A stretch of DNA of 64,000 bases from Spirochaeta thermophila DSM 6192. Its GTDB lineage: Bacteria > Spirochaetota > Spirochaetia > Winmispirales > Winmispiraceae. The stretch covers positions 434,001-498,000 of the forward strand of contig NC_014484.1 of NCBI RefSeq assembly GCF_000147075.1, in the 5' to 3' direction. How positions within the stretch are numbered: position 1 is the first letter of the stretch; each line of letters begins with the position of its first letter. Shown piece by piece: positions 1 to 64,000 of this stretch. The notes beneath the pieces were generated by a model. That model worked only from the letters and a program-made list of their open reading frames with translations, was not told the DNA's origin and searched no databases. The position numbers and the translations under genes are program-made.

Positions 1-234
1 CGGACCGGCCGAGATGAGGCGTCGGTTGGCCTTTATCTCCCGGTGGAGGCGGGCGAGTCGTTCCCTCTCGCCCGGTGTGAGGTCCCCCCGCAGGAGGAAG
101 CGCCCGTCCGTTTCGGTGAAGCAGGAGGAGAAGAACTCCCTGTCCGCGGGGATTTCCAGGAAGCGTGTCATGGAGGAGAGGGCTTTGGGGGTGAGAGGTC
201 TCTTGAGTGCACGGGGAAGGCGGCGTGCGGCCAT
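1..234 (-). CDS. Hypothetical protein, N-terminal part (cut by window edge)
   Basis: An open frame of 78 codons runs off the left edge. The start at 234 is chosen because AGGAGG lies 6 bases upstream, just past the stop of the DUF2062 gene, from which it is separated by 8 bases; the two are probably one transcript. The visible protein is basic at its N-terminus and then charged and helical, with no signal peptide or membrane segment. I do not recognise the family. The rest of the gene lies outside the window. Confidence 0.6.
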   Translation of the reverse strand, partial: MAARRLPRALKRPLTPKALSSMTRFLEIPADREFFSSCFTETDGRFLLRGDLTPGERERLARLHREIKANRRLISAGP

Positions 235-242
235 GCGTCCTC

Positions 243-779
243 CTAGTGTACCAGGTGCAGGATCCGTGAGGTCTTCTCTATGGCCTCCTTGAGTCGGGCT
301 ACGAAGGGGATGCGGAGGAGGGCCTTGTACCAGCGACTCTGGACGAGGCGTTGTGCCATGTGGGTTCGGTAGCGGTCCACCAGGAACCGGAAAAGGAAGA
401 AGACCGGCGGCCAGAGGAGGGTGCCCAGCGTGAGTCCGCCCATGACCAGCGTGTGGTTGAACCTGAAGAGAGGGACAAGGGGGAGGTTGTAGAGGGATGT
501 CCACACCGACACGAGAGCCGGGTGGGTGAGGACGGCCCAGCCTACGGCGTCGGTGAGAGGGGTGAGGAGGGGAAGTGCGAGTTTCACGAGTGCCAGTACG
601 AGGAGTTTCGCGGCATGGTTGTGCACCAGGATGAGGGAGAAGAGGAAGAGGAGGATCCACAGGAGGTTGCCTGCGGGGATGCAACCGAGGAGCAGACCCC
701 AGGCGATCCCGGCGGCGATGTGTTCCTTGCGCACATTGGTGTTGAGGGCCACGATGATGCGTGCGAGGGCCTTCACCAT
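243..779 (-). CDS. DUF2062 / TIGR03546-type membrane protein
   Basis: A 178-residue protein with about three hydrophobic segments (roughly residues 22-50, 55-75 and 110-135) and a basic C-terminal tail. The early pattern of a Gly/Pro-containing hydrophobic stretch after an N-terminal helix fits the small DUF2062 family, including the TIGR03546 branch that I recall from spirochaetes. The function of the family is not known; it probably sits in the inner membrane. It stands divergent to the AIM24-like gene and upstream of the partial gene at the left edge. The start codon has no clear ribosome site, so a different start is possible. Confidence 0.7.
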   Translation of the reverse strand: MVKALARIIVALNTNVRKEHIAAGIAWGLLLGCIPAGNLLWILLFLFSLILVHNHAAKLLVLALVKLALPLLTPLTDAVGWAVLTHPALVSVWTSLYNLPLVPLFRFNHTLVMGGLTLGTLLWPPVFFLFRFLVDRYRTHMAQRLVQSRWYKALLRIPFVARLKEAIEKTSRILHLVH

Positions 780-883
780 ACCACTGTTGTAGTATGGGTG
801 GAAGGAAAAGGCAAGGCGGCGCGGGCACTTGCCCCTTCTCGTTCCTCTGTCTATGCTGGAGGAAACAGACGGGGGAGCGTGTG

Positions 884-1624
884 ATGGCGGACCGCATAGA
901 CTACACGATTCACGGCGATGAGATGCAGCTCGTGGAGGTGGTGCTCGATCCCGGTGAGGGGGTGCGGGCCGAGGCGGGGGCCATGCTCTACATGGAAGAG
1001 GGGATCGCCATGGATACCCGCATGGAGGGCGGGCTCCTCGGGGGCTTCAAACGCATCCTCGCGGGTGAGAGCTTCTTCATCACCAACTTCGTGAACACGG
1101 GCTCGCGCAGGGCGGCGGTGGCCTTTGCAGCCCCGTATCCGGGGAAGATCGTCCCGCTCGACCTCGGTGCGCTCGGCGGGCGGTTCGTCTGCCAGAAGGA
1201 CGCCTTCCTCTGCGCCGCGGCCGGCATCGAGATCGACGTGGTCTTCACCAGGCGCTTGGGGGCAGGGTTCTTCGGCGGCGAGGGCTTCATCCTTCAGGAG
1301 CTGTCAGGCGATGGGTGGGCTTTCATCCACGCGGGCGGCACCATCGTGGAGAAGCGGCTCGCGCCCGGCCAGACCCTCAGGGTGGACACGGGGTGTTTCG
1401 TGGGCTGCTCTCCCACGGTGGACTACGATGTGCGGTTCGTGGGGGGCTTCAGGAACGCCCTCTTCGGAGGTGAGGGGCTCTTCCTCACGGAGCTTACCGG
1501 GCCGGGGGTGGTCTACCTCCAGAGCCTGCCGCTCGCCCGGCTCGCGGACAGGATCCTCGCGGGGCAGGTTCAGCGGAAGGGGGAGGGGGGACCGGGGATG
1601 ATGGGCTCGTTCTTCGGCGAATAA
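884..1624 (+). CDS. AIM24 / TIGR00266 family protein
   Basis: A 246-residue protein built from repeated glycine-rich beta segments, with the family pattern 'EAGAMLYM' near residue 28 and 'GGEGLFL' near residue 200. These are typical of the TIGR00266/AIM24 family, which folds as a beta-helix-like trimer of unknown role. There is no signal peptide, so it is expected in the cytoplasm. The ATG at 884 is taken because family similarity begins immediately after it, although a longer open frame extends upstream. It is the first of two genes in the same direction, 54 bases before the ABC-class ATPase. Confidence 0.8.
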   Translation: MADRIDYTIHGDEMQLVEVVLDPGEGVRAEAGAMLYMEEGIAMDTRMEGGLLGGFKRILAGESFFITNFVNTGSRRAAVAFAAPYPGKIVPLDLGALGGRFVCQKDAFLCAAAGIEIDVVFTRRLGAGFFGGEGFILQELSGDGWAFIHAGGTIVEKRLAPGQTLRVDTGCFVGCSPTVDYDVRFVGGFRNALFGGEGLFLTELTGPGVVYLQSLPLARLADRILAGQVQRKGEGGPGMMGSFFGE

Positions 1625-1678
1625 CGCGACCACATGCGTCGGCTATAACGACCATTCGGCACAAGAGGAGCAATCGGT

Positions 1679-3400
1679 ATGCAACGTGCAGAGGCGCTGA
1701 AGGAGATCCTCCGCAGGATCGACGGTGCAGGCTACAAGGCCTACAAGGACATCGAAGGGGCCTACGACTTCGACGACTTCGTGCTCGTCATAGACCATGT
1801 ACAGGGCGATCCGTTCGCCGCGCCCAGCAGGGTGCGGGTGCGGATCCCCCAGCGCGTGGCGGGCTTTCCGGAGGCGGCCTACCGGCCGAAGAGCAGGGAG
1901 ATCGCCCTGCGCGACTACATCACCAGGGTCTTTGCCCGGGAGGCCGGCCGGTTCCAGCGACCCCGCGCCACGGGCAAGAGCGGCGTCATCAGCATCGACC
2001 GGCCGGGACAGGAGATCCTCGAACGTACGAGCTGCTTCGTGAACGACAGGGAGGTGGAGCTCCGCTTCACCGTGGGGCTGCCCGCCTTCGGGCGGAGGAT
2101 CGCCGGCAGGATCGCCCAGGAGATGTTCTTCGAGGACATCCCGGCGTTGGTGCGGAGGGCGGGGCTCTACCGCTCCATCCAGGGGAGGAGCCTGGTGGAG
2201 CACCTCAAGACCAACGAGGACGCCGATGCCCTGAGGGCCGAGCTCTCGAAGGCAGGGATCGTTGCCTTCGTGGCGGACGGCGCCATCCTCCCGAGGGAGA
2301 GCGGGGTGAGCCAGAAGCCCCTTTCCGCGGGGACGGTGGTGCCCTTCGAATCGCCCCCTTCCCTCAGGCTGGAGTTCACCCTCCCCAACCGGGGAAAGAT
2401 CACCGGCATGGGGATCCCCCATGGGGTCACGCTCATCGTGGGAGGGGGCTACCACGGCAAGTCCACCCTCCTCAACGCCCTGGAGATGGGGGTCTACAAT
2501 CACATCCCGGGTGACGGGAGGGAGTTCTGCGTCACCATCCCCGAGGCCGTGAAGATCCGGGCCGAGGACGGGCGCCGTATCGAGAAGGTGGACATCTCTC
2601 CCTTCATCTCACACCTGCCGTTCGGCAAGGACACCACCAGCTTCTCCACCGAGGATGCGAGCGGGAGCACCTCCCAGGCGGCCAACATCATCGAGGCCCT
2701 CGAGGCAGGGGCCAGGCTCCTCTTCATCGACGAGGACACCTCGGCCACCAACTTCATGATCAGGGATCACCGGATGCAGGAGCTGGTTTCCAAGGACCAT
2801 GAGCCCATCACCCCCTTCATCGACAAGGTGCGGCTCCTGCTCCGCGACTACGGCGTCTCCACGGTGATGGTGATAGGCGGATCCGGCGACTACTTCGACG
2901 TGGCCGACCGGGTGGTGTGCCTCATCGAGTACCGGCCGTACGAGGTGACGGCCAAGGCCAAGGAGATCGCCCAGAGGTACCGGACCGACCGCCGCCCGGA
3001 GGGCGGGGACAGGTTCGGGAGGATCACCCCTCGGGCCCCGCTCTCGGAGAGCTTTGATCCGAGCAAGGGGAAGCGGGAGGTGAAGATCTCTCCCAAGGGG
3101 CTCACCTCCATCCACTTCGGTACGCACGAGATCGACCTGGGGGCGGTGGAGCAGCTCGCGAGTGTGAGCCAGACCCGGGCCATAGGGGATGCCATCTACT
3201 ACGCCACCAGGTACATGGACGGCCGTAGAGCCCTCGCCGAGATCCTCGACCGGGTCATGGAGGATGTGGCCCGCGAGGGGCTGGACGTGCTCTCGCCCTT
3301 CCCGGTGGGCGACTATGCGGCCTTCCGCCGCTTCGAGCTGGCTGCCGCCATCGACCGGCTGAGGACCCTCAAGGTGCGTCAGCTCCGGGAGAGCTCCTGA
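1679..3400 (+). CDS. Predicted ATPase of the ABC class (COG3044 type)
   Basis: A 573-residue soluble protein. The Walker A motif GGGYHGKST is at residues 255-263, a signature-like ASGSTSQAA at 327-335 and Walker B LLFIDED at 347-353. This order, with a long N-terminal domain and no membrane part, fits the COG3044/PF09818 'ABC_ATPase' family, whose substrate is unknown. It is not a transporter subunit as far as can be seen. AGAGGAG precedes the ATG. Its last 22 bases overlap the end of the convergent Amt-kinase gene. Confidence 0.85.
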   Translation: MQRAEALKEILRRIDGAGYKAYKDIEGAYDFDDFVLVIDHVQGDPFAAPSRVRVRIPQRVAGFPEAAYRPKSREIALRDYITRVFAREAGRFQRPRATGKSGVISIDRPGQEILERTSCFVNDREVELRFTVGLPAFGRRIAGRIAQEMFFEDIPALVRRAGLYRSIQGRSLVEHLKTNEDADALRAELSKAGIVAFVADGAILPRESGVSQKPLSAGTVVPFESPPSLRLEFTLPNRGKITGMGIPHGVTLIVGGGYHGKSTLLNALEMGVYNHIPGDGREFCVTIPEAVKIRAEDGRRIEKVDISPFISHLPFGKDTTSFSTEDASGSTSQAANIIEALEAGARLLFIDEDTSATNFMIRDHRMQELVSKDHEPITPFIDKVRLLLRDYGVSTVMVIGGSGDYFDVADRVVCLIEYRPYEVTAKAKEIAQRYRTDRRPEGGDRFGRITPRAPLSESFDPSKGKREVKISPKGLTSIHFGTHEIDLGAVEQLASVSQTRAIGDAIYYATRYMDGRRALAEILDRVMEDVAREGLDVLSPFPVGDYAAFRRFELAAAIDRLRTLKVRQLRESS

Positions 3401-6153
3401 TCCTGTATCCCGGAGGTGGGGATGTGGGAGGCGGGGGAGCGGGGGAGGGAGATGACGATCCGCGTTCCCCGGCCCGGGGTGCTGGTGAGCGCGATCCTTC
3501 CTCCCAGCCGGCGGACCAGGGTGCCGACGAGGGGGAGCCCTGCCCCCCGTCCGGCGAGGGCATCCGCCTCGTCCCTTGAGGAGGCCCCGTGCGTGAAGAG
3601 GGCCCTCAGTACCTCCCTGGGTGGGGCATCGGGGGCGATGAGTCCCCGTTCCAGGAGCCGCGCTCTCAGGCGCGCGAGGTCCATGCCGCGGCCGTCGTCC
3701 TCCACGATGATGCGGAGCACCTCCTCTTCGCGGGAGGTGCTGATGCGGATACACCCCTCGGCCGGCTTTCCCCGTGCCTCGCGTTCGGCCTCGTCCTCTA
3801 TCCCGTGGGCGACGGCGTTCCGCACGCACTGGAGGACCATGTCCTTCACCGGTTTGTAGATCTCGAGGGGGATCTCCTCCCTGTGGTAGGCGCTGAAGTC
3901 CACCCGCACCCGTTTCCCTTCCTCTGCTCTGATCCGCTCCAGGAACCGCTCCACGGCGAAGACGATGGGGTCGCTCGTGGGGGCCTCGGCGCTCTCCCTG
4001 TGGAAGGCGAGGAGCCGTTCCTTGAGGCTGAGTGCACGCTCGAGGAGGGTGCGGATCTCGCCCATCTTCACCCCCAGGTCCACGAGGGCCTCCTCCGAAC
4101 ACGTCCCGGACTCCCGCATCTGGAGGATGTGCTCCTCTATCTGGTGGGCCGTCTCCCCTATCGGATCGAGTCCCACGGCATAGGCGTCTCCCTTTATACT
4201 GTGGACGTAGCGGTAGATGAGGGAGAGGGCTCGTTCCGGGTCGTCCGACTCGCGCTCGCAGATCTCTGCGATGGTGGTCAGGTCTTCCTCCACGCTCTGG
4301 AGGAACTGATCGAGGATCACAGGGTGCGTGTGGAGGATGTGGTAGAACATCTCCATCTCGGAGGCGGTGCGCCGTTCCTTTTCCTGGAGCTCGCGTTCCA
4401 GCAGGGCCTGTTCCGTGATGTCCTCGATCACGAAGAGGAGGTGGGTGATGGCCTCCCCTCCCCATATCCTCTGTACCTCGGCCCTGATGACCTTGTGGGT
4501 GAACCGGTGTCCGTGGGGACAGAAGAGGTCGAGCTCCCGGAAGGGGCTGAGCGACCGGGCCACCTCCTCGTCCACGTGGGGTGCCCACATCACCTCGAGG
4601 AACTCGGAGACCGAGGTGTAGGTGCGTTCGGGTACCCTCGACTTGAGGATATCGAGGAAGGTGAGGCGGGCTGCCTCCTCCTCACTGAGCTCGAAGATCT
4701 CGAGGAAGGCCCTGGAATAGTGGGGGGCGATCCTCCCGTCCCTGTCGATGACGCACAGACCGGTCCGCATCACGGAGAGGAGACGCACGTACTCGTCCCG
4801 GTCCACGGTGGTCTCCTGGAGGCGGTCCATCACCCGGTTGTAGGCCCGCGCGATCTGTCCCACCTCGGTGAAGGGGTCTTCGGGTACGCGGAGCGAGAGG
4901 TCGCCGGTCCTGGCCTGTTCGGTGAGGGTGGTGAACAGGTCGTAGAGCTCGGTGGTGGCGCCGTGCTCAGCCACGTTGAGCCCCATCTCCTCTGCCTCGG
5001 GGGGAACCCGCAAGGGGAAGAAGCGGTCTATGAGGCGCAGGAGGAGGTACGAGACACCGAACCCCCACACCCCGGCCACTGCCACGCCCAGGGTCTGCAC
5101 GCCCACCTGTTCCCAGAAGGAAAGCCCCGTTCCCAGGAGCGCGGGGTCACCGAAGAGCCCCACCGCGAGGGTGCCCCAGATCCCTGCGGCGAGGTGGACG
5201 GGGATGGCACCCACCACGTCGTCGATCCTGAGCCGCTCGAGCAGCCGGAGGGAGCCGAGCATGACCAGGCCGCCGACCGCTCCGATGATGAGGGCCTCTG
5301 CCTCGGTGACCGCGTGGCAGTTGGCGGTGATGGCCACGAGCCCTGCGATGGAGCCGTTGATCACGTGCGAGACGTCGGCCCTGCCGGTGAGGACCCATCC
5401 TGCGGCCATCGCGGCCATGAGGCCCGCCGCTCCTGCGAGCGAGGTGCGCAGGATGATCCCCGGCACCTGGTCGTCGAGGGCGAGGGTGCTGCCCCCGTTG
5501 AACCCGAACCAGCCCAGCCAGAGGAGGAGGGCGCCCAGCACTGCGATGGGGATGTTGCTCCCCTGCATCCGGGCCCCCTCCTCGAACCGCCCCTTCCTCG
5601 GCCCTATGATGAGGACTGCGGCGAGGGCCACCCAGCCGCCCATGCTGTGGACCACCGTGGATCCCGCGAAGTCCACGAACCCCCTCCGCACGAGCCACCC
5701 CTCGGGTGATCCGAAGAGGGCGCCGCCCCATGCCCAGTGGCCGAAGACCGGGTAGACCACCACGGTGATCACGGTGCTCACCACCAGGTAGGCGGCGAAG
5801 CGCATCCTCTCGGCCACGGCACCCGAGACGATGGTGGTGCACGTGGCGGCGAACATGAGCTGGAAAAGGAAGAAGGCCGCCTCCCACACCCCGGCAAGGC
5901 CCTCGTTGGGGAGGAAGAGGAAGTGGTCGCGTCCTGTGAGGCCCTGCCAAGTGGTGCCGAACATGAGCCCAAAGCCGACCGCCCAGAACCCCACCGAGGA
6001 GATGCCCACGTCGGCGAGGTTCTTGATCGCCACGTTGATGCTGTTCTTGGAACGGGTGAATCCTGCCTCGAGCATGGCGAACCCGGCCTGCATGAGGAAG
6101 ACGAGCCCGGCGGCCACGGTGATCCAGAGCAGGTCGCCTACGTTCGGTTCCAT
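3379..6153 (-). CDS. Ammonium transporter fused to PAS, HPt and CheA-like kinase domains
   Basis: A 924-residue fusion. Residues 1-380 are a full Amt/Rh channel with about eleven membrane segments and both pore histidines (H169 in VVHSMGGW, H320 in AIPVHLAAG). A HAMP-like linker (about 400-450) and a PAS-like domain (about 455-580) follow, then an HPt-like helix bundle with the phospho-acceptor H651 (RYVHSIKGD) and a CheA-type ATPase domain with the N box (N779), DDGRG at 819-823 and GRGAGL at 868-873. No CheW-like domain is present. AAGGAGG precedes the start. It is the last gene of a CheY-CheX-Amt operon. It is probably an ammonium sensor that signals to the CheY-like protein; whether it also transports is open. 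Confidence 0.9.
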   Translation of the reverse strand: MEPNVGDLLWITVAAGLVFLMQAGFAMLEAGFTRSKNSINVAIKNLADVGISSVGFWAVGFGLMFGTTWQGLTGRDHFLFLPNEGLAGVWEAAFFLFQLMFAATCTTIVSGAVAERMRFAAYLVVSTVITVVVYPVFGHWAWGGALFGSPEGWLVRRGFVDFAGSTVVHSMGGWVALAAVLIIGPRKGRFEEGARMQGSNIPIAVLGALLLWLGWFGFNGGSTLALDDQVPGIILRTSLAGAAGLMAAMAAGWVLTGRADVSHVINGSIAGLVAITANCHAVTEAEALIIGAVGGLVMLGSLRLLERLRIDDVVGAIPVHLAAGIWGTLAVGLFGDPALLGTGLSFWEQVGVQTLGVAVAGVWGFGVSYLLLRLIDRFFPLRVPPEAEEMGLNVAEHGATTELYDLFTTLTEQARTGDLSLRVPEDPFTEVGQIARAYNRVMDRLQETTVDRDEYVRLLSVMRTGLCVIDRDGRIAPHYSRAFLEIFELSEEEAARLTFLDILKSRVPERTYTSVSEFLEVMWAPHVDEEVARSLSPFRELDLFCPHGHRFTHKVIRAEVQRIWGGEAITHLLFVIEDITEQALLERELQEKERRTASEMEMFYHILHTHPVILDQFLQSVEEDLTTIAEICERESDDPERALSLIYRYVHSIKGDAYAVGLDPIGETAHQIEEHILQMRESGTCSEEALVDLGVKMGEIRTLLERALSLKERLLAFHRESAEAPTSDPIVFAVERFLERIRAEEGKRVRVDFSAYHREEIPLEIYKPVKDMVLQCVRNAVAHGIEDEAEREARGKPAEGCIRISTSREEEVLRIIVEDDGRGMDLARLRARLLERGLIAPDAPPREVLRALFTHGASSRDEADALAGRGAGLPLVGTLVRRLGGRIALTSTPGRGTRIVISLPRSPASHIPTSGIQDQELSRS

Positions 6154-6194
6154 CCGTATCCCTCCTTACGATGTAGGTATGTACATCCCGTGGT

Positions 6195-6650
6195 TCAGGC
6201 GGGATCGAGGCCCACGCCGAGGAAGCTCTGGAACCCTTCCCACAGGATGGGGATGATGTACACGGGCGACTGTACGTGGATGAGGAGGTCGTCGGGTACG
6301 CCCCGCACCACGAGGGGCACGGAGATCATGAACTCGGGGCCGAAGGCCTCTCGCAGGTTGCCTGCCACGGTGTTGGCCACCTCGCCTGCGATGTCCATGA
6401 GCAGCTCCTCCTCCATCACCTCCTCCGAGAGGATGAGGTGGCCCAGGTTCCAGAGCATGCCCCCCGATGCGGTGAGGTAGATGCCCCCCTTCCTCGATCC
6501 CGAGATGCCGATCATGCCGGTGTAGTCGAGGAAGAAGGCCTGTTCCTTTCTCTTGATGAACGGCACCCCGATGGTGGCGGGGTGCGGGGTCACCGTGGAG
6601 AAGTACCGCGTGGTGCAGTCCACCACGGCCTTGAGTTCCTCCTTGGTCAT
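6195..6650 (-). CDS. cheX: CheX-type phosphatase / chemotaxis protein
   Basis: A 151-residue protein. The helix DIAGEVANTVAGN around residues 90-102 carries the E-x-x-N pattern that CheX and CheC use to dephosphorylate CheY-P. A single such motif points to CheX rather than CheC. The start at 6650 overlaps the stop of the upstream CheY-like gene in an ATGA junction, with GGAGGTGA ahead of it, so the two are translationally coupled. The probable job is to reset the adjacent CheY-like regulator phosphorylated by the Amt-kinase encoded just downstream. Confidence 0.8.
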   Translation of the reverse strand: MTKEELKAVVDCTTRYFSTVTPHPATIGVPFIKRKEQAFFLDYTGMIGISGSRKGGIYLTASGGMLWNLGHLILSEEVMEEELLMDIAGEVANTVAGNLREAFGPEFMISVPLVVRGVPDDLLIHVQSPVYIIPILWEGFQSFLGVGLDPA

Positions 6651-7015
6651 GCGGTCACCTCCAGGACGTGTGAGAGGGTGCGCTTCACCTCCTCGGGGGT
6701 GAAGGGTTTCTTGATGAATCCTGCGGCCCCTTTCTTGAGTGCGGTGAGGGCGGTGCGTTCGTCGGAGAGCGCGCTTATGATGACGATGGCGGTGCGCGGG
6801 TCGAGTTGCTTCATGCGTTCGAGGCACAGGAGCCCGTCCGCCCGGGGCATGGTGATGTCGAGGGTGACCAGGTCGGGACGGATCCGCTGGAAGGCCACGA
6901 TGGCCTCCTCTCCGTCGGCGGCGAAGCCCGCGACCTCTATCCCCATCTCCTCGAGGATTCCGGCGAGCAGGTTCCGGATGGTTCGGGAGTCGTCAACCAC
7001 GAGCGCCTTCTTCAT
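6647..7015 (-). CDS. CheY-like single-domain response regulator
   Basis: A 122-residue receiver domain: acidic pair in VVDDSR near residue 8, phospho-acceptor Asp in LVTLDITMP near residue 53, Ser/Thr switch in VIISALS near 82, and the conserved Lys in FIKKPF near 104. There is no output domain. The ATG at 7015 has AGGAGGTG 5 bases ahead, and the longer frame upstream has no ribosome site. It is first in the operon with cheX and the Amt-kinase fusion and is the obvious phosphorylation target of that kinase. Confidence 0.9.
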   Translation of the reverse strand: MKKALVVDDSRTIRNLLAGILEEMGIEVAGFAADGEEAIVAFQRIRPDLVTLDITMPRADGLLCLERMKQLDPRTAIVIISALSDERTALTALKKGAAGFIKKPFTPEEVKRTLSHVLEVTA

Positions 7016-7156
7016 GGACACCTCCTGGGAAGCAGTATGCAAAAACGGGGCCAGGATCGAGGGGTTTCGCAACTCATGTGTCGGTAAGGAGATGGAGGGG
7101 AAGGGGTGCGGGGATGGGGGGTTTTTCTACAAAAATGCAGGTAATGCTTTGAGGTC

Positions 7157-7172
7157 CTACATGTTTGTAGGT
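7157..7172. promoter_or_regulatory. Inverted repeat upstream of the CheY-CheX-Amt operon
   Basis: CCTACA-TGTT-TGTAGG forms a perfect 6-base inverted repeat about 145 bases upstream of the CheY-like start, in an AT-richer stretch. It could be an operator or a small hairpin. No convincing -35/-10 pair could be fixed next to it. Confidence 0.35.
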
Positions 7173-7228
7173 CGTGCACGACGAACCCGGCACCGGAGAG
7201 GAGGGAGCCGGGGATGGTGCATCGCGCG

Positions 7229-7250
7229 AAGGGGAGGCCGGCCTCCCCTT
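7229..7250. terminator. Palindrome at the end of yjbQ
   Basis: A perfect 22-base palindrome (AAGGGGAGGCC and its complement) touches the yjbQ stop codon. It can form a very stable hairpin on either strand but is not followed by a T run, so it may act as a transcript-end stabiliser rather than a classical terminator. Confidence 0.5.
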
Positions 7251-7669
7251 CATTCCCCGATGATCTTCACGAGGACGCGTTTCGGCCGCCTGCCGTCGAA
7301 CTCGCCGTAGAAGATCTGCTCCCACGGGCCGAAGTCGAGTCGTCCGTCGGTGATGGCGACCACCACCTCCCTCCCCATGATCTGGCGTTTGAGGTGGGCG
7401 TCGCCGTTATCTTCGCCAGTGCGGTTGTGCCGGTACCGGCTTGTGGGTTCGTGGGGTGCGAGCTCTTCGAGCCAGTCCCTGTAGTCCTGGTGGAGGCCCG
7501 GTTCGTCGTCGTTGATGAAGACGCTCGCGGTGATGTGCATGGCGTTCACCAGGCAGAGGCCTTCCTTCACCCCGCTCTCCCGTACGGCTTCTTCGATCTG
7601 GGGGGTGATGTTGATGAAGGCGACCCTGCTGGGGGTGTTGAACCAGAGTTCCTTGCGGTAGCTCTTCAT
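7250..7669 (-). CDS. yjbQ: YjbQ / UPF0047 family protein
   Basis: A 139-residue protein with the family hallmarks: [19 protein letters not shown] around residues 42-60 and the [34 protein letters not shown] pattern toward the C-terminus (about 99-133). Members complement thiamine-phosphate synthase in assays, but the physiological role is unsettled. The ATG at 7669 has GGAGGCACC just ahead. It appears to be transcribed alone or after the zinc-ribbon gene 94 bases upstream. Confidence 0.85.
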
Positions 7670-7692
7670 GGTGCCTCCTCGTGTGATGTGTT

Positions 7693-7728
7693 CCATGGGC
7701 GGGCGGAGACGGCCTCCGGGGCCCATGG
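7693..7728. terminator. Inverted repeat between the zinc-ribbon gene and yjbQ
   Basis: CCATGGGC and GCCCATGG are separated by 20 bases that contain a second, nested pairing. It forms a strong hairpin on either strand between two genes read leftward. No T run follows, so it may be a processing site, weak terminator or leader structure. Confidence 0.4.
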
Positions 7729-7762
7729 GTGTGGTTCCTTGGAAAGGGTACCAGAGAGCGGC

Positions 7763-9109
7763 CTAGTCTTCCAACAGGTCGCGGAGGTATGAGAGGAGGA
7801 CGGGGGAGGGTGGGGGGCTGAGGCGGTTCGCGAGGCGTTGCAGGGCGGTGAGGGTGGCGCGGCGTGCAGCCGGGGTGAGGGGGAGGGGGATGCCGGTGTG
7901 GCCCTGGGCGGCCAGGGGGAGGTGGTAGAGGAGGAGTGTGCGGAGGTGGGGGGGGATGGGGAGGGGTTCCAGGTGCTCCATGATGCGAGAGGGGTTCCGG
8001 CCTTCTGCGAGGAGTACGCCGGCGAGGAGGAGCACGGCATCGAGGGAGGGGGTGTAGAGGGTTGTGAGGCGCGTGGCGAGAAAGGGGTGGCCCGCCTCGG
8101 GGAGTTCCACGCCGGTGACGGTGGAGGAGGGCTCGTCGATGTGGAGGAGGAGGTGGCGGGTGAGGGGGAAGGGGTCGAGGAGGTCCTCGACGGCGGGGCC
8201 GTCCAGGATGGCGCGCTGGAAGGTGAGGGTGAGGAGGGCGTGGCGGGTGCGGGGTGAGAGTGATGCGAGGACCTGCACGTCGTTCACGGTGAGGCAGATG
8301 GGGGAGGTGTGGGCCGGACGGATCATCTGGAGGAGGCGGGTGCGGGCGCCGGGAAGGCAGGGGAGGGTGTTGGTGGTGGGGAAGGCCTCGGGGAGGATGG
8401 TGTGCAGGATGGTGCGGCGGAGGGCGGCTTCCAGCAGGGGGGAGTGGGTGCTGCGGGGGGAGAGCAGGGTGTGCTGGGCGAAGGTGAGGGGGGCGTGGAG
8501 GCGGGTGAGGGTCCAGCCGTACCGACCGGAGTTGAGCGCGGCTTCGCAGTAGGGGCAGCGAGGGGAGTGGGGGCGTTCGGGGAGCGGTGTCTTGCAGGAG
8601 GGGCACCTCCCGCCGGCACCGGGGATCTGATCGGGCGCGGCCACGTGTTTGTGGAGGGACCAGATGGTGCGGGATGATTCCAGGAGGAGCGAGGACGTGG
8701 AGGCATCCGTGCGCTGCACCTTCCGGGAGAGGTCCATGATCCAGAAGGACCGTTCGGTGTCTCCCTCTCTTTTCCGCTCGAGGAGCGTGCTCCCCAGTAT
8801 CCTGGTGTTGGAGAAGGAGGTGCGTCGCCCCAGGAGGCGATCGAGGAACACATCCACCTGGAGCTGATCCTGCATGTCGTCGGAGAGGAAGAAGACCGCA
8901 GGGGCCGGTTCCTGTCGGGTGTAGGCCTCCTCCAAGGCGAAGAGCATGTCTCTGAGGATCGGAGGACCGGTATCGTCGGAACCGCGGGGTGAGAGGATCC
9001 GTTCCAGGAGCACCTTCCCCCTCCTCCGACGGGCTTTCCGCACCACGAGGAGGGTTGAAGCGACAAGGAGAAGGATGCCTGCGGTGACGGCGAGCCATGG
9101 CAGGGTCAC
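7763..9109 (-). CDS. Membrane-anchored protein with Tim44-like region and zinc ribbon (tentative)
   Basis: A 448-residue protein. Residues 4-23 form one membrane segment followed by a basic stretch (RKARRRR). A central region (about 45-160) ends in a probable zinc ribbon, CPSC at about 169-172 paired with CPYC about 14 residues later. The order of anchor, alpha/beta domain and zinc ribbon resembles bacterial Tim44-domain proteins, but this is a weak call. The C-terminal half is rich in Leu, Pro, Thr and His and reflects a strongly C-rich coding strand, so its composition may be mutation-driven. Its stop lies 94 bases before yjbQ and its start overlaps the end of the cyclase-like gene by 4 bases. 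Confidence 0.6.
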   Translation of the reverse strand: MTLPWLAVTAGILLLVASTLLVVRKARRRRGKVLLERILSPRGSDDTGPPILRDMLFALEEAYTRQEPAPAVFFLSDDMQDQLQVDVFLDRLLGRRTSFSNTRILGSTLLERKREGDTERSFWIMDLSRKVQRTDASTSSLLLESSRTIWSLHKHVAAPDQIPGAGGRCPSCKTPLPERPHSPRCPYCEAALNSGRYGWTLTRLHAPLTFAQHTLLSPRSTHSPLLEAALRRTILHTILPEAFPTTNTLPCLPGARTRLLQMIRPAHTSPICLTVNDVQVLASLSPRTRHALLTLTFQRAILDGPAVEDLLDPFPLTRHLLLHIDEPSSTVTGVELPEAGHPFLATRLTTLYTPSLDAVLLLAGVLLAEGRNPSRIMEHLEPLPIPPHLRTLLLYHLPLAAQGHTGIPLPLTPAARRATLTALQRLANRLSPPPSPVLLSYLRDLLED

Positions 9110-9858
9110 GTGTCCTCCTTGAACGAGGTGAAGACGTAGGCGGTCTTGTGGACGCCGGGCTGCGGGCGGATGTGTCTGGGACCTTCGACGACGACCTGTT
9201 CCTTCACCTCGTGATAGATCGAAGGAGAGATGAGGAGCTTCCCCCCCACGGCGGCGTCGGAGAGGAGGTGGGCCGTACGGGATGCCTCTCCCACGACCAG
9301 GGGGGGGAGGGTGGGAGAGGGGGCCAGGAGGCGTGCGTCACCCCGATGTAGTCCCATGCTTGGAGGAATCGCCCCTTCGTATCCCTCCGAGAGGCGTACG
9401 GCGATCCTGCAGGCCTCCAGTACGGGCGTGGTGCCGACGATCCACCCCTCGTCTCCCCTGAAGCTCACCACGAGGTGGGGGTATTCGATGAAGAGATCGT
9501 TCCAGAGGTCCTGCAGATGCACGAGGGTACGGTCCGCCTCTTCGGGAGAGAGCTGGAGTAGATTCTTGTAGCGGACATGGAGGACCCACCTCTGGAGTCC
9601 GCTCCCCTCGGCCACGGGGGAGGAGTGTCCGATCGTGGCTCTCCGGAGGGTGCGGGCTCTTCTCCGCCTCGTCCTCCCCGCGACGAACCCGGCGATGAGG
9701 GACGGGAAGGAGAAGAACAGGACGCGCGCCGTGTCGAGGGACTCGAAGGGCAGAGAGAGTGGCGGGAGGGGGATCACTCCCAGCCCCACTATAAAGGTGT
9801 ACAGCATGCTCTTTTCCACCACGATGAGCATAAAAGAGTGGGGAACGGCCGTCAACAT
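9106..9858 (-). CDS. Membrane protein with degenerate class III nucleotide cyclase-like domain
   Basis: About 250 residues. Two hydrophobic segments near the N-terminus are followed by a basic linker (RRRRARTLRR) and a domain that follows the class III adenylate cyclase pattern: FRGDEGWIVG matches the KFIGDxxMAVFG loop, and MGLHRGDARL, VVGEASRTAHLL and GGKLLISPSIYHEV match later cyclase motifs. The first metal-binding Asp, expected in the opening strand, is missing (WVLHVRYKN instead). It is therefore probably catalytically inactive. Starts at 9858, 9831 and 9807 are all possible; none has a good ribosome site. It overlaps the next gene by 4 bases. Confidence 0.6.
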   Translation of the reverse strand: MLTAVPHSFMLIVVEKSMLYTFIVGLGVIPLPPLSLPFESLDTARVLFFSFPSLIAGFVAGRTRRRRARTLRRATIGHSSPVAEGSGLQRWVLHVRYKNLLQLSPEEADRTLVHLQDLWNDLFIEYPHLVVSFRGDEGWIVGTTPVLEACRIAVRLSEGYEGAIPPSMGLHRGDARLLAPSPTLPPLVVGEASRTAHLLSDAAVGGKLLISPSIYHEVKEQVVVEGPRHIRPQPGVHKTAYVFTSFKEDT

Positions 9859-9884
9859 GAGTTCGACCCCGGTGTACTGCGGAA

Positions 9885-9913
9885 TTGTGTCTTTCCCCTG
9901 TGTGTGGCATAGT
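9885..9913 (+). promoter_or_regulatory. Promoter of the HIT gene
   Basis: TTGTGT (9885-9890) and CATAGT (9908-9913) are spaced by 17 bases and lie just upstream of the HIT gene's AAGGAGG site. Confidence 0.5.
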
Positions 9914-9931
9914 TGGGACAAGGAGGCAACC

Positions 9932-10276
9932 ATGGGAGACACAATATTCGACAAGATCGTGAGGAAGGAGATCCCCTCGGATGTCGTCTTCGAGGACGAG
10001 GTGGCCCTCGCATTCCGGGACATCAACCCTCAGGCCCCGGTCCATGTCCTGGTTCTCCCCAAGCGGAGAGCGGCCACGCTCACGGAGTTCACCGAGCAGG
10101 ACCCCTCCTACCTCGGGGAGTTCCTCAAACGGGTGAGCATGGTGGCGAAGCAGCTCGGGCTCGAGGAGAACGGCTTCAGGGTGGTGATCAACCAGGGACG
10201 GCACGGGCAGCAGAGTGTGGCCTACCTGCACGTGCACATCCTGGGCGGCAGGCAGATGGAGTGGCCCCCCGGCTGA
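9932..10276 (+). CDS. HIT family nucleotide-binding protein
   Basis: A 114-residue protein with the histidine triad HVHILGG near residues 100-106 and the N-terminal IFDKIVRKEIPS typical of the HINT branch. These enzymes hydrolyse purine phosphoramidates or nucleotidyl-AMP in the cytoplasm. AAGGAGG lies 6 bases before the ATG. It is a single-gene unit, divergent from the cyclase-like gene. The stop codon overlaps a GC-rich inverted repeat. Confidence 0.9.
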   Translation: MGDTIFDKIVRKEIPSDVVFEDEVALAFRDINPQAPVHVLVLPKRRAATLTEFTEQDPSYLGEFLKRVSMVAKQLGLEENGFRVVINQGRHGQQSVAYLHVHILGGRQMEWPPG

Positions 10277-10302
10277 TGGGGGCCTCCCCTCGGGGATGGC
10301 AC

Positions 10303-10328
10303 GAAAAAGCCGCCCCTCTCAGGGCGGC
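10303..10328 (-). terminator. Intrinsic terminator of tRNA-Leu
   Basis: Read leftward, GCCGCCC-TGAGAG-GGGCGGC followed by TTTTTC. It lies directly after the tRNA 3' end. Confidence 0.8.
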
Positions 10329-10335
10329 GTCGAGG

Positions 10336-10420
10336 TGCTGTGGAGAGGACTTGAACCTCCACGGGCTTAACGCCCACTAGCCCCTCAAGCTAGCGTGTCT
10401 ACCAATTCCACCACCACAGC
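10336..10420 (-). tRNA. tRNA-Leu (anticodon GAG)
   Basis: An 85-base class II tRNA. The acceptor stem GCTGTGG pairs with CCACAGC. The anticodon stem CTAGC/GCTAG encloses loop TTGAGGG, giving anticodon GAG. A long variable arm (GGGC...GCCC) and a T arm with TTCAAGT are present. The 3' CCA is not encoded in full (ACCT follows). It reads CUC and CUU, the most used Leu codons in this genome. Confidence 0.93.
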
Positions 10421-10434
10421 ACGATTCGGTGGAT

Positions 10435-10463
10435 ATAATACCGATACTCCTCTCCTTTGTCAA
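10435..10463 (-). promoter_or_regulatory. Promoter of tRNA-Leu
   Basis: Read leftward, a perfect TTGACA (10458-10463) and TATTAT (10435-10440) are separated by 17 bases and sit about 15 bases before the tRNA 5' end. Confidence 0.8.
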
Positions 10464-10492
10464 TACCGAGCGGCACCTGTTTCGATCCCGTC

Positions 10493-11761
10493 TCACCCCG
10501 TGCGGTGCGCTTCGAGGAGGGAGAAGAACTCCGGAAAGGTCACCTCCGCCGCCTCCGCCCCCTCTATGGTGACCGGAGCCCGTGCCGCAAGAGCGCCCAC
10601 GGCCAAGGCCATGGCCACCCGGTGGTCGTCGTGGCTCGAGGCGATTCCGCCGGTGAGCGGGCAGGGACCGTGGATGAGGAGCCCGTCGGGGAGCTCTTCC
10701 ACGCGCGCTCCGAGGCGCGAAAGCTCCTGCGCCATCACCGCAATCCTGTCGGTCTCCTTGAGCCGCGTGTGGGCCGCGTTGTAGAGCCGTGTGGTGCCTT
10801 CCGCATAGCAGGCGGTCACGGCGAGTGCGGGGAGGGCGTCGGGGATGCGCGTCATGTCCACCTCGGTGGCGGAGAGCGATCCACCCGTGATGCGCACCGC
10901 GCGCTCCTCCGGGGACACCTCCACCCTGCAGCCCATACGCTCGAGGATCTCGAGCACCTCTCTGTCACCCTGGGGATCGTCCGGATACAGATTGGTGAGG
11001 GTGAGGGTGGAGCCGGTGACGGCCGCGGCGCACAGGAAGAACGTGGCCGAGGAGTAGTCGCCGGGTATGGTGAGGTCGAAGGCCCGGTAGGACTGTCCCC
11101 CGGGGATCCTGAATCGGTCATAGCCCTCCCGTTCCAGTGCCACTCCCTGGGCCTTCAACCACCAGAGCGTCATGTCGATGTAGGGATGTTCGTTGAGCTC
11201 CACCACCTCCACCAGCGACTCCCCCTTCCCCAACGGGCAGGCGAGGAGCAGTGCCGAGAGGTACTGGCTCGTGGGACACGCGATGGAGGTGCTGCCGCCC
11301 CGTAGAGGCCCTCCTATCACCAGGGGGGCGCACCCATTCCCACGCGTGCTCTCCGCCCTCGCACCCAGGTCTTGGAGACTCGCGAGGAGCGGACCCGCCG
11401 TCCTCCTCCGCAGCTGTGCATCCCCGGTGAAGACCGCCCGGCCCCCCTCTATGAGGGCGGCCATGGCCCCCGCCAAGTAGAGCGTGGTGCCTGAGTTCTC
11501 CACGTCTATCACATCCTCGGGCACCGAGAACCGTCCCCCGGTCCCCTCCACGAGGAGGTCCGCCCCCTCCTCCCTCACCACGGCGCCCAGGAGCGAGACC
11601 GCTCTCATGCAGGCCCTCGTGTCGCGCGAGAAGAGCGGGCTCCGGATGCGGCTCGTACCCCCTGCGGCTGCGGCTACGAGCAGGGCCCGGATGGTGTGCG
11701 ATTTGGACGGCGGCACGGGGATGTGTCCGGAGAGCCGTCCCGGCTGGACGCTGACCTCCAT
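10493..11761 (-). CDS. aroA: 3-phosphoshikimate 1-carboxyvinyltransferase (EPSP synthase)
   Basis: A 422-residue enzyme that joins shikimate-3-phosphate and phosphoenolpyruvate in the aromatic amino acid pathway. The N-terminal PPSKSHTIRALL (residues 17-28), NSGTTLYL near 89-96, IPDALPALAV near 311-320 with the catalytic Asp, and RLKETDRIAVM near 337-347 are all present, and the length is normal. It is the fourth gene of an operon with a CheY-like regulator, CheC and a diguanylate cyclase; its ATG is 9 bases after the cyclase stop and lacks a strong ribosome site, suggesting coupling. The partners are an odd context for a biosynthetic gene. Confidence 0.93.
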   Translation of the reverse strand: MEVSVQPGRLSGHIPVPPSKSHTIRALLVAAAAGGTSRIRSPLFSRDTRACMRAVSLLGAVVREEGADLLVEGTGGRFSVPEDVIDVENSGTTLYLAGAMAALIEGGRAVFTGDAQLRRRTAGPLLASLQDLGARAESTRGNGCAPLVIGGPLRGGSTSIACPTSQYLSALLLACPLGKGESLVEVVELNEHPYIDMTLWWLKAQGVALEREGYDRFRIPGGQSYRAFDLTIPGDYSSATFFLCAAAVTGSTLTLTNLYPDDPQGDREVLEILERMGCRVEVSPEERAVRITGGSLSATEVDMTRIPDALPALAVTACYAEGTTRLYNAAHTRLKETDRIAVMAQELSRLGARVEELPDGLLIHGPCPLTGGIASSHDDHRVAMALAVGALAARAPVTIEGAEAAEVTFPEFFSLLEAHRTG

Positions 11762-11770
11762 AGGGCCACA

Positions 11771-12781
11771 TCATAGGAAACGGACGCAGTTTTTTCCAGA
11801 GGCCTTTCCCACCAGGAGGGCCTGATCGGCCCGCTTTATGTACTCATAGACCGTGTGCGAGGTCTCGTCGAAGGTGGAGACCCCGAAGGTGAGGGTCACG
11901 TTGTGTTCCTTCCCCGCGAAGAGGAAGGGGGTCTCTCCCACACGGTTCCTCAGCTTCTCGGCCACCACGAGGGCGCCTTCCTTCCTCGTGTCCGGCAGGA
12001 GGATGAGGAACTCCTCTCCCCCCCATCGGGAGATCGAGTCCTGTCGTCTGAGGCTCTGCTTGAACAGCTGTGCGAGCTTCACCAGGATGTAGTCCCCGCA
12101 GTCATGGCCGTAGGTGTCGTTGAATGTCTTGAAGTTGTCGATGTCGGCCATGATGATGGAGAACGGCGAGCCCGTACGCAGGGCCCTCCCGATCTCGGCA
12201 TCCAGTCGCTCCTCCATCTCCCTGCGGTTTCCCAGCCCGGTGAGTGGATCGGTGCGGGCCGACCGTTCGAGCTTCTTGTTGATGGCGAGGAGCTGCTCCT
12301 CCACCCGTTTGCGTCGCTCTATCTCCACCAGGGCGCGGTCCTTCATCTCCTTGTAGAGTTGTATACGCTTCACCAGATCGGTGACGTCCTGTACGGTGAA
12401 CACGGCACAGGGAAGTCCCTCCAGGGATGCGGGGGCGATGGTGGTGAAGAAGAACCGTTCCTGGAGTGGGGCCTCGGGGTAGATGGGGGCGGGTACGTAG
12501 AGCTTCCTGTGGAGTTGGGGGGAGAGGATCACCGGTGCGCCGTCCGTAAAGACGATGCTGAGGAGCACCTGGTACTTTTCTTTCTTGAACTCGGGCAGGA
12601 ACTCCCGAAGGTCTCTCCCCACCACGCGTTCCTCTTCTATACCGGTGAACTCCTGCATCCTGTGGTTCCAGGCGCGCACCTTCCATTCCTCGGTGAGGAT
12701 CAGGAGCCCCACCGAAACCGCGTTGAAGAGTTCAGCCGGGAGGTGGAGGATCGTGGTGTCCCTTGTCTCTTCTCTGCTCAT
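11771..12781 (-). CDS. PAS-GGDEF diguanylate cyclase
   Basis: A 336-residue soluble protein. A PAS domain (about 14-135) is followed by a short coiled linker and a GGDEF domain. The active-site loop is GGEEF at 254-258, and the inhibitory site RRQD at 245-248 has the standard 5-residue spacing, so feedback by c-di-GMP is expected. It should make c-di-GMP from GTP. The start overlaps the CheC stop by ATGA, so it is co-translated with CheC. There are no membrane segments, so it senses something in the cytoplasm. Confidence 0.9.
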   Translation of the reverse strand: MSREETRDTTILHLPAELFNAVSVGLLILTEEWKVRAWNHRMQEFTGIEEERVVGRDLREFLPEFKKEKYQVLLSIVFTDGAPVILSPQLHRKLYVPAPIYPEAPLQERFFFTTIAPASLEGLPCAVFTVQDVTDLVKRIQLYKEMKDRALVEIERRKRVEEQLLAINKKLERSARTDPLTGLGNRREMEERLDAEIGRALRTGSPFSIIMADIDNFKTFNDTYGHDCGDYILVKLAQLFKQSLRRQDSISRWGGEEFLILLPDTRKEGALVVAEKLRNRVGETPFLFAGKEHNVTLTFGVSTFDETSHTVYEYIKRADQALLVGKASGKNCVRFL

Positions 12782-13398
12782 TTTTTCCGCACGATGCTCT
12801 CGTAGTGTGCGTCTATCTCCTTGAGGAGATGCTGGAACGGGGTCACCTCCATGAGGATGACGATGTCGCCTTCTATGTTGAGCGAGCTCACCGTAAACCT
12901 GGTCCTCGCGAGGAGGAACGAATACTCCTTGTGGGCCTTGGTGTAGTGTTGGAAGAGCTCTTCGGGCCGTGATTCGGTGTAGCTCGGCACGGTGTAATGA
13001 ATGTGCGAGGAGAAGAAGTTGGAGAAGGTACCCATGATGGAGTTGAGGACGATGTTGCCGATCTCCGAGAGCGTGCCTGCCCTGATCTCGTCCAGGTCTT
13101 CATCCTCGTCCATCTCCTGGACGAGGAGACTGATGAGGTGCTGTGCACTCTGGGGAGGGAAGAGGAGGAAGGCGAGGCCGGTGAAGACCCCGTCGAAGGG
13201 GAGGAGCACCGAGGAGATACGATCCCCGGGAAAGGCCGAGAACTCCTTGAGGATCTCCGCCTTGGTGTATATGTAGATCTCCGGAACCTTGAGCTCGATG
13301 GGGGCGTTGAGGAGACTGCCGAGCACGCGGGCAGCCCTTCCCACCCCCATGTTCATGAGTTCCTTGAGGTAGTCCAGATGGACCTCGGATATCTTCAT
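12778..13398 (-). CDS. cheC: CheC-type phosphatase
   Basis: A 206-residue protein with two E-x-x-N type helices: YLKELMNMGVGRA near residue 10-22 and TLSEIGNIVLNSIMG near 105-119, the arrangement of CheC, which dephosphorylates CheY-P. It overlaps both neighbours by ATGA junctions (CheY-like upstream, diguanylate cyclase downstream). The likely partner is the CheY-like protein encoded directly upstream. The ATG at 13398 is preferred to the longer frame because of that overlap. Confidence 0.85.
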   Translation of the reverse strand: MKISEVHLDYLKELMNMGVGRAARVLGSLLNAPIELKVPEIYIYTKAEILKEFSAFPGDRISSVLLPFDGVFTGLAFLLFPPQSAQHLISLLVQEMDEDEDLDEIRAGTLSEIGNIVLNSIMGTFSNFFSSHIHYTVPSYTESRPEELFQHYTKAHKEYSFLLARTRFTVSSLNIEGDIVILMEVTPFQHLLKEIDAHYESIVRKK

Positions 13399-13754
13399 TG
13401 GGACACCTCTTGTAAGGCCTTTTTCAACTCCTCCTCGGTGAGCGGCTTGTTGAGAAACACCTTGGCTCCCAGCTGGATGCACCGCTGCTTCGTGCTCTCC
13501 TGGGTATCCGCGGACACCACGATGGTGGGCACGGAGACGCGCCTCTTTGCGAGTTCTTCCAGGACCTGGATGCCGTCCATCCCCGGCATGAGGAGATCGA
13601 GGAGGAGCACATCGGGGCGCTGGGCCTCCAGCATGGAGATGGCTTCCTGTCCGCCCTCCGCTTCCTCCACCTGATAGCCCTCTTTTTCGAGGATCTTTCG
13701 TGCGATCTTCCGGGCGAGAAGCGCATCGTCGACGACCAGTACCGTCTTCGCCAT
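13395..13754 (-). CDS. CheY-like single-domain response regulator
   Basis: A 119-residue receiver: VVDDALLAR near residue 6, phospho-acceptor in LLLDLLMPG near 50-58, VVSAD near 80 and FLNKPL near 100. No output domain. AGGAGTG precedes the ATG at 13754. It heads the operon with CheC, a diguanylate cyclase and aroA; the cognate kinase is not encoded next to it. Confidence 0.88.
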   Translation of the reverse strand: MAKTVLVVDDALLARKIARKILEKEGYQVEEAEGGQEAISMLEAQRPDVLLLDLLMPGMDGIQVLEELAKRRVSVPTIVVSADTQESTKQRCIQLGAKVFLNKPLTEEELKKALQEVSQ

Positions 13755-13888
13755 AGGGTACACTCCTGTGTGAATTCTCCTTTTAACTATAGTCGATTTA
13801 TCGAAAACTGCAAGCATTTCCATTATAATGTAAACAAAGGCGGTGAATCTCCCGATTCAAAACCTATACTGCGAGTGAGGAGTGCGAA

Positions 13889-15016
13889 TTGAAACTGTCC
13901 AAAGGGATGCGCGTGGGGGTATCGATTCTCGCGGCCGCGATGGTGCTCTCCGGCGCCCCCCATGTGGACGACCGCTGGGGATTCATCGTCGATCCACCCG
14001 AAGGGTGGCAGCTCTCTCCTTCCGAGAAAGGGGTCTCGGTGACGGATCCCTACCGGGTGGCTTCGTTCCAGGTGGCAGCCTTTCCAGGTCGACGCTTCTC
14101 CTCCGCCGTGGATATGGGTGAGGCGTTCTTCTCCTCCCTGGAGGCCGAGGGCGATGTGAGCGCCTTTGCTCCCTACGGAGGGATGCAGGCCATTCTCGCC
14201 GACGCCGCCTTCCCGGTGGAGAGCGGCACCGTGAGAGGATACTTCGTCTTCATCAACGGGGAAGAAGCCGACTACATCCTCATGGCCTATGCGCCCGAGG
14301 ATGTGTACGAGACGTACCACGACTTCCTCCTGAGCGCCATCGACTCCTTCGCCCCTTCCGGCGACTGGTATCTCTACCCGGGCCCCATCGGCCAGTTCTA
14401 CTACCCGGTGGAGGGACCCTCGCGCACCAGAGTGGACGTCCCGTTCGAGGGGGGGACGCTCGCGTTCCTCCTCGATCCCGGCGAGGAGGATGCCGCTCAG
14501 GTTCTCATAGAACGTGAGGCGAGGGTCCTCCTGGCCTACGGCGATCCGCCGTCGGTGGAGGCCTGGAGGCGCTACTACCGCATGGTGGTACGCGACGAGT
14601 ACCCCAGGTTCAGGGAGGTCTCGGCGAAACTCTCCGAGCGGATGGGAGGAGGCGCGGGTGATGTGCCCTCGAGGCTCCTCTCCTGGTTCCAGGGCTTCGC
14701 CTTCGAGCGCACGGGCACGCTCTCCGACCTCAGGGCTCCCATATCGGCGGTGAGGCGCCACGCAGGCGACTGCGATGCACTCGCCCTCGCGTATCTGATC
14801 ATCCTCCACCACCTGGGCTATGACGGTATCCTCATGGTCTCCTCGGTGTACCGGCACGCGATGGCCGCGGTGGATGTGCCGGGAGACGGTGCGCGTTTTC
14901 CTTTCAATGACCACACCTACCTGGTGGCCGAACTCACGGACGACGTGCCCATGGGAATGATCGCCCAGGACATGAGCACCGTGGAACACTGGATTGGGGT
15001 CGATCTCTTCCCCTGA
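13889..15016 (+). CDS. Secreted protein with transglutaminase-like C-terminal domain
   Basis: A 375-residue protein starting with TTG at 13889, supported by GAGGAGTG 6 bases upstream. Residues 1-23 look like a signal peptide. The N-terminal half (about 29-155) is a beta-rich domain. The C-terminal half carries a transglutaminase/cysteine-protease-like site: C295 in HAGDCDALALAYL, H323 in VYRHAMAAV and an acidic residue near 341-348. It probably acts outside the inner membrane on proteins or peptides; the target is unknown. It is a single gene with its own terminator. Confidence 0.75.
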   Translation: MKLSKGMRVGVSILAAAMVLSGAPHVDDRWGFIVDPPEGWQLSPSEKGVSVTDPYRVASFQVAAFPGRRFSSAVDMGEAFFSSLEAEGDVSAFAPYGGMQAILADAAFPVESGTVRGYFVFINGEEADYILMAYAPEDVYETYHDFLLSAIDSFAPSGDWYLYPGPIGQFYYPVEGPSRTRVDVPFEGGTLAFLLDPGEEDAAQVLIEREARVLLAYGDPPSVEAWRRYYRMVVRDEYPRFREVSAKLSERMGGGAGDVPSRLLSWFQGFAFERTGTLSDLRAPISAVRRHAGDCDALALAYLIILHHLGYDGILMVSSVYRHAMAAVDVPGDGARFPFNDHTYLVAELTDDVPMGMIAQDMSTVEHWIGVDLFP

Positions 15017-15053
15017 GTCCTTGCCGGCCCTCCCTGCAGGATGAACCGACCGG

Positions 15054-15086
15054 ACCCCCGACGAGGACGTCGGGGGTTGTCTTTTT
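15054..15086 (+). terminator. Intrinsic terminator after the transglutaminase-like gene
   Basis: A 10-base stem ACCCCCGACG / CGTCGGGGGT with a 4-base loop, followed by TTGTCTTTTT. Confidence 0.85.
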
Positions 15087-15108
15087 CGGCAAGGAGAAGT
15101 AATCTTAA

Positions 15109-15153
15109 AAAAGGGGAAAATAGAGGAAAATAACCCCTTTTGGAGGATTTTTA
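15109..15153 (+). promoter_or_regulatory. Leader hairpin before the HTH-EIIA gene
   Basis: AAAAGGGG and CCCCTTTT are separated by about 17 A-rich bases and end directly at the TTGGAGG ribosome site. The hairpin is weak and AT-rich and could affect translation of the HTH-EIIA gene. Confidence 0.35.
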
Positions 15154-15854
15154 TGCTTGACGAATATCCTCCCATCCTCACCACCGAAGAAGTGGCGCGG
15201 ATCCTCAGGCTCAGCGAACGCACGGTGCTCAAGTTCGCCCGTGAGGGGACCATCCCCGCCATGAAGGTGGGGGGACAGTTTCGTTTCAGCAGGGACAAGC
15301 TCGCCGAGTGGATCGAGAGACAGATGGCGGGCGGGGAGTTCGCCCTGTGGGAACGTCTTCCCCAGTGGCACGGAGGGGTGGCGGAACTCCTCTCGCCCGA
15401 GTGCGTGCTGACGGGATTCTCGGCGACAAGAGAAGAGGAAGCCTTCCAGAAGATGGTGGACGCGGCCTTCAGGGCCGGGAGGGTGAAGGATCCGGAGGAG
15501 CTCGTGCGCCTCGTGCTCATACGGGAGCGCCAGTGCTCCACGGTGATGCGGCCGGGGGTCGCCTTCCCGCACCCCCGTGCCGTGGGCCCCGAGGTGGTGC
15601 CGGAGTACGCGCTCGTGCTCGCCATAAGCCCCGAGGGTGTGCCTTTCAGCGATGCACCGGGGGACGGCGACGTACACTTCATCGTACTCTTCGCCATCCC
15701 CAGTCTGCAGCTTCACCTGAAGATCCTCGCGGCCCTGGGGGAACTCTTCTCCCATGAAGAAGTGCAGGAGAGGCTCCTCTCTGCACGCAGCCCCCAGGAG
15801 GTGATCTCCTATATCACCTCGTACGAGAAGGAGAGGGAGAAAGATGACGTTTAG
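15153..15854 (+). CDS. Excisionase-type HTH fused to PTS EIIA domain
   Basis: A 233-residue protein. Residues 9-58 are an excisionase/MerR-like helix-turn-helix (LTTEEVARILRLSERTV ... GGQFRFSRDKLAEWI). Residues about 75-220 are a fructose/nitrogen-type PTS EIIA domain with the phospho-histidine in GVAFPHPRA (near 144). No EI, HPr or sugar permease is encoded nearby, so it is likely regulatory: a DNA- or partner-binding protein controlled by phosphorylation. TTGGAGG lies ahead of the ATG. It overlaps the next EIIA gene by 11 bases. Confidence 0.85.
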   Translation: MLDEYPPILTTEEVARILRLSERTVLKFAREGTIPAMKVGGQFRFSRDKLAEWIERQMAGGEFALWERLPQWHGGVAELLSPECVLTGFSATREEEAFQKMVDAAFRAGRVKDPEELVRLVLIRERQCSTVMRPGVAFPHPRAVGPEVVPEYALVLAISPEGVPFSDAPGDGDVHFIVLFAIPSLQLHLKILAALGELFSHEEVQERLLSARSPQEVISYITSYEKEREKDDV

Positions 15855-16299
15855 CACGTATCTCTCACACGACAGGGTGGTCTTCCTGTCTGCGCGATCC
15901 AAGGACGAGGCCCTCAAAGCCCTCGTCTCCCGGCTCGCGGGTGCGGTCTCACCCTTCGAACCCGACGACCTCCTCGAGAGACTCCACGAACGTGAGGGCC
16001 TCATGAGTACGGGGATCGGCCTCGGTATAGGGGTCCCCCACCTCCGTTACAAGGGAGTGAAGGAACCCTGTATCGTCATAGGCCTGCAACCGCAGGGAAT
16101 AGAGGACTACGAGAGCATGGACGGTGAGCCGGTGAAGATCCTGGTGCTCATCCTCGTAGGAGAGGGCCAGCACCGCGAGTATCTCCGCATCCTCTCGGGA
16201 GTGGTGAAGGCCCTCAAGAGAGAAGAGGTGCGGAAGGCCCTCCTTTCGGCCCGCTCCCCCGAGGAAGTGGTGGATATCCTGAAGCGGGAGGACGTCTGA
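15844..16299 (+). CDS. PTS EIIA-type regulatory protein
   Basis: A 151-residue stand-alone EIIA (PtsN-like) domain with the phospho-histidine in GLGIGVPHLRYKG near residue 61. It overlaps the HTH-EIIA gene upstream and its TGA overlaps the antiporter ATG, so all three are translated as a unit. By analogy with EIIA-Ntr, which controls potassium transport proteins, it may regulate the antiporter downstream; that is inference. Confidence 0.87.
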   Translation: MTFSTYLSHDRVVFLSARSKDEALKALVSRLAGAVSPFEPDDLLERLHEREGLMSTGIGLGIGVPHLRYKGVKEPCIVIGLQPQGIEDYESMDGEPVKILVLILVGEGQHREYLRILSGVVKALKREEVRKALLSARSPEEVVDILKREDV

Positions 16300-17972
16300 T
16301 GGAGGTGTTCCACGACCTGTTCTCACGTATCTCCGTCGAACAGCTCAACGTCCTCCTTCTTCTGGGCGTGGTCCTCTTCGGTGGTACCATCGGTTCGGTG
16401 TACTTCAAGAAGGCGCGAATCCCCCAGGTCATCGCCTACATCCTCCTGGGCATCCTCGTGGGGAAGAGCGGTCTGCGGCTCTTCTCCGAAGACTTCCTCT
16501 CCTCGTTCGAGCCGTTCAACTACCTCGCCTTGGGGCTCATCAGCTTCGCCCTGGGCGGCGAACTCGACCTCTCGCTCCTCAAGAAACACGGGAAGGTCCT
16601 CACCTGGGTCCTCTTCCTCGAGGCCTTCGGTGCCTTCATCATGGTGGGCATCGGCTTCTTCCTCCTTGGACGTCTCTTCTTCGATCCGGCGACCTCGTTG
16701 GTGATCGCCCTGCTCGCCGGGTCCATCTCTTCGGCCACGGCCGCAGCCGGCACCACCGACGTGGTGTGGGAATACCGGGCGAAAGGCGTGCTCACCACCA
16801 CCCTCCTCGGAGTGATCGCCCTCGACGACGTCCTCGCCCTCCTCCTCTTCGCCGTCACCTCGAGCATCTCCTTTGCACTCATGGGCGTATCCACCAATGT
16901 GCTCGCTACGATAGGGCGGCCCCTCTATGAGATAGGGGGAGCGAGCCTCGTGGGATGGGGTGCGGCCTGGCTCCTCTCCCGCCAGCTCTCCCGCTATACC
17001 GAAGAAGAGCGCATCTTCGTCTTCACCACCGGCATGGTCGTGTTGGTCTTGGGCCTCTCCCTTGCCCTCGACCTCGACATGCTCATGGCCGCCACCGTGA
17101 TGGGGTTTGCCCTGCGCCAGTATGCGCCGCGCAAGACCGAAGTCATCCTCCGGCTCCTCGAAAAGTTCGCAGGCCCCATCTACCTGCTCTTCTTCGTCTT
17201 CGTCGGTGCGAGCCTCGAGGTGGCGAGCATCTCCCTCTCGGCCCTTGTGTTCATCGCGGCCTTCCTGCTCTTCCGGATAGGGGGGAAGACGGTGGGCACA
17301 CGCATGGGCGCCTGGATAAGCGGGGCACCCGAGAAGGTGGGACGCTACCTCCCCCTCTGTCTCTTGAGCCAGTCGGGCGTGGCGATCGGGCTGTCCCTCA
17401 TCGCCTACCAGCGGTTTCCCGGCACCATAGGCCAGACCATCCTCGTGGTGGTCACCACCACGGTCTTTGTGGTCCAGCTTGTGGGACCTGCGCTCGTGAA
17501 GGTGGCGCTCGAGAAGGCCGGTGAGGCCGGGCTCAACGTGACGGAGGAGGACATCCTCACGCGTCACAGCGTCGCCGACGTGCTTCCCGCGGACAGGGCC
17601 GTGGTGCCCAACACGATCCGGCTCTCGGAGCTCCTCAGGCTCTATGCTGAACACGACTGGAACGTGTGGGCCGTGGTCGATGCCGAGGGGCGATACCGGG
17701 GTGTGGTGGGCTTCGAGAACCTGCGCGAGGCCCTCGCCGAGCCTGAGCTCCAGGAGTTCGTCATCGCCGAGGACATCCTCACCCCCTTCCCTGAGACCGT
17801 CCACCCCCACACCCCGCTCCATGAAGCCCTCCGCATCATGCGTCGCCGCAACGTGGACTTTCTTCCCGTCTTGGACGATCGAGGACACGTCCTGGGCATA
17901 CTCGAGGAACGGATGGTGCGCCACTTCGTGAGACGGGAGCTCCTCAGCGCCCAGGCGAGGACAGGGCTCTGA
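16299..17972 (+). CDS. Kef/NhaP-type cation:proton antiporter with two CBS domains
   Basis: A 557-residue protein. Residues about 15-390 are a CPA-type exchanger with some twelve membrane segments, including SISSATAAAGTTDVVWEYR near 145-163 and the acidic pair in VIALDDVLALLLF near 170-182. Residues about 425-550 hold two CBS motifs, which usually bind adenine nucleotides and gate transport. It would exchange Na+ or K+ for protons at the inner membrane. The start overlaps the EIIA stop (TGATG). The operon ends at the terminator at 17993. Confidence 0.88.
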   Translation: MEVFHDLFSRISVEQLNVLLLLGVVLFGGTIGSVYFKKARIPQVIAYILLGILVGKSGLRLFSEDFLSSFEPFNYLALGLISFALGGELDLSLLKKHGKVLTWVLFLEAFGAFIMVGIGFFLLGRLFFDPATSLVIALLAGSISSATAAAGTTDVVWEYRAKGVLTTTLLGVIALDDVLALLLFAVTSSISFALMGVSTNVLATIGRPLYEIGGASLVGWGAAWLLSRQLSRYTEEERIFVFTTGMVVLVLGLSLALDLDMLMAATVMGFALRQYAPRKTEVILRLLEKFAGPIYLLFFVFVGASLEVASISLSALVFIAAFLLFRIGGKTVGTRMGAWISGAPEKVGRYLPLCLLSQSGVAIGLSLIAYQRFPGTIGQTILVVVTTTVFVVQLVGPALVKVALEKAGEAGLNVTEEDILTRHSVADVLPADRAVVPNTIRLSELLRLYAEHDWNVWAVVDAEGRYRGVVGFENLREALAEPELQEFVIAEDILTPFPETVHPHTPLHEALRIMRRRNVDFLPVLDDRGHVLGILEERMVRHFVRRELLSAQARTGL

Positions 17973-17992
17973 TCCCCTCCTCGATCACGGCA

Positions 17993-18017
17993 GCCGGCCG
18001 CACGGCCGGCTTTTTTT
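17993..18017 (+). terminator. Intrinsic terminator after the antiporter operon
   Basis: GCCGGCC / GGCCGGC, a 7-base stem with loop GCAC, followed by seven T. Confidence 0.9.
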
Positions 18018-18030
18018 GTGGCAATTCTTA

Positions 18031-18059
18031 TGGAACATTCGTCCGCTTCTCTATATACT
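18031..18059 (+). promoter_or_regulatory. Probable promoter of the WYL regulator
   Basis: A good -10 box TATACT (18054-18059) lies 17 bases after a poor -35 match TGGAAC. It is the only candidate between the upstream terminator and the WYL gene. Confidence 0.4.
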
Positions 18060-18093
18060 GGGGAGTTGGAAGGGGGGAAAAAAGGAGGACGAC

Positions 18094-19080
18094 GTGGCGC
18101 ACCGTCGCGGTGAAGGCACCAAGACCACTCGGTTTTTCGACCTCATGAACCTCCTTTCCTCGGCGCCGAGGAGCAGGAGAGAGCTCGCGGAGCGGCTCGG
18201 TGTGAGCTTCTCCACCATCACCCGGTATCTCCAAGATCTCGAGCGGATGGGCTATCCCCTCGAGTACGGGAGGGGGAGTCGGGGTGAGGCCCTCGTGTCG
18301 CTCAAGAAAGTAGAACTCCCCTTCTCCCGCGAGGAGATCGTCTGGCTCTACAATGCCGCCCTCCTCATGGCCGCCCACCTCGACAGGGAGTGCGCCCTCG
18401 CAGCCGGCATGCTCGCCAAGATCGCCGAGCGCCTCACTGTGGCCCCCTCCTGGTTTCGGGCCCTCCTCAGGGAGGAGGCCGATCGCATGAGATCGCGCCG
18501 ACCCTCTTCGCCTCCGGTGGACGAGATATTCAACACCGTCTCCCGGGCCTGGCTCGAAGGCACCATGATCGAGCTCACCTACCAGGCCCCTCACAAGCAG
18601 GAGAAGACCTACCTCTGCGGCATCCTCGGCATCAGGCCCAACCTGGTGGGGCGTAGCTACTACCTCATCACCTGGTGCCCCGAGCTCAACGACCTGCGCA
18701 CCTTCAGGGTGGACAGGATCCGTCGGGTGCGCCAGCAGGGCCTTACCCGGTTCGAGCCCCCGCCCGGCATAGACCTCACCGTGCGCCTCTCCTCCGCCTG
18801 GAACGTGTGGTGGGGTGACAAGGAGGAAGAGGTGGTGCTCCGTTTTTCCAGGGACGTGGCCTACCGGGTGATGGAGACACAGTGGCACGAGCACGAGGAA
18901 AAAGCGCCTCAACCCGACGGCAGCATCATCTGGCGTGCCCGCATCAGCGAACCCCGCGAGATGCTCCCCTGGATACGCGGGTGGGGCAAAGACGTGGAAG
19001 TCCTCTCCCCCCCATGGCTCCGCACCCATCTCGCCGAGGAAGCAAAAGCCATGTACGAGCTGTATTGGGGAAAAAAGTGA
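18094..19080 (+). CDS. WYL-domain transcriptional regulator next to the cas operon
   Basis: A 328-residue protein with an N-terminal winged helix (SRRELAERLGVSFSTITRYLQDLERMGYP, about 26-54) and a WYL-type ligand-binding domain (TYQAPHKQEKTYLCGILGIRPNLVGRSYYLITW, about 162-194, then FRVDRIRRV). A GTG start at 18094 is chosen because AAAGGAGG lies just ahead. WYL proteins often sit beside CRISPR or phage-defence loci and act as repressors or activators. It ends 138 bases before cas3 and reads into the cas promoter, so it is a good candidate for the cas regulator. Confidence 0.85.
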   Translation: MAHRRGEGTKTTRFFDLMNLLSSAPRSRRELAERLGVSFSTITRYLQDLERMGYPLEYGRGSRGEALVSLKKVELPFSREEIVWLYNAALLMAAHLDRECALAAGMLAKIAERLTVAPSWFRALLREEADRMRSRRPSSPPVDEIFNTVSRAWLEGTMIELTYQAPHKQEKTYLCGILGIRPNLVGRSYYLITWCPELNDLRTFRVDRIRRVRQQGLTRFEPPPGIDLTVRLSSAWNVWWGDKEEEVVLRFSRDVAYRVMETQWHEHEEKAPQPDGSIIWRARISEPREMLPWIRGWGKDVEVLSPPWLRTHLAEEAKAMYELYWGKK

Positions 19081-19084
19081 GAGC

Positions 19085-19118
19085 GATTTGCAGGATTTGC
19101 AATGGAGAGTGGTATAAT
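19085..19118 (+). promoter_or_regulatory. Promoter of the cas operon with overlapping direct repeat
   Basis: The -10 is a perfect TATAAT (19113-19118). TTGCAG (19088-19093) can serve as -35 with a long 19-base spacer. The tandem GATTTGCA (19085-19092 and 19094-19101, period 9) covers the -35 region and looks like an operator, possibly for the WYL protein. Confidence 0.65.
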
Positions 19119-19161
19119 GAGTGAGTGAGAAAAGGAAGGCGCATAGTAAAGCGAAAGGATA

Positions 19162-19220
19162 AAAGGAGGTCTACATAGATGAAAGGAGGTCTACATAAAG
19201 GAGGAAAGGAGGTTCTACAT
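19162..19220 (+). promoter_or_regulatory. Three near-identical ribosome-site repeats before cas3
   Basis: AAAGGAGGTCTACATA occurs at 19162-19177 and, 20 bases on, at 19182-19197. A third copy with one extra T (19205-19220) provides the actual ribosome site and first bases of the cas3 start codon. The first copy also serves an ATG at 19179. Confidence 0.8.
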
Positions 19221-19244
19221 GTTCTATGCTCACTCCCGTCCTGA
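19179..19244 (+). CDS. Possible 21-codon upstream ORF overlapping the cas3 start
   Basis: An ATG at 19179 has a perfect AGGAGG 9 bases upstream and opens a 21-codon frame ending in TGA at 19242-19244, overlapping the first 26 bases of cas3 in another frame. The peptide starts MKGGLHKGGKEV. The frame crosses the second and third ribosome-site copies. It might tune cas3 translation; it may also be a by-product of the sequence duplication. Confidence 0.4.
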   Translation: MKGGLHKGGKEVLHVLCSLPS

Positions 19245-21528
19245 TCTGCCAAAGGATAAATGGCAGACACTTGAGGAGCATCTGGCGGAAGTCGGTTCTC
19301 TTGCAGGCATGTTTGCAAGGAAGTGGGATGCAGAGGTACTAGGAGTAATCGCAGGGAGGTATCATGATCTGGGAAAGGCTCAGGACGACTTTCTCAAACG
19401 ACTGGAAGGCTCATCCACCCCGGTAGACCATTCCACACCCGGAGCCCTTTTCGTAAAAGAGCAGTTCTCCCAGCGTGGGAAGGATTTCGAACCGCTTGGT
19501 ATGTTCCTTGCCTACCCGATCGCGGGGCACCATACCGGACTCCCCAATGGGAGAGACGCCTCGGACCACAACCTCTTTACTCGCCTTCAGAAGACCTCCC
19601 CTCTGCCTCCCCACAACCTCCAGCAGGTGGCACACCTCCTGGATATCTCCGAAGACGCCCTTGCACACCAGATAGAAAGGCTGAAGCGAGACCTGGGGAG
19701 GTATCTCTCAAAAACCCCTCCGGATCTCACCCGCGCAGGGATGTACCTTTATCTCTTTGTGAAGATGATCTACTCGGCCCTTGTGGATGCGGATTTTCTC
19801 GATACCGAGCGATTTATGGACCCCGAGAGATCGCGCCTCAGAGGCGCGTATCCTCCGATCGAGAGGCTCCATGCCCGCTTTTTCGACTCGATGGAGAGAT
19901 TTTTGGAGGAGCGCACCTCCCATCCCTCTCCGGTTGATGCCATACGTGGAGAGATCTACCGGGCATGTCTCGATGCGGCCCGAGAGCCCCAGGGCTTCTT
20001 CTCCCTTACCGTCCCTACAGGCGGGGGGAAGACCCTTTCATCCTTTGCCTTTGCCCTTACACACGCGCTCACCCACCACCTCGAGAGAGTCATCTATGTC
20101 CTTCCCTACACGAGCATCATCGAGCAGAATGCGGATGTCCTCCGCCGCTTTGTAGGAGACGATGCGATCATAGAACATCACAGCAACTATGAGTCAAAGG
20201 AAGAAGTGCATGGTGGCGTAGCCTCTTCTGATACCTACTCCGAGGCCGAGCTGAAGCGACAGCTCGCCACCGAAAACTGGGACGCCCCCGTGATTGTCAC
20301 CACGAGCGTCCAGTTTTTCGAATCGCTTTTCTCACATAGAACCTCGAAAAACAAGAAGCTTCACAACATTGCAAGGAGTGTGGTGATCTTTGACGAGGCC
20401 CAGACCATCCCGAGGGAGCACCTCCTCCCCATCCTCCGGGCATTGGAGGTGTTGGTGCATCACTTCGGTGTCACTGTGGTCTTCTGCACCGCCACTCAGC
20501 CCGCTCTCAACAAGAGGAACGATTTTGATGGTATAGAAGGGGTTCGCGAGATCATCCCTGATCCCCACGACCTTGCCCGACGTATGGAGCGGGTACATCC
20601 CCAGTACGTGGGACTCCTCTCGTATGAGACCCTTGTGGATTCGCTCGCAGAGGAGTCACAGGTGCTGTGTATTGTGGATACGAGAAAGAAAGCGAGGAAC
20701 CTTTTTTCCTGCCTCGCCTCGAGGATATCGGAAGGGAGGTTCCACCTGAGTGCCGCGATGTGTCCCACACACCGTTCCGAAGTGCTCAGACGGATTCGGG
20801 AGACCCTCTCGCAAGGGAAATCGTGCCGGGTGGTGACCACCCAGCTCATCGAAGCAGGGGTGGATGTGGACTTTCCTGTGGTGTACCGCTCCATTGCAGG
20901 AATAGACTCACTCGCTCAGGCTGCGGGAAGGTGCAACAGAGAAGGGAAACTGGAAAAGGGACGTTTGCTGGTGTTCGAGCTCGAGGGCGAAGATGTCCCC
21001 AATATCGGCGACTTCAGGCCCCGTGCTGAGGTGGCCCGAGAGGTGATCAGAAAGGTGCTTAGAAACGGCCGGGAGGACGATCATTTTTTGAGCCTCAGAT
21101 CCGTCCGTGAGTTTTTCGAACACTTCCTCTGGAGAATGTCCCATGCACTCGATAAGAGAGGAATTACTGAAAAACTCAAAGGTGTGTTACGAGACATCGA
21201 TATTCCCTATGAAGACATAGGAAAGGGGTTCCACATTATCGATGAGCCGGTGATCTCCCTCTATATTCCGTATGATGAAAGGGCAACATCCCTCCTTCGT
21301 ACTTTGAGGACCGAAGGTCCTTCCTCCAGGGTCATGCGATCCCTCCAGCGATATGTGGTCCAGGTCCACGACAAGGCCTTCCAGAAGTATGGAGAGATGG
21401 GAGTTGTGGAGGAAGTGTATGAGGGATTCTTTGCCCTCACGGAGTGGGGCAGGGAGCACTTCTATGATGCCGAGATGGGGCTGTTGCCCCCAACCGATAC
21501 ATTGCGAGCCGAGGACCTCATAGTGTGA
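19219..21528 (+). CDS. cas3: Type I CRISPR nuclease-helicase Cas3
   Basis: A 769-residue protein. The N-terminal HD nuclease has H21, H49-D50 (RYHDLGKA), H71 and H104-H105. The superfamily 2 helicase has Walker A VPTGGGKT at 265-272, DEAQ at 392-395, and motif VI QAAGRCNREG at 567-576. It is recruited to the crRNA-bound R-loop and degrades the non-target strand. All key residues are in place, so it should be active. It is first in the type I-C order cas3-cas5-cas8-cas7-cas4-cas1-cas2 and is preceded by the unusual repeated ribosome sites. Confidence 0.96.
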   Translation: MFYAHSRPDLPKDKWQTLEEHLAEVGSLAGMFARKWDAEVLGVIAGRYHDLGKAQDDFLKRLEGSSTPVDHSTPGALFVKEQFSQRGKDFEPLGMFLAYPIAGHHTGLPNGRDASDHNLFTRLQKTSPLPPHNLQQVAHLLDISEDALAHQIERLKRDLGRYLSKTPPDLTRAGMYLYLFVKMIYSALVDADFLDTERFMDPERSRLRGAYPPIERLHARFFDSMERFLEERTSHPSPVDAIRGEIYRACLDAAREPQGFFSLTVPTGGGKTLSSFAFALTHALTHHLERVIYVLPYTSIIEQNADVLRRFVGDDAIIEHHSNYESKEEVHGGVASSDTYSEAELKRQLATENWDAPVIVTTSVQFFESLFSHRTSKNKKLHNIARSVVIFDEAQTIPREHLLPILRALEVLVHHFGVTVVFCTATQPALNKRNDFDGIEGVREIIPDPHDLARRMERVHPQYVGLLSYETLVDSLAEESQVLCIVDTRKKARNLFSCLASRISEGRFHLSAAMCPTHRSEVLRRIRETLSQGKSCRVVTTQLIEAGVDVDFPVVYRSIAGIDSLAQAAGRCNREGKLEKGRLLVFELEGEDVPNIGDFRPRAEVAREVIRKVLRNGREDDHFLSLRSVREFFEHFLWRMSHALDKRGITEKLKGVLRDIDIPYEDIGKGFHIIDEPVISLYIPYDERATSLLRTLRTEGPSSRVMRSLQRYVVQVHDKAFQKYGEMGVVEEVYEGFFALTEWGREHFYDAEMGLLPPTDTLRAEDLIV

Positions 21529-21564
21529 GGTCTGCTCGTAGAGTTCTGCACAGGAGGTGGAGTG

Positions 21565-22203
21565 ATGTATGGAGTTGCGCTCAAGGTGTGGGGTCCTCTT
21601 GCCTGCTTTACGAGGCCGGAGATGAAAGTGGAGCGGGTGAGTTACGATGTGATGACCCCTTCCGCTGCTCGAGGGATCCTCGAGGCCATCTACTGGAAAC
21701 CGGTCATCGTATGGAGGATCGATCGTATTCATGTCCTAAAACCCATCCGCTTTGTGAGCATCATGCGGAACGAGGTGGGGTGTAAGATGTCTCATACCTC
21801 ACCACGTCTTTTTGTCGAAGATAAACGCGAGCAGCGGCATAGTCTCATGCTCAGAGACGTGGCCTACATTATCGAAGCCCACTTTGAGCTCACGGCCCTC
21901 GCAGGGAAAGACGACCCCCACGATAAGGAACCGGAGAAGCACAGGGAAATCTTTATGCGGAGGGCCCAGAAAGGGCAGTGTTACCATCGGCCCTACTTGG
22001 GTACTCGGGAATGTGTCGCTGATTTCGAGTGGATAGAACCTCCTTTCCCCCCTACCGAGCTCCCGGAGGAAGACCGTCACAAAGATCTCGGTTGGATGCT
22101 CTACGACATCGACTTTGAGCACAACAAGGAGTCCCTCTTTTTTAGAGCCCGACTGGAAAACGGGGTGCTTCACGTGCCCCCAAAGGAGGAGGTGGTACGA
22201 TGA
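21565..22203 (+). CDS. cas5c: Type I-C Cas5 (Cas5c/Cas5d) pre-crRNA endonuclease
   Basis: A 212-residue RAMP protein. In type I-C it replaces Cas6 and cuts the pre-crRNA at the base of the repeat hairpin, then stays on the 5' handle. Y43 (AIYWKP) and K125-H126 (EKHREIF) match the Tyr/Lys-His catalytic set known from Bacillus halodurans Cas5d. The ATG at 21565 is chosen over the GTG at 21562 because it lies 7 bases from AGGAGG. Its stop overlaps the cas8c start by 4 bases. Confidence 0.94.
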   Translation: MYGVALKVWGPLACFTRPEMKVERVSYDVMTPSAARGILEAIYWKPVIVWRIDRIHVLKPIRFVSIMRNEVGCKMSHTSPRLFVEDKREQRHSLMLRDVAYIIEAHFELTALAGKDDPHDKEPEKHREIFMRRAQKGQCYHRPYLGTRECVADFEWIEPPFPPTELPEEDRHKDLGWMLYDIDFEHNKESLFFRARLENGVLHVPPKEEVVR

Positions 22204-23990
22204 TACTCCAGAAACTATGTGAGTACTACGATGCACACCAGAAGGAGTTGCCGGATTATGGGTTTGAAATAGAATCAATTTCATTTTGCCTGGTAATTGA
22301 TAAAGAAGGGTACTTGGTAGAAGTAGAGGATATAAGAGAACACACTGAGAAAAAACCTCGATCGATACGAATGATGGTGCCCGGCCATTCAAAGAAGCGT
22401 ACCTCAGGAATAAGACCTCATCTATTGTGGGATAATGTAAAGTACGTGTTGGGCATTAATGACGAAAAGGGTTATTTTGAAAGTTTTAAAGATTTTCATG
22501 AACGTTTTAAAGATTCTACCAAAAATCCATTACTAGAGCCATTATGTAAATTCCTTGAACAATGGAATCCCCGCAACTGGAAATCAGCTGTACTCCGTGA
22601 TGGAAAACCCCTTCCCTACAAAGAGGATCTTGTTCGTGGACCGAATGTGGTCTTTCGCCTTGAGGGAGAAAAAGAGTATCTTCATGAAAAAGAAGGAGTA
22701 CGCGATCTTATATCCCTCGTATATGGACATGAAGAAGGAACGAAACCTCAGGAAGGAAGGTGCCTTATCACAGGAGAGCGTAAGCTTGTCCCGAATCGTC
22801 ATCCCAAAATCAAGAACATAGAAGGAGCAAAAGCAGGGGGTAATCCTCTTGTGTCTTGCAATAGTGAGGCTTTCAATTCATATGGCAAGGAAGATGGCTT
22901 TAATGCTCCTGTAAGTATAGAAGCCGCTTTCAAATATACTGCTGCGACTTCTCACCTTGCAGCACAGGAGCCAAAGTTTCTCTTAGGGGATATCCAGGTA
23001 CTCTTCTGGACTGACCAGCCCCTAAAGGAAATAGAACTCCTGTGGGGGTTTACTCTTAAGGGGGAAGAGGCGTTGAAGATTGAGGAGGAAAAGGAGAGAG
23101 AAAAATTTAAGCTCTTCTTTTCAGCAATACTTCAAGGAAAAATGCCGGAAACCTTTAATCTATCTCTCAAGTACTATGTGCTGGGTATTGCTCCTCACTC
23201 TGGACGACTCGCGGTGAGGTTTTGGGATACAAATACTATAGAAACATTACTTCATACAGTCCGGCAACATTATGCAGATATTTCACTGATAAAGCACACC
23301 GATAAAGTGGAGGACTTTCCCTCATTACATAAACTCATTTCTTCTCTTATACCTTTAAATCAACAAAAAAATAGAAACCAAAAGAATAAAAATAAAAATC
23401 CAATACCAGGCCCTCTTCGTGTCTCAGTATTTAGATCTTTTCTCTCTGGTCTTCCGTATCCCCCTGCGCTCCTCCAACTCGCATTGAACCGAATCCGAAT
23501 AGAAAAGAAACCAAAAGATGAAGGACAGAAAGCTGAAGACTATCTTTTATTTGAATACTATCGGATGTGTCTAATAAAAGGCTATCTTGCCAGATGGCAA
23601 AGAATAAAAAATCACCAACAGGAGGTGACTATGGCCCTCGATCCTACACATCCAAATACTGCGTATCGACTGGGTCGCCTCTTTGCCGTGCTTGAAAAGG
23701 CACAGAAGGAGGCCTTGGGTGAGGTCAACTCAACTATCAAGGATCGTTTCTTCTCGTCAGCGTCTACCACACCCAAACGGGTCTTCCCTTATCTTATCCG
23801 GCTTTCGCAACACCACCTTGCCAAGGTAGGGCAGGCGAATGTTGGGAGGAAGGTGAACTTGGAGAAGACGATCCAAGAGATACTCCACGGAATCGATGAC
23901 TTCCCCGCGTTTCTTCCGTTGGAAGAGCAGGGGATGTTTGCTCTGGGATACTATCACCAGAGACAGGCCCTATTTCAATCCAAAGAGTAA
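22200..23990 (+). CDS. cas8c: Type I-C Cascade large subunit Cas8c (Csd1)
   Basis: A 596-residue protein of Csd1 type, starting MILQKLCEYYDAH; it recognises the PAM and binds target DNA. The C-terminal 119 residues have their own start and form Cas11c. The stretch from about 22260 to 23620 is far more AT-rich than all neighbouring genes, with A-rich runs near 23365-23400, while the Cas11c part returns to normal composition. This suggests replacement of the recognition part by transferred DNA. Its start overlaps cas5c by 4 bases. Confidence 0.93.
   Translation: MILQKLCEYYDAHQKELPDYGFEIESISFCLVIDKEGYLVEVEDIREHTEKKPRSIRMMVPGHSKKRTSGIRPHLLWDNVKYVLGINDEKGYFESFKDFHERFKDSTKNPLLEPLCKFLEQWNPRNWKSAVLRDGKPLPYKEDLVRGPNVVFRLEGEKEYLHEKEGVRDLISLVYGHEEGTKPQEGRCLITGERKLVPNRHPKIKNIEGAKAGGNPLVSCNSEAFNSYGKEDGFNAPVSIEAAFKYTAATSHLAAQEPKFLLGDIQVLFWTDQPLKEIELLWGFTLKGEEALKIEEEKEREKFKLFFSAILQGKMPETFNLSLKYYVLGIAPHSGRLAVRFWDTNTIETLLHTVRQHYADISLIKHTDKVEDFPSLHKLISSLIPLNQQKNRNQKNKNKNPIPGPLRVSVFRSFLSGLPYPPALLQLALNRIRIEKKPKDEGQKAEDYLLFEYYRMCLIKGYLARWQRIKNHQQEVTMALDPTHPNTAYRLGRLFAVLEKAQKEALGEVNSTIKDRFFSSASTTPKRVFPYLIRLSQHHLAKVGQANVGRKVNLEKTIQEILHGIDDFPAFLPLEEQGMFALGYYHQRQALFQSKE
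23631..23990 (+). CDS. cas11c: Internal Cas11c (small Cascade subunit) start inside cas8c
   Basis: Inside cas8c and in the same frame, GGAGGTGACT (23621-23630) stands directly before ATG at 23631, a near-perfect ribosome site, giving a 119-residue protein that begins MALDPTHPNTAYRLG. In characterised type I-C systems the small subunit Cas11 is made by exactly this kind of internal start and is needed for stable Cascade. The size and position agree. This is a second product of the cas8c gene, not a separate locus. Confidence 0.85.
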   Translation: MALDPTHPNTAYRLGRLFAVLEKAQKEALGEVNSTIKDRFFSSASTTPKRVFPYLIRLSQHHLAKVGQANVGRKVNLEKTIQEILHGIDDFPAFLPLEEQGMFALGYYHQRQALFQSKE

Positions 23991-24001
23991 GGAGGATGCG
24001 C

Positions 24002-24877
24002 ATGGCCATCACGAATCGGTATGATTTCCTCTACATCTTTGATGTGGAGAACGGCAATCCAAACGGTGATCCCGATGCGGGAAACATGCCTCGTATTGAC
24101 CCCGAGACCAATCTTGGCTGGGTCACAGACGTGTGTCTCAAGCGCAAGGTGAGGAACTACGTACTCATCAAGCACAAGGACACGCCGCCCTACAAGATCT
24201 ATGTGAAGGAAAAGGCCATCTTGAACCTTTTACATAAAGAGGCGCTCGAAGAGGTAGGAGCTGATCTCTCCTCTGATAAGGGACGAAAAGGATCTCGTGA
24301 AGAAGTTGAAAAAGCACGGAAGTGGATGTGCGAACACTACTATGACGTACGCACCTTTGGCGCGGTGATGAGCACAACGTATGACTGCGGCCAGGTGAGG
24401 GGCCCTGTACAGTTCTCGTTTGCGAGAAGCGTGGATCCCATTACCCCCGTGGAGGTCTCTATCACCCGTATGGCAGTAACGAGGGAAGAAGACGCAGAGA
24501 AACAACAGGGGGACAACCGAACGATGGGGCGTAAGCACGTGGTCCCCTACGGTCTCTATGTAGCCCGAGGGTTCGTTTCTGCGCCGCTGTCTCAGGATAC
24601 CGGTTTTTCGGATGCCGACCTCGAGCTTCTCTGGGAGGCGCTCTGCAACATGTTTGAGCACGATAGGTCGGCCGCCCGAGGAGTGATGAGTGCCCGAAAG
24701 CTCATCGTGTTCAAGCACCAGAGCGAGTTGGGCAATGCCCCTGCACAGAAGCTGTTCGGTGCAGTCTCTATCTCCCGCAAAGACGAGACAGCACCTCCCC
24801 GGTCCTTTGAGGACTACACCATCTCTCTCAATAGGGAGGTGGTTCCAAAGGAGGTGGAGATAATTGAAATGCTATGA
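24002..24877 (+). CDS. cas7c: Type I-C Cascade backbone Cas7c (Csd2)
   Basis: A 291-residue RAMP-fold protein. The N-terminal YDFLYIFDVENGNPNGDPD and the central VRTFGAVMSTTYDCGQVRGPVQF are hallmarks of Csd2. Several copies coat the crRNA spacer. The ATG at 24002 is preferred to 23996 because TAAGGAGG gives the normal 6-base spacing only for 24002; the cas8c stop lies within that ribosome site. An intrinsic terminator follows at 24895. Confidence 0.95.
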   Translation: MAITNRYDFLYIFDVENGNPNGDPDAGNMPRIDPETNLGWVTDVCLKRKVRNYVLIKHKDTPPYKIYVKEKAILNLLHKEALEEVGADLSSDKGRKGSREEVEKARKWMCEHYYDVRTFGAVMSTTYDCGQVRGPVQFSFARSVDPITPVEVSITRMAVTREEDAEKQQGDNRTMGRKHVVPYGLYVARGFVSAPLSQDTGFSDADLELLWEALCNMFEHDRSAARGVMSARKLIVFKHQSELGNAPAQKLFGAVSISRKDETAPPRSFEDYTISLNREVVPKEVEIIEML

Positions 24878-24894
24878 GGGATCCCTCGAAACCT

Positions 24895-24924
24895 GGGTGA
24901 GGAGGTGAGCTCCTCACCCTTTTT
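24895..24924 (+). terminator. Intrinsic terminator between cas7c and cas4
   Basis: GGGTGAGGAG / CTCCTCACCC, a 10-base perfect stem with a 5-base loop, followed by TTTTT. It sits inside the cas operon, 17 bases after the cas7c stop and 28 bases before the cas4 start. Confidence 0.85.
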
Positions 24925-24931
24925 CCCTCTC

Positions 24932-24946
24932 ATCCTTCCGAAGGAT
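24932..24946 (+). promoter_or_regulatory. Inverted repeat over the cas4 ribosome site
   Basis: ATCCTTC-C-GAAGGAT is a perfect inverted repeat whose right arm contains the AAGGA ribosome site of cas4. It is too tight for a full hairpin but could partly mask the site. Confidence 0.35.
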
Positions 24947-24951
24947 AGACT

Positions 24952-25590
24952 ATGTTCCGGGAAGAAGACCTTATCCCCATCTCTTCCCTTCAGCACTACA
25001 TATTTTGTCCTCGCCAGTGTGCCCTCATCCTCGTGGAGCAGCTATGGGAAGAGAACTATTTCACCGCAGAAGGAAGGGTGTTACACACAAGGGTACATGC
25101 AGGCCATGTCCGGCTAAGGGAGGAGGGCGTGCAGGTGTGCAGCATGCCCGTCCGATCACTCACGTATGGGATCTATGGGGTATGCGATGTCGTGGTGATA
25201 AATGACTACGAGTACCTTCCGGTGGAGTATAAAAGGGGCAGACCAAAGACCCATCATGCCGATGAAGTACAACTCTGTGCCCAGGTATTGTGTGTGGAGG
25301 AGATGAAGGATATTCACATCTCTAAGGCGTATCTCTATTACTACAAGATCCGGCATCGGGTGCTCGTAGAGATAAGCGATGAGCTGAGAGCCATGACCAA
25401 GGAGACAATTGAAAACGTACATGCCCTTATAGCTGCTCAAAAGGTGCCACCACCGGTGAACGATAAAACGCGTTGTACTCGATGCTCACTCAAAAGTGTG
25501 TGCCTTCCCTCTGTGAGTGGAAAGAAAAGAGTGGAAGCCTACCTTGCCTCAATCCTTGAAGAAGAACGAGATAAGGAGGGTGGCTCTTGA
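24952..25590 (+). CDS. cas4: CRISPR adaptation nuclease Cas4
   Basis: A 212-residue RecB-family nuclease that trims prespacers and helps choose PAM-bearing ones. The nuclease core has H45, D79 (GVCDVV) and E92-x-K94 (VEYKRG). Iron-sulphur cysteines are at 19 or 23 near the N-terminus and C175, C178, C184 at the C-terminus. It lies after a terminator and heads the adaptation set cas4-cas1-cas2. Its stop overlaps the cas1 start. Confidence 0.94.
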   Translation: MFREEDLIPISSLQHYIFCPRQCALILVEQLWEENYFTAEGRVLHTRVHAGHVRLREEGVQVCSMPVRSLTYGIYGVCDVVVINDYEYLPVEYKRGRPKTHHADEVQLCAQVLCVEEMKDIHISKAYLYYYKIRHRVLVEISDELRAMTKETIENVHALIAAQKVPPPVNDKTRCTRCSLKSVCLPSVSGKKRVEAYLASILEEERDKEGGS

Positions 25591-26621
25591 AACGACTCCT
25601 CAATACACTATTTATCACTACCGAAAAGCTCTATCTTAAAAAAGACCACGAGTGTGTGGCTGTCTTTCAAAAGAAGCGGCTTCTCACGCGCATCCCACTC
25701 ATTCAGCTCTCCCAGATCGTCTGCTTCGGGAACGTGCTTGTGAGCCCGTTTCTCTTGGGACACTGTGGAAAGAACGGAATCTCCGTATCCTTTTTTTCAC
25801 GGAACGGCCGTTTTTTGGCCAGGGCCACGGGCCCTACCCGGGGGAATGTGTTACTCAGGAGGGAACAGTATCGCATCGCGGACAGCGAAGAGCGGAGTCT
25901 TCCGATCGTTCGAGCGGTGATTCTGGCCAAGATTCATAACTCGAGACGCGTGCTTCAACGAGCCTTTCAGGATCATGGAGAGAAGATAGCAGATCCCAAA
26001 GGGTTTCAACGCGCTATCGGTCTTTTGCAGCGTCTTAAGGAGAGAGTAGCACAGATCCCAACGATCGAAGAGGTCCGAGGAATAGAAGGAGATGCCTCCC
26101 GCCTTTATTTCACCTTGTTCGATCAGTGCATTACGAGTCAGAAGGCCGACTTCTTTTTCCATGAGCGTTCCCGACGACCTCCACTCGATAGAATGAACGC
26201 CATTCTCTCGTTTTTGTATACGCTCCTCTACTGCGACATGATATCGGCACTTGAGGGGGTGGGCCTCGATCCCGCAGTGGGATTCCTCCACAAGGACAGG
26301 TCGGGAAGGGCGTCCCTCGCGTTGGATCTCATTGAAGAACTCAGGGCCTATCTCGGGGATAGGATAGCCCTTTCTCTTGTGAACTTGGGACAGATAAAAG
26401 CAGAAGATTTCGAACTTTTGGATAACGGTGCGGTCTTCCTCACCGAGAAGGGGAGAAAAAAGGTGCTTACTGCGTATCAGCAGAGGAAACAGGAGGAGAT
26501 CACCCATCTATTCTTGGGAGAGAAGATCCCGATAGGTCTCTTGTTTTATGTACAAGGCCTGTTGCTCGCCCGATACATACGAGGCGACTTGGATGGGTAT
26601 CCCGCCTTTTTCTGGAAGTAA
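25587..26621 (+). CDS. cas1: CRISPR integrase Cas1 (type I-C)
   Basis: A 344-residue protein with the metal-binding triad E167 (IEGDAS), H235 (GFLHKD) and E250 (DLIEEL). With Cas2 it inserts new spacers at the leader end of the array. A TTG start at 25587 is used because it overlaps the cas4 stop and has AAGGAGGG upstream. All catalytic residues are present. Confidence 0.95.
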   Translation: MKRLLNTLFITTEKLYLKKDHECVAVFQKKRLLTRIPLIQLSQIVCFGNVLVSPFLLGHCGKNGISVSFFSRNGRFLARATGPTRGNVLLRREQYRIADSEERSLPIVRAVILAKIHNSRRVLQRAFQDHGEKIADPKGFQRAIGLLQRLKERVAQIPTIEEVRGIEGDASRLYFTLFDQCITSQKADFFFHERSRRPPLDRMNAILSFLYTLLYCDMISALEGVGLDPAVGFLHKDRSGRASLALDLIEELRAYLGDRIALSLVNLGQIKAEDFELLDNGAVFLTEKGRKKVLTAYQQRKQEEITHLFLGEKIPIGLLFYVQGLLLARYIRGDLDGYPAFFWK

Positions 26622-26642
26622 GATGCAAGGGGGTGGTTCGAG

Positions 26643-26930
26643 ATGATGGTAGTAGTGAGTTATGATGTTGGTCAGGATGAAGGAGGTCAAAAAAGACTTC
26701 GCAAAATGGCGAAGCTCTGTGAAGGGTTTGGACAGCGGGTTCAATACTCGGTCTTTGAGTGCCTTGTCGACCCCGCGCAATGGGTCAACCTGAAAGCGCA
26801 CATCTCCTCGATCATCAATCCGGAGTACGATAGTGTGAGATTCTATTTCCTGGGTGCCAATTGGAAGCGACGCGTGGAGAGCCTGGGGAAACAGCGATCG
26901 TTTGAGCCCGATGAACCTATGATCATCTAG
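26643..26930 (+). CDS. cas2: CRISPR adaptation protein Cas2
   Basis: A 95-residue ferredoxin-like protein with the family start MVVVSYDVG (metal Asp near residue 8) and the FLGANWKRRVESLG tail. It bridges two Cas1 dimers. Two adjacent ATG codons (26643, 26646) are possible starts. It lies 170 bases before the first repeat, which is the usual place. Confidence 0.95.
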   Translation: MMVVVSYDVGQDEGGQKRLRKMAKLCEGFGQRVQYSVFECLVDPAQWVNLKAHISSIINPEYDSVRFYFLGANWKRRVESLGKQRSFEPDEPMII

Positions 26931-27100
26931 TACGGTCGCGAACCTGAAGGTGTGAGAAATCCTCGGGAGGTTCGTTCTTTGGTAACTGGAGAGAAGGGAA
27001 GAAAAAAGGGGAGAAGGGAGAGGGGGATGGCGTACAAGGGACTTGATTTCGGGGGAATGAGGATGTAAGCTATTGTCTTATAGAGAGAAAAAGGTATGCA
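26931..27100 (+). promoter_or_regulatory. CRISPR leader
   Basis: The 170 bases between cas2 and the first repeat have no gene. They are purine-rich with A-rich patches (around 27000-27020 and 27085-27095), as expected for a leader with the array promoter. It lies on the left of the array, so new spacers should be those nearest 27133. Confidence 0.75.
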
Positions 27101-28491
27101 GTCGCGCCCCCTGCGGGCGCGTGGATTGAAACTGTGACACGACTGACCTAGTAAAACAGCAACTTTTAGGGTCGCGCCCCCTGCGGGCGCGTGGATTGAA
27201 ACACGACAAACTCTATGCGGCCATCCTCCTCTCTGCAGGTCGCGCCCCCTGCGGGCGCGTGGATTGAAACATGATTTGAGACAGGGAATTGAGTATACCG
27301 CAAAATTGTCGCGCCCCCTGCGGGCGCGTGGATTGAAACATCTTGATCCGACTAATTTTGAGTTGCCTCAACAAGTCGCGCCCCCTGCGGGCGCGTGGAT
27401 TGAAACAATGATATTCTGAGTGCTGGTCTTAGGATTGTAGCGTCGCGCCCCCTGCGGGCGCGTGGATTGAAACCAGCAGGGGCAAGCGTCTGCACAATTA
27501 CTATGAGGTCGCGCCCCCTGCGGGCGCGTGGATTGAAACAAATGGATGTCGCCTGACAGCGATGGCTTTGATGAGTCGCGCCCCCTGCGGGCGCGTGGAT
27601 TGAAACCCCCCACCGGGGATGATGAAGCGTTCCCAGCCCCCGCGTCGCGCCCCCTGCGGGCGCGTGGATTGAAACAATTGCCTCACCTGCCTCACCCTTA
27701 TTGGCTGTACGTCGCGCCCCCTGCGGGCGCGTGGATTGAAACACGCCCTCCAGAAGGAACCCCGGGTGCTTCTTCCGTCGCGCCCCCTGCGGGCGCGTGG
27801 ATTGAAACATCTTGATCCGACTAATTTTGAGTTGCCTCAACAAGTCGCGCCCCCTGCGGGCGCGTGGATTGAAACTCCTTATGGACACTAAAACAGGTGA
27901 TTACTTTTTACGTCGCGCCCCCTGCGGGCGCGTGGATTGAAACCATTGGATCCCTCCATATGCGTGATGTGTGATCTAGTCGCGCCCCCTGCGGGCGCGT
28001 GGATTGAAACCATCTCTCTTCTCGCTTCCATTGGATTACCTCCATCTTAGTCGCGCCCCCTGCGGGCGCGTGGATTGAAACAAACCACAAAAGAATATAA
28101 AACAATACAGGCAGTGAGGTCGCGCCCCCTGCGGGCGCGTGGATTGAAACCTTGGGGGTTTTTGTTTCTTACAGCCGGCAAAACACGTCGCGCCCCCTGC
28201 GGGCGCGTGGATTGAAACGTGTAAATATTTAGACTAGTTTTCATTCCTGCTTGGGTCGCGCCCCCTGCGGGCGCGTGGATTGAAACCGCGGCGGATATCG
28301 CGCAATTGTCGGTGCTGTCGTGAGTCGCGCCCCCTGCGGGCGCGTGGATTGAAACATTATAGTAGCGGCGGCAAGACACGCGGCACTGACTGTCGCGCCC
28401 CCTGCGGGCGCGTGGATTGAAACAGCCAACCTCTCCTGCCAGTCTGGCATCAATATCTCGTCGCGCCCCCTGCGGGCGCGTGGATTGAAAC
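27101..28491 (+). CRISPR. Type I-C CRISPR array, 21 repeats and 20 spacers
   Basis: Twenty-one identical 32-base repeats begin GTCGCGCCCC and end GTGGATTGAAAC. The first is 27101-27132 and the last 28460-28491. Repeat bases 3-9 pair with 15-21 (CGCGCCC/GGGCGCG) to give the hairpin that Cas5c cuts, leaving an 11-base 5' handle TGGATTGAAAC. Spacers are 34-39 bases. Spacer 4 (27340-27374) and spacer 11 (27809-27843) are identical, so there are 19 different spacers. No repeat shows decay, even at the far end. Confidence 0.98.
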
Positions 28492-28551
28492 TTGGCGTAT
28501 TCTCCATAGAGGAGCACTGTAATTGTGCCGATCCCTACGGGGTCGGTGGTC

Positions 28552-28586
28552 CCCGTTCGTTGGGTTTTCCGGCGAACGGGCTTTTA
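28552..28586 (+). terminator. Intrinsic terminator after the CRISPR array
   Basis: CCCGTTCG (28552-28559) pairs with CGAACGGG (28573-28580) and is followed by CTTTTATTTT. It is about 60 bases after the last repeat and probably ends the pre-crRNA. Confidence 0.75.
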
Positions 28587-28613
28587 TTTTGGGGGATTGC
28601 CTATTGCCCCTCA

Positions 28614-28670
28614 CCTATGCTGGATGCTGAAAACCCACAGCGTGGGTGTCACGGCAGCATTGGGCATAGG
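28614..28670. other. Long imperfect hairpin between the array and the DUF4416 gene
   Basis: Three nested pairings line up: CCTATGC/GCATAGG (28614-28620 with 28664-28670), ATGCTG/CAGCAT (28624-28629 with 28655-28660) and CCCAC/GTGGG (28634-28638 with 28642-28646). They form one long stem with small internal loops. It may be a structured RNA or a decayed mobile-element end. The rest of the 376 bases without a gene (28492-28867) holds the array terminator and the DUF4416 promoter. Confidence 0.5.
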
Positions 28671-28686
28671 GCGGTGTTCCCTCTAC

Positions 28687-28714
28687 TTGTAAAGAACGAG
28701 AGTGGAGATATAAT
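28687..28714 (+). promoter_or_regulatory. Promoter of the DUF4416 gene
   Basis: TTGTAA (28687-28692) and a perfect TATAAT (28709-28714) with a 16-base spacer. The untranslated leader would be about 145 bases and contains the tandem 10-mer TGAATATATC at 28831-28840 and 28841-28850. Confidence 0.65.
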
Positions 28715-28867
28715 CAGTGGGGAGAATCTGTGTGATCTGCTGGTCGAGGCATCTAGAGAGCAGGGCGGTACACGGTCGATAGTCACCCTTGGTCCTTTTC
28801 GACACGGTGTACGACGGTATCCGTTGTGGGTGAATATATCTGAATATATCATAGACCAGGAGGGAGT

Positions 28868-29425
28868 ATGGGCCTGAGCAGGTCGTTCGAACCCTGGAAT
28901 CTTTTTGTGGGGGTGCTCCTCTCGAGCGAGGTGTACGCCCTGGATGTGCAGCGGGTGTTGGAAATGGAGTGGGGGCCTGTGGATTTCGTCTCCGACCTCA
29001 TGCCGTTCAGGTATACGTCATATTACGATAAGGAGATGGGTGGGGGTATACTCAGGTGGTTCCTCTCGTTCGAACGGCTCGTCGATCCGTCTCGTCTGTG
29101 GGAATTCAAGGTGAGGTCGAATGAGTTGGAGGATCGGTGGAGGGAAGGAGGAAGGAGGAACGTGAATCTCGATCCAGGGCTCCTCAATCTGAGCAGGGTG
29201 GTGCTCGCGAGCACGAAGGATCACGCACACCGCATCCCGCTCCAGGAGGGTATCTACGCAGAGGTGACGCTTGTGTATCGGGAGAAGCGGTTTTCGACGC
29301 TCCCCTGGACGTATCCGGACTACAGGAGCAGGGAATACCAGGAGGTCTTCAAGCGGATGCGGCGCCTCTATGTGGAGAAGCGGAGGATGTGGTTGAAGCA
29401 GGGAGGCGGTGAAGCAGGAGGTTAG
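28868..29425 (+). CDS. DUF4416 family protein
   Basis: A 185-residue protein with the full family pattern: GPVDFVSDLMPFRYTSYYDKEMGG (about 37-60), SFERLVDPSRLWEFK, RRNVNLDPGLLNLSRVVLASTKDHAHRIPL and LPWTYPDYRS. The function of the family is unknown; it is common in spirochaetes and deltaproteobacteria. GGAGGGAGT precedes the ATG. The next gene, a lipoprotein, follows after 29 bases. Confidence 0.85.
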   Translation: MGLSRSFEPWNLFVGVLLSSEVYALDVQRVLEMEWGPVDFVSDLMPFRYTSYYDKEMGGGILRWFLSFERLVDPSRLWEFKVRSNELEDRWREGGRRNVNLDPGLLNLSRVVLASTKDHAHRIPLQEGIYAEVTLVYREKRFSTLPWTYPDYRSREYQEVFKRMRRLYVEKRRMWLKQGGGEAGG

Positions 29426-29454
29426 GTGCGGCTGTTGGGGGGATGGAGGCTGGT

Positions 29455-30171
29455 GTGAAGAGATGGTGGGTCGTCATCTGCTGGGTGGGAGTCGTAGGTG
29501 GGTGTGGGGCGCCCTTGGTGGTGATGCGGGTGGTCTTGCCGGAGGTGCCGGCAGGCTGGGGGGAGTGGGGGATGGAATGGCGGCTTGTCTGGAGTGGGGG
29601 AGAAGGGGGTGTGGTGGAGGGGGTGCGGCCGGGTGAGGTGGTGGAGGTGGTGGTGGAGCGAGGTATGGTGTGGGTGTGGGTGCTGGAGGGGGTGGTGCGG
29701 GGATGGGAGGGAGTGGTGAGGCCTGCGGGGGGAGTGGTGCTGTGGGGGGAGGGACGGGAAGGGGTTGTCTCGTGGGAGGACGGTGCCGCCTGCAGTCTGC
29801 TCTACGAGCTCCAGGCCGGAGGGTTCCCTCTGGAGGAGTTCAACGTGAGGAGGTTCGTGGAAGAGGTCCGGGTCCGTCTTGAGGATCCGTGGGAGCTCGA
29901 CAGGGAGCGGGCAAGGGAGGCCATCATCGGACGGGACATCTCTGTCTACGATATCGCGTGCAAAGAGGTCTTCGATGTCACCCTTGCCTTCCCGCCTGGG
30001 ATCTGGAGGAGTGGGAATCCGATGAGGGCAACGGAGGTCCTGTCCGGTACCTGTACCGTGAAGCTCTGCTCAGGGATCCACCACTTCCTCGATGAGGAGG
30101 CCGCCTCTCTCTTCTGTGTGTACGTGGATGAAAGAGGGAGGGCCCAGGGATTCCTGAGCCCTCTCGACTGA
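29455..30171 (+). CDS. Hypothetical lipoprotein with highly G-rich 5' half
   Basis: A 238-residue protein with signal peptide and lipobox VVGGC (C17). A GTG start at 29455 is preferred because TGGAGG lies 5 bases ahead; an ATG at 29443 in frame is the alternative. Residues about 20-110 are dominated by Val, Gly, Trp and Glu because the coding strand is almost free of C there. The C-terminal half (about 110-238) has ordinary composition. The family is not recognised. Confidence 0.6.
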   Translation: MKRWWVVICWVGVVGGCGAPLVVMRVVLPEVPAGWGEWGMEWRLVWSGGEGGVVEGVRPGEVVEVVVERGMVWVWVLEGVVRGWEGVVRPAGGVVLWGEGREGVVSWEDGAACSLLYELQAGGFPLEEFNVRRFVEEVRVRLEDPWELDRERAREAIIGRDISVYDIACKEVFDVTLAFPPGIWRSGNPMRATEVLSGTCTVKLCSGIHHFLDEEAASLFCVYVDERGRAQGFLSPLD

Positions 30172-30188
30172 TGGCTGCAGAGGGTGTG

Positions 30189-32618
30189 CTACACCACGAT
30201 GTTCACGATCTTGTTCGGGACGGTGATGACCTTTTTCATCTCCTTCCCATCGATCCACTGGCGGATGCGCTCGTGGGAGAGTGCGCGTTTCTCGAGTTCC
30301 TCTTTGGGAAGGTCCCTCGGCACCTCGATCCTGGCCCGGACCTTGCCGTTCACCTGGATCACCACCGTGACGACCTCGTCGATGGTGAGGGCCTCGTCGT
30401 ATGTGGGCCAGGGGTGGTAGGCGAGGGAGCCTTCATGGCCGAGTTTCTCCCACATCTCTTCGGCGATATGGGGTGCATAGGGGGCGATGATGAGGACGAA
30501 TGGTTCCCACAGGGATCGAGGTACGCGCTCGAGCTTGTAGATCTCGTTGATGTAGGTCATCATCTGGGCGATGGCGGTGTTGAACCTGAGGTGCTCGGTG
30601 TCCTCCGTGACCTTCTTGATGGTCTTGTGGAGGAGCTTGAGGAGGTCGGGATCGGGTTCTTCGTCCGTGATCTCCCGTTCGCTTATGTCCCACACCCTGT
30701 TGAGGAAGCGGTGTACTCCCACGAGCCCCTTTGTCGACCAGGGCTTCGTGGCCTCGAGCGGTCCCATGAACATCTCGTACATCCTCAGGGAATCCGCGCC
30801 GTACTCCTCGATGATATCATCGGGGTTCACCACGTTCCCCCGGGACTTCGACATCTTCTCTCCGTCCTCGCCCAGGATCATGCCTTGGTTCACCAACCTC
30901 ATGAACGGCTCGTCGGTGTTCACGAGCCCGAGATCGTAGAGCACCTTGTGCCAGAATCGGGCGTAGAGGAGGTGGAGTACCGCGTGTTCCGCCCCTCCCA
31001 CGTAGAGGTCTACCGGCATCCAGTAGTCGATCTTCTCGCGCGATGCGAATTCCCGGTCATTGTGCGGGTCGAGGTACCGGAGGTAGTACCAGCACGATCC
31101 GGCCCACTGGGGCATGGTGTTGGTCTCCCGGTACGCCTTTCTCCCGGAGCCGTCGGGTGCCGAGGTCTCGACCCAGTCCCGTATGGTGGCGAGGGGCGAC
31201 TCCCCGGTGCCCGTGGGTTTGTAGCTCTCCACCTCGGGGAGGGTGACAGGGAGCTGATCATAGGGAACAGGCTGCACCCCGTCTCCTTCCACGTGTACCA
31301 CCGGGATGGGTTCCCCCCAGTAGCGTTGTCTGGAGAAGATCCAATCCCGCAGCCGGTAGTTGACGGCGCGCTTCCCGATTCCCTTTTCCTCCATGTAGGC
31401 GATGATCTTCTCTTTCATCTCCTTGGTGGGCAGGCCGCTGAAGGGGCCCGAGTTGATGCTGATGCCCTCCTCCACGAAGGCTTCGGTGAGCTCTTCTTCC
31501 TTGCCGTCCCTCGAGACCACCTGGACGATGGGAAGGTCGAACTTCTTCGCGAACTCCCAGTCACGCTCGTCGTGGGCCGGCACGGCCATGATGGCGCCCG
31601 TACCGTAGGTGATGAGGATGTAGTCGGAGATCCACACCGGAATCTCTTTTTCTGTGAAGGGGTTGACAGCGTAGGCCCCTGTAAATACACCTGTCTTCTC
31701 TTTGGCGAGGTCGGTCCGCTCGAGATCCGACTTGAGTTGCGCTTGGCGGACGTAGGCTTCCACCGCTTCCCGTTGCTCGGGTGTGGTGATCTCCTTCACG
31801 AGCGGGTGCTCCGGCGCGAGTACCATGTAGGTGGCCCCGAAGACCGTGTCGGGTCTGGTCGTGAAGACCTCGATATGGCCGTCGTGGTCTTTGAGGGGGA
31901 ACCGGATGTCGGCCCCTTCGCTTCTGCCGATCCAGTTGCGCTGCATGGTCTTGATGGACTCGGGCCAGTCGAGCTTGTCGAGGCCTTCCAGGAGTCGGTC
32001 CGCATAGGCGGTGATCTTGAGCATCCACTGTCTGAGCGGTTTTCTGATGACGGGATGGTTCCCCCGCTCCGAGCGTGGGCCTTCGGGGGTCTGGATGACC
32101 TCCTCGTTGGCGAGCACGGTGCCGAGGGCCTCACAGAACCAGACAGGCACCTCCGCCATGTAGGCGAGTCCCATCTCGTACATCTTGAGGAACATCCACT
32201 GGGTCCACTTGTAGTACTCCGGCCTATGTGTGGCGATCTCTCTGTCCCAATCGTAGGAGAAGCCGAGGGATTGGATCTGTGTGCGGAAGCGTTCGATGTT
32301 CCTCTCGGTGGTGATCCGGGGATGTGTTCCCGTGGTGATGGCGTAGATCTCGGCAGGCAGGCCGAAGGAGTCGAATCCCATGGGGTGGAGGACCTGATAG
32401 CCTCTCATCCGGAGGTAGCGGCAGTAGATGTCGGTGGCGGTGTAGCCCTCCGGGTGTCCCACGTGGAGGCCCTCTGCCGAGGGGTAGGGGAACATGTCGA
32501 GGACGTATCTGCGTTTTTCCTTGGGGATAGACGGATCTTCCTTGACGGAGAAGGTCTTGTGTTCAAGCCAGTAGCGTTGCCATTTCTTTTCTATGTCTCT
32601 GAATGAGTAGCTCTTCAT
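30189..32618 (-). CDS. leuS: Leucyl-tRNA synthetase
   Basis: An 809-residue class I enzyme that charges tRNA-Leu. The HIGH-type motif HVGHPEGY is near residues 52-59, the CP1 editing domain lies about 225-420, and KMSKS is present as MSKSRGN near 580. The length is normal for the bacterial form. The start at 32618 fits family length ([13 protein letters not shown]) but has no Shine-Dalgarno sequence; CCTCC, its complement, is found instead. A complex leader lies upstream. It converges on the lipoprotein gene with 17 bases between. Confidence 0.96.
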
Positions 32619-32775
32619 GGTGAAAGATGATACAGGAGGTTCGGGGTGAGGTCAATAGAGAAGCCGGAAGGTAAAAAAAGTCCCCCCAGGAAAGGAGGTA
32701 GAAACCTGGGGGGAACAAAGCGGGTAACTCTTCGAGCCCTTCTCGGGAAAGGAGGTGAAACCCGAGAAGGAACAT
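32563..32775 (-). CDS. Possible leucine-rich leader peptide overlapping leuS
   Basis: A 70-codon frame starts at 32775, just after the leuS promoter, and ends 56 bases inside leuS in another frame. Its first 41 residues contain 12 leucines, including rare TTA, TTG and CTA codons. The motif GF(H/Y)LLS occurs twice, once in each leader hairpin loop, with the CTC CTT pair unpaired in both loops. No strong ribosome site precedes it, so expression is uncertain. It could be an attenuation peptide that senses charged tRNA-Leu. Confidence 0.45.
32673..32713 (-). terminator. leuS: Attenuator-type terminator in the leuS leader
   Basis: Read leftward, CCCCCCAGG pairs with CCTGGGGGG (9 perfect pairs). 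The 14-base loop contains TACCTCCTTT, and ACTTTTTTT follows. It lies 55 bases before the leuS start and within its transcript, so it must be bypassed for expression. Confidence 0.85.
32738..32770 (-). promoter_or_regulatory. leuS: First leader hairpin of leuS
   Basis: Read leftward, CCTTCTCGGG pairs with CCCGAGAAGG (10 pairs). The 13-base loop TTTCACCTCCTTT is nearly the same as the loop of the terminator hairpin although the stems differ. The loop also equals the anti-Shine-Dalgarno end of 16S rRNA. Confidence 0.8.
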
Positions 32776-32795
32776 CGTTCCATTACCTGATTCAG

Positions 32796-32825
32796 AATAT
32801 ACTACAGGTGGGGATGAAATGTCAA
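32796..32825 (-). promoter_or_regulatory. leuS: Promoter of leuS
   Basis: Read leftward, a perfect TTGACA (32820-32825) and TATATT (32796-32801) with an 18-base spacer. Transcription should start near 32788, giving a leader of about 170 bases. Confidence 0.8.
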
Positions 32826-32914
32826 GAGGTATATCAAAAAATCTCTAAAATCTCCAAAATTTCCAACCCCTTCCCCTTGCCCGTGTGTCCGGGATCTGAG
32901 GTGAGGGGAAGGGC

Positions 32915-32990
32915 TTGTGGAAAACGTGTGAATATTGTGGAAAACCTCTGAATTTCCGGGTGAATTCCAGGGGTGTTTCCTCTTGATAAT
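32915..32990 (+). promoter_or_regulatory. Tandem 20-base direct repeat and -10-like box
   Basis: TTGTGGAAAAC occurs at 32915-32925 and 32935-32945 inside a 20-base unit repeated in tandem. GATAAT (32985-32990) lies 50 bases after the second copy. The layout resembles an activator site upstream of a weak promoter for the ABC operon at 33239. Around it, 32868-32913 can form a 10-base stem CCCTTCCCCT/AGGGGAAGGG. The rest of 32826-33238 shows no gene; it holds an AT-rich patch at 33125-33190. Confidence 0.4.
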
Positions 32991-33238
32991 CCTGGGGAGA
33001 TTCCTCGCAACCCCTTTCGGCATATGGGAAACAGTCCCGTTGCCACCTCGTGTCCTGTACACAGGCGGTCCGTGGCGGACGCGGCGGAGAGAGGGGCGTG
33101 TGAGAGGTCCGGAGATCCGAGTAAGCTTTTTTGCGCACCTTTTCGTCTAAAAAAGTTTACTTTGTTGAAAAACTGTTCATTTACAACAGGGATGCGAGGG
33201 GCCATCATAATGCTGATCACAAACGACCGGAGGTGTGG

Positions 33239-34222
33239 ATGATTGAGATCAGATCTGTGGGGGAGGAGGCGGGATCCATCACCCCGTCCGGCTCCCCGTC
33301 GAGGGGGTCGGCCTCGTTCCTGACGACGCTCAAGAAGAACAGGCAGTTCCTCGTCATGCTCATTCCCGTGACTGTCTATCTTCTCGTCTTCAATTATGCG
33401 CCCATGGCGGGGCTCATCCTGGCATTCAAGCGCTACATTCCGGCGCTCGGTTTCTGGAAGAGTCCCTGGGCGGGGCTTTCCAACTTCAAGTTCCTCTTCG
33501 TCTCGGGGGCCTTCGGAAGGATTCTCTTCAACACAGTGTTCTACAACGTGATCTTCCTGGTCACGTGTCAGGCCCTGGGGATGATGGTGGCCATTCTCAT
33601 CTCGGAGCTCCGCTTGAGGAAGCTCAACAACCTTCTCCATTCGCTCACCTTCTTTCCTTATTTCGTCTCGTACGTGGTGGTGGGGGCCATCGTGTACAAC
33701 ATCTTCAGCTACGAGTTCGGGGTGTTCAACAACCTCCTGGAGGCCTGGGGTGCCGAGCCGGTGAACGTGTACCAGATGCCGAACGTGTGGGTCTTCATCC
33801 TCACCTTCCTCAACTCGTGGAAGTGGGTGGGCTACACGAGTATCATCTACTATACCACCATCGTGGGGATCGACCCCGAACTCTACGAAGCGGCCGAGAT
33901 CGATGGGGCTTCCACTCTCGCGAGGATATGGCACATCACCGTGCCGTACCTGAAGGTCACGCTCCTCACCATCGTGCTCTTCCAGTTGGGGAGTATTTTC
34001 AAGGGGCAGTTCGACCTCTTCTACAACGTGATAGGAAACAACGGTCAGCTTTTCGAGGCGACCGACGTGGTGGACACCTATGTCTTCAGGATGCTCATCA
34101 CCAACTTCGACGTGGGGCTGGGGACCGCGGCAGGGCTTTTCCAGTCGTTCTTCGGTTTCCTGCTCATGATGATCGTGAACGGGGTGGTAAAGAAGGTACG
34201 CCCCCAGTACGCACTCTTCTAG
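33239..34222 (+). CDS. Oligosaccharide ABC transporter permease (LplB type)
   Basis: A 327-residue inner-membrane permease with about six membrane segments and the EAA loop EAAEIDGASTLARIWHITVPYL (about 217-238), which docks an ATPase. It belongs to the CUT1-type LplB group. No ATPase is encoded in the operon, so it must use a shared MsmX-like ATPase encoded elsewhere. The ATG at 33239 follows GGAGGTG. It is first in an operon with a second permease, a binding protein, an AraC-type sensor and GH42, pointing to galactoside uptake. Confidence 0.9.
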   Translation: MIEIRSVGEEAGSITPSGSPSRGSASFLTTLKKNRQFLVMLIPVTVYLLVFNYAPMAGLILAFKRYIPALGFWKSPWAGLSNFKFLFVSGAFGRILFNTVFYNVIFLVTCQALGMMVAILISELRLRKLNNLLHSLTFFPYFVSYVVVGAIVYNIFSYEFGVFNNLLEAWGAEPVNVYQMPNVWVFILTFLNSWKWVGYTSIIYYTTIVGIDPELYEAAEIDGASTLARIWHITVPYLKVTLLTIVLFQLGSIFKGQFDLFYNVIGNNGQLFEATDVVDTYVFRMLITNFDVGLGTAAGLFQSFFGFLLMMIVNGVVKKVRPQYALF

Positions 34223-34231
34223 GAGGATCTC

Positions 34232-35125
34232 ATGCGGTTCGGAAGACCTATCTCCAGGGAAGGGCTTGTGTTCCAGTTCGTAGGATACGGCCTGCTGATC
34301 GTGGTGGTGATTCTGTGCGTGGCACCGCTTCTCCTCGTGGTGTCGGGATCGCTCTCTTCCGAGGAGTCCATCTATCAGCATGGGTTCTGGTTCATCCCAC
34401 GGGAGTTCTCGCTCGATGCGTACCGCATCCTCTTCAAGGCGCCCAAGGATGTGCTTCAGGCCCTGTGGATAAGTGTGGTGGTGGCGGCACTGGGGACGAT
34501 CACGAGTGTGTTCGTGGCGTGCATGGTGGCGTACGTGCTCATACAGCCGGAGTTCGCCTACAAGCGGTTCTTCTCGATCTTCATCTACTTCACGGCGATC
34601 TTCTCGGGTGGGCTCATCCCCACCTACATCCTCATGGTGCGGTACCTCCACCTGAAGAACACCCTCCTTGCCCTCATCCTCCCTCAATGGATCACGGCCT
34701 GGAACCTCTTCCTGCTCAGGAACTTCTTCACCGAGATACCCTATTCGGTGGTGGAGTCGGCGAGGATCGATGGGGCGAAGGAGTTCACGATCATGACGAG
34801 GCTGGTGATTCCCATGGCGATGCCGGGTATCACCACCATCGCGCTCTTCCAGATTCTCTACTACTGGAACGACTGGGTGCAGGCCATGCTCTACATCACG
34901 GACAAGGCCCTGTATCCCTTCCAGTACTATCTCTACACCATGCTCCACAACTTCCTCTCGGTGCAGAACGCCATTGCAAATGCGGGGATCGTGCTCCCCT
35001 CGGTGCCCACCGAGAGTTTCAAGATGGCGATGACCGTGATCGCGATTCTTCCGATCGCGATCATCTTCCCCTTCATCAAGCGGTTCTTCGTCACCGGCTT
35101 GAGCAAGGGGGCGATCAAGGGATGA
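34232..35125 (+). CDS. Oligosaccharide ABC transporter permease (LplC type)
   Basis: A 297-residue MalG/LplC-like permease with about six membrane segments and the coupling loop VESARIDGAKEFTIMTRLVIPM (about 172-193). AGGAGG precedes the ATG, 9 bases after the first permease gene. The two permeases would form the channel for the binding protein encoded next. Confidence 0.9.
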   Translation: MRFGRPISREGLVFQFVGYGLLIVVVILCVAPLLLVVSGSLSSEESIYQHGFWFIPREFSLDAYRILFKAPKDVLQALWISVVVAALGTITSVFVACMVAYVLIQPEFAYKRFFSIFIYFTAIFSGGLIPTYILMVRYLHLKNTLLALILPQWITAWNLFLLRNFFTEIPYSVVESARIDGAKEFTIMTRLVIPMAMPGITTIALFQILYYWNDWVQAMLYITDKALYPFQYYLYTMLHNFLSVQNAIANAGIVLPSVPTESFKMAMTVIAILPIAIIFPFIKRFFVTGLSKGAIKG

Positions 35126-35175
35126 ATCCGGGTGTTACCCGGTGGAAGATATACTATACTGGTAAGGAGTGACGT

Positions 35176-36729
35176 ATGAGGAATGTCGTAAAGGGCGTAT
35201 GGCTCGGCCTCCTCATGGTGGTGCTCTCCTTCGGGCTCTGGGCGACCGGGGCTCAGGAAGAGGGAACTGCCGGCGGGGCGCAGGAACTCAAGCCCGTCGA
35301 GCTGGTGATGTGGCTCGTGGGCGACTCGGTGCCCGACTATGAGCTCATGCTCCAGGAGCTCAACAAGCTCACCAAGGAGGAGCTCAACGCCACCATCAAG
35401 GTGAACTTCACCACCTGGACCGACTGGAAGACCAAGTTGCGGCTCCTCCTCACCTCGGGTGAGGCCTTCGACCTGGTCCACATGGCGCCCTGGGGGATCT
35501 ACCAGGAGGCATCCAAGCTGCGGCTCCTGCTTCCCCTGGAGGACCTGGCGCCGAAGTACGCGCCTGTGACCTGGGAGAGCTACTCGCCTGATGTGCTCAA
35601 GCAGGCCACGGTGAACGGGCACGTGTACATGCTCCCCTTCAACTACACCGATCCCTACGGGAACGGGTTCCTCTACCGGCTCGATCTCGCCGAGAAGTAC
35701 GGACTCGGGAAGATCAGGAACATCGAGGACCTCGAGACCTACCTGGTGACCCTCGCCAAGAACGAGAAGGGTATCATCCCCTACAACGCGGGCGAGTTCG
35801 ACCTCACCACCTATCCCGAGACGATCTGCGCCGCCATGCCCTCGTTCCCCAAGGCGGGAGGCGAGGATATCATCCAGGGGCTCATGCCCTACTTCTACGT
35901 GTTCTACGACGATCCGAACCCTGAACCCGTGTTCATCCTCGAGCATCCGTCCTTCAGGGAGGCGATCGAGTTCTCGCGGCGTCTGTACCGTGCCGGCGCG
36001 ATTCCCAAGGGTGTACTCTCCAACCAGGTGGGGTCCCGCGAGGCGTTCATCAACGGGACGAGTGCGGTCACCCTGCTCAACCCCCTCAACGCGAACGAGG
36101 TCTACCAGCAGGTGGCAGCCAAGCACCCCGACTGGAAGCTCGACTACTGGAACCCCTACCTGGACCTCGATCATCCTACCAAGGCCCCCGCGATCAACAA
36201 CGGGATGTCCGTACCGGCGAGCTCCCGGAATCCTCAGCGGGCCCTCATGTTCCTGGAGAAGCTCCACCAGGATCAGCGGTACCACGACCTCACGAGCTAT
36301 GGTATCCGTGGGAAGCACTGGGATCTCGACGAGAACGGCCAGATCGTGCTTCCGGAGGGCGTGACGGTCGACAGCACCGGCTTCGCCTGGGACAGGCCGT
36401 GTCCGTGGGGATGGAGGGAGGAGAAGTTCTACCGCCTCAACCCGCTCAAGTTCGCCTCCACCTGGCAGGTGATAAAGGATTGGTACAGCGCGTACCTCGC
36501 AAAGGCGGTGGACAGGAAGTACGTGAGCTTCTACCTCGACAAGGAGCCGATCCTCGCCGAGTTCGCGGCCGTGGACAACCTGAAGACGCAGTACGTGGAT
36601 CCGCTCCTCTGGGGTATCGCGGATCCGGCCACCTATCCTGAGGTGATGGACAAGTTCTACGCAGCAGGGCTCGGGAAGGTGAAGGACGAGATCCTCAAGC
36701 AGTGGAAGGCCTACATGGCCCAGTACTGA
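35176..36729 (+). CDS. Extracellular oligosaccharide-binding protein (LplA type)
   Basis: A 517-residue secreted protein with a signal peptide (residues 1-25, cut near ATGAQ). It has no lipobox cysteine. The length and pattern fit the large LplA-like solute-binding proteins of CUT1 systems. It should capture oligosaccharides in the periplasm for the two permeases upstream. GTAAGGAGTG lies before the ATG. A hairpin with GCCCG/CGGGC and a T-rich tail follows at about 36747-36783 and may reduce read-through into the regulator. Confidence 0.88.
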   Translation: MRNVVKGVWLGLLMVVLSFGLWATGAQEEGTAGGAQELKPVELVMWLVGDSVPDYELMLQELNKLTKEELNATIKVNFTTWTDWKTKLRLLLTSGEAFDLVHMAPWGIYQEASKLRLLLPLEDLAPKYAPVTWESYSPDVLKQATVNGHVYMLPFNYTDPYGNGFLYRLDLAEKYGLGKIRNIEDLETYLVTLAKNEKGIIPYNAGEFDLTTYPETICAAMPSFPKAGGEDIIQGLMPYFYVFYDDPNPEPVFILEHPSFREAIEFSRRLYRAGAIPKGVLSNQVGSREAFINGTSAVTLLNPLNANEVYQQVAAKHPDWKLDYWNPYLDLDHPTKAPAINNGMSVPASSRNPQRALMFLEKLHQDQRYHDLTSYGIRGKHWDLDENGQIVLPEGVTVDSTGFAWDRPCPWGWREEKFYRLNPLKFASTWQVIKDWYSAYLAKAVDRKYVSFYLDKEPILAEFAAVDNLKTQYVDPLLWGIADPATYPEVMDKFYAAGLGKVKDEILKQWKAYMAQY

Positions 36730-36816
36730 CCGGTACCGAGAGGATGTGCCCGTCGGGTGTACCCTGGCGGGCCTCCCTTTTCTCTTTCACGATTGTTGTT
36801 CCATGAGGAGGAGGGT

Positions 36817-39033
36817 ATGAGGAACGAGGGTTCACCATGGAAGCACGTGCTGAGGAGGACGCTCCTCTTCTTCTCGATCACCGCGGGGCTCACCATCATC
36901 GTGCTCACGGTGACGATCTACCTCTCCATCCAGCCCATCGTGGCCCGCAGGCTCTACCGGGTGGAGCGGCAGAACATCCACAACGCCGTCACCGGGATAC
37001 GGCTCATGCAGAACCTGGCCACGAATCTCCTCATCCAGATCTACAACGATCCGCTGATCGTGCCGCTGCTGACCGTGCCGCCCGAGGATCCGCAGGAGGA
37101 GTACCTCGCCATCCAGAGCCTCAAGAAGTACTCCACCTTCGTTCCCTACCTCGACTCGGTCTACATCTACAACGATGCGACAGGGAGGTGCTACCTGAGC
37201 ACCTCGGCCTCCACCAACCTCTCCCTCCCGGTGGAGGAGATGTACGACAGAGAGTTTCTCGAGCTCATGGAGGATGGACGCTGGATCAACAGCCCTGCGC
37301 CGATCTTCAGGTCGTACGAGGGCGACTTCCCCTTCGGCGGGCAGAGGAGGAGGGTGTTCACCTACCTCTACAACGTGATGGGGGTGCGCACCAGGCGTCC
37401 GAGCGTGGTGGCGATCAACATCTCGTACGAGTGGATTACCAGCATCATGGAGTCGCTCGACGCTTCCGAGGGGTATCCGGCCTTCATCCTCGATCGTGAG
37501 GGCTCCCTCATCGGTGCCTCGATGGAGGATGAGGACCTGGTGGGCCTCGTCCGCACCACGATCCAGGGACAGGGTTCGGAGGAAGGTCAGCCGCTGGTCA
37601 CCACGGTGGCGACCCGCAGGGAGACCTATCTCCTGGTCTACGAGACCCTGCGTGATATGGGATGGGTGGTGGGGAAGGTGGTGCCTCTCTCCCAGGCGGT
37701 GAACGAGATCTTCGTGATACGGAGGGAGCTGCTCAAGATAGGGACGGCCTTTCTCGTGGCGGGGCTCCTCGTCTCGTTCCTGCTCTCCAACCGGCTCACC
37801 CGCCTCCTGAGGAGTCTCTCGAGGGGCCAGAATGGGGAGGTGCCGTACCGTTCGTTCTTCAAGACAAGGGTGCTCTCGGATCTCCTCCTCAAGGGGCCGG
37901 AGGGGGCTTCTGTGCGCGTGGAGGATGCCGGGGACCTGCTCGCCATTCGGGTCTCGCCCCATTCCTGGTATGCGCTCTTGGCGTGCGAGCGGGAGGGGGG
38001 GGATGAGATCCCCGCGGACTGGTACGCACACCTCCTCGAGGAGGTGGAGGGCTGGGAGGACGTGCGGTGGGAGTGGCTCCAGAGAGAGGACGAGTTCCTG
38101 CTCGTGGTGGAGACCGAGCGCGATCCGGGGCATTGTCAGGGAGAGATCTTCGGGGAGTGGCACCGCAGGTTGGAGCGGGCCCTGGGGACGTCGGTGCGAC
38201 TCTATGTTGCGGGGTTTTCGAGGGGGGCGGCTTCGCTTCCCCGGCTCTACAACCAGATGAGTAGTCTGCTCGCCAACAGGAGGTTCCTCGATGGGAAGGA
38301 CGTGTTCACCCAGGAGGATCTGGGCGTCCTCTCCCGCGGGCACTACGAGTATCCGCAGAACAAGGAGCACGAGTTTCTGGAGGCCCTGCACCACATGGAT
38401 GCAGAGACCGCGGTCTCGGTGGCGCAGGAGGTGTTCCAGGGTACCAGGTCCTTCGGGTATCATGTGTTCCAGTCGGTGAAGTACCGGCTCTGCACGGCCT
38501 TCCTCAGGGCGGTGGAGCAGGAGAATCAGTTCCTGGTGTCGACGTTCGGCCTCGATCCTGTCCGGTTCCTCGAGGAGGTGGAACGGGCGCAAGGACCTGA
38601 AGAGGTTTCTGCGGTGTTCGAATCCGAGGTGAGGCGGTTCGTGCGGCACATGGAGGAGGACAGGACGAGCGACCACAAGAAGCTCGTCCAGGAGGTCTGC
38701 AGGATCATCGAGGAGGAGTACGACGACTTCAACCTGGGAGTGGCGACCCTGGCCGACAGGATAGGGCTCTCCCCGGGATACCTGGGACAGCTCTTCAAGA
38801 AGTACGTGGGTGTCTCGATGACGGACTACATCAACGAGGTGCGGGTGAGCCGGGCGATCCACTTCCTGGTGAACACCGAGGCGCCCGTGTACGAGATACC
38901 GCAGATGGTGGGGTACACGAACAAGCAGCACTTCCACGCGGTGTTCAAGAAGTATACCCGTCTGACGCCCAATGAGTTCAGGAAACAGGCCCGGCTCAAG
39001 CGGGCGCAGCGGAGGGACGAGATGGCCTCCTGA
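36817..39033 (+). CDS. Membrane-bound AraC-family regulator with extracellular sensor domain
   Basis: A 738-residue protein. Two membrane segments (about 15-38 and 305-325) flank an extracellular Cache-like sensor. A cytoplasmic linker leads to a C-terminal AraC DNA-binding domain with two helix-turn-helix units (about 625-727, ending in HFHAVFKKYTRLTPNEFRKQ). This architecture is known from regulators beside LplABC-type transporters in Firmicutes. It probably senses an external sugar or the loaded binding protein and activates this operon. GAGGAGGG precedes the ATG at 36817. Confidence 0.88.
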   Translation: MRNEGSPWKHVLRRTLLFFSITAGLTIIVLTVTIYLSIQPIVARRLYRVERQNIHNAVTGIRLMQNLATNLLIQIYNDPLIVPLLTVPPEDPQEEYLAIQSLKKYSTFVPYLDSVYIYNDATGRCYLSTSASTNLSLPVEEMYDREFLELMEDGRWINSPAPIFRSYEGDFPFGGQRRRVFTYLYNVMGVRTRRPSVVAINISYEWITSIMESLDASEGYPAFILDREGSLIGASMEDEDLVGLVRTTIQGQGSEEGQPLVTTVATRRETYLLVYETLRDMGWVVGKVVPLSQAVNEIFVIRRELLKIGTAFLVAGLLVSFLLSNRLTRLLRSLSRGQNGEVPYRSFFKTRVLSDLLLKGPEGASVRVEDAGDLLAIRVSPHSWYALLACEREGGDEIPADWYAHLLEEVEGWEDVRWEWLQREDEFLLVVETERDPGHCQGEIFGEWHRRLERALGTSVRLYVAGFSRGAASLPRLYNQMSSLLANRRFLDGKDVFTQEDLGVLSRGHYEYPQNKEHEFLEALHHMDAETAVSVAQEVFQGTRSFGYHVFQSVKYRLCTAFLRAVEQENQFLVSTFGLDPVRFLEEVERAQGPEEVSAVFESEVRRFVRHMEEDRTSDHKKLVQEVCRIIEEEYDDFNLGVATLADRIGLSPGYLGQLFKKYVGVSMTDYINEVRVSRAIHFLVNTEAPVYEIPQMVGYTNKQHFHAVFKKYTRLTPNEFRKQARLKRAQRRDEMAS

Positions 39034-39137
39034 AGGGGGCGTGGGCTTCGGATACCGGGTCGGACCGTGGGTGCGGTGTTCCCATGGGTGATCCGGGCGG
39101 GAGGCTCCACTATCACGTGTGTGTGGAGGAACGGTAT

Positions 39138-41213
39138 ATGCAGCACAGGATTCTTCATGGTGCGGAGTACAATCCCGATCAGTGGCTCGAGGAGCCGGAG
39201 GTCCTCGAGCAGGATATTGCGCTCATGAGGGAGGCGCGGATCGATACGGTGACGTTGGGGACCTTTTCCTGGTCGCTCCTGGAGCCTGAGGAGGGGGTCT
39301 ATTCGTTCGAGTGGATGGACGAGGTGATGGAGAGGCTGGAGAGGGCGGGGATCAGGGTGATCCTGGCGACGCCGTCCGGGGCCCGGCCCAGGTGGCTCGC
39401 GAGGAAGTATCCTGAGGTGCTCAGGGTGGGGCCGGACAGGAGGCGGCGCTTGTTCGGCGAGCGCCACAACCACTGTTTCACCTCGCCGGTGTTCCGGGAG
39501 AGGGTGTACGAGCTCGACAGGAGGCTCGCGGAGCGCTACGGCCGGAGGGAGCATGTGATCCTCTGGCACATCTCGAACGAGTTCTCGGGTGAGTGCCACT
39601 GCGAGCTGTGTCAGGAGGCCTTCAGGCGGTGGCTCTACGATCGGTATGACGGGGATCTCGAGGCCCTCAATCGGGCGTGGTGGACGGCCTTCTGGAGCCA
39701 CAGGTACACGAGCTGGGAGGAGATCGCCTCTCCTTCGCCGCTGGGCGAGCCCAATCTGCACGGGCTCAACCTCGACTGGCGGCGGTTCGTGACGCATCAG
39801 ACCGTGGACTTCATGCTGGTGGAGGTGCGGGCGTTGAGGGATGGGGGGCCGTCCCTCCCGGTGACGACCAATCTCATGGGGTTCCAGCGGGATCTCGACT
39901 ACTTCCGGCTCGCTCGGCACCTGGATGTGGTCTCCTGGGACAGCTACCCGCTCTGGCATGGGCGGGGGCGGACGACGCCTCGGGTGGCTTGCGGGGAGCT
40001 CGACCACAACTGGGATCCGGAGGGAAGGGACTGGGTGCTCGCGAGCGGGGTGGCCTGGGCCCACGCCCTTCATCGGGGGCTCGGCGGCGGGAGGCCGTTT
40101 CTCCTCATGGAGAGTACGCCGAGCCACACGAACTGGCAGCCGTGGAGCAAGCCGAAGCGGCCGGGTATGCACGTGCTCTCCTCGCTCCATGCCGTGGCGC
40201 ATGGGGCGGACTCGGTGCAGTACTTCCAGTGGCGGGCGGGGCGGGGTGGATCGGAGAAGTTCCACGGCGCGGTGGTGTACCACGATCGGCGTACGGACGG
40301 CAGGGTGTTCCAGGAGGTGAGGGAGCTCGGGGGGATCCTGGAGCGGCTCGGGGGGATGGAGGGGAGCCGGGTGGAGGCCGAGGTGGCGGTGGTGTTCGAT
40401 TGGGAGAATCGGTGGGCGTTGGAGGATGCGCAGGGGCCGAGGAACGATGGGCGGCTCGACTACGTGGAGGAGTGTTGGAGGTGGTTCGATGCGTGGCACC
40501 GGCGTGGGGTGGGGTGCGATGTGGTGCACCCTGAGGGGGACTGGTCGGCCTACCGAGTGGTGGTGGCGCCGCTGTGGTATCTGGTGAAGGAGGAGTGGGC
40601 CGACAGGGTGGCGAGGTTCGTGGAGCAGGGTGGGGTCTTCGTGACGACGGTGTGGAGCGGGGTGGTGGAGGAGCACGACCTGTGCCACGTGGGCGGGTTT
40701 CCGGGGCCGTTGAGGGGGCTGGTGGGGGTGCGGAGCCGGGAGGTGGATGTGCTGGTGGAGGACGAGGTGCGCCGGGTGGCGGGGGTGTGGGGGGTGTGTG
40801 AGGGGAGGCTGCTGTGCGATGTGCTGGCGGTGGAGGATGAGGGGGTGGAGGTGCGGGCGGTGTATGCGGACGGGTTCTACGCGGGCAGTCCGGCGGCGAC
40901 GCGGGTGAGGCGGGGGAGGGGGTGGGCCTACTACGTGGGGACCCTGCTCGCCCAGGAGGGTATCGACTGGCTGGTGGGGGAGCTCATGGGGGAGGCGGGG
41001 GTGGTGCCGGCGCTCAGGGTGGTGCCCGAGGGCGTGGATGTCTCGGTGCGGGTGACGGAGGAGGGAAGACGGTACCTATGGCTTCTCAACTTCAGGGAGC
41101 ACGAGGTGGTGGTGGAGCTCCCCGAGGGGGTGTGGAGGGACGTGCTGGGGGGTGGGGAGCGGCGGGGGGTCCTGGTCCTGCCCGGGTACGGGTATGCGGT
41201 GCTGGAGTCGTGA
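39138..41213 (+). CDS. GH42 beta-galactosidase
   Basis: A 691-residue cytoplasmic enzyme. The acid/base Glu is in WHISNEFSGE (near residue 152), the nucleophile in FLLMESTPSHTNW (near 321), and the family zinc cluster cysteines are in GECHCELC plus an upstream Cys. It removes terminal beta-galactose from short galacto-oligosaccharides. GGAGGAACG lies before the ATG at 39138. It ends the ABC operon and fits the external GH53 galactanase. The last third of the coding strand is strongly G-rich. Confidence 0.93.
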   Translation: MQHRILHGAEYNPDQWLEEPEVLEQDIALMREARIDTVTLGTFSWSLLEPEEGVYSFEWMDEVMERLERAGIRVILATPSGARPRWLARKYPEVLRVGPDRRRRLFGERHNHCFTSPVFRERVYELDRRLAERYGRREHVILWHISNEFSGECHCELCQEAFRRWLYDRYDGDLEALNRAWWTAFWSHRYTSWEEIASPSPLGEPNLHGLNLDWRRFVTHQTVDFMLVEVRALRDGGPSLPVTTNLMGFQRDLDYFRLARHLDVVSWDSYPLWHGRGRTTPRVACGELDHNWDPEGRDWVLASGVAWAHALHRGLGGGRPFLLMESTPSHTNWQPWSKPKRPGMHVLSSLHAVAHGADSVQYFQWRAGRGGSEKFHGAVVYHDRRTDGRVFQEVRELGGILERLGGMEGSRVEAEVAVVFDWENRWALEDAQGPRNDGRLDYVEECWRWFDAWHRRGVGCDVVHPEGDWSAYRVVVAPLWYLVKEEWADRVARFVEQGGVFVTTVWSGVVEEHDLCHVGGFPGPLRGLVGVRSREVDVLVEDEVRRVAGVWGVCEGRLLCDVLAVEDEGVEVRAVYADGFYAGSPAATRVRRGRGWAYYVGTLLAQEGIDWLVGELMGEAGVVPALRVVPEGVDVSVRVTEEGRRYLWLLNFREHEVVVELPEGVWRDVLGGGERRGVLVLPGYGYAVLES

Positions 41214-41226
41214 GTGCCCCTCTGCT

Positions 41227-41258
41227 GGAAAGAGCCCCGGCCTGCCGGGGCTCTTTCC
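41227..41258. terminator. Bidirectional terminator between GH42 and galE
   Basis: GGAAAGAGCCCCGG and its perfect complement (14 pairs) with a CCTG loop, between two convergent genes. The A/T ends of the stem serve as short T tracts for both directions. Confidence 0.85.
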
Positions 41259-41271
41259 GTGCACGCTCCTC

Positions 41272-42246
41272 TCAGTAGCGCCGGTTGAGTTCCCAGTTCC
41301 ACGCGGTCTTGATGATGTAGGCGAGGTCGTCCCTGGTGGGCTTCCAGCCCAGAATGGTCCTCATGCGTGAGGAGTCGGCCACCAGGGCAGGGGGATCACC
41401 GGCCCTCCGGTCCCCCTCGATGACCGGGAAGTCCCGGCCGGTGACCTTCTTCGCGGTCTCGATCACCTCCCTCACACTGTAGCCCCGGGAGTAGCCGCAG
41501 TTGAGGGCCTGGCTCTCACCCCCGTCCATGAGGTACTCGGCGGCGAGGAGATGGGCCTCGGCGAGATCGTCCACATGGATGTAGTCTCGTATGGCGGTCC
41601 CGTCCGGGGTGGGGAAGTCGGTGCCGAAGATGGTGATGTGCGGCCGCTCGCCCTTTGCAGCCTTGAGGATGAGGGGGATGAGGTGGGTCTCCGGGTCGTG
41701 GGCCTCTCCTATGGAACCGTCCTCTGCCGCTCCTGCGGCGTTGAAGTACCGTATCGCCACGTACCGGAAGGGGCTCCACTCCGAGAGGGACCGGAGGAAC
41801 TCCTCGACCATCACCTTGCTGCTTCCGTAAGGGTTCACCGGTGTGAGCCGCGCATCCTCGGGTATGGGGATCTTCTCGGGATGGCCGTAGACCGCAGCGG
41901 TGGAGGAGAAGATGAAGTGGTGGACCCCTGTGTGCATCATGGTCTGGACGAGCCGGATGGTCCCCACGGTGTTGTTCTCGAAGAATTCGAGGGGCCGTTC
42001 CGTGGAGATCCCCACCTCGATGAATGCGGCGAAGTGCATGACCACATCGGGTTTGAAGGACAGAAGGACCTCGCGGAGTGTTTCGGTGTCGTGGAGGTCT
42101 CCGACCCTGAGGTCCGCGGGCTCCACGGCCTCCCTGTGTCCGTGGGAGAGATTGTCGTAGACCACGACTTCGTGACCTCGTTCCTTGAGGAGCCGGTACA
42201 CGTGGCTCCCTATGTACCCTGCTCCGCCCGTGAGCACGAAACGCAT
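41272..42246 (-). CDS. galE: UDP-glucose 4-epimerase
   Basis: A 324-residue short-chain dehydrogenase family enzyme. NAD is bound at TGGAGYIGSH (residues 6-15), and the catalytic site is SSTAAVYG followed by NPYGSSK. It interconverts UDP-galactose and UDP-glucose in the Leloir pathway, completing the set with galT and galK at 46.7-48.7 kb. The start at 42246 has AAGGAGGATCC ahead and its own promoter. Its position apart from galTK and on the other strand means it is regulated separately. Confidence 0.94.
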   Translation of the reverse strand: MRFVLTGGAGYIGSHVYRLLKERGHEVVVYDNLSHGHREAVEPADLRVGDLHDTETLREVLLSFKPDVVMHFAAFIEVGISTERPLEFFENNTVGTIRLVQTMMHTGVHHFIFSSTAAVYGHPEKIPIPEDARLTPVNPYGSSKVMVEEFLRSLSEWSPFRYVAIRYFNAAGAAEDGSIGEAHDPETHLIPLILKAAKGERPHITIFGTDFPTPDGTAIRDYIHVDDLAEAHLLAAEYLMDGGESQALNCGYSRGYSVREVIETAKKVTGRDFPVIEGDRRAGDPPALVADSSRMRTILGWKPTRDDLAYIIKTAWNWELNRRY

Positions 42247-42277
42247 GGATCCTCCTTCAAGGGTGGATTTCTTGATG

Positions 42278-42306
42278 AGTATAGCCGAAACGAGGGGCAG
42301 TGGAAA
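42278..42306 (-). promoter_or_regulatory. galE: Promoter of galE
   Basis: Read leftward, TTTCCA (42301-42306) and TATACT (42278-42283) with a 17-base spacer, about 30 bases before the galE start. Confidence 0.65.
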
Positions 42307-42340
42307 TGAAGAGTTCGTACAAAAAGTAAAGAACTGCACG

Positions 42341-42363
42341 AAAAAAGGGGGCCTCGTGCCCCC
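42341..42363 (-). terminator. Intrinsic terminator of leuB
   Basis: Read leftward, GGGGGC-ACGAG-GCCCCC followed by TTTTTT. It separates leuB from galE. Confidence 0.85.
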
Positions 42364-42386
42364 TGTCGATCGATGCGCTTCGCCGG

Positions 42387-43460
42387 TCACACCGCTTCGG
42401 CGACCATGTCGCCCACTTCTTCGGTGTTGTATCCCATCTTGCCCGCAGAGAGGCTCTCGAGCTTCGTACAGGTGAGGGCCACCGCCTTCTCTATGGCCTT
42501 TGCAGCCTCGTGTTCACCGAGAAAGTCGAGCATCATTCTGCCTGCCTCGATGGCGGCGAGGGGGTTTATCATCTTCTTGCCGGTGTACTTGGGCGCCGAG
42601 CCTCCGATGGGTTCGAACATGGAGACGCCCTCCGGATTGATGTTCCCGCCTGCAGCGATTCCCATGCCGCCCTGGATCATGGCCCCCAGGTCGGTGATGA
42701 TGTCGCCGAAGAGGTTCTCGGTGACCAGGACGTCGAACCACTCGGGGTTCTTCACGAACCACATGGTGGTGGCGTCCACGTGCATGTAGTCCCTGGGGAT
42801 GTCGGGGTAGTCGTCAGCGCCCATCTCCTCGAAGGCCCGGTACCAGAGATCCCCGCAGTGGGTGAGGACGTTGCGCTTGTGGACCAGGTGGATGGGCTTG
42901 CTGCGGGACTTCTCGCTCTCTGCATTCCGCCGTTTTTTCAGTTCGAAGGCGAACTTGAGGCAGCGGTCCACCGTCCTCCGGTCGTAGACCATCACCTGGG
43001 TGGCGATCTCGTCAGGGGTGCCCTTCCGGGTGACACCGCCGTGTCCGGTGTAGATCCCGCCGGTGTTCTCGCGGACCACCACGAAGTCTATGTCCTCGGG
43101 CCCCTTGTCCTTGAGCGGACAATCGACGCCGGGGTAGAGCTTCACCGGTCTGAGGTTGATGTACTGATCGAGATCGAAGCGGATCTTGAGGAGGAGGCCG
43201 GTCTCGAGTATGCCGGGTTTCACGTCGGGGTGGCCTATGGCGCCGAGGTAGATGGCGTCGAAGTGCCTGAGCTCCTGCACTTCCTCGTCGGAGATGATCT
43301 TCCCGGTCTTGAGGTAGCGCTCACCGCCGTAGTCGAAGTAGGTGAGGTCGAGCTTGAATCCGTACGTTGCGGCCGCGGCCTTGAGGACCTTCACCCCCTC
43401 GGCCACCACCTCGGGACCCGTGCCGTCGCCGGGGATCACTGCGATCTTGTAGGTTTTCAT
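42387..43460 (-). CDS. leuB: 3-isopropylmalate dehydrogenase
   Basis: A 357-residue beta-decarboxylating dehydrogenase. The N-terminal IAVIPGDGTGPEVV, the substrate region VVRENTGGIYTG and GGSAPKYTGKKMINPLA are present. It oxidises 3-isopropylmalate to ketoisocaproate precursor in leucine synthesis. Tartrate or homoisocitrate dehydrogenases share this fold, so the exact substrate is inferred. CCTGGAGGTGAC precedes the start. It is a single gene among carbohydrate genes, with no other leu gene nearby. Confidence 0.85.
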   Translation of the reverse strand: MKTYKIAVIPGDGTGPEVVAEGVKVLKAAAATYGFKLDLTYFDYGGERYLKTGKIISDEEVQELRHFDAIYLGAIGHPDVKPGILETGLLLKIRFDLDQYINLRPVKLYPGVDCPLKDKGPEDIDFVVVRENTGGIYTGHGGVTRKGTPDEIATQVMVYDRRTVDRCLKFAFELKKRRNAESEKSRSKPIHLVHKRNVLTHCGDLWYRAFEEMGADDYPDIPRDYMHVDATTMWFVKNPEWFDVLVTENLFGDIITDLGAMIQGGMGIAAGGNINPEGVSMFEPIGGSAPKYTGKKMINPLAAIEAGRMMLDFLGEHEAAKAIEKAVALTCTKLESLSAGKMGYNTEEVGDMVAEAV

Positions 43461-43597
43461 GTCACCTCCAGGGCTTGTGAGTGTCGGCTGGATTGTTCAG
43501 GTGTAGAATAAATCGAGAAAAAAATCAACATGGACTTATGGAGAGAAACGGAGGAAGGAGAGGGGCGGAGCGCACACGCCCCGCCCCGGAGGGAGGT

Positions 43598-44752
43598 TCA
43601 GAACAGGCCGTCGATGCCCATGGTGGCCACGGCGTTATCGTCGAAGAGGGACCTTCGGGAGGCGTCGTCGTCGGGCCAGCCGGGGGCGCTGAGCCACTTC
43701 CAGGACTGGGCCCATGCGGCTCCCCAGTAGAAGACGCCCTTGACGTTGGAGTATGCGGAGACCGTGTTCTTGAGGGCCTGGAGGAACTGGTACTGGCCCT
43801 GTGGAGTCTGGGGATAGGGAACCTGGCTCCCTGAGTAGCCCTTTTCATTGGTGTCCCAGTAGTAGGCGGTCTCCACGATGTAGATCTCCTTGCCGAGCGT
43901 GTTGAGGTAGGAGAGGTTGTTCGAGAGGTCGCCGAGCGAGCCCTGCCACATGGTGTAGTAGGAGAGTCCGAAGGCGTCTACGTCCCACCACTGACCGTCG
44001 TTGTTCCGGAAGTTGGTGATCCAGTTCTGGGTGGTGGATCGGCTCCCGCCGGAATCGAGGTGGATCATGATCTTCGCGCTGCTTCCCGCGTCTTTCACCC
44101 CGTTGATGCCGGAGTTGATGAGCCACGCCATGTTCCGCCATGAACCGCCGGACCGATAGGGCCCGCCGAGGTCCCACAGCAGGCCGTTGGTGATCTCGTT
44201 GCCGATCTGGACCATGTCGGGTGCGGCCCCGGCGTTCCTGAGCTGGGTGATGGCGTCCTTGGTCCAGTTGTACACATAGGTGCAGAGGGTGTTGATGTTG
44301 TTCGTCTGCCAGGCAGATGGTGTCCACTGGTTACCCGGGTCTGCCCACCAGTGGGAGTAGTGGAAGTCGACGAGGAGCTTGAAGCCCTTGCTCTTGGCGA
44401 TGGCGCCGAGCTGCTTTGCATAGGCGAGGTCGGTGAACATGGCGTAGTTGGGGTTGTCGGGGGGATCGACGTTGACGCGGACGCGGACCCAGGTGTAGCC
44501 GTGATCCTTGAAGATCTGGAAGACGTCCTTCACTTGGCCGTTGGTGTCCCTGTACTGGACACCGTGCTCCTGGGCGTAGAGGGCCTCGGAGAGGTCTACA
44601 CCGATCTGGAGGGAATTTCCCGCTCTCGCCTCCAGCTCGTCGGCCGCATCGGTGGGTGAGCCGAAAATCTCTCCTTTGCACCCTCCGAGGAGGAGTGTGA
44701 GAAGGGTCGCTCCGAGGAGGAGCCACAAGTGGGAAAATCGCTTGTGTCGCAT
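43598..44752 (-). CDS. GH53 endo-beta-1,4-galactanase lipoprotein
   Basis: A 384-residue enzyme with lipobox LLGGC (C25), so it is anchored at the cell surface or in the periplasm. The acid/base Glu is E186 (QIGNEITNG) and the nucleophile E294 (YIVETAYYW). It cuts the beta-1,4-galactan side chains of pectin to oligomers for the ABC system and GH42. TGGAGGTCGC lies before the ATG at 44752. It is divergent from the GH36-galT-galK operon and shares its control region. Confidence 0.93.
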   Translation of the reverse strand: MRHKRFSHLWLLLGATLLTLLLGGCKGEIFGSPTDAADELEARAGNSLQIGVDLSEALYAQEHGVQYRDTNGQVKDVFQIFKDHGYTWVRVRVNVDPPDNPNYAMFTDLAYAKQLGAIAKSKGFKLLVDFHYSHWWADPGNQWTPSAWQTNNINTLCTYVYNWTKDAITQLRNAGAAPDMVQIGNEITNGLLWDLGGPYRSGGSWRNMAWLINSGINGVKDAGSSAKIMIHLDSGGSRSTTQNWITNFRNNDGQWWDVDAFGLSYYTMWQGSLGDLSNNLSYLNTLGKEIYIVETAYYWDTNEKGYSGSQVPYPQTPQGQYQFLQALKNTVSAYSNVKGVFYWGAAWAQSWKWLSAPGWPDDDASRRSLFDDNAVATMGIDGLF

Positions 44753-44782
44753 AGCGACCTCCATAGTAGTGAGGTGTATACT

Positions 44783-44938
44783 CTGCGCACCGCGCAGGTT
44801 GTACTCCAAAGATAGGGGGTGGGAAGGGATGCGGTAAATGTTCGAAAATTGAAAAAAGTAGCGAAACCTCGAAAATGGAGGAATTCTTACCGAAACATAG
44901 CAAAGCTCTTATATTGCCCGCACCCGGGGAGTCATAAT
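44783..44938. promoter_or_regulatory. Divergent control region of GH53 and GH36-galTK
   Basis: The palindrome CTGCGC-ACC-GCGCAG (44783-44797) lies beside the GH53 start region. CGAAA occurs at 44842, 44862, 44870 and 44891; the last two are 21 bases apart, a typical AraC-family spacing. CATAAT at 44933-44938 is the likely -10 of GH36. No consensus -35 is seen, which fits activator-dependent transcription. Confidence 0.5.
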
Positions 44939-45040
44939 TTCTTCAATAGGTAGACGTACTCACGGGATGAGATGCGGGGAAACTTGACAGATGAGGCCGT
45001 GGGTGCGATAAAGGAGGGGATCCGTACCAAGGAGGAACAG

Positions 45041-46714
45041 GTGAGGCTGTGTGGACTGCACGTGCAGGAAGGGCGTTTCGTCCATTCCTTCGAAGGAGGT
45101 TCTCTCTCGTTCCAGGTGGAACGCATGCCCCTCGGCTGGGTGGTGCGCGGGACCGTGGAGGGGAGGCCGGGCCGGCTCGAGGTGGTGCGTCTGCCGCTCC
45201 GGTTCCCCCTCCTGCTCCAGTCGTGGGAGTCGTGGGGGGCGTGCCCTCGGGTGGATGAGGGGTGGCGGTTCCCCTGGGGCGAGCGGCAGTACGAGGACTG
45301 GCGCTACACCGTCTCGCTCGTGCCCGAGCTGATGCGGGAGGGCGTGGTGAGCGACTACCTGGCCGCATGGGAGGGAGGGCTCGCGGGGTTTCTCACCTCC
45401 CGGTATGCTCACGGGTTCTTCACCGTGGAGGGGGAGGAACTGGTGGGCTACCTGGAGTTCTTCGATCGGGTCTTCGATGGGCCCGTACCCCTGGAGCCCC
45501 TCGTGGTGCTGGAGGGTGGGGAGATCTGGGACCTCCTCGAGGTGTACGCGACCATGGCGGGGAGGGAGAATCGGGCGCGGGTGCCTGCGCACTCGCCTCT
45601 CGGGTGGTGCAGCTGGTACCATTACTTCCTCGACCTCACCTGGGATGATGTTCGGAAGAACCTCGCCCTCGCGAAGGAGTGGCCGTTCGAGGTGTTCCAG
45701 GTGGACGATGCCTACGAGGCGGATATCGGTGACTGGCTCGAGCCGAAGGAGGGGTTTCCTCCGGTGGAGGAGATGGCCCGCACCATACGGGAGGCCGGCT
45801 TCACCCCCGGGATCTGGACCGCGCCGTTCTGCGCCTCTGCGACCTCGCGTCTGTTCAGAGAGCATCCCGAGTGGTTCGTGAAGGAAGGGGGGGTGCCGCT
45901 CGTGGCCTTCAGGAACTGGGGCAAGGACATCCATGCCCTCGACCTCTCGAATCCTGAGGTGCAGGCGCATCTCTCGAGGGTCTTCTCCTCGCTCAGGGCT
46001 GCGGGGTACGGGTACTTCAAGATAGACTTTCTCTTCGCGGGGGCGGTGCCGGGGGAGCGGGTGATGGCCGTAAGCCCGGTGGAGGCCTATCGGATGGGGC
46101 TCGAGACTATCCGTGCTGCGGTAGGGGATGCCTTCATCCTCGGATGTGGTGCCCCACTCCTCCCCTCTGTAGGGTTGGTGGATGGGATGCGGATCGGTCC
46201 GGACACCACCCCCTTCTGGGATCCGGCCGTGCCTGACAACGGCGCTCCTGCTATCCAGTATGCCCTCCGGAATGCGCTCTACCGCTCATTCATGCACCGT
46301 CGCTTCTGGCTCAACGATCCCGACTGTCTCCTCCTGAGGAAGGACCGGATCTCGCTCACCGAGGAGGAGCGGCGGACCTTCGCCCTCACCGCGGGGGCCC
46401 TCGACGGGATGCTCGTGGTGAGTGACGACCTCTCTCTGGTGGATGCGGCGGGGAGGGGACTCCTCGATGAGGCCCTCTCCCTCACGGGGGGGCGGCCGAG
46501 GGTGGGGGACCTCGGAGGGGGCTGCTACGAGGTGGTCTCGGAGGGGACGAGGAGCGGGAGGGTGCGCCTCGTGGTGAACCTGGGGGAGGAGGAGGCAGGA
46601 GGAGTGGCGCCTCACGGTGTGGTGCTGGAGAAGGAGGAGCAGGGTCTCGGGCTTTCCCGCAGGGTGGAGCTTCGGGAGGGTCGGAGGTTCACGTACTACC
46701 ACAGGGAGGAGTAG
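45041..46714 (+). CDS. GH36-type alpha-galactosidase
   Basis: About 557 residues. The catalytic barrel shows GWCSWYHYF, FEVFQVDDAYE, GIWTAPF and the nucleophile Asp in GYFKIDFLFAG (near residue 329). It removes alpha-1,6-galactose from raffinose-family sugars or galactomannan oligomers. There is no signal peptide, so it is cytoplasmic. The GTG at 45041 is favoured by AAGGAGGAACAG just ahead; an ATG at 44972 with a poor ribosome site would add 23 residues. It leads directly into galT. Confidence 0.85.
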   Translation: MRLCGLHVQEGRFVHSFEGGSLSFQVERMPLGWVVRGTVEGRPGRLEVVRLPLRFPLLLQSWESWGACPRVDEGWRFPWGERQYEDWRYTVSLVPELMREGVVSDYLAAWEGGLAGFLTSRYAHGFFTVEGEELVGYLEFFDRVFDGPVPLEPLVVLEGGEIWDLLEVYATMAGRENRARVPAHSPLGWCSWYHYFLDLTWDDVRKNLALAKEWPFEVFQVDDAYEADIGDWLEPKEGFPPVEEMARTIREAGFTPGIWTAPFCASATSRLFREHPEWFVKEGGVPLVAFRNWGKDIHALDLSNPEVQAHLSRVFSSLRAAGYGYFKIDFLFAGAVPGERVMAVSPVEAYRMGLETIRAAVGDAFILGCGAPLLPSVGLVDGMRIGPDTTPFWDPAVPDNGAPAIQYALRNALYRSFMHRRFWLNDPDCLLLRKDRISLTEEERRTFALTAGALDGMLVVSDDLSLVDAAGRGLLDEALSLTGGRPRVGDLGGGCYEVVSEGTRSGRVRLVVNLGEEEAGGVAPHGVVLEKEEQGLGLSRRVELREGRRFTYYHREE

Positions 46715-46715
46715 G

Positions 46716-47690
46716 ATGGAACTTCGCTACAACGTGCTCACCGGTGAGTGGGTGATCGTCTCGGGGGCCACGCAGCGCAGGCCGGTGCAGCCGGGTCAGT
46801 CTGAGTGTCCCATCTGTCCGGGCGGGCTCGAGCTTCCGGGCGACTACGATCTGGTGAGTTTCGAGAATCGCTTCCCTTCGCTCTCGCGTGAGGCCGAAGA
46901 GGTGGAGGATCTCTCGCCGGTGTTGAGGCGGGCGGCGGCGAGGGGGGTGTGTGAGGTGGTGGTGTACACCTCCCGACACGAGGGTGCGCTCCCCGACATG
47001 GAGATCGCCCAGGTGGAGAAGCTGGTGCACATGTGGTGTGATCGGATGAGGGAGCTCTCGTCGTTGTCGTTCGTGGAGTATGTGTTCATCTTCGAGAACA
47101 GGGGGAAGGAGGTGGGGGCCTCGCTCCCTCATCCGCATGGCCAGATCTATGCCTTTCCCTTTCTGCCTCCCAGGGTGAAGGCCAAGGTGGAGGCGGCGGC
47201 GGCCTTCGGCGAGGAGCACGGACGGTGTCCGGTGTGCGCGGTGCTCGAGGAGGAACGGGCCCGGGGCGAGCGGGTGATCCTCGAGGGGCGGCACTTCGTG
47301 GCCCTGGTGCCGTTCTACGCGCGGTTCCCCTATGAGGTGCACATCTATCCCGTGCGGCATGTGGACAACCTCATGTACTTCTCGTTCGAGGAGCGGGCCG
47401 AGTTCGCGTGGATGCTCAAGACCGTGACCGCGGCCTACGATCGGCTCTTCGGCGAGCCGTTTCCCTACATGATGATGTTCTTCCCGGCGCCCCTGAGGGT
47501 GGCTTCTCCCTTCTTTCACTTCCACGTGGAGTTCGATCCTCCCAAGCGGGACAAGGACAAGCTCAAGTGGATGGCGAGTGTGGAGACCGGGACAGGGGCG
47601 TTCATCAATCCCGTGCCGCCTGAGGAGGCGGCCGCACGACTTGCAGCATGTGTGAAGGAGGTTGAGGATGAGGTTCAGGGCGCCCGGTAG
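46716..47690 (+). CDS. galT: Galactose-1-phosphate uridylyltransferase
   Basis: A 324-residue enzyme of the Leloir pathway. The active-site motif SLPHPHGQIYAFP (near 139-151) carries the uridylylated histidine, and CPIC (near 29-32) is part of the zinc site. It swaps galactose-1-phosphate with UDP-glucose. The ATG at 46716 starts 1 base after the GH36 stop, with GGAGGAG ahead. It overlaps galK by 23 bases. Confidence 0.94.
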   Translation: MELRYNVLTGEWVIVSGATQRRPVQPGQSECPICPGGLELPGDYDLVSFENRFPSLSREAEEVEDLSPVLRRAAARGVCEVVVYTSRHEGALPDMEIAQVEKLVHMWCDRMRELSSLSFVEYVFIFENRGKEVGASLPHPHGQIYAFPFLPPRVKAKVEAAAAFGEEHGRCPVCAVLEEERARGERVILEGRHFVALVPFYARFPYEVHIYPVRHVDNLMYFSFEERAEFAWMLKTVTAAYDRLFGEPFPYMMMFFPAPLRVASPFFHFHVEFDPPKRDKDKLKWMASVETGTGAFINPVPPEEAAARLAACVKEVEDEVQGAR

Positions 47691-48720
47691 GGTGAATATC
47701 ATAGGCGAGCACACCGACTACAACGATGGGTTCGTGTTGCCGTTTGCGATCGATCGGTGGATCGAGGTGGAGGTGGAGCCGTCGGATCGGTGGGTGGTGT
47801 GGTCGGAGCGGACAGGGGAGGAGGTGGTCTTCTCTCCGAGCGAGCGGAGGGGCGACTGGTCGGACTATGTGGCGGGGGTGGTGTGGGCCCTGGAGCGGCG
47901 GGGCCTGTCGCTCAGGCCCGCCCGGGTCCTGGTGCGGGCCACGCTTCCGGATGGTGCGGGGCTCTCGAGTTCGGCGGCGCTGGAGGTGGCAACCGGGGCG
48001 GCGGTGTGTGCATCGAGCGGGTACGATCCGGACAGGGATCTCCTGGTGGAGGCGGCGTGGGAGGCGGAGAACGAGTTCGTGGGGATGCGGTGCGGGATCA
48101 TGGATCAGTTCGTGGTGGCGCATGGGCGGGAGGGGCATGCGTTGCTCCTCGATACGAGGACGCGGGAGTTCAGGTTGGTGCCGATCTCCCTTGAGGGGGC
48201 GGAGTTCTTCCTGGTGAACTCGGGGGTGAAGCACGAGCTGGCCTCCTCGGGCTACAATACGAGGCGCGCGGAGTGTGCGGCGGTGCTGGAGCGGCTGGGG
48301 AAGGGGAGCTTCAGGGAGGTGCGGCCGGAGGAGGTGGAGGGGCTGCCGGAGCCGCTTCGCAGGAGGGCGCGTCACGTGCTCTCGGAGAACGAGCGGGTGC
48401 TGCGCACGGTGGAGGCCCTCGAGCGGGGGGATGCGGCGGAGGTGGGGAGGTTGCTCTCTGCCTCGCACGCGAGTCTCCGGGACGACTACGAGGTCTCGTG
48501 CGAGGAGATCGACTGGTTGGTGGAGCGGCTGGGGCGCGTGGAGGGGGTGTACGGGGCGCGGATGGTGGGTGGGGGGTTCGGGGGTTCGGTGCTGGTGGTG
48601 GCACGGGAGGGGGTGGCGGAGGGGTTGGAGGGGGTGCTGGGGGAGTACGGGGCGTGGTGGGGGGCGGAGGCGGGGGTGCTGCGGGTGAGGAGCGCGGATG
48701 GGGTGGGGAGGGTGGGGTAG
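47668..48720 (+). CDS. galK: Galactokinase
   Basis: A 350-residue GHMP kinase: GRVNIIGEHTDYNDGFVLPFA at the N-terminus, PDGAGLSSSAALEVATGA (phosphate loop, about 96-113) and MVGGGFGGSVL near the C-terminus. It phosphorylates galactose freed by GH42 and GH36. The ATG at 47668 has AAGGAGG 6 bases upstream. The 3' part of the coding strand is very G-rich. It ends the GH36-galT-galK operon. Confidence 0.94.
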   Translation: MRFRAPGRVNIIGEHTDYNDGFVLPFAIDRWIEVEVEPSDRWVVWSERTGEEVVFSPSERRGDWSDYVAGVVWALERRGLSLRPARVLVRATLPDGAGLSSSAALEVATGAAVCASSGYDPDRDLLVEAAWEAENEFVGMRCGIMDQFVVAHGREGHALLLDTRTREFRLVPISLEGAEFFLVNSGVKHELASSGYNTRRAECAAVLERLGKGSFREVRPEEVEGLPEPLRRRARHVLSENERVLRTVEALERGDAAEVGRLLSASHASLRDDYEVSCEEIDWLVERLGRVEGVYGARMVGGGFGGSVLVVAREGVAEGLEGVLGEYGAWWGAEAGVLRVRSADGVGRVG

Positions 48721-48734
48721 GGGCGCTCTCGAGA

Positions 48735-48796
48735 GCAATTTTGTCCAAGTCCATCACAAGATCCGCCAAGAAGGGTTTCCCGGATAGGTGTATACT
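48735..48796 (+). promoter_or_regulatory. Activator-type promoter of the GH31 gene (shared motif, copy 1)
   Basis: GCAATTTTGTCCA (from 48735) and a second half-site CAAGAT 21 bases later precede the -10 TATACT (48791-48796). No -35 consensus is present. The distance from GCAAT to the -10 is 56 bases, the same as in copies 2 and 3. Confidence 0.7.
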
Positions 48797-48846
48797 CATA
48801 CCCGTCGGCGTCTTTTTCGTTTCGACAGATCTCTTCAGGAGGCGTG

Positions 48847-51117
48847 ATGAAGTTCACCGACGGGTATTGGCGGATGCGGAAGGGCGTCGTCCCCTTTTTT
48901 CCCCACACGGTGTGGGAGGTGATCCGAAGCGAGCGCGAGGTGAAGGCCCATGTCCTCTGTACCAGGGTGAGGCACAGGGGTGATACGCTCAACGTGCCGC
49001 TCCTCACCGTGCGAATCTGGTCGCCGAGGGAGGACGTCCTGGGCGTGGAGGTGGTACATCACCTGGGAGGGGTGCCCAAGGCCCCCGATCTCCTCCTCCT
49101 GGAGAGGAGGAGCCCCCTTCCCCTTCGGGTGGAGGAGGGTGAGGAGGCCCTGCTGGTCTCTTCCGGGCGTCTCGCGGCCCGCATCTCCACGAGCCGGTGG
49201 GGACTCGAGTTCCTGGGAGACGGGAGACTCCTCACGGACTCGAAGGAGAAGAACCTGGGGTATGTGCGCACCGCGGAAGGGGAGGCCTTCCTCCATGAGC
49301 AGCTCCGGCTCGGTGTGGAGGAGTTGATCTATGGTCTTGGCGAGCGCTTCACCCCGTTCGTCAAGAACGGCCAGGTGGTGGAGATATGGAACGGCGACGG
49401 GGGGACGAGCAGTGAGCTCGCCTACAAGAACGTGCCCTTCTATCTGAGTTCGAGAGGCTATGGGGTGTTCGTGAACGATGCAGGGCCGGTCTCGTTCGAG
49501 GTGGGTTCGGAGAAGGTTTCCAGGGTGCAGTTCAGCGTGCCGGGGGAGCGGCTGGAGTACTTCATCATATACGGACCGCACCCCATGGAGGTCCTCGAGA
49601 AGTACACCGATCTCACGGGAAAGCCGGCCCTCCCTCCCGCATGGTCGTTCGGCCTGTGGCTCACCACCTCCTTCATCACCGACTACGACGAGACGACGGT
49701 GCGGAGCTTTGTCACCGAGATGAAGGAGCGGGGGATCCCCTTGAGCGTGTTCCACTTCGACTGTTTCTGGATGAAGGGGCTCCACTGGACCAACTTTCTC
49801 TGGGACAGGGAGCGCTTCCCCGATCCTGAGGGTCTCCTCGCCTGGCTCAAGGAGCAGGGGGTGCGCTCGTGCGTGTGGATCAATCCCTACATCGCCCAGC
49901 AGTCCGAGATCTTCATGGAGGGGATGGAGAGGGGCTTCTTCCTCAGGCGGCCTGATGGCACGGTGTGGCAGACCGATGACTGGCAGGCGGGTATGGCGAT
50001 CGTGGATTTCACCAACCCCGAGGCGCGGAGGTGGTTCGCCTCGAAGCTCGAACGCCTCCTGGAGATGGGGGTGGACTCCTTCAAGACCGATTTCGGGGAA
50101 CGCATCCCTGTGGACGTGATCTACTACGACGGTTCGGATCCAATGAGGATGCACAACTACTATTCGTTCCTCTACAACCGGACGGTGTTCGAGGTCCTGG
50201 AGAGGAAGAGGGGGAGGGGGGAGGCGGTGTGCTTTGCCCGTGCGGCCACTGCAGGGGGGCAGCAGTTCCCGGTCCACTGGGGGGGCGACTGCGTCTCGAC
50301 GTACGAGTCGATGGCGGAGAGCTTGAGGGGCGGGCTCTCCCTCATGCTCTCGGGCTTCGGGTTCTGGAGCCACGACATAGGAGGGTTCGAGAAGACCGCC
50401 ACGCCCGACCTCTACAAGCGGTGGGTGGCCTTTGGCCTGCTCTCCTCGCACAGCAGGCTTCATGGGAACGAGTCCTACAGGGTGCCGTGGCTCTTCGACG
50501 AGGAGGCAGTGGAGGTCCTGCGGTTCTTTACCGCACTCAAACACCGGCTCATGCCCTATCTGTACACCGTGGCGGTGGAGGCCCACCGGAGGGGCGTGCC
50601 TGTGATGCGCCCCCTCATCCTCGAGTTCCCCGAAGATCCAGGGTGCCGCTATGTGGATAGGGAGTACCTCCTCGGTCCTGCCCTCCTCGTGGCGCCGGTC
50701 TTCGGTGAGGAGGGGGAGGTGGCCTTCTACCTCCCGCCGGGGCTGTGGAGACACCTCCTCGACGGGGAGGTGCTTGAGGGGCCTGGGTGGTTCGCGCGCC
50801 GGTACGACTACTTCTCGCTCCCCCTCTTCCAGCGGGAGGGCTCGGTCCTGGTGCTGGGAAAGGAGGATGCGGCGGTCTACGACTACACCAGGGGGGTGGT
50901 CTGCGAGGCCTTCCTCCCTCGGGAGGGACGCATCCTCTGGAGTCAGGTGGATGCGCGGGGAGAGCCGGCCGCCTCTCTCTCGCTCGAGAGGAGAGGGGAC
51001 AGGGTGATCTTCGCCTGTGAGGGGTTCTCGGAGTCGAGGCTGGTGGTCCACGGGGGAGAGGGGGAGGGGAGGATGGAGTGCGGCCTCTCGGAGGAGGGAG
51101 AGGTGAGGATGGGGTGA
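48847..51117 (+). CDS. yicI: GH31 alpha-xylosidase (YicI type)
   Basis: A 756-residue cytoplasmic enzyme. The nucleophile D415 is in DSFKTDFGERIPVD, the same motif and nearly the same position as in E. coli YicI. GFGFWSHDIGGFE near 502-514 and the N-terminal beta-sandwich are family features. It takes alpha-1,6-xylose from the non-reducing end of xyloglucan oligomers. AGGAGGCGTG lies before the ATG. It is expressed from the motif promoter at 48735, so it should be co-regulated with the GH3 operon. Confidence 0.9.
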   Translation: MKFTDGYWRMRKGVVPFFPHTVWEVIRSEREVKAHVLCTRVRHRGDTLNVPLLTVRIWSPREDVLGVEVVHHLGGVPKAPDLLLLERRSPLPLRVEEGEEALLVSSGRLAARISTSRWGLEFLGDGRLLTDSKEKNLGYVRTAEGEAFLHEQLRLGVEELIYGLGERFTPFVKNGQVVEIWNGDGGTSSELAYKNVPFYLSSRGYGVFVNDAGPVSFEVGSEKVSRVQFSVPGERLEYFIIYGPHPMEVLEKYTDLTGKPALPPAWSFGLWLTTSFITDYDETTVRSFVTEMKERGIPLSVFHFDCFWMKGLHWTNFLWDRERFPDPEGLLAWLKEQGVRSCVWINPYIAQQSEIFMEGMERGFFLRRPDGTVWQTDDWQAGMAIVDFTNPEARRWFASKLERLLEMGVDSFKTDFGERIPVDVIYYDGSDPMRMHNYYSFLYNRTVFEVLERKRGRGEAVCFARAATAGGQQFPVHWGGDCVSTYESMAESLRGGLSLMLSGFGFWSHDIGGFEKTATPDLYKRWVAFGLLSSHSRLHGNESYRVPWLFDEEAVEVLRFFTALKHRLMPYLYTVAVEAHRRGVPVMRPLILEFPEDPGCRYVDREYLLGPALLVAPVFGEEGEVAFYLPPGLWRHLLDGEVLEGPGWFARRYDYFSLPLFQREGSVLVLGKEDAAVYDYTRGVVCEAFLPREGRILWSQVDARGEPAASLSLERRGDRVIFACEGFSESRLVVHGGEGEGRMECGLSEEGEVRMG

Positions 51118-51224
51118 GCCTCCCACGTAGGGCGGCCGGGTGGGGGCCGGGGTCGCCCGGTGCTTCGAGGGGTCCGTTCTGCGGCTGGATCCTTCCTTGA
51201 ACGACGAAGGGCCGTAAGGGGAGT

Positions 51225-51251
51225 GAAGGGGACGGCGTGGCCGTCCCCTTC
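51225..51251. terminator. Hairpin between the GH31 and GH3 genes
   Basis: GAAGGGGACGG / CCGTCCCCTTC, 11 pairs with a 5-base loop. There is no T run, but it is in the right place to end the GH31 transcript. Confidence 0.5.
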
Positions 51252-51276
51252 ATAGTTACAGCGGGTGGCGATGAGA

Positions 51277-51338
51277 GCAATATCGTCCAACTTTTAGCCA
51301 ATATCTTCCTAGCCAGGGTTCCGGGCGGGTGGTACAAT
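51277..51338 (+). promoter_or_regulatory. Activator-type promoter of the GH3-AraC-ABC operon (shared motif, copy 2)
   Basis: GCAATATCGTCCA (from 51277) and half-site CAATAT 21 bases later precede the -10 TACAAT (51333-51338), again 56 bases from GCAAT. No -35 consensus. Confidence 0.7.
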
Positions 51339-51369
51339 CGTGTCACAGGATGCGATTGGTGAGGTGTCT

Positions 51370-54198
51370 GTGAGCAGAGAGGTGTCTCCCACAAGGGAAC
51401 GATTCAGGGATCCAGACCTCCCCCTCGAGGAGCGGGTCTCGGACCTCATCTCGAGACTCACCCTGGAGGAGAAGCTCTCCCTCATCCCTGTGAGGCAGGC
51501 CGGTGTGCCGCGGTTGGGGATCGATCCCTACCCCATAGGTGGGGAGGCGGCGCACGGGGTGGCGTGGGTGGGGGAGGCCACGGTGTTTCCCCAGCCGGTG
51601 GGGCTCTCGTGTACCTGGGACAAGGACCTCCTCCGTCGGGTCGGTGAGGTGATAGGGGTGGAGGCAAGGGCCTACAGGGATATCCTGGGGACCGAGTTCG
51701 GCCTTACCCTCTGGGCCCCCACCGTGGACCTGGTGAGGGATCCCCGGTGGGGAAGGACCGAGGAGGCCTACGGCGAGGACCCCTGCCTTGCCTCGGAGCT
51801 CGCGGGAAGCCTGGTGAGGGGGATGCAGGGCGATCACCCCTTCTACCTCAGGATGGGGGCCACCCTCAAGCACTTCTTCGCGAACAACAACGAGACCGAC
51901 AGGGGCATCTCCTCTTCGGAGATCCATCCCTGGCTCATGCACAACTACTACCTCGAGGTCTTCAGGCGGATCATCGAGAGGGCCCGGGTCACCTGTATCA
52001 TGACCGCCTACAATGCGGTGAACGGTACCCCCTGTCTCCTGCATCCTGCGGTGAGGGAGCTCGTGAAGGAGCGGTGGGGCCTGCCGGGGTTCGTGGTGAC
52101 CGATGCCGCCGACTTCGGGATGACCGTGGGTATGCACGCCTATTTCGAGGATCACGCCGAATCCATCGCCGCCACGCTTCGCGCCGGGGTGGATGCCCTT
52201 ACCGAGGATGACCGCACCCTCGTGATCGAGTCCCTTCGGCGCGCCCTGGAGCGGGGGCTCCTCGAGGAAAAAGACCTCGATGCCGCGCTCCGGAACATCT
52301 TCCGGATACGGTTCAGGCTCGGCGAGTTCGATCCACCGGAGCGGAATCCCTATGCCGGGATCACGAGGGAGGCCTTGTGTGCCCCTTCCCACACCCGCCT
52401 CGCGCGGGAGGCGGCCCGGAAGAGCGTGGTCCTCCTCAAGAACGAGGGCATCCTCCCCCTGAGTGCCTCCTCTCTCCGGAGGGTGGCGGTGGTGGGCCCC
52501 CTCGCCGACGAGGTACACACCGACTGGTACAGCGGCACCCTCCCCTACGTGGTGACCCCGCTCCAGGCCCTCAAGGAGCGGCTCCCCGGGGTGGAGGTGT
52601 GGTACGAGGAAGGCTCCTCCAGGGTGCGGCTCCGCTCCGCAGCCTACGGGGGGTACCTTGCCGCGGACGAGGAGGGGAACCTCTTCCTCACCTGTCCGGG
52701 TCAGGCCCCGGGTACCGAGAGCCTCTGGGACTGGCTCGACTGGGGATGGGGAAGCCACATCTTCCGCTCTGTGCGGTCGGGCCGGTACCTCACGTGTGCC
52801 CCCGAGGGAACCGGCCTCTCGGCCACGGCCCGGCAGGTGAGGGGCTGGTTCGTCCAGGAGGTCTTCACCCTGGAAGAGCGGTGGGGAGGTCTCTGTGCCC
52901 TCCGTACCTGGCACGGGAAGTACCTCTCCTGTGATGCACAGGGTGGAGTCCACCTCTCCGACCGGGCCGAATCCATGCGGGAGCTCTTCGAGCTCGAGCC
53001 GATACGTTCTGGAGAGGAGCAGGTGCGGGCGTGTGCCGAAGCGGCCGACGTGGTCCTTGCCTTCATGGGGAACAATCCCTTCATCAACGGGAAGGAGACG
53101 GTGGACCGGCCCGATCTCGCCCTCCCCCCACTCCAGCACCGGCTGGTCCGTACGGCCTTCGAGGCGAACCCCCGTACCGTGCTCGTGCTCATCGGGAGCT
53201 ACCCGTTCGCCGTTCCTTGGGAGGATGCGCACCTCCCGGCTCTCCTCTACTCCTCCCACGGCGGACAGGAGATGGGGCAGGCCCTCGTCGATGTGCTCCT
53301 CGGCGAGGTCTCTCCTGCCGGGAGGCTCAGCCTCACCTGGTATCGTTCCTCTTCCGTGCTCTCGAGCATATTCGACTACCAGATCCACAAAGGCCGAAAG
53401 TCCTACTGGTATGCCCGGGAGGAGGACGTGCTCTACCCCTTCGGCTACGGCCTCTCCTATACCACGTTCGAGTACACAGGCATGAGGTGCGCGCCCCTCC
53501 GGGCCACCCCCGAGACCGGGGTTGAGGTTTCCTTCAGGGTGAGGAACGTGGGGCCCGTGGCCTCCGACGAGGTGGTGCAGTGCTACCTCGTCCCCCCTGA
53601 GGGGCCGTTCTCTCCCAAAAAGGTACTCGTCCGGTTCGATCGATGCCACTTTGCCCCACGAGAGGAGAAGGAGATCTCCTGGCGTCTTACGGCGGAGGAC
53701 TTCTCCTTCTGGCATCCCGTGGCCGAGGCCCGTCTCCCCCTTCCCGGGAGGTGGCGGATCCAGGTGGGCTCCTCTTCGCGTCACATCCACCTGGAAGAGG
53801 TGATCACCCTCGAGGCACCCCCCCTCCCTCACTGGACCCCGGGCCGGCGCATCCCGGTGGCCGGGGGTGAGGACGTGGAGGGGTGCGCCTATGTGGAAGG
53901 GGAGGGCCTCCATCCTGCTCTCCGGCCCCGGGGAGGGGGCCGGGCCCTCGTGCGGTGCGGGGTCCTCGAGTGCAGTGGGGACGTCCACGAGCTCCACGTC
54001 CTCGTGCGCAACGGTGCGGAGACCACCGACCTCGTGGTGCGCTGGGGCTCACACGAGGTGCGCTTCCCGAAGGCCCTTCCTTTCACCGGCGGCGAATGGA
54101 AGGAAGTCTCCCTGGAGTGCTCCCTCGCGCCGGGCAGACATGATCTCTCCATCTCCTGGAGAGGGGAGGCCGAGATCCTATGGATCCTCTTCACCTGA
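51370..54198 (+). CDS. GH3 beta-glucosidase/beta-xylosidase with fascin-like insertion
   Basis: A 942-residue cytoplasmic enzyme. The nucleophile Asp is D245 (FVVTDAADFGM), and KHFFANNNE is present upstream. Residues about 418-545 are an inserted beta-trefoil/fascin-like region (YGGYLAAD, SGRYLTC, HGKYLSCD) inside the C-terminal domain, where other GH3 enzymes carry a PA14 domain; it may shape substrate choice. A GTG start at 51370 is chosen since the promoter -10 lies at 51333-51338, which excludes the GTG at 51340. It would finish xyloglucan or cello-oligomers after GH31. Confidence 0.85.
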   Translation: MSREVSPTRERFRDPDLPLEERVSDLISRLTLEEKLSLIPVRQAGVPRLGIDPYPIGGEAAHGVAWVGEATVFPQPVGLSCTWDKDLLRRVGEVIGVEARAYRDILGTEFGLTLWAPTVDLVRDPRWGRTEEAYGEDPCLASELAGSLVRGMQGDHPFYLRMGATLKHFFANNNETDRGISSSEIHPWLMHNYYLEVFRRIIERARVTCIMTAYNAVNGTPCLLHPAVRELVKERWGLPGFVVTDAADFGMTVGMHAYFEDHAESIAATLRAGVDALTEDDRTLVIESLRRALERGLLEEKDLDAALRNIFRIRFRLGEFDPPERNPYAGITREALCAPSHTRLAREAARKSVVLLKNEGILPLSASSLRRVAVVGPLADEVHTDWYSGTLPYVVTPLQALKERLPGVEVWYEEGSSRVRLRSAAYGGYLAADEEGNLFLTCPGQAPGTESLWDWLDWGWGSHIFRSVRSGRYLTCAPEGTGLSATARQVRGWFVQEVFTLEERWGGLCALRTWHGKYLSCDAQGGVHLSDRAESMRELFELEPIRSGEEQVRACAEAADVVLAFMGNNPFINGKETVDRPDLALPPLQHRLVRTAFEANPRTVLVLIGSYPFAVPWEDAHLPALLYSSHGGQEMGQALVDVLLGEVSPAGRLSLTWYRSSSVLSSIFDYQIHKGRKSYWYAREEDVLYPFGYGLSYTTFEYTGMRCAPLRATPETGVEVSFRVRNVGPVASDEVVQCYLVPPEGPFSPKKVLVRFDRCHFAPREEKEISWRLTAEDFSFWHPVAEARLPLPGRWRIQVGSSSRHIHLEEVITLEAPPLPHWTPGRRIPVAGGEDVEGCAYVEGEGLHPALRPRGGGRALVRCGVLECSGDVHELHVLVRNGAETTDLVVRWGSHEVRFPKALPFTGGEWKEVSLECSLAPGRHDLSISWRGEAEILWILFT

Positions 54199-54224
54199 GG
54201 ACGAGAGACGAGAGGGGTATACGC

Positions 54225-55142
54225 ATGGAACCGATCCTTCACCCTGAGGACAAGGAAGACCGCAAGCACGGGACCGACGACTTTCCCTTCGCCCTCTATG
54301 ACAACTACCTGCGGTATCCCTACTTCAGCCGCTACACCATAGACCCCCACTGGCACGAGGAGATGGAGTTCCTCCTGGTGGTGCGGGGCAACGCCAGGGT
54401 GCTCAGGGACGGTGAGTTCGTGGAGGTAGGCGAGGGAGAGGCCCTCTTCATCCCTCCCAGGACCTTTCACGCCGCCGAATCGCTCGACCACCAGCCCTTT
54501 CACTTCATCGCCCTGGTCTTCCATCTCGACCTCCTGGAGGGAGAGGTCCAGGACGTGTGCCACAAGCGGTACTTCACGGGCATCAAGAAGCGGCTCCTCT
54601 CCTTCCCCGGGGTGATCTCGCGCAAGACCCTCTGGGGAAAGGCCATCCTCCATGAGCTCATGGAGGTGGTGGATCTCGCAGACCACAAGGGACCGGGGTA
54701 CGAGCTGGGTATCAAGGGCGCCCTGTTCAAGGTCTTCTCCCTCATCTTTTCGCACGGGGTGGTCCAGAAGTCCGAAGTGGCGGGCGATGTCTATGCGGTG
54801 GAGAAGATCCTCCCCGCGCTCGAGTACATCAAGGAACACTACCAGGAGAACCTCTCAGTGGATGACCTGGCGAGGCTGGTCTACCTCAGCAAGTACCACT
54901 TCATCAGGGAGTTCAAACGCCTCACGGGAAGGACCCCGGTGGAGTTCATCAACCGTTACCGGGTTCACAAGGCCATGGCCATGCTCATCGAAACCGACGA
55001 GAAGGTCCTCAACGTGGCCTACGAGTGCGGTTTCAACGATATGAGCTACTTCATCCGGCTCTTCCACAGGTTCACGGGCCTCACCCCGGCCCAGTACCGG
55101 CGGGCCTATGCACCACGGGGGGTGAAGACCGGCGGAAGGTGA
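54225..55142 (+). CDS. AraC-family transcriptional regulator with cupin domain
   Basis: A 305-residue protein. A cupin-like sugar-binding domain (about 30-110, PHWHEEMEFLLVVRG) precedes an AraC DNA-binding domain with two helix-turn-helix units (about 200-295, LARLVYLSKYHFIREFKRLTG and VAYECGFNDMSYFIRLFHRFTG). It lies inside the GH3-ABC operon and is the first candidate for the activator that binds the 21-base direct repeats at the three shared-motif promoters. The ATG at 54225 is 26 bases after GH3. Confidence 0.9.
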   Translation: MEPILHPEDKEDRKHGTDDFPFALYDNYLRYPYFSRYTIDPHWHEEMEFLLVVRGNARVLRDGEFVEVGEGEALFIPPRTFHAAESLDHQPFHFIALVFHLDLLEGEVQDVCHKRYFTGIKKRLLSFPGVISRKTLWGKAILHELMEVVDLADHKGPGYELGIKGALFKVFSLIFSHGVVQKSEVAGDVYAVEKILPALEYIKEHYQENLSVDDLARLVYLSKYHFIREFKRLTGRTPVEFINRYRVHKAMAMLIETDEKVLNVAYECGFNDMSYFIRLFHRFTGLTPAQYRRAYAPRGVKTGGR

Positions 55143-55178
55143 GGGCACGGAGCGAGACCCCATGAAAGGAGATGAGTG

Positions 55179-56135
55179 ATGCCTGCGAATGGAGCGCACC
55201 TCGTCAAGACTTCGTCCCTTAAAAAGCACACCTCCTGGTGGGCCACGGTGGTCAACCAGCGGTACCTCATCCTCATGTCGTTCCCCTTCGTGCTCTGGGT
55301 GATTGTCTTCAGGTACCTGCCCCTCTGGGGCTGGACCATGGCCTTTCAGGACTACAAACCGGGACTCCCCTTCTTCCAGCAGAAGTGGGTGGGACTCAAG
55401 TACTTCATCATCCTCTTCGAGGATCCCAAGTTCTGGGAGGTGATGAGGAACACCCTCGCCATGAGCCTCCTGGGCCTCGCCTTTGGCTTCACCCTCCCTA
55501 TCGTGCTCGCCCTCTTCCTCAACGAGATACGGCACATGCTCTTCAAGCGGGTGATCCAGACCATTACCTACCTGCCGCACTTCCTCTCCTGGGTGATCGT
55601 GGCGAGTCTCGTCTTCCAGATGCTCGGTCCTTCGGGGCCCCTCAACGAGTTTCTCCTCTCCCTGGGGGTGGTGAAGGAGCCGGTCCCCTTCCTCACGAAG
55701 CCTCACTATTTCTGGTGGGTGGTGACCTTCGCCGATGTCTGGAAGGAGATAGGGTGGAACTCCATCATCTTCCTCGCGGCGATCGCCGGGATCGACCCTG
55801 AGCTCTACGAGGCGGCCACCATGGACGGGGCAGGGAGGTTCAGGAAGATGTGGCACATCACCCTCCCGGGGATCATGCCCACGGTGATCGTGATACTCAT
55901 CATGAGTATCGGGAACCTCATCAACATCGGTTTCGAGAAGCAGTTCCTCCTGAGGACCCCCCTCACCAAGGAGTATGCGGACGTCCTCGACCTGTATGTG
56001 CTCGACTACGGGATAGGGAGCGGGAGGTACGCCCTGGGCACGGCCGCGGGGATCTTCAAGTCGGTGGTGAGCCTCATCCTCCTCTTCACGGTGAATCGCT
56101 TGAGCAAGAAGACCACAGGCATGCGGGTGCTGTAG
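55179..56135 (+). CDS. Oligosaccharide ABC transporter permease (LplB type)
   Basis: A 318-residue permease with about six membrane segments and the EAA loop EAATMDGAGRFRKMWHITLPGI (about 213-234). The ATG at 55179 follows AAAGGAGATG. Together with the next gene it should form the import channel for xyloglucan or cello-oligomers. Like the first transporter in the window, no ATPase is encoded with it. Confidence 0.9.
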   Translation: MPANGAHLVKTSSLKKHTSWWATVVNQRYLILMSFPFVLWVIVFRYLPLWGWTMAFQDYKPGLPFFQQKWVGLKYFIILFEDPKFWEVMRNTLAMSLLGLAFGFTLPIVLALFLNEIRHMLFKRVIQTITYLPHFLSWVIVASLVFQMLGPSGPLNEFLLSLGVVKEPVPFLTKPHYFWWVVTFADVWKEIGWNSIIFLAAIAGIDPELYEAATMDGAGRFRKMWHITLPGIMPTVIVILIMSIGNLINIGFEKQFLLRTPLTKEYADVLDLYVLDYGIGSGRYALGTAAGIFKSVVSLILLFTVNRLSKKTTGMRVL

Positions 56136-56145
56136 GAGGTACGTG

Positions 56146-57072
56146 ATGCGGTCAGTCGGGGTGAAGGACTACTACAGAAGGGCGAAGCTGGGTGATACGC
56201 TCTTCAATGCCTTCAACTATACGGCCATGATCCTCCTGGGGATCGCAACCCTCTATCCCTTCCTCAACGTCCTCGCCATATCCCTCAACGATTCGGTGGA
56301 CACGGTGCGGGGAGGTATCACCATCTTTCCACGGAAGTTCACCCTGGAGAACTACGCCTACCTGTTCAGCTATCCGAGTGTGGTGAGGGGTGCAGTGATG
56401 TCCGTGCTGAGGACCGCAGTGGGGACGGTGACGGGCCTGGTCTCCACCGCGATGGTGGCCTATGCGATAAGCCGAAAGGACTTCTTCGCACGCAGGTTCG
56501 TCACCGGGATCTTCGTGATGACCATGTACATAAGCGCGGGGCTCATCCCGGACTACATGCTCATCCGATCGCTCGGGCTCATCAACAACTTCCTGGTGTA
56601 CATCCTCCCCGGGCTCATCAGCGCCTTCAACGTGATCGTCCTGCGCTCGTACATCGAGGGACTGCCGTACGAGCTCCAGGAGTCGGCCAAGATCGATGGG
56701 GCCAACGACTTCGTGATCTTCTCCCGGGTGGTGATGCCCCTCTGCCTCCCCGTGCTCGCCACCATCGCCCTCTTCATCGCCGTGGGGCACTGGAACTCGT
56801 GGTTCGACACCTACCTCTACGCGAGCTCCAACAAGTACCTCACCACCCTCCAGTTCGAGCTCCAGAAGATCCTCACCAACGTCCAATCCCAGGCCGCAGC
56901 CTCGGCCCAGGATATCTACAGCTATGCCCTCACCGAGCAGGCCCGGAGGGTCTCCCCTGAGTCCATTCGCATGGCGATGACCATCGTGGCCACGGTGCCC
57001 ATCCTCTGTGTGTACCCCTTCCTTCAGAAGTACTTCACCAGGGGACTGGTCCTTGGGGCCTTGAAACAGTAG
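56146..57072 (+). CDS. Oligosaccharide ABC transporter permease (LplC type)
   Basis: A 308-residue permease with about six membrane segments and the coupling loop QESAKIDGANDFVIFSRVVMPL (about 181-202). GTAGGAGGTACG leads the ATG at 56146, 10 bases after the partner permease. Confidence 0.9.
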   Translation: MRSVGVKDYYRRAKLGDTLFNAFNYTAMILLGIATLYPFLNVLAISLNDSVDTVRGGITIFPRKFTLENYAYLFSYPSVVRGAVMSVLRTAVGTVTGLVSTAMVAYAISRKDFFARRFVTGIFVMTMYISAGLIPDYMLIRSLGLINNFLVYILPGLISAFNVIVLRSYIEGLPYELQESAKIDGANDFVIFSRVVMPLCLPVLATIALFIAVGHWNSWFDTYLYASSNKYLTTLQFELQKILTNVQSQAAASAQDIYSYALTEQARRVSPESIRMAMTIVATVPILCVYPFLQKYFTRGLVLGALKQ

Positions 57073-57120
57073 GCGAGCCGCCCGTCGGGCGGAATGTATA
57101 CCTTAACCAGGAGGTGTCTG

Positions 57121-58791
57121 ATGAAGAGACTGCTGCCTCTCCTCCTCCTTATCCCCATGGTGCTGTCCGCCACGGGTCAGGGGGAGAAAGCCGCCGAGAC
57201 TACGGTCGGCACCAAAACGCCGATCACGTTCACCATGTTCAACGCAGAGGTGAACCCCAACTGGGACGAGTTCCAGAGCCCGGTGGCCCAGGAGATCAAG
57301 AAGCGCACCGGGGTGACGCTCGAGATCGAGTTCGCGGTGGGCGATCCGAAACAGAAGCTCGCGGTGATGGCTGCGAGCGGCGACTACCCGGATCTGGTCT
57401 ACGCCAAGGGGGATCTCAACCTGCTCAAGGATGCGGGGGGCATCCTCCAGCTCGACGAGCTCATCGATCAGTACGGTCCCAACCTCAAGAAGATGTACGG
57501 GCAGTTCTACGATCGCCTCAGGTGGAGCAAAGAGGACCCGCACATCTACTACGTGGGAAGCTATCCTGTCCATGACCCGATCATCGTGCCCAACGGACTC
57601 TTCTGGCTCCAGCACGCCGTGGTCCTCGAGCTGGGCTTCCCCCGCCTCGAGACCCTCAAGGATTTCGAGAATGCCATCAAGACCTACTATGCGAAGCATC
57701 CCACCATCAACGGACAGCCCACCATCCCCATGACCTTGCTTGCGGACGGATGGCGGTTCCTCATCTCGGTGACCAACCCGGCATGGGCCGCCACCGGTGG
57801 GTCCGATGATGGCGAGTGGTACGTGGATCAGGAGACCTTCAAGGCCGTGCGCCACCACACCAGACAGATCGAGCGGGAGTACTTCAGGTGGCTCAACCAC
57901 ATGTGGAACGAGGGGCTCCTCGACAGGGAGAGCTTCATCCAGAAGTACGACCAGTACAAGGCCAAGATCGCCTCGGGGAGGGTGCTCGCCCTCGCCGATG
58001 CCGCGTGGGAGATCTCGGAGCCGGTGACCGCGTTGCGACAGGCGGGGATGGAGGAACGGATGTACGGGCAGTACCCCGTGGTCATCAGTGAGGATGTGGT
58101 ATGTAGGGTGAACCAGTCGCCTGGGTATTCGGGCGGATGGGGCGTCGCGCTCACCGTGGACTGCAAGGACCCCGCACGGGCCATCGAGTTCCTCGACTGG
58201 ATGGCGACCGAGGAGGCCCAGATACTCACCCACTGGGGTATCGAGGGAGTGCACTGGAAGTACGACGAGAACGGCAAACGGGTCTTCCTCCCCGAGATCG
58301 ACCGGATGCGGCGGACCGACCCCGCCTTCTCCAAGAAGACGGGCATAGGGAACTACAGCTATCCCTTCCCGCAGTGGGGCCGCATCAAGGACTCCACCGG
58401 AAACTACATCATGCCCGACAGCGAGCCCGAGGACCAGATCAAGAACTACACCGAGGTGGAGAAGAAGGTCCTCGCCGGCTACGGAGCCAGGATGTGGATG
58501 GATCTCTTCCCCGGTCCGGATGAGTTCCCGCCCAAACCCTATGGGGCTGCGTGGATGATCAGGATAGACGATCCCGATCTGGTGGCCATCGACAACAGGG
58601 TGCGTGACGATATAGGGATGAGGAGGATTCCAGAGGCCATCATGGCTCCGCCTGAGAAGTTCGACGAGATCTGGGACGCCTATCTCAAAGAGATGGAGGA
58701 GGCAGGTCTGCCCAGACTCACCGAGGAGTTCAACCGCCTCCTGAGGGAGCGTATAGAGCTCTGGAATCCGGGCTTCACCTTCCCGGAGTGA
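57121..58791 (+). CDS. Extracellular oligosaccharide-binding protein (LplA type)
   Basis: A 556-residue secreted protein with a signal peptide (about 1-20) and no lipobox. The size and position after two permeases mark it as the binding component of the second LplABC-like importer. AGGAGGTGTCTG precedes the ATG at 57121. An intrinsic terminator directly after it ends the five-gene operon GH3-AraC-permease-permease-binding protein. Confidence 0.88.
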   Translation: MKRLLPLLLLIPMVLSATGQGEKAAETTVGTKTPITFTMFNAEVNPNWDEFQSPVAQEIKKRTGVTLEIEFAVGDPKQKLAVMAASGDYPDLVYAKGDLNLLKDAGGILQLDELIDQYGPNLKKMYGQFYDRLRWSKEDPHIYYVGSYPVHDPIIVPNGLFWLQHAVVLELGFPRLETLKDFENAIKTYYAKHPTINGQPTIPMTLLADGWRFLISVTNPAWAATGGSDDGEWYVDQETFKAVRHHTRQIEREYFRWLNHMWNEGLLDRESFIQKYDQYKAKIASGRVLALADAAWEISEPVTALRQAGMEERMYGQYPVVISEDVVCRVNQSPGYSGGWGVALTVDCKDPARAIEFLDWMATEEAQILTHWGIEGVHWKYDENGKRVFLPEIDRMRRTDPAFSKKTGIGNYSYPFPQWGRIKDSTGNYIMPDSEPEDQIKNYTEVEKKVLAGYGARMWMDLFPGPDEFPPKPYGAAWMIRIDDPDLVAIDNRVRDDIGMRRIPEAIMAPPEKFDEIWDAYLKEMEEAGLPRLTEEFNRLLRERIELWNPGFTFPE

Positions 58792-58812
58792 TCCGGGGTA
58801 CGGTACCTCCTG

Positions 58813-58843
58813 CCCTGCCGGTCTCCACCCGGCAGGGTTTTTT
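58813..58843 (+). terminator. Intrinsic terminator of the GH3-ABC operon
   Basis: CCCTGCCGG / CCGGCAGGG, 9 pairs, followed by TTTTTT. Confidence 0.9.
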
Positions 58844-58867
58844 GTGGAATCGTGGTATATGGGCAGC

Positions 58868-58929
58868 GCAATTTTGTCATGATATTCCGCAACATATGCA
58901 AAGACCACATCTCCCTGGGGGCTCATAAT
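58868..58929 (+). promoter_or_regulatory. Activator-type promoter before the GH74 remnant and GH12 (shared motif, copy 3)
   Basis: GCAATTTTGTCAT (from 58868) and half-site CAACAT 21 bases later precede the -10 CATAAT (58924-58929), again at 56 bases. The transcript runs through the GH74 remnant into the GH12-CBM64 gene. Confidence 0.68.
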
Positions 58930-58952
58930 AGAAGAGATCTCGGCGAGAATGA

Positions 58953-59105
58953 GGTGTCTATGAGGGGGCAGGGGGCTGGCATACCCAGTAGTGTGGAGTG
59001 ACGATGTGTATCGCGGGTGACCGTCGGGTCTACGGACGGGTCTACACGGGCACCGACGGGAGGGGGATCGTCTACTGGGAGCTCGAACGGCTCCCGGGTC
59101 TGTAG
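58953..59105 (+). pseudogene. Remnant of a GH74-type xyloglucanase gene (C-terminal tail)
   Basis: The frame ending at 59105 reads GDRRVYGRVYTGTDGRGIVY, which matches the conserved end of GH74 enzymes (GDPRVYGRVYxGTxGRGI). Upstream the frame is broken by a TAG at 58989-58991 and there is no room for the other roughly 700 residues. A good ribosome site (GAGGTG) with ATG at 58960 opens a 13-codon frame only. So the promoter, start region and tail remain after a large internal deletion. The family call rests on this short motif. Confidence 0.6.
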
Positions 59106-59148
59106 AAGGCCACCTTCCGCCGTAGGCGGATGGATCATATGCCTTCTG
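59104..59148 (+). promoter_or_regulatory. Stem-loop just before the GH12 ribosome site
   Basis: AGAAGGC (59105-59111) pairs with GCCTTCT (59141-59147), and inside it CCGCC-GTA-GGCGG forms a second hairpin. The structure ends 3 bases before GGGAGGTG, the ribosome site of the GH12 gene. It may be a processing signal or a translation control element. Confidence 0.5.
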
Positions 59149-59158
59149 GGAGGTGTTC

Positions 59159-60265
59159 ATGAAACACACGAAACCCCTGTGGGGTGCAGCCCTCGCAGCA
59201 CTCGTGCTGCTGGGAGGGTGCACCGAGGTCGTATCTCCCGGTGCAACCGGTGAGATCTCATCCCGAGCGGTATGGGAGTCCTGGGACCAGTGGGCAACGT
59301 GGACCGATGGGGAGTACACCCTCTACAACAATGTCTGGGGAAGCGGGGCAGGATCACAGAGGATATGGGCGAACGCCTACTACGACTGGGGAGTGTGGGC
59401 GGACCATCCGGATACAGGCGGGGTCAAGTCGTATCCCAACGTGAGCAGGATGATCAACATAAAGATAAGCGAGATTGATAGCCTCACCAGCTCCTTCACC
59501 ATCGCCACCAGGCCCTCCGATGGTGCCTACAACTCCACCTACGATGTGTGGCTTGGAGACTACGCCTACGAGGTGATGCTCTGGATGAACCATGTGGGAG
59601 AGGTGAAACCCATCTCCTATGAGTGGGACAGTTCTGGTAATCCTGTGCCAGTCTACTCCGATGTCACGGTGGGCGGCCACACGTGGAATGTGTACAGGGG
59701 TACCAACGGTTCCCAGGAGGTCTTCTCGTTCGTGAGGACCTCTGCCCTGGATACAGGCACGGTGGACATAAAGGCAATCCTTGAGTGGCTTCGAGATGCG
59801 GGTTGGATAGGAGATGTGGAGGTGGATCAGCTGCAGTTCGGATGGGAGATCACTTCTTCGCCGGGGGGTCGTGACTTTGCCATAAGCGCGTACGAGGTGA
59901 ACCTCTCCACCTCTGGGACAACGCCCACCCCAACTCCCACGTCCACCCCCACTCCTACCGCCACCCCTACGCCAACTTCCACTCCCACTCCGACCCCCAC
60001 CCCGACCAGCGGTGAGTATCGTGAGATCGAGCTTCCCTTCACCTACGACGGGCCGGGGGAGTATTTCTGGAAGACCGATGACTTCTCAACTGAGGTGGAC
60101 TGGGGGAGGTACGTGAACTCCTGGAATCTCGAACTTCTCGAGATCAATGGGAACGACTACACCAATAGGTGGGTGGCGCAACACCAGGTGCCTCCTGCAG
60201 CCGATGGCTACTGGTACATCCACTACAAGGGATCGTTTGACTGGTCCCATGTGGAGATGAAGTAG
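59159..60265 (+). CDS. GH12 endoglucanase/xyloglucanase lipoprotein with CBM64
   Basis: A 368-residue protein. Lipobox LLGGC (C21) anchors it outside. The GH12 domain covers about 40-250, with YNNVWG, GVKSYPN, the nucleophile E138 (YEVMLWM) and acid/base E230 (FGWEIT). A Thr-Pro linker (254-284) joins a C-terminal module (286-368) with several exposed Trp residues that matches CBM64, a cellulose-binding family known from Spirochaeta thermophila. It cuts beta-1,4-glucan or xyloglucan at the cell surface. GGGAGGTG precedes the ATG at 59159. Confidence 0.88.
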   Translation: MKHTKPLWGAALAALVLLGGCTEVVSPGATGEISSRAVWESWDQWATWTDGEYTLYNNVWGSGAGSQRIWANAYYDWGVWADHPDTGGVKSYPNVSRMINIKISEIDSLTSSFTIATRPSDGAYNSTYDVWLGDYAYEVMLWMNHVGEVKPISYEWDSSGNPVPVYSDVTVGGHTWNVYRGTNGSQEVFSFVRTSALDTGTVDIKAILEWLRDAGWIGDVEVDQLQFGWEITSSPGGRDFAISAYEVNLSTSGTTPTPTPTSTPTPTATPTPTSTPTPTPTPTSGEYREIELPFTYDGPGEYFWKTDDFSTEVDWGRYVNSWNLELLEINGNDYTNRWVAQHQVPPAADGYWYIHYKGSFDWSHVEMK

Positions 60266-60270
60266 AGGGA

Positions 60271-60300
60271 AAAGGGGGTGCCTTGAGCACCCCCTTTCTC
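60271..60300 (+). terminator. Terminator after the GH12-CBM64 gene
   Basis: AAAGGGGGTGC / GCACCCCCTTT, 11 pairs with loop CTTGA, followed by TTTCTC. Confidence 0.75.
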
Positions 60301-60379
60301 GAAGTGCGCCGAAGAGGGGCTGGGGCCTGATTTCTTTGAGAATAAAGATACCCGTAACATAATATTGAAAGGATTGAAC

Positions 60380-60424
60380 TTTACAACAGCCCGAAAGGGG
60401 GTATAATGATATGTGATATATCAC
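60380..60424 (+). promoter_or_regulatory. Promoter and palindromic operator of the 60.4-kb lipoprotein gene
   Basis: TTTACA (60380-60385) and a perfect TATAAT (60402-60407) with a 16-base spacer. The perfect 12-base palindrome GTGATATATCAC (60413-60424) sits at the expected transcription start, a typical repressor position. Confidence 0.7.
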
Positions 60425-60441
60425 TTCCAGGAGGTTGCGTC

Positions 60442-61167
60442 ATGAAAAGGTCATTCAGCGTTATCGTTTCGGCCCTGACTGTCATCTCCCTCGTGTTCCT
60501 TGCGGGAGGGTGCATGTCGGTTCCGCATGTCTCACTCGAGGGAAAGTCGGTGCTCTACCTCACCAAGGTCTCCTCGGGGGAGCTCACCGAGACGGACAAG
60601 ACCATCATCGCCCATCTGGAATCCCTGGGGATGGTGGTCACACCCATGAACGCAAAGGAGTCGAAGGCCGACGATGCCCAGGGCTACGATCTCGTCTATG
60701 TGAGTGAGGTCGTCTCCTCCAGTCATGTGGGGAACAAGTTCAAGGACGTAGCGGTACCCATGGTCTCTACCGAGCACTACATCGCCGACGACATGGGATT
60801 TGCAGAGCCCGAAGAGGGTAAAGGGTATGGAAAGGCCGAGTATGCCTACAAGGAACTCGTGATCAAAGATCCCTCCCACCTCCTCGCGGCAGGGCTCTCC
60901 GGTACGGTACAGATCTATACCGACTATGGGAGCGTGGGTTTCTCCCGCCCCCAGGGTGAGGTACAGGTGGTTGCGGTGGCACCCGACGATGAATCCATGG
61001 TGCTCATCTACGGATACGAGAAGGGGAGCAAGGACATGCATGGTGATGTGGTCCCTGCACGGAGGGTGTTCAGCTTCCTCTTCGAGGGGATGGAATCCCT
61101 CCTCACTGATGAAGGATGGAAGCTCTTCGATGCGGCGTTCATGTGGGCCCTTGAAGGATCTGAGTGA
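60442..61167 (+). CDS. Lipoprotein, possibly with ThuA/glutamine-amidotransferase-like fold
   Basis: A 241-residue protein with lipobox LAGGC (C24). After the signal, alternating strands and helices (SVLYLTKV, YDLVYVSEVV, VPMVSTEHYIADDMGF) and the end LFDAAFMWALEG resemble ThuA-like domains, which are often found with carbohydrate enzymes. No catalytic residues can be named, so the call is tentative. AGGAGGTTGCGTC lies before the ATG at 60442. It is followed 65 bases later by the pectate lyase-like gene. Confidence 0.55.
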   Translation: MKRSFSVIVSALTVISLVFLAGGCMSVPHVSLEGKSVLYLTKVSSGELTETDKTIIAHLESLGMVVTPMNAKESKADDAQGYDLVYVSEVVSSSHVGNKFKDVAVPMVSTEHYIADDMGFAEPEEGKGYGKAEYAYKELVIKDPSHLLAAGLSGTVQIYTDYGSVGFSRPQGEVQVVAVAPDDESMVLIYGYEKGSKDMHGDVVPARRVFSFLFEGMESLLTDEGWKLFDAAFMWALEGSE

Positions 61168-61178
61168 TTCACTTCGGA

Positions 61179-61206
61179 TATGGGGCACAGAGATCTGTGC
61201 CCCATA
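61179..61206. terminator. Hairpin between the ThuA-like and pectate lyase-like genes
   Basis: TATGGGGCACAG / CTGTGCCCCATA, 12 perfect pairs with a 4-base loop, without a T run. It lies 26 bases before the ATG of the next gene and may act as a stabiliser or partial terminator. Confidence 0.5.
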
Positions 61207-61232
61207 AAAGTATGAGACAAGGAGGCGAAGGT

Positions 61233-62633
61233 ATGAAGAAGAAATGGAGTGTCCCGATGTGTATCCTCTCTGTGCTCATGTTGCTTTTCTCTGGATGTGT
61301 CTCTTCGCCACAGGGAGGAGCCCGTGTCTCCGAGGAGGCGGAGATGCCCCAATCCATAGAGGAAGAGCTTGCGGCCCTGGGATATGAGTACCCGGTGGAG
61401 GACTTCAGCGACATCCCCGCAGCGGGGGAGAAGGTGTTTCCCAATGCGGTGGGGTTCGGAATCTACACCAGGGCCGGACGAGGAGGGAAGATCATACGGG
61501 TGACCACCCTCGAGTCGGACGGGCCCGGCTCCCTCAGGGCGGCACTCGAGGCAGAGGGTCCCCGCATCGTGGTCTTCGAAGTGGGGGGAGTGATCGATTT
61601 TGAGATGACCACCATCGAGATCACCTCACCGTTCCTCACGGTGGCAGGCCAGACTGCTCCCTCCCCCGGGATCACCATCATCCGAGGCGGGCTTGTCGTG
61701 AAGACCCATGACGTCCTCATCCAGCACATTCGAGTACGTCCGGGAGACGGTGCCGATCTGTCCTTCAGGGGCTGGGAGGTGGATGGTATCTCCACGTATG
61801 GGGAGGATGCTTATAACGTGGTGATCGACCATTGCTCGGTGTCATGGGCGACGGACGAGGGGATCAGCGTCTCAGGGCCGAGGCTCCCCCGTCCCAGGGC
61901 TACGTCCCATTTCGTCACGGTGAGCAATTGCATCATCGCGGAAAATCTCAACAATGCCACGCATTCCAAGGGAGCCCACTCGAAAGGGGCCCTCATCCAC
62001 GATAACGTACAGTACGTTGCCTATATAGGGAATCTCTTTGCCCACAATGTGGACAGAAACCCCTATGCCAAGGCTTTCACCCTCTCTGTCGTGGCGAACA
62101 ATCTCATCTACAACCCGGGGACCAATGCCATCAGGGTGGGCTATGTACCGTCCGAATGGACGGGTACTGGAGTGAACCCCCTTCCCGCCCGTATGACGGC
62201 GGTGGGGAACGTGCTCATACATGGGGAGAACACTCTTCCCCACCTCGCCCTCATCGGTACGGAGGGACTCGTATTCATGGAAGATAATCTTGCCTTCAAG
62301 AAGGACGGCTCTCCGGCCCGGCTCAGCATGGGCAAGGTGACCCTCCTGCATCATAAGCCGCTGTGGCCGGAGGGATTCATCCCTGTACCGGCCGAGGAGC
62401 TCGAGGAGCATATCGTGGCGAACGTAGGCGCCCGCCCGGCCGATCGGGACTCCGTTGACGAGCGGATCATCCGTGATCTCGTGGAACGGAAGGGGCGCAT
62501 CATCGACAGTCAGGAAGAGGTGGGGGGATATCCTGCGTATGAACCGGTCTATCGCCCCCTCGAGATACCCGATGATGTGGAGGCGTGGCTCAATGAGCTC
62601 GCTGCCGAGGTAGAGGGACGGGCTTCACGCTGA
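61233..62633 (+). CDS. Pectate lyase-like lipoprotein (PL1 type)
   Basis: A 466-residue protein with lipobox LFSGC (C22). The body is a right-handed beta-helix type: AVGFGIYTRAGRGGKIIRV, SDGPGSLRAAL, IVVFEVGGVID, then DAYNVVIDHCSVSWATDEG and SNCIIAENLNNATHSKGAHSKGALI. These are typical of PL1-like polygalacturonate lyases. The catalytic Arg could not be assigned with certainty. It would cleave pectin backbones at the cell surface. GGAGGCGAAGGT precedes the ATG at 61233. Confidence 0.8.
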   Translation: MKKKWSVPMCILSVLMLLFSGCVSSPQGGARVSEEAEMPQSIEEELAALGYEYPVEDFSDIPAAGEKVFPNAVGFGIYTRAGRGGKIIRVTTLESDGPGSLRAALEAEGPRIVVFEVGGVIDFEMTTIEITSPFLTVAGQTAPSPGITIIRGGLVVKTHDVLIQHIRVRPGDGADLSFRGWEVDGISTYGEDAYNVVIDHCSVSWATDEGISVSGPRLPRPRATSHFVTVSNCIIAENLNNATHSKGAHSKGALIHDNVQYVAYIGNLFAHNVDRNPYAKAFTLSVVANNLIYNPGTNAIRVGYVPSEWTGTGVNPLPARMTAVGNVLIHGENTLPHLALIGTEGLVFMEDNLAFKKDGSPARLSMGKVTLLHHKPLWPEGFIPVPAEELEEHIVANVGARPADRDSVDERIIRDLVERKGRIIDSQEEVGGYPAYEPVYRPLEIPDDVEAWLNELAAEVEGRASR

Positions 62634-62655
62634 CTCACACCTTGCACACACGCGA

Positions 62656-62690
62656 AGAGGAGAGGGAGGGTGCGCCCCTCCCTCTCCTCT
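62656..62690. terminator. Long stem between convergent genes
   Basis: AGAGGAGAGGGAGGG and its complement (15 pairs) with a 5-base loop, between the pectate lyase-like and the concanavalin-like genes. It can serve both directions, although no T run is present. Confidence 0.65.
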
Positions 62691-62712
62691 CGTGAGGGGG
62701 GATACGGGGGTC

Positions 62713-63468
62713 TTAGATCCCGGTGAGCCCTCCGGGAAGCCCTGTGCCCGGAGGGAAGGCCCCTGTCGTGGTCCAGATGACCCAGTCGTAGAGACTCGAG
62801 CAGTAGTCGTTTCCGCTCCCATCGCCGAATCTGAACTTCTTGTCGGAGTGACCGGTGGTGGAGACACCGCTCAGTAGCGGGGTGGGATCCTCGTCGATAT
62901 ACACGTCGATCGCGAGTCCCTCGTCCTTCTGGAGGAGTGTGATCCGCACCACGTGCCATGCGGTGGCATCGATGGTTGCGGACACTCCCGCCTTGTCGAG
63001 CTTGATGGTACCGTCTCCATAGGCCACGAGCCTGTCCCTGTACATTCCACATCGGAACTCGATGTCGAAGGCGATGGCATCGACGGCCTCGCCCTGGAGC
63101 TTTGCTCTGAAGACCACAGTCGCCGCCTTATTCGGGAGATCCCAGTCCATGGCCCAACAGAGCTTGTTGTCCTCTCCCGGAGGGGAGACGATGGAGAGGA
63201 CCTTGTTCCCCGGGATTTCCGGATCGTCCACCACGGCGGTCTCGGCCTTCAGCCCCTTGATGTTGTCCGCATAGAAGGGAGGAACGGCTTGGTCGGGGAG
63301 CACGCTCGCATCGTACACCGTCCACGACGGTGTCTCCTGTACACCAACTGGTGGCTCTTCAGTGGGTTGAGGTTCGGGTGTCTCCTCGACGATCTTCCCT
63401 GATGACGTAGCACAGGCGCCAAGCAACAGCATGAGGGAGGCAAGGCAGAGAAGTCGCATTCCTCTCAT
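62713..63468 (-). CDS. Lipoprotein with concanavalin-like carbohydrate-binding domain
   Basis: A 251-residue protein with lipobox LLGAC (C19), a Pro/Glu-rich linker (about 26-46) and a beta-sandwich domain (AATVVFRAKL, WHVVRITLL, DVYIDEDPTPLL, YDWVIWTTTGAFPPG). The last pattern is common in surface-bound plant-wall proteins of the concanavalin/LamG fold. It probably binds polysaccharide. No catalytic site is apparent. AGGAGGTGTACC precedes the start at 63468. It converges on the pectate lyase-like gene. Confidence 0.65.
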   Translation of the reverse strand: MRGMRLLCLASLMLLLGACATSSGKIVEETPEPQPTEEPPVGVQETPSWTVYDASVLPDQAVPPFYADNIKGLKAETAVVDDPEIPGNKVLSIVSPPGEDNKLCWAMDWDLPNKAATVVFRAKLQGEAVDAIAFDIEFRCGMYRDRLVAYGDGTIKLDKAGVSATIDATAWHVVRITLLQKDEGLAIDVYIDEDPTPLLSGVSTTGHSDKKFRFGDGSGNDYCSSLYDWVIWTTTGAFPPGTGLPGGLTGI

Positions 63469-63670
63469 GGTACACCTCCTGACGAGTTGTATGATGTAAT
63501 ATGATACCGTGCCCCTGAGTCGCGGTCAAGTTTTGTTTTTTGATTAAGTTTATTTTTGAAAAAGAATTGATAGTATATACGAAGTTTTGTGTAAAAACGG
63601 GCGTGCTGGATGGAAAAAACGCACTGCACCTGTTATACTTGATTCTGATATCACACGAGAGGGATGAGGG

Positions 63671-64000
63671 ATGAATACGAATCTCACACATGGAGCGCCC
63701 AGGGGGTACCTGAGTCGCAGACTGGTCTTGCTCCTCTCGCTCATCATGGGGGCCTTCTTCATCGGTCTCTTCGTGTTCTGGGGACACCAGGCCTCCGAAT
63801 ATGTGCTCTCGCTTCAGCTTCAGGATATGCTCAATACCACGGATCAGGCGTCCGAGACCATAGAGTTGTTCATGGGAGGGCTGAGGATCCGTCTCGCCGA
63901 GGAGGCGGAGGATGACGAGGTGCAAGAGGCCTTTTCCGAAGGGGATGTGGAGGAGCTCCGGAAGATCGCCTCCGAGGTGATGGCGGAGGAGGGACGGTTT
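63671..64000 (+). CDS. Membrane sensor protein, N-terminal part (cut by window edge)
   Basis: 110 codons run off the right edge. A membrane segment (about residues 18-38, LVLLLSLIMGAFFIGLFVF) follows a basic N-terminus, and an acidic helical extracytoplasmic region begins after it. This layout is typical of methyl-accepting chemotaxis proteins or GGDEF/kinase sensors. The start at 63671 has GATGAGGG ahead, and TATACT near 63634 may be its -10. The output domain lies outside the window. Confidence 0.65.
   Translation, partial: MNTNLTHGAPRGYLSRRLVLLLSLIMGAFFIGLFVFWGHQASEYVLSLQLQDMLNTTDQASETIELFMGGLRIRLAEEAEDDEVQEAFSEGDVEELRKIASEVMAEEGRF

Follow-up and report, generated by a model that had tools for sequence, protein, structure and literature searches.

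The window analysed here is a 64,000-nucleotide stretch of the Spirochaeta thermophila DSM 6192 genome (NC_014484.1, positions 434,001 to 498,000), which carries three carbohydrate-related units on its forward strand (Table 1). As proposed in a preliminary description of this DNA, these are a GH31 gene; a GH3-araC-ABC transporter operon; and a GH74 remnant with GH12-CBM64. Pfam searches and comparison with a sister species support the gene assignments. PDB 9PMY, the homologue of the solute-binding protein, is Athe_2052, which has been shown to bind xyloglucan oligosaccharides (PMC12710961). The listed GTG start of the GH3 gene lies 2 bases after the proposed -10, making a downstream start likely. 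Downstream of promoter 3 the sister species has, in order, a 182-residue ORF, an intact GH74 gene, and GH12-CBM64. Comparison of window positions 58930-59110 with this arrangement reveals deletion of the 182-residue ORF and most of GH74, leaving the GH74 C-terminus. As a result, the conserved promoter 3 now reads almost directly into GH12-CBM64.

Two further ORFs follow GH12-CBM64 (60406-62633), with a weak right-handed beta-helix match as their sole Pfam signal. Elsewhere in the window, positions 34232-48717 hold a second carbohydrate cluster comprising ABC transporter parts, a dCache-AraC gene (36757), GH42, GH53, an alpha-galactosidase, galT, and galK. This cluster likely serves galactan or galactoside use under a separate regulator.

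Table 1. Features of the three units, in window coordinates.
Feature	Coordinates	Strand	Basis or remark
Candidate AraC-type site 1 (two half-sites, 21-bp register)	48735..48770	+	Upstream of GH31; 41-bp conserved island in sister
-10 TATACT, GH31 promoter	48791..48796	+	56 after GCAAT
GH31 alpha-xylosidase, YicI type	48847..51117	+	Pfam; E. coli YicI structures matched at 888 bits
Candidate AraC-type site 2	51277..51312	+	Upstream of GH3-araC-ABC operon; 93% identical in sister
-10 TACAAT, GH3 operon	51333..51338	+	Same hexamer in sister at +56
GH3 beta-glucosidase-like enzyme	51340..54198	+	Pfam; GTG start listed
AraC-family regulator, cupin + HTH	54225..55142	+	Pfam and homologues; ORF open from 54180
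ABC sugar permease	55176..56135	+	Pfam
ABC sugar permease	56143..57072	+	Pfam
Solute-binding protein, Athe_2052 (9PMY) homologue	57094..58791	+	682 bits over 524 residues
Candidate AraC-type site 3	58868..58903	+	Upstream of GH74 remnant/GH12-CBM64
-10 CATAAT, GH74 remnant/GH12-CBM64 promoter	58924..58929	+	Same hexamer in sister at +56
GH74 xyloglucanase C-terminal remnant	58990..59110	+	GH74 intact in sister
GH12-CBM64, predicted endo-xyloglucanase/endoglucanase	59153..60265	+	Pfam; xyloglucan-specific GH12 structures among matches

Each unit is preceded by two half-sites in direct repeat. The first reads GCAATTTTGTC at 48735 and 58868 and GCAATATCGTC at 51277, while the second reads CAAGAT at 48757, CAATAT at 51299, and CAACAT at 58890, each 21 bases past the start of the first CAAT. 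With the G of GCAAT as reference point, all three sites have the second CAANAT at +22 and the -10 at +56. The motif positions, the 21-base spacing, and the 56-base distance given in the preliminary description hold to the base, as does its report that no -35 consensus is present. The hexamers at the -35 position are poor in each case (AAGAAG, TAGCCA, and AAGACC at sites 1, 2, and 3, respectively). The half-site noted there is present but proves longer, as aligning the copies gives (A)GC-N7-(T/C)CCAA(G/C), ~15–17 bp per copy in a 21-bp repeat. The second copy is more degenerate than the first and ends ~3 bp inside the expected -35 place.

Direct half-sites in a 21-bp register adjoining the -35 position form, as read from the DNA, a class II activator arrangement. 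The araI1-I2 sites of E. coli AraC at araBAD are direct repeats of a 17-bp half-site, TAGC-N7-TCCATA, in a 21-bp register, and a few bases of the second copy fall within the -35. The spirochaete half-site GC-N7-(T/C)CCAA resembles this sequence and shares the direct 21-bp register, whereas sequence similarity between E. coli AraC and the protein encoded at 54225 is confined to the HTH domain. The closeness of the sites to the core promoters could also suit a repressor or another regulator family, such as a dimeric LacI- or GntR-type protein. This is very unlikely, as the repeats are direct rather than inverted, lack symmetry, keep a 21-bp register, and lie where the -35 would be, upstream of the -10. 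Tandem repeats lying upstream of promoter elements, as at the spirochaete sites, are reported for AraC-type activators in a published survey (PMC8579813).

Across the complete 2.47-Mb genome, only the three window sites match the two-part pattern perfectly. They lie within 10.2 kb, each before a carbohydrate operon rather than scattered at random. The next best matches, at 2791 and 879221, carry two mismatches, lack a proper second half-site, and were rejected. Within the window, the CAANAT...CAANAT pair occurs twice against an expectation of 0.26. Leave-one-out weight matrices were built by removing each site together with its orthologue from training. The omitted site scored 29–41 bits and ranked directly behind the trained sites, and non-site positions reached at most 13.9 bits in 82 kb scanned on both strands.

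A profile of six sites from the source genome and the sister (R1), searched against the genome, found one new significant match at genome position 506465-506526 (18.7 bits, E 0.003). This fourth site, which the sister also retains, lies 8.5 kb outside the window in front of a GH95 gene. The match is functionally sensible, since the GH95 family includes alpha-fucosidases that cleave terminal fucose from xyloglucan. Profile R2 necessarily finds the sites on which it was trained, and hence only the GH95 match of R1 is independent. R2 yielded no further credible site in the genome, and its match at 2450310 (14 bits) was dismissed as probably coding sequence. Together, the GH74/GH12, ABC import, GH31, GH3, and GH95 genes make up, by annotation, a near-complete xyloglucan pathway. 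Scans of the six other CBM64 loci revealed no comparable site with a correctly spaced -10, which suggests a xyloglucan rather than a cellulose regulon. The initial suggestion of a xyloglucan/cellulose regulon is upheld for xyloglucan, by gene content and the GH95 target, and not for cellulose.

The sister species, compared at loci L090, L091, and L100, keeps all three window sites with 0–1 mismatches each. Its GH31 site is aligned by blastn as a separate 41-bp island (window 48731-48771) with unalignable flanks, beside which there is 1.3 kb of extra DNA. Over the 42-bp site, identity to the sister is 86% for GH31, 93% for GH3, and 88% for GH95, compared with 25%, 36%, and 43%, respectively, over the 56 bases upstream. 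Conservation is weaker at the GH12/GH74 site (69% vs. 59% upstream), but its CAAT and CAACAT cores are retained and its -10 is identical. The -10 lies at +56 in 4/4 sites of the source genome and in 4/5 of the sister, the exception being the sister GH31 promoter, where the best hexamer is TAGAAT at +57. In a genome of the same family that lacks a close orthologue of the AraC protein, the pattern has no match with fewer than two mismatches. That the motif was chosen after the sites were seen might suggest that the three promoter regions are alike by chance. We find this hardly credible given that the pattern is unique genome-wide, scores highly in the leave-one-out test, is conserved in the sister, and has an independent fourth match before GH95.

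The sister also encodes a 369-residue protein between galK and GH31 (L090:6544-7779), with a signal-peptide-like start and no Pfam match. Its gene, absent from the source genome, has its own perfect two-half-site match with TATCAT at the right distance. The protein is possibly an outer-membrane barrel acting as an oligosaccharide porin, the barrel having been read from its sequence by eye only.

The AraC gene that the preliminary description placed inside a controlled operon does lie in the GH3 operon and encodes a cupin and a double HTH. Pfam identifies the N-terminal ligand domain of the sugar-responsive AraC/XylS subgroup (AraC_binding 7e-12, Cupin_2 6e-11) and the C-terminal double HTH (HTH_18 E 2.7e-25, HTH_AraC E 3.5e-25). 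The start at 54225 is preferred over 54180 because homologues begin there. Pfam detects no receiver domain in the protein, and its operon contains no sensor kinase gene. The genome encodes approximately nine other AraC-type HTH proteins. Apart from the sister, the closest relatives found are in Bacillota, at 36–39% identity compared with at most 32% in other spirochaetes.

The association of regulator and site extends across phyla. In 16 Bacillota loci, homologues of the 54225 protein (30–39% identity) are encoded divergently to an orthologous GH31 (55–62% identical), and in some of these GH3 or GH94 lies near the pair. Read toward GH31, 15 of the 16 intergenic regions contain CAANAT-N15-CAANAT, a 21-bp register, allowing one mismatch at most. 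In these 15, a hexamer agreeing with TATAAT in 5–6 of 6 bases lies exactly 55 bases past the first C (+55), equivalent to +56 from GCAAT in the window. In the sixteenth, from Thermobacillus, the best hexamer is one base further. Shuffles of single regions satisfied a looser form of both criteria in 0.03–0.7% of cases; as the 16 regions come from approximately four lineages they do not represent 16 independent tests. The outer half-site letters are AT-rich in Bacillota (CAAAATA), unlike the spirochaete GCAATnnYGTCC, and the spirochaete weight matrix found nothing convincing over the whole Bacillota loci. The Bacillota site was seen only in GH31-AraC intergenic regions and in the GH31 orientation. 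It is absent from control locus L084, where GH31 is not adjacent to its AraC gene, and present with one mismatch and TATAAT at +55 in control locus L078, where the divergent AraC gene is ~1 kb away. The Bacillota GH31 promoters (L061-L076) also carry a strongly conserved TCAATATnATTATA overlapping the -10, which creates additional CAANAT spacings of 31 and 52.

These data bear on the identity of the regulator. The sites could be genuine AraC-type activator sites bound by another AraC protein, for example dCache-AraC at 36757, as the genome encodes several AraC-HTH proteins and one lies 12 kb upstream. This is unlikely, because the 54225 araC gene is inside a target operon and its Bacillota homologues adjoin GH31 with the same site geometry, while the dCache-AraC gene adjoins GH42, GH53, and other galactan-type genes. 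From its place in the GH3 operon and its Bacillota homologues beside GH31, the 54225 protein is likely the regulator of the sites. The cross-phylum geometry further raises the prospect of an ancestral module, consisting of an AraC cupin protein and a 21/55-bp promoter at GH31, that kept its geometry while passing between Bacillota and Spirochaetota. In the spirochaete it would have grown from serving a single local target into a dispersed regulon for the whole xyloglucan pathway, with a possible outer-membrane protein among the targets of one species. We give this scenario even odds.

As a whole, the data are best explained by a single-component AraC/XylS-family class II activator (54225-55142) of a xyloglucan regulon, a reading that is very probably right (roughly 85%). 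The AraC-type activator layout suggested in the preliminary description is supported by the genome-wide specificity, phylogenetic footprinting, the GH95 target, and the Bacillota geometry. The 54225 protein is predicted to bind tandem direct half-sites with the consensus GC-N7-(T/C)CCAA, 21 bp apart. With the downstream half-site ending where the absent -35 would lie, RNA polymerase would be recruited in a class II manner. The activating ligand may be an oligosaccharide or sugar derived from xyloglucan. Induced GH12-CBM64, together with GH74 in the sister, would cut xyloglucan outside the cell as secreted enzymes, and the induced ABC transporter would import the resulting oligosaccharides. These would be dismantled by the induced GH31 alpha-xylosidase, GH3, and GH95, a probable alpha-fucosidase. 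As the regulator's own gene lies in the GH3 operon it may be switched on at the same time, creating positive feedback.

Regulators of this kind are already known from Bacillota, both predicted AraC-type ones for alpha-xylosidase and two-component ones for xyloglucan use (PMC8579813, PMC4780118). The AraC-family XylQ of Caldicellulosiruptor (Anaerocellum) bescii is predicted to control a cytoplasmic alpha-xylosidase locus beside an alpha-xyloside/xyloglucan ABC transporter (PMC8579813). That prediction limits XylQ to xylSQ and assigns the transporter to a two-component system of its own, AxuRS (PMC8579813). Linkage to an alpha-xylosidase gene is the one feature common to XylQ and the 54225 protein. 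In Ruminiclostridium cellulolyticum, whose xyloglucan gene cluster has been described (PMC4780118), XygS/XygR positively controls genes for xyloglucan import and catabolism (ABC transporter, GH31, GH3), as cited in PMC8579813. As summarised there, XygS/XygR resembles the 54225 protein in its AraC-type DNA-binding domain and its xyloglucan target genes. However, it is a two-component system with a sensor, whereas the 54225 protein is a single cupin-HTH protein without a receiver domain. Unlike the XygS/XygR targets named in that summary, the spirochaete sites also precede GH74/GH12 and GH95. The open-access literature searched holds no description of how the xyloglucan locus of Spirochaeta thermophila is regulated, consistent with the earlier view of the regulon as undescribed.

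The locus provides a nearly complete and testable xyloglucan regulon for a thermophilic, polysaccharide-degrading spirochaete. What the transporter imports and what GH95 does can be predicted from the regulon, whose promoters may be of use as inducible promoters for thermophiles. As the regulator-site pair is recognisable across two phyla, it may allow annotation of many undescribed AraC proteins encoded beside alpha-xylosidases.
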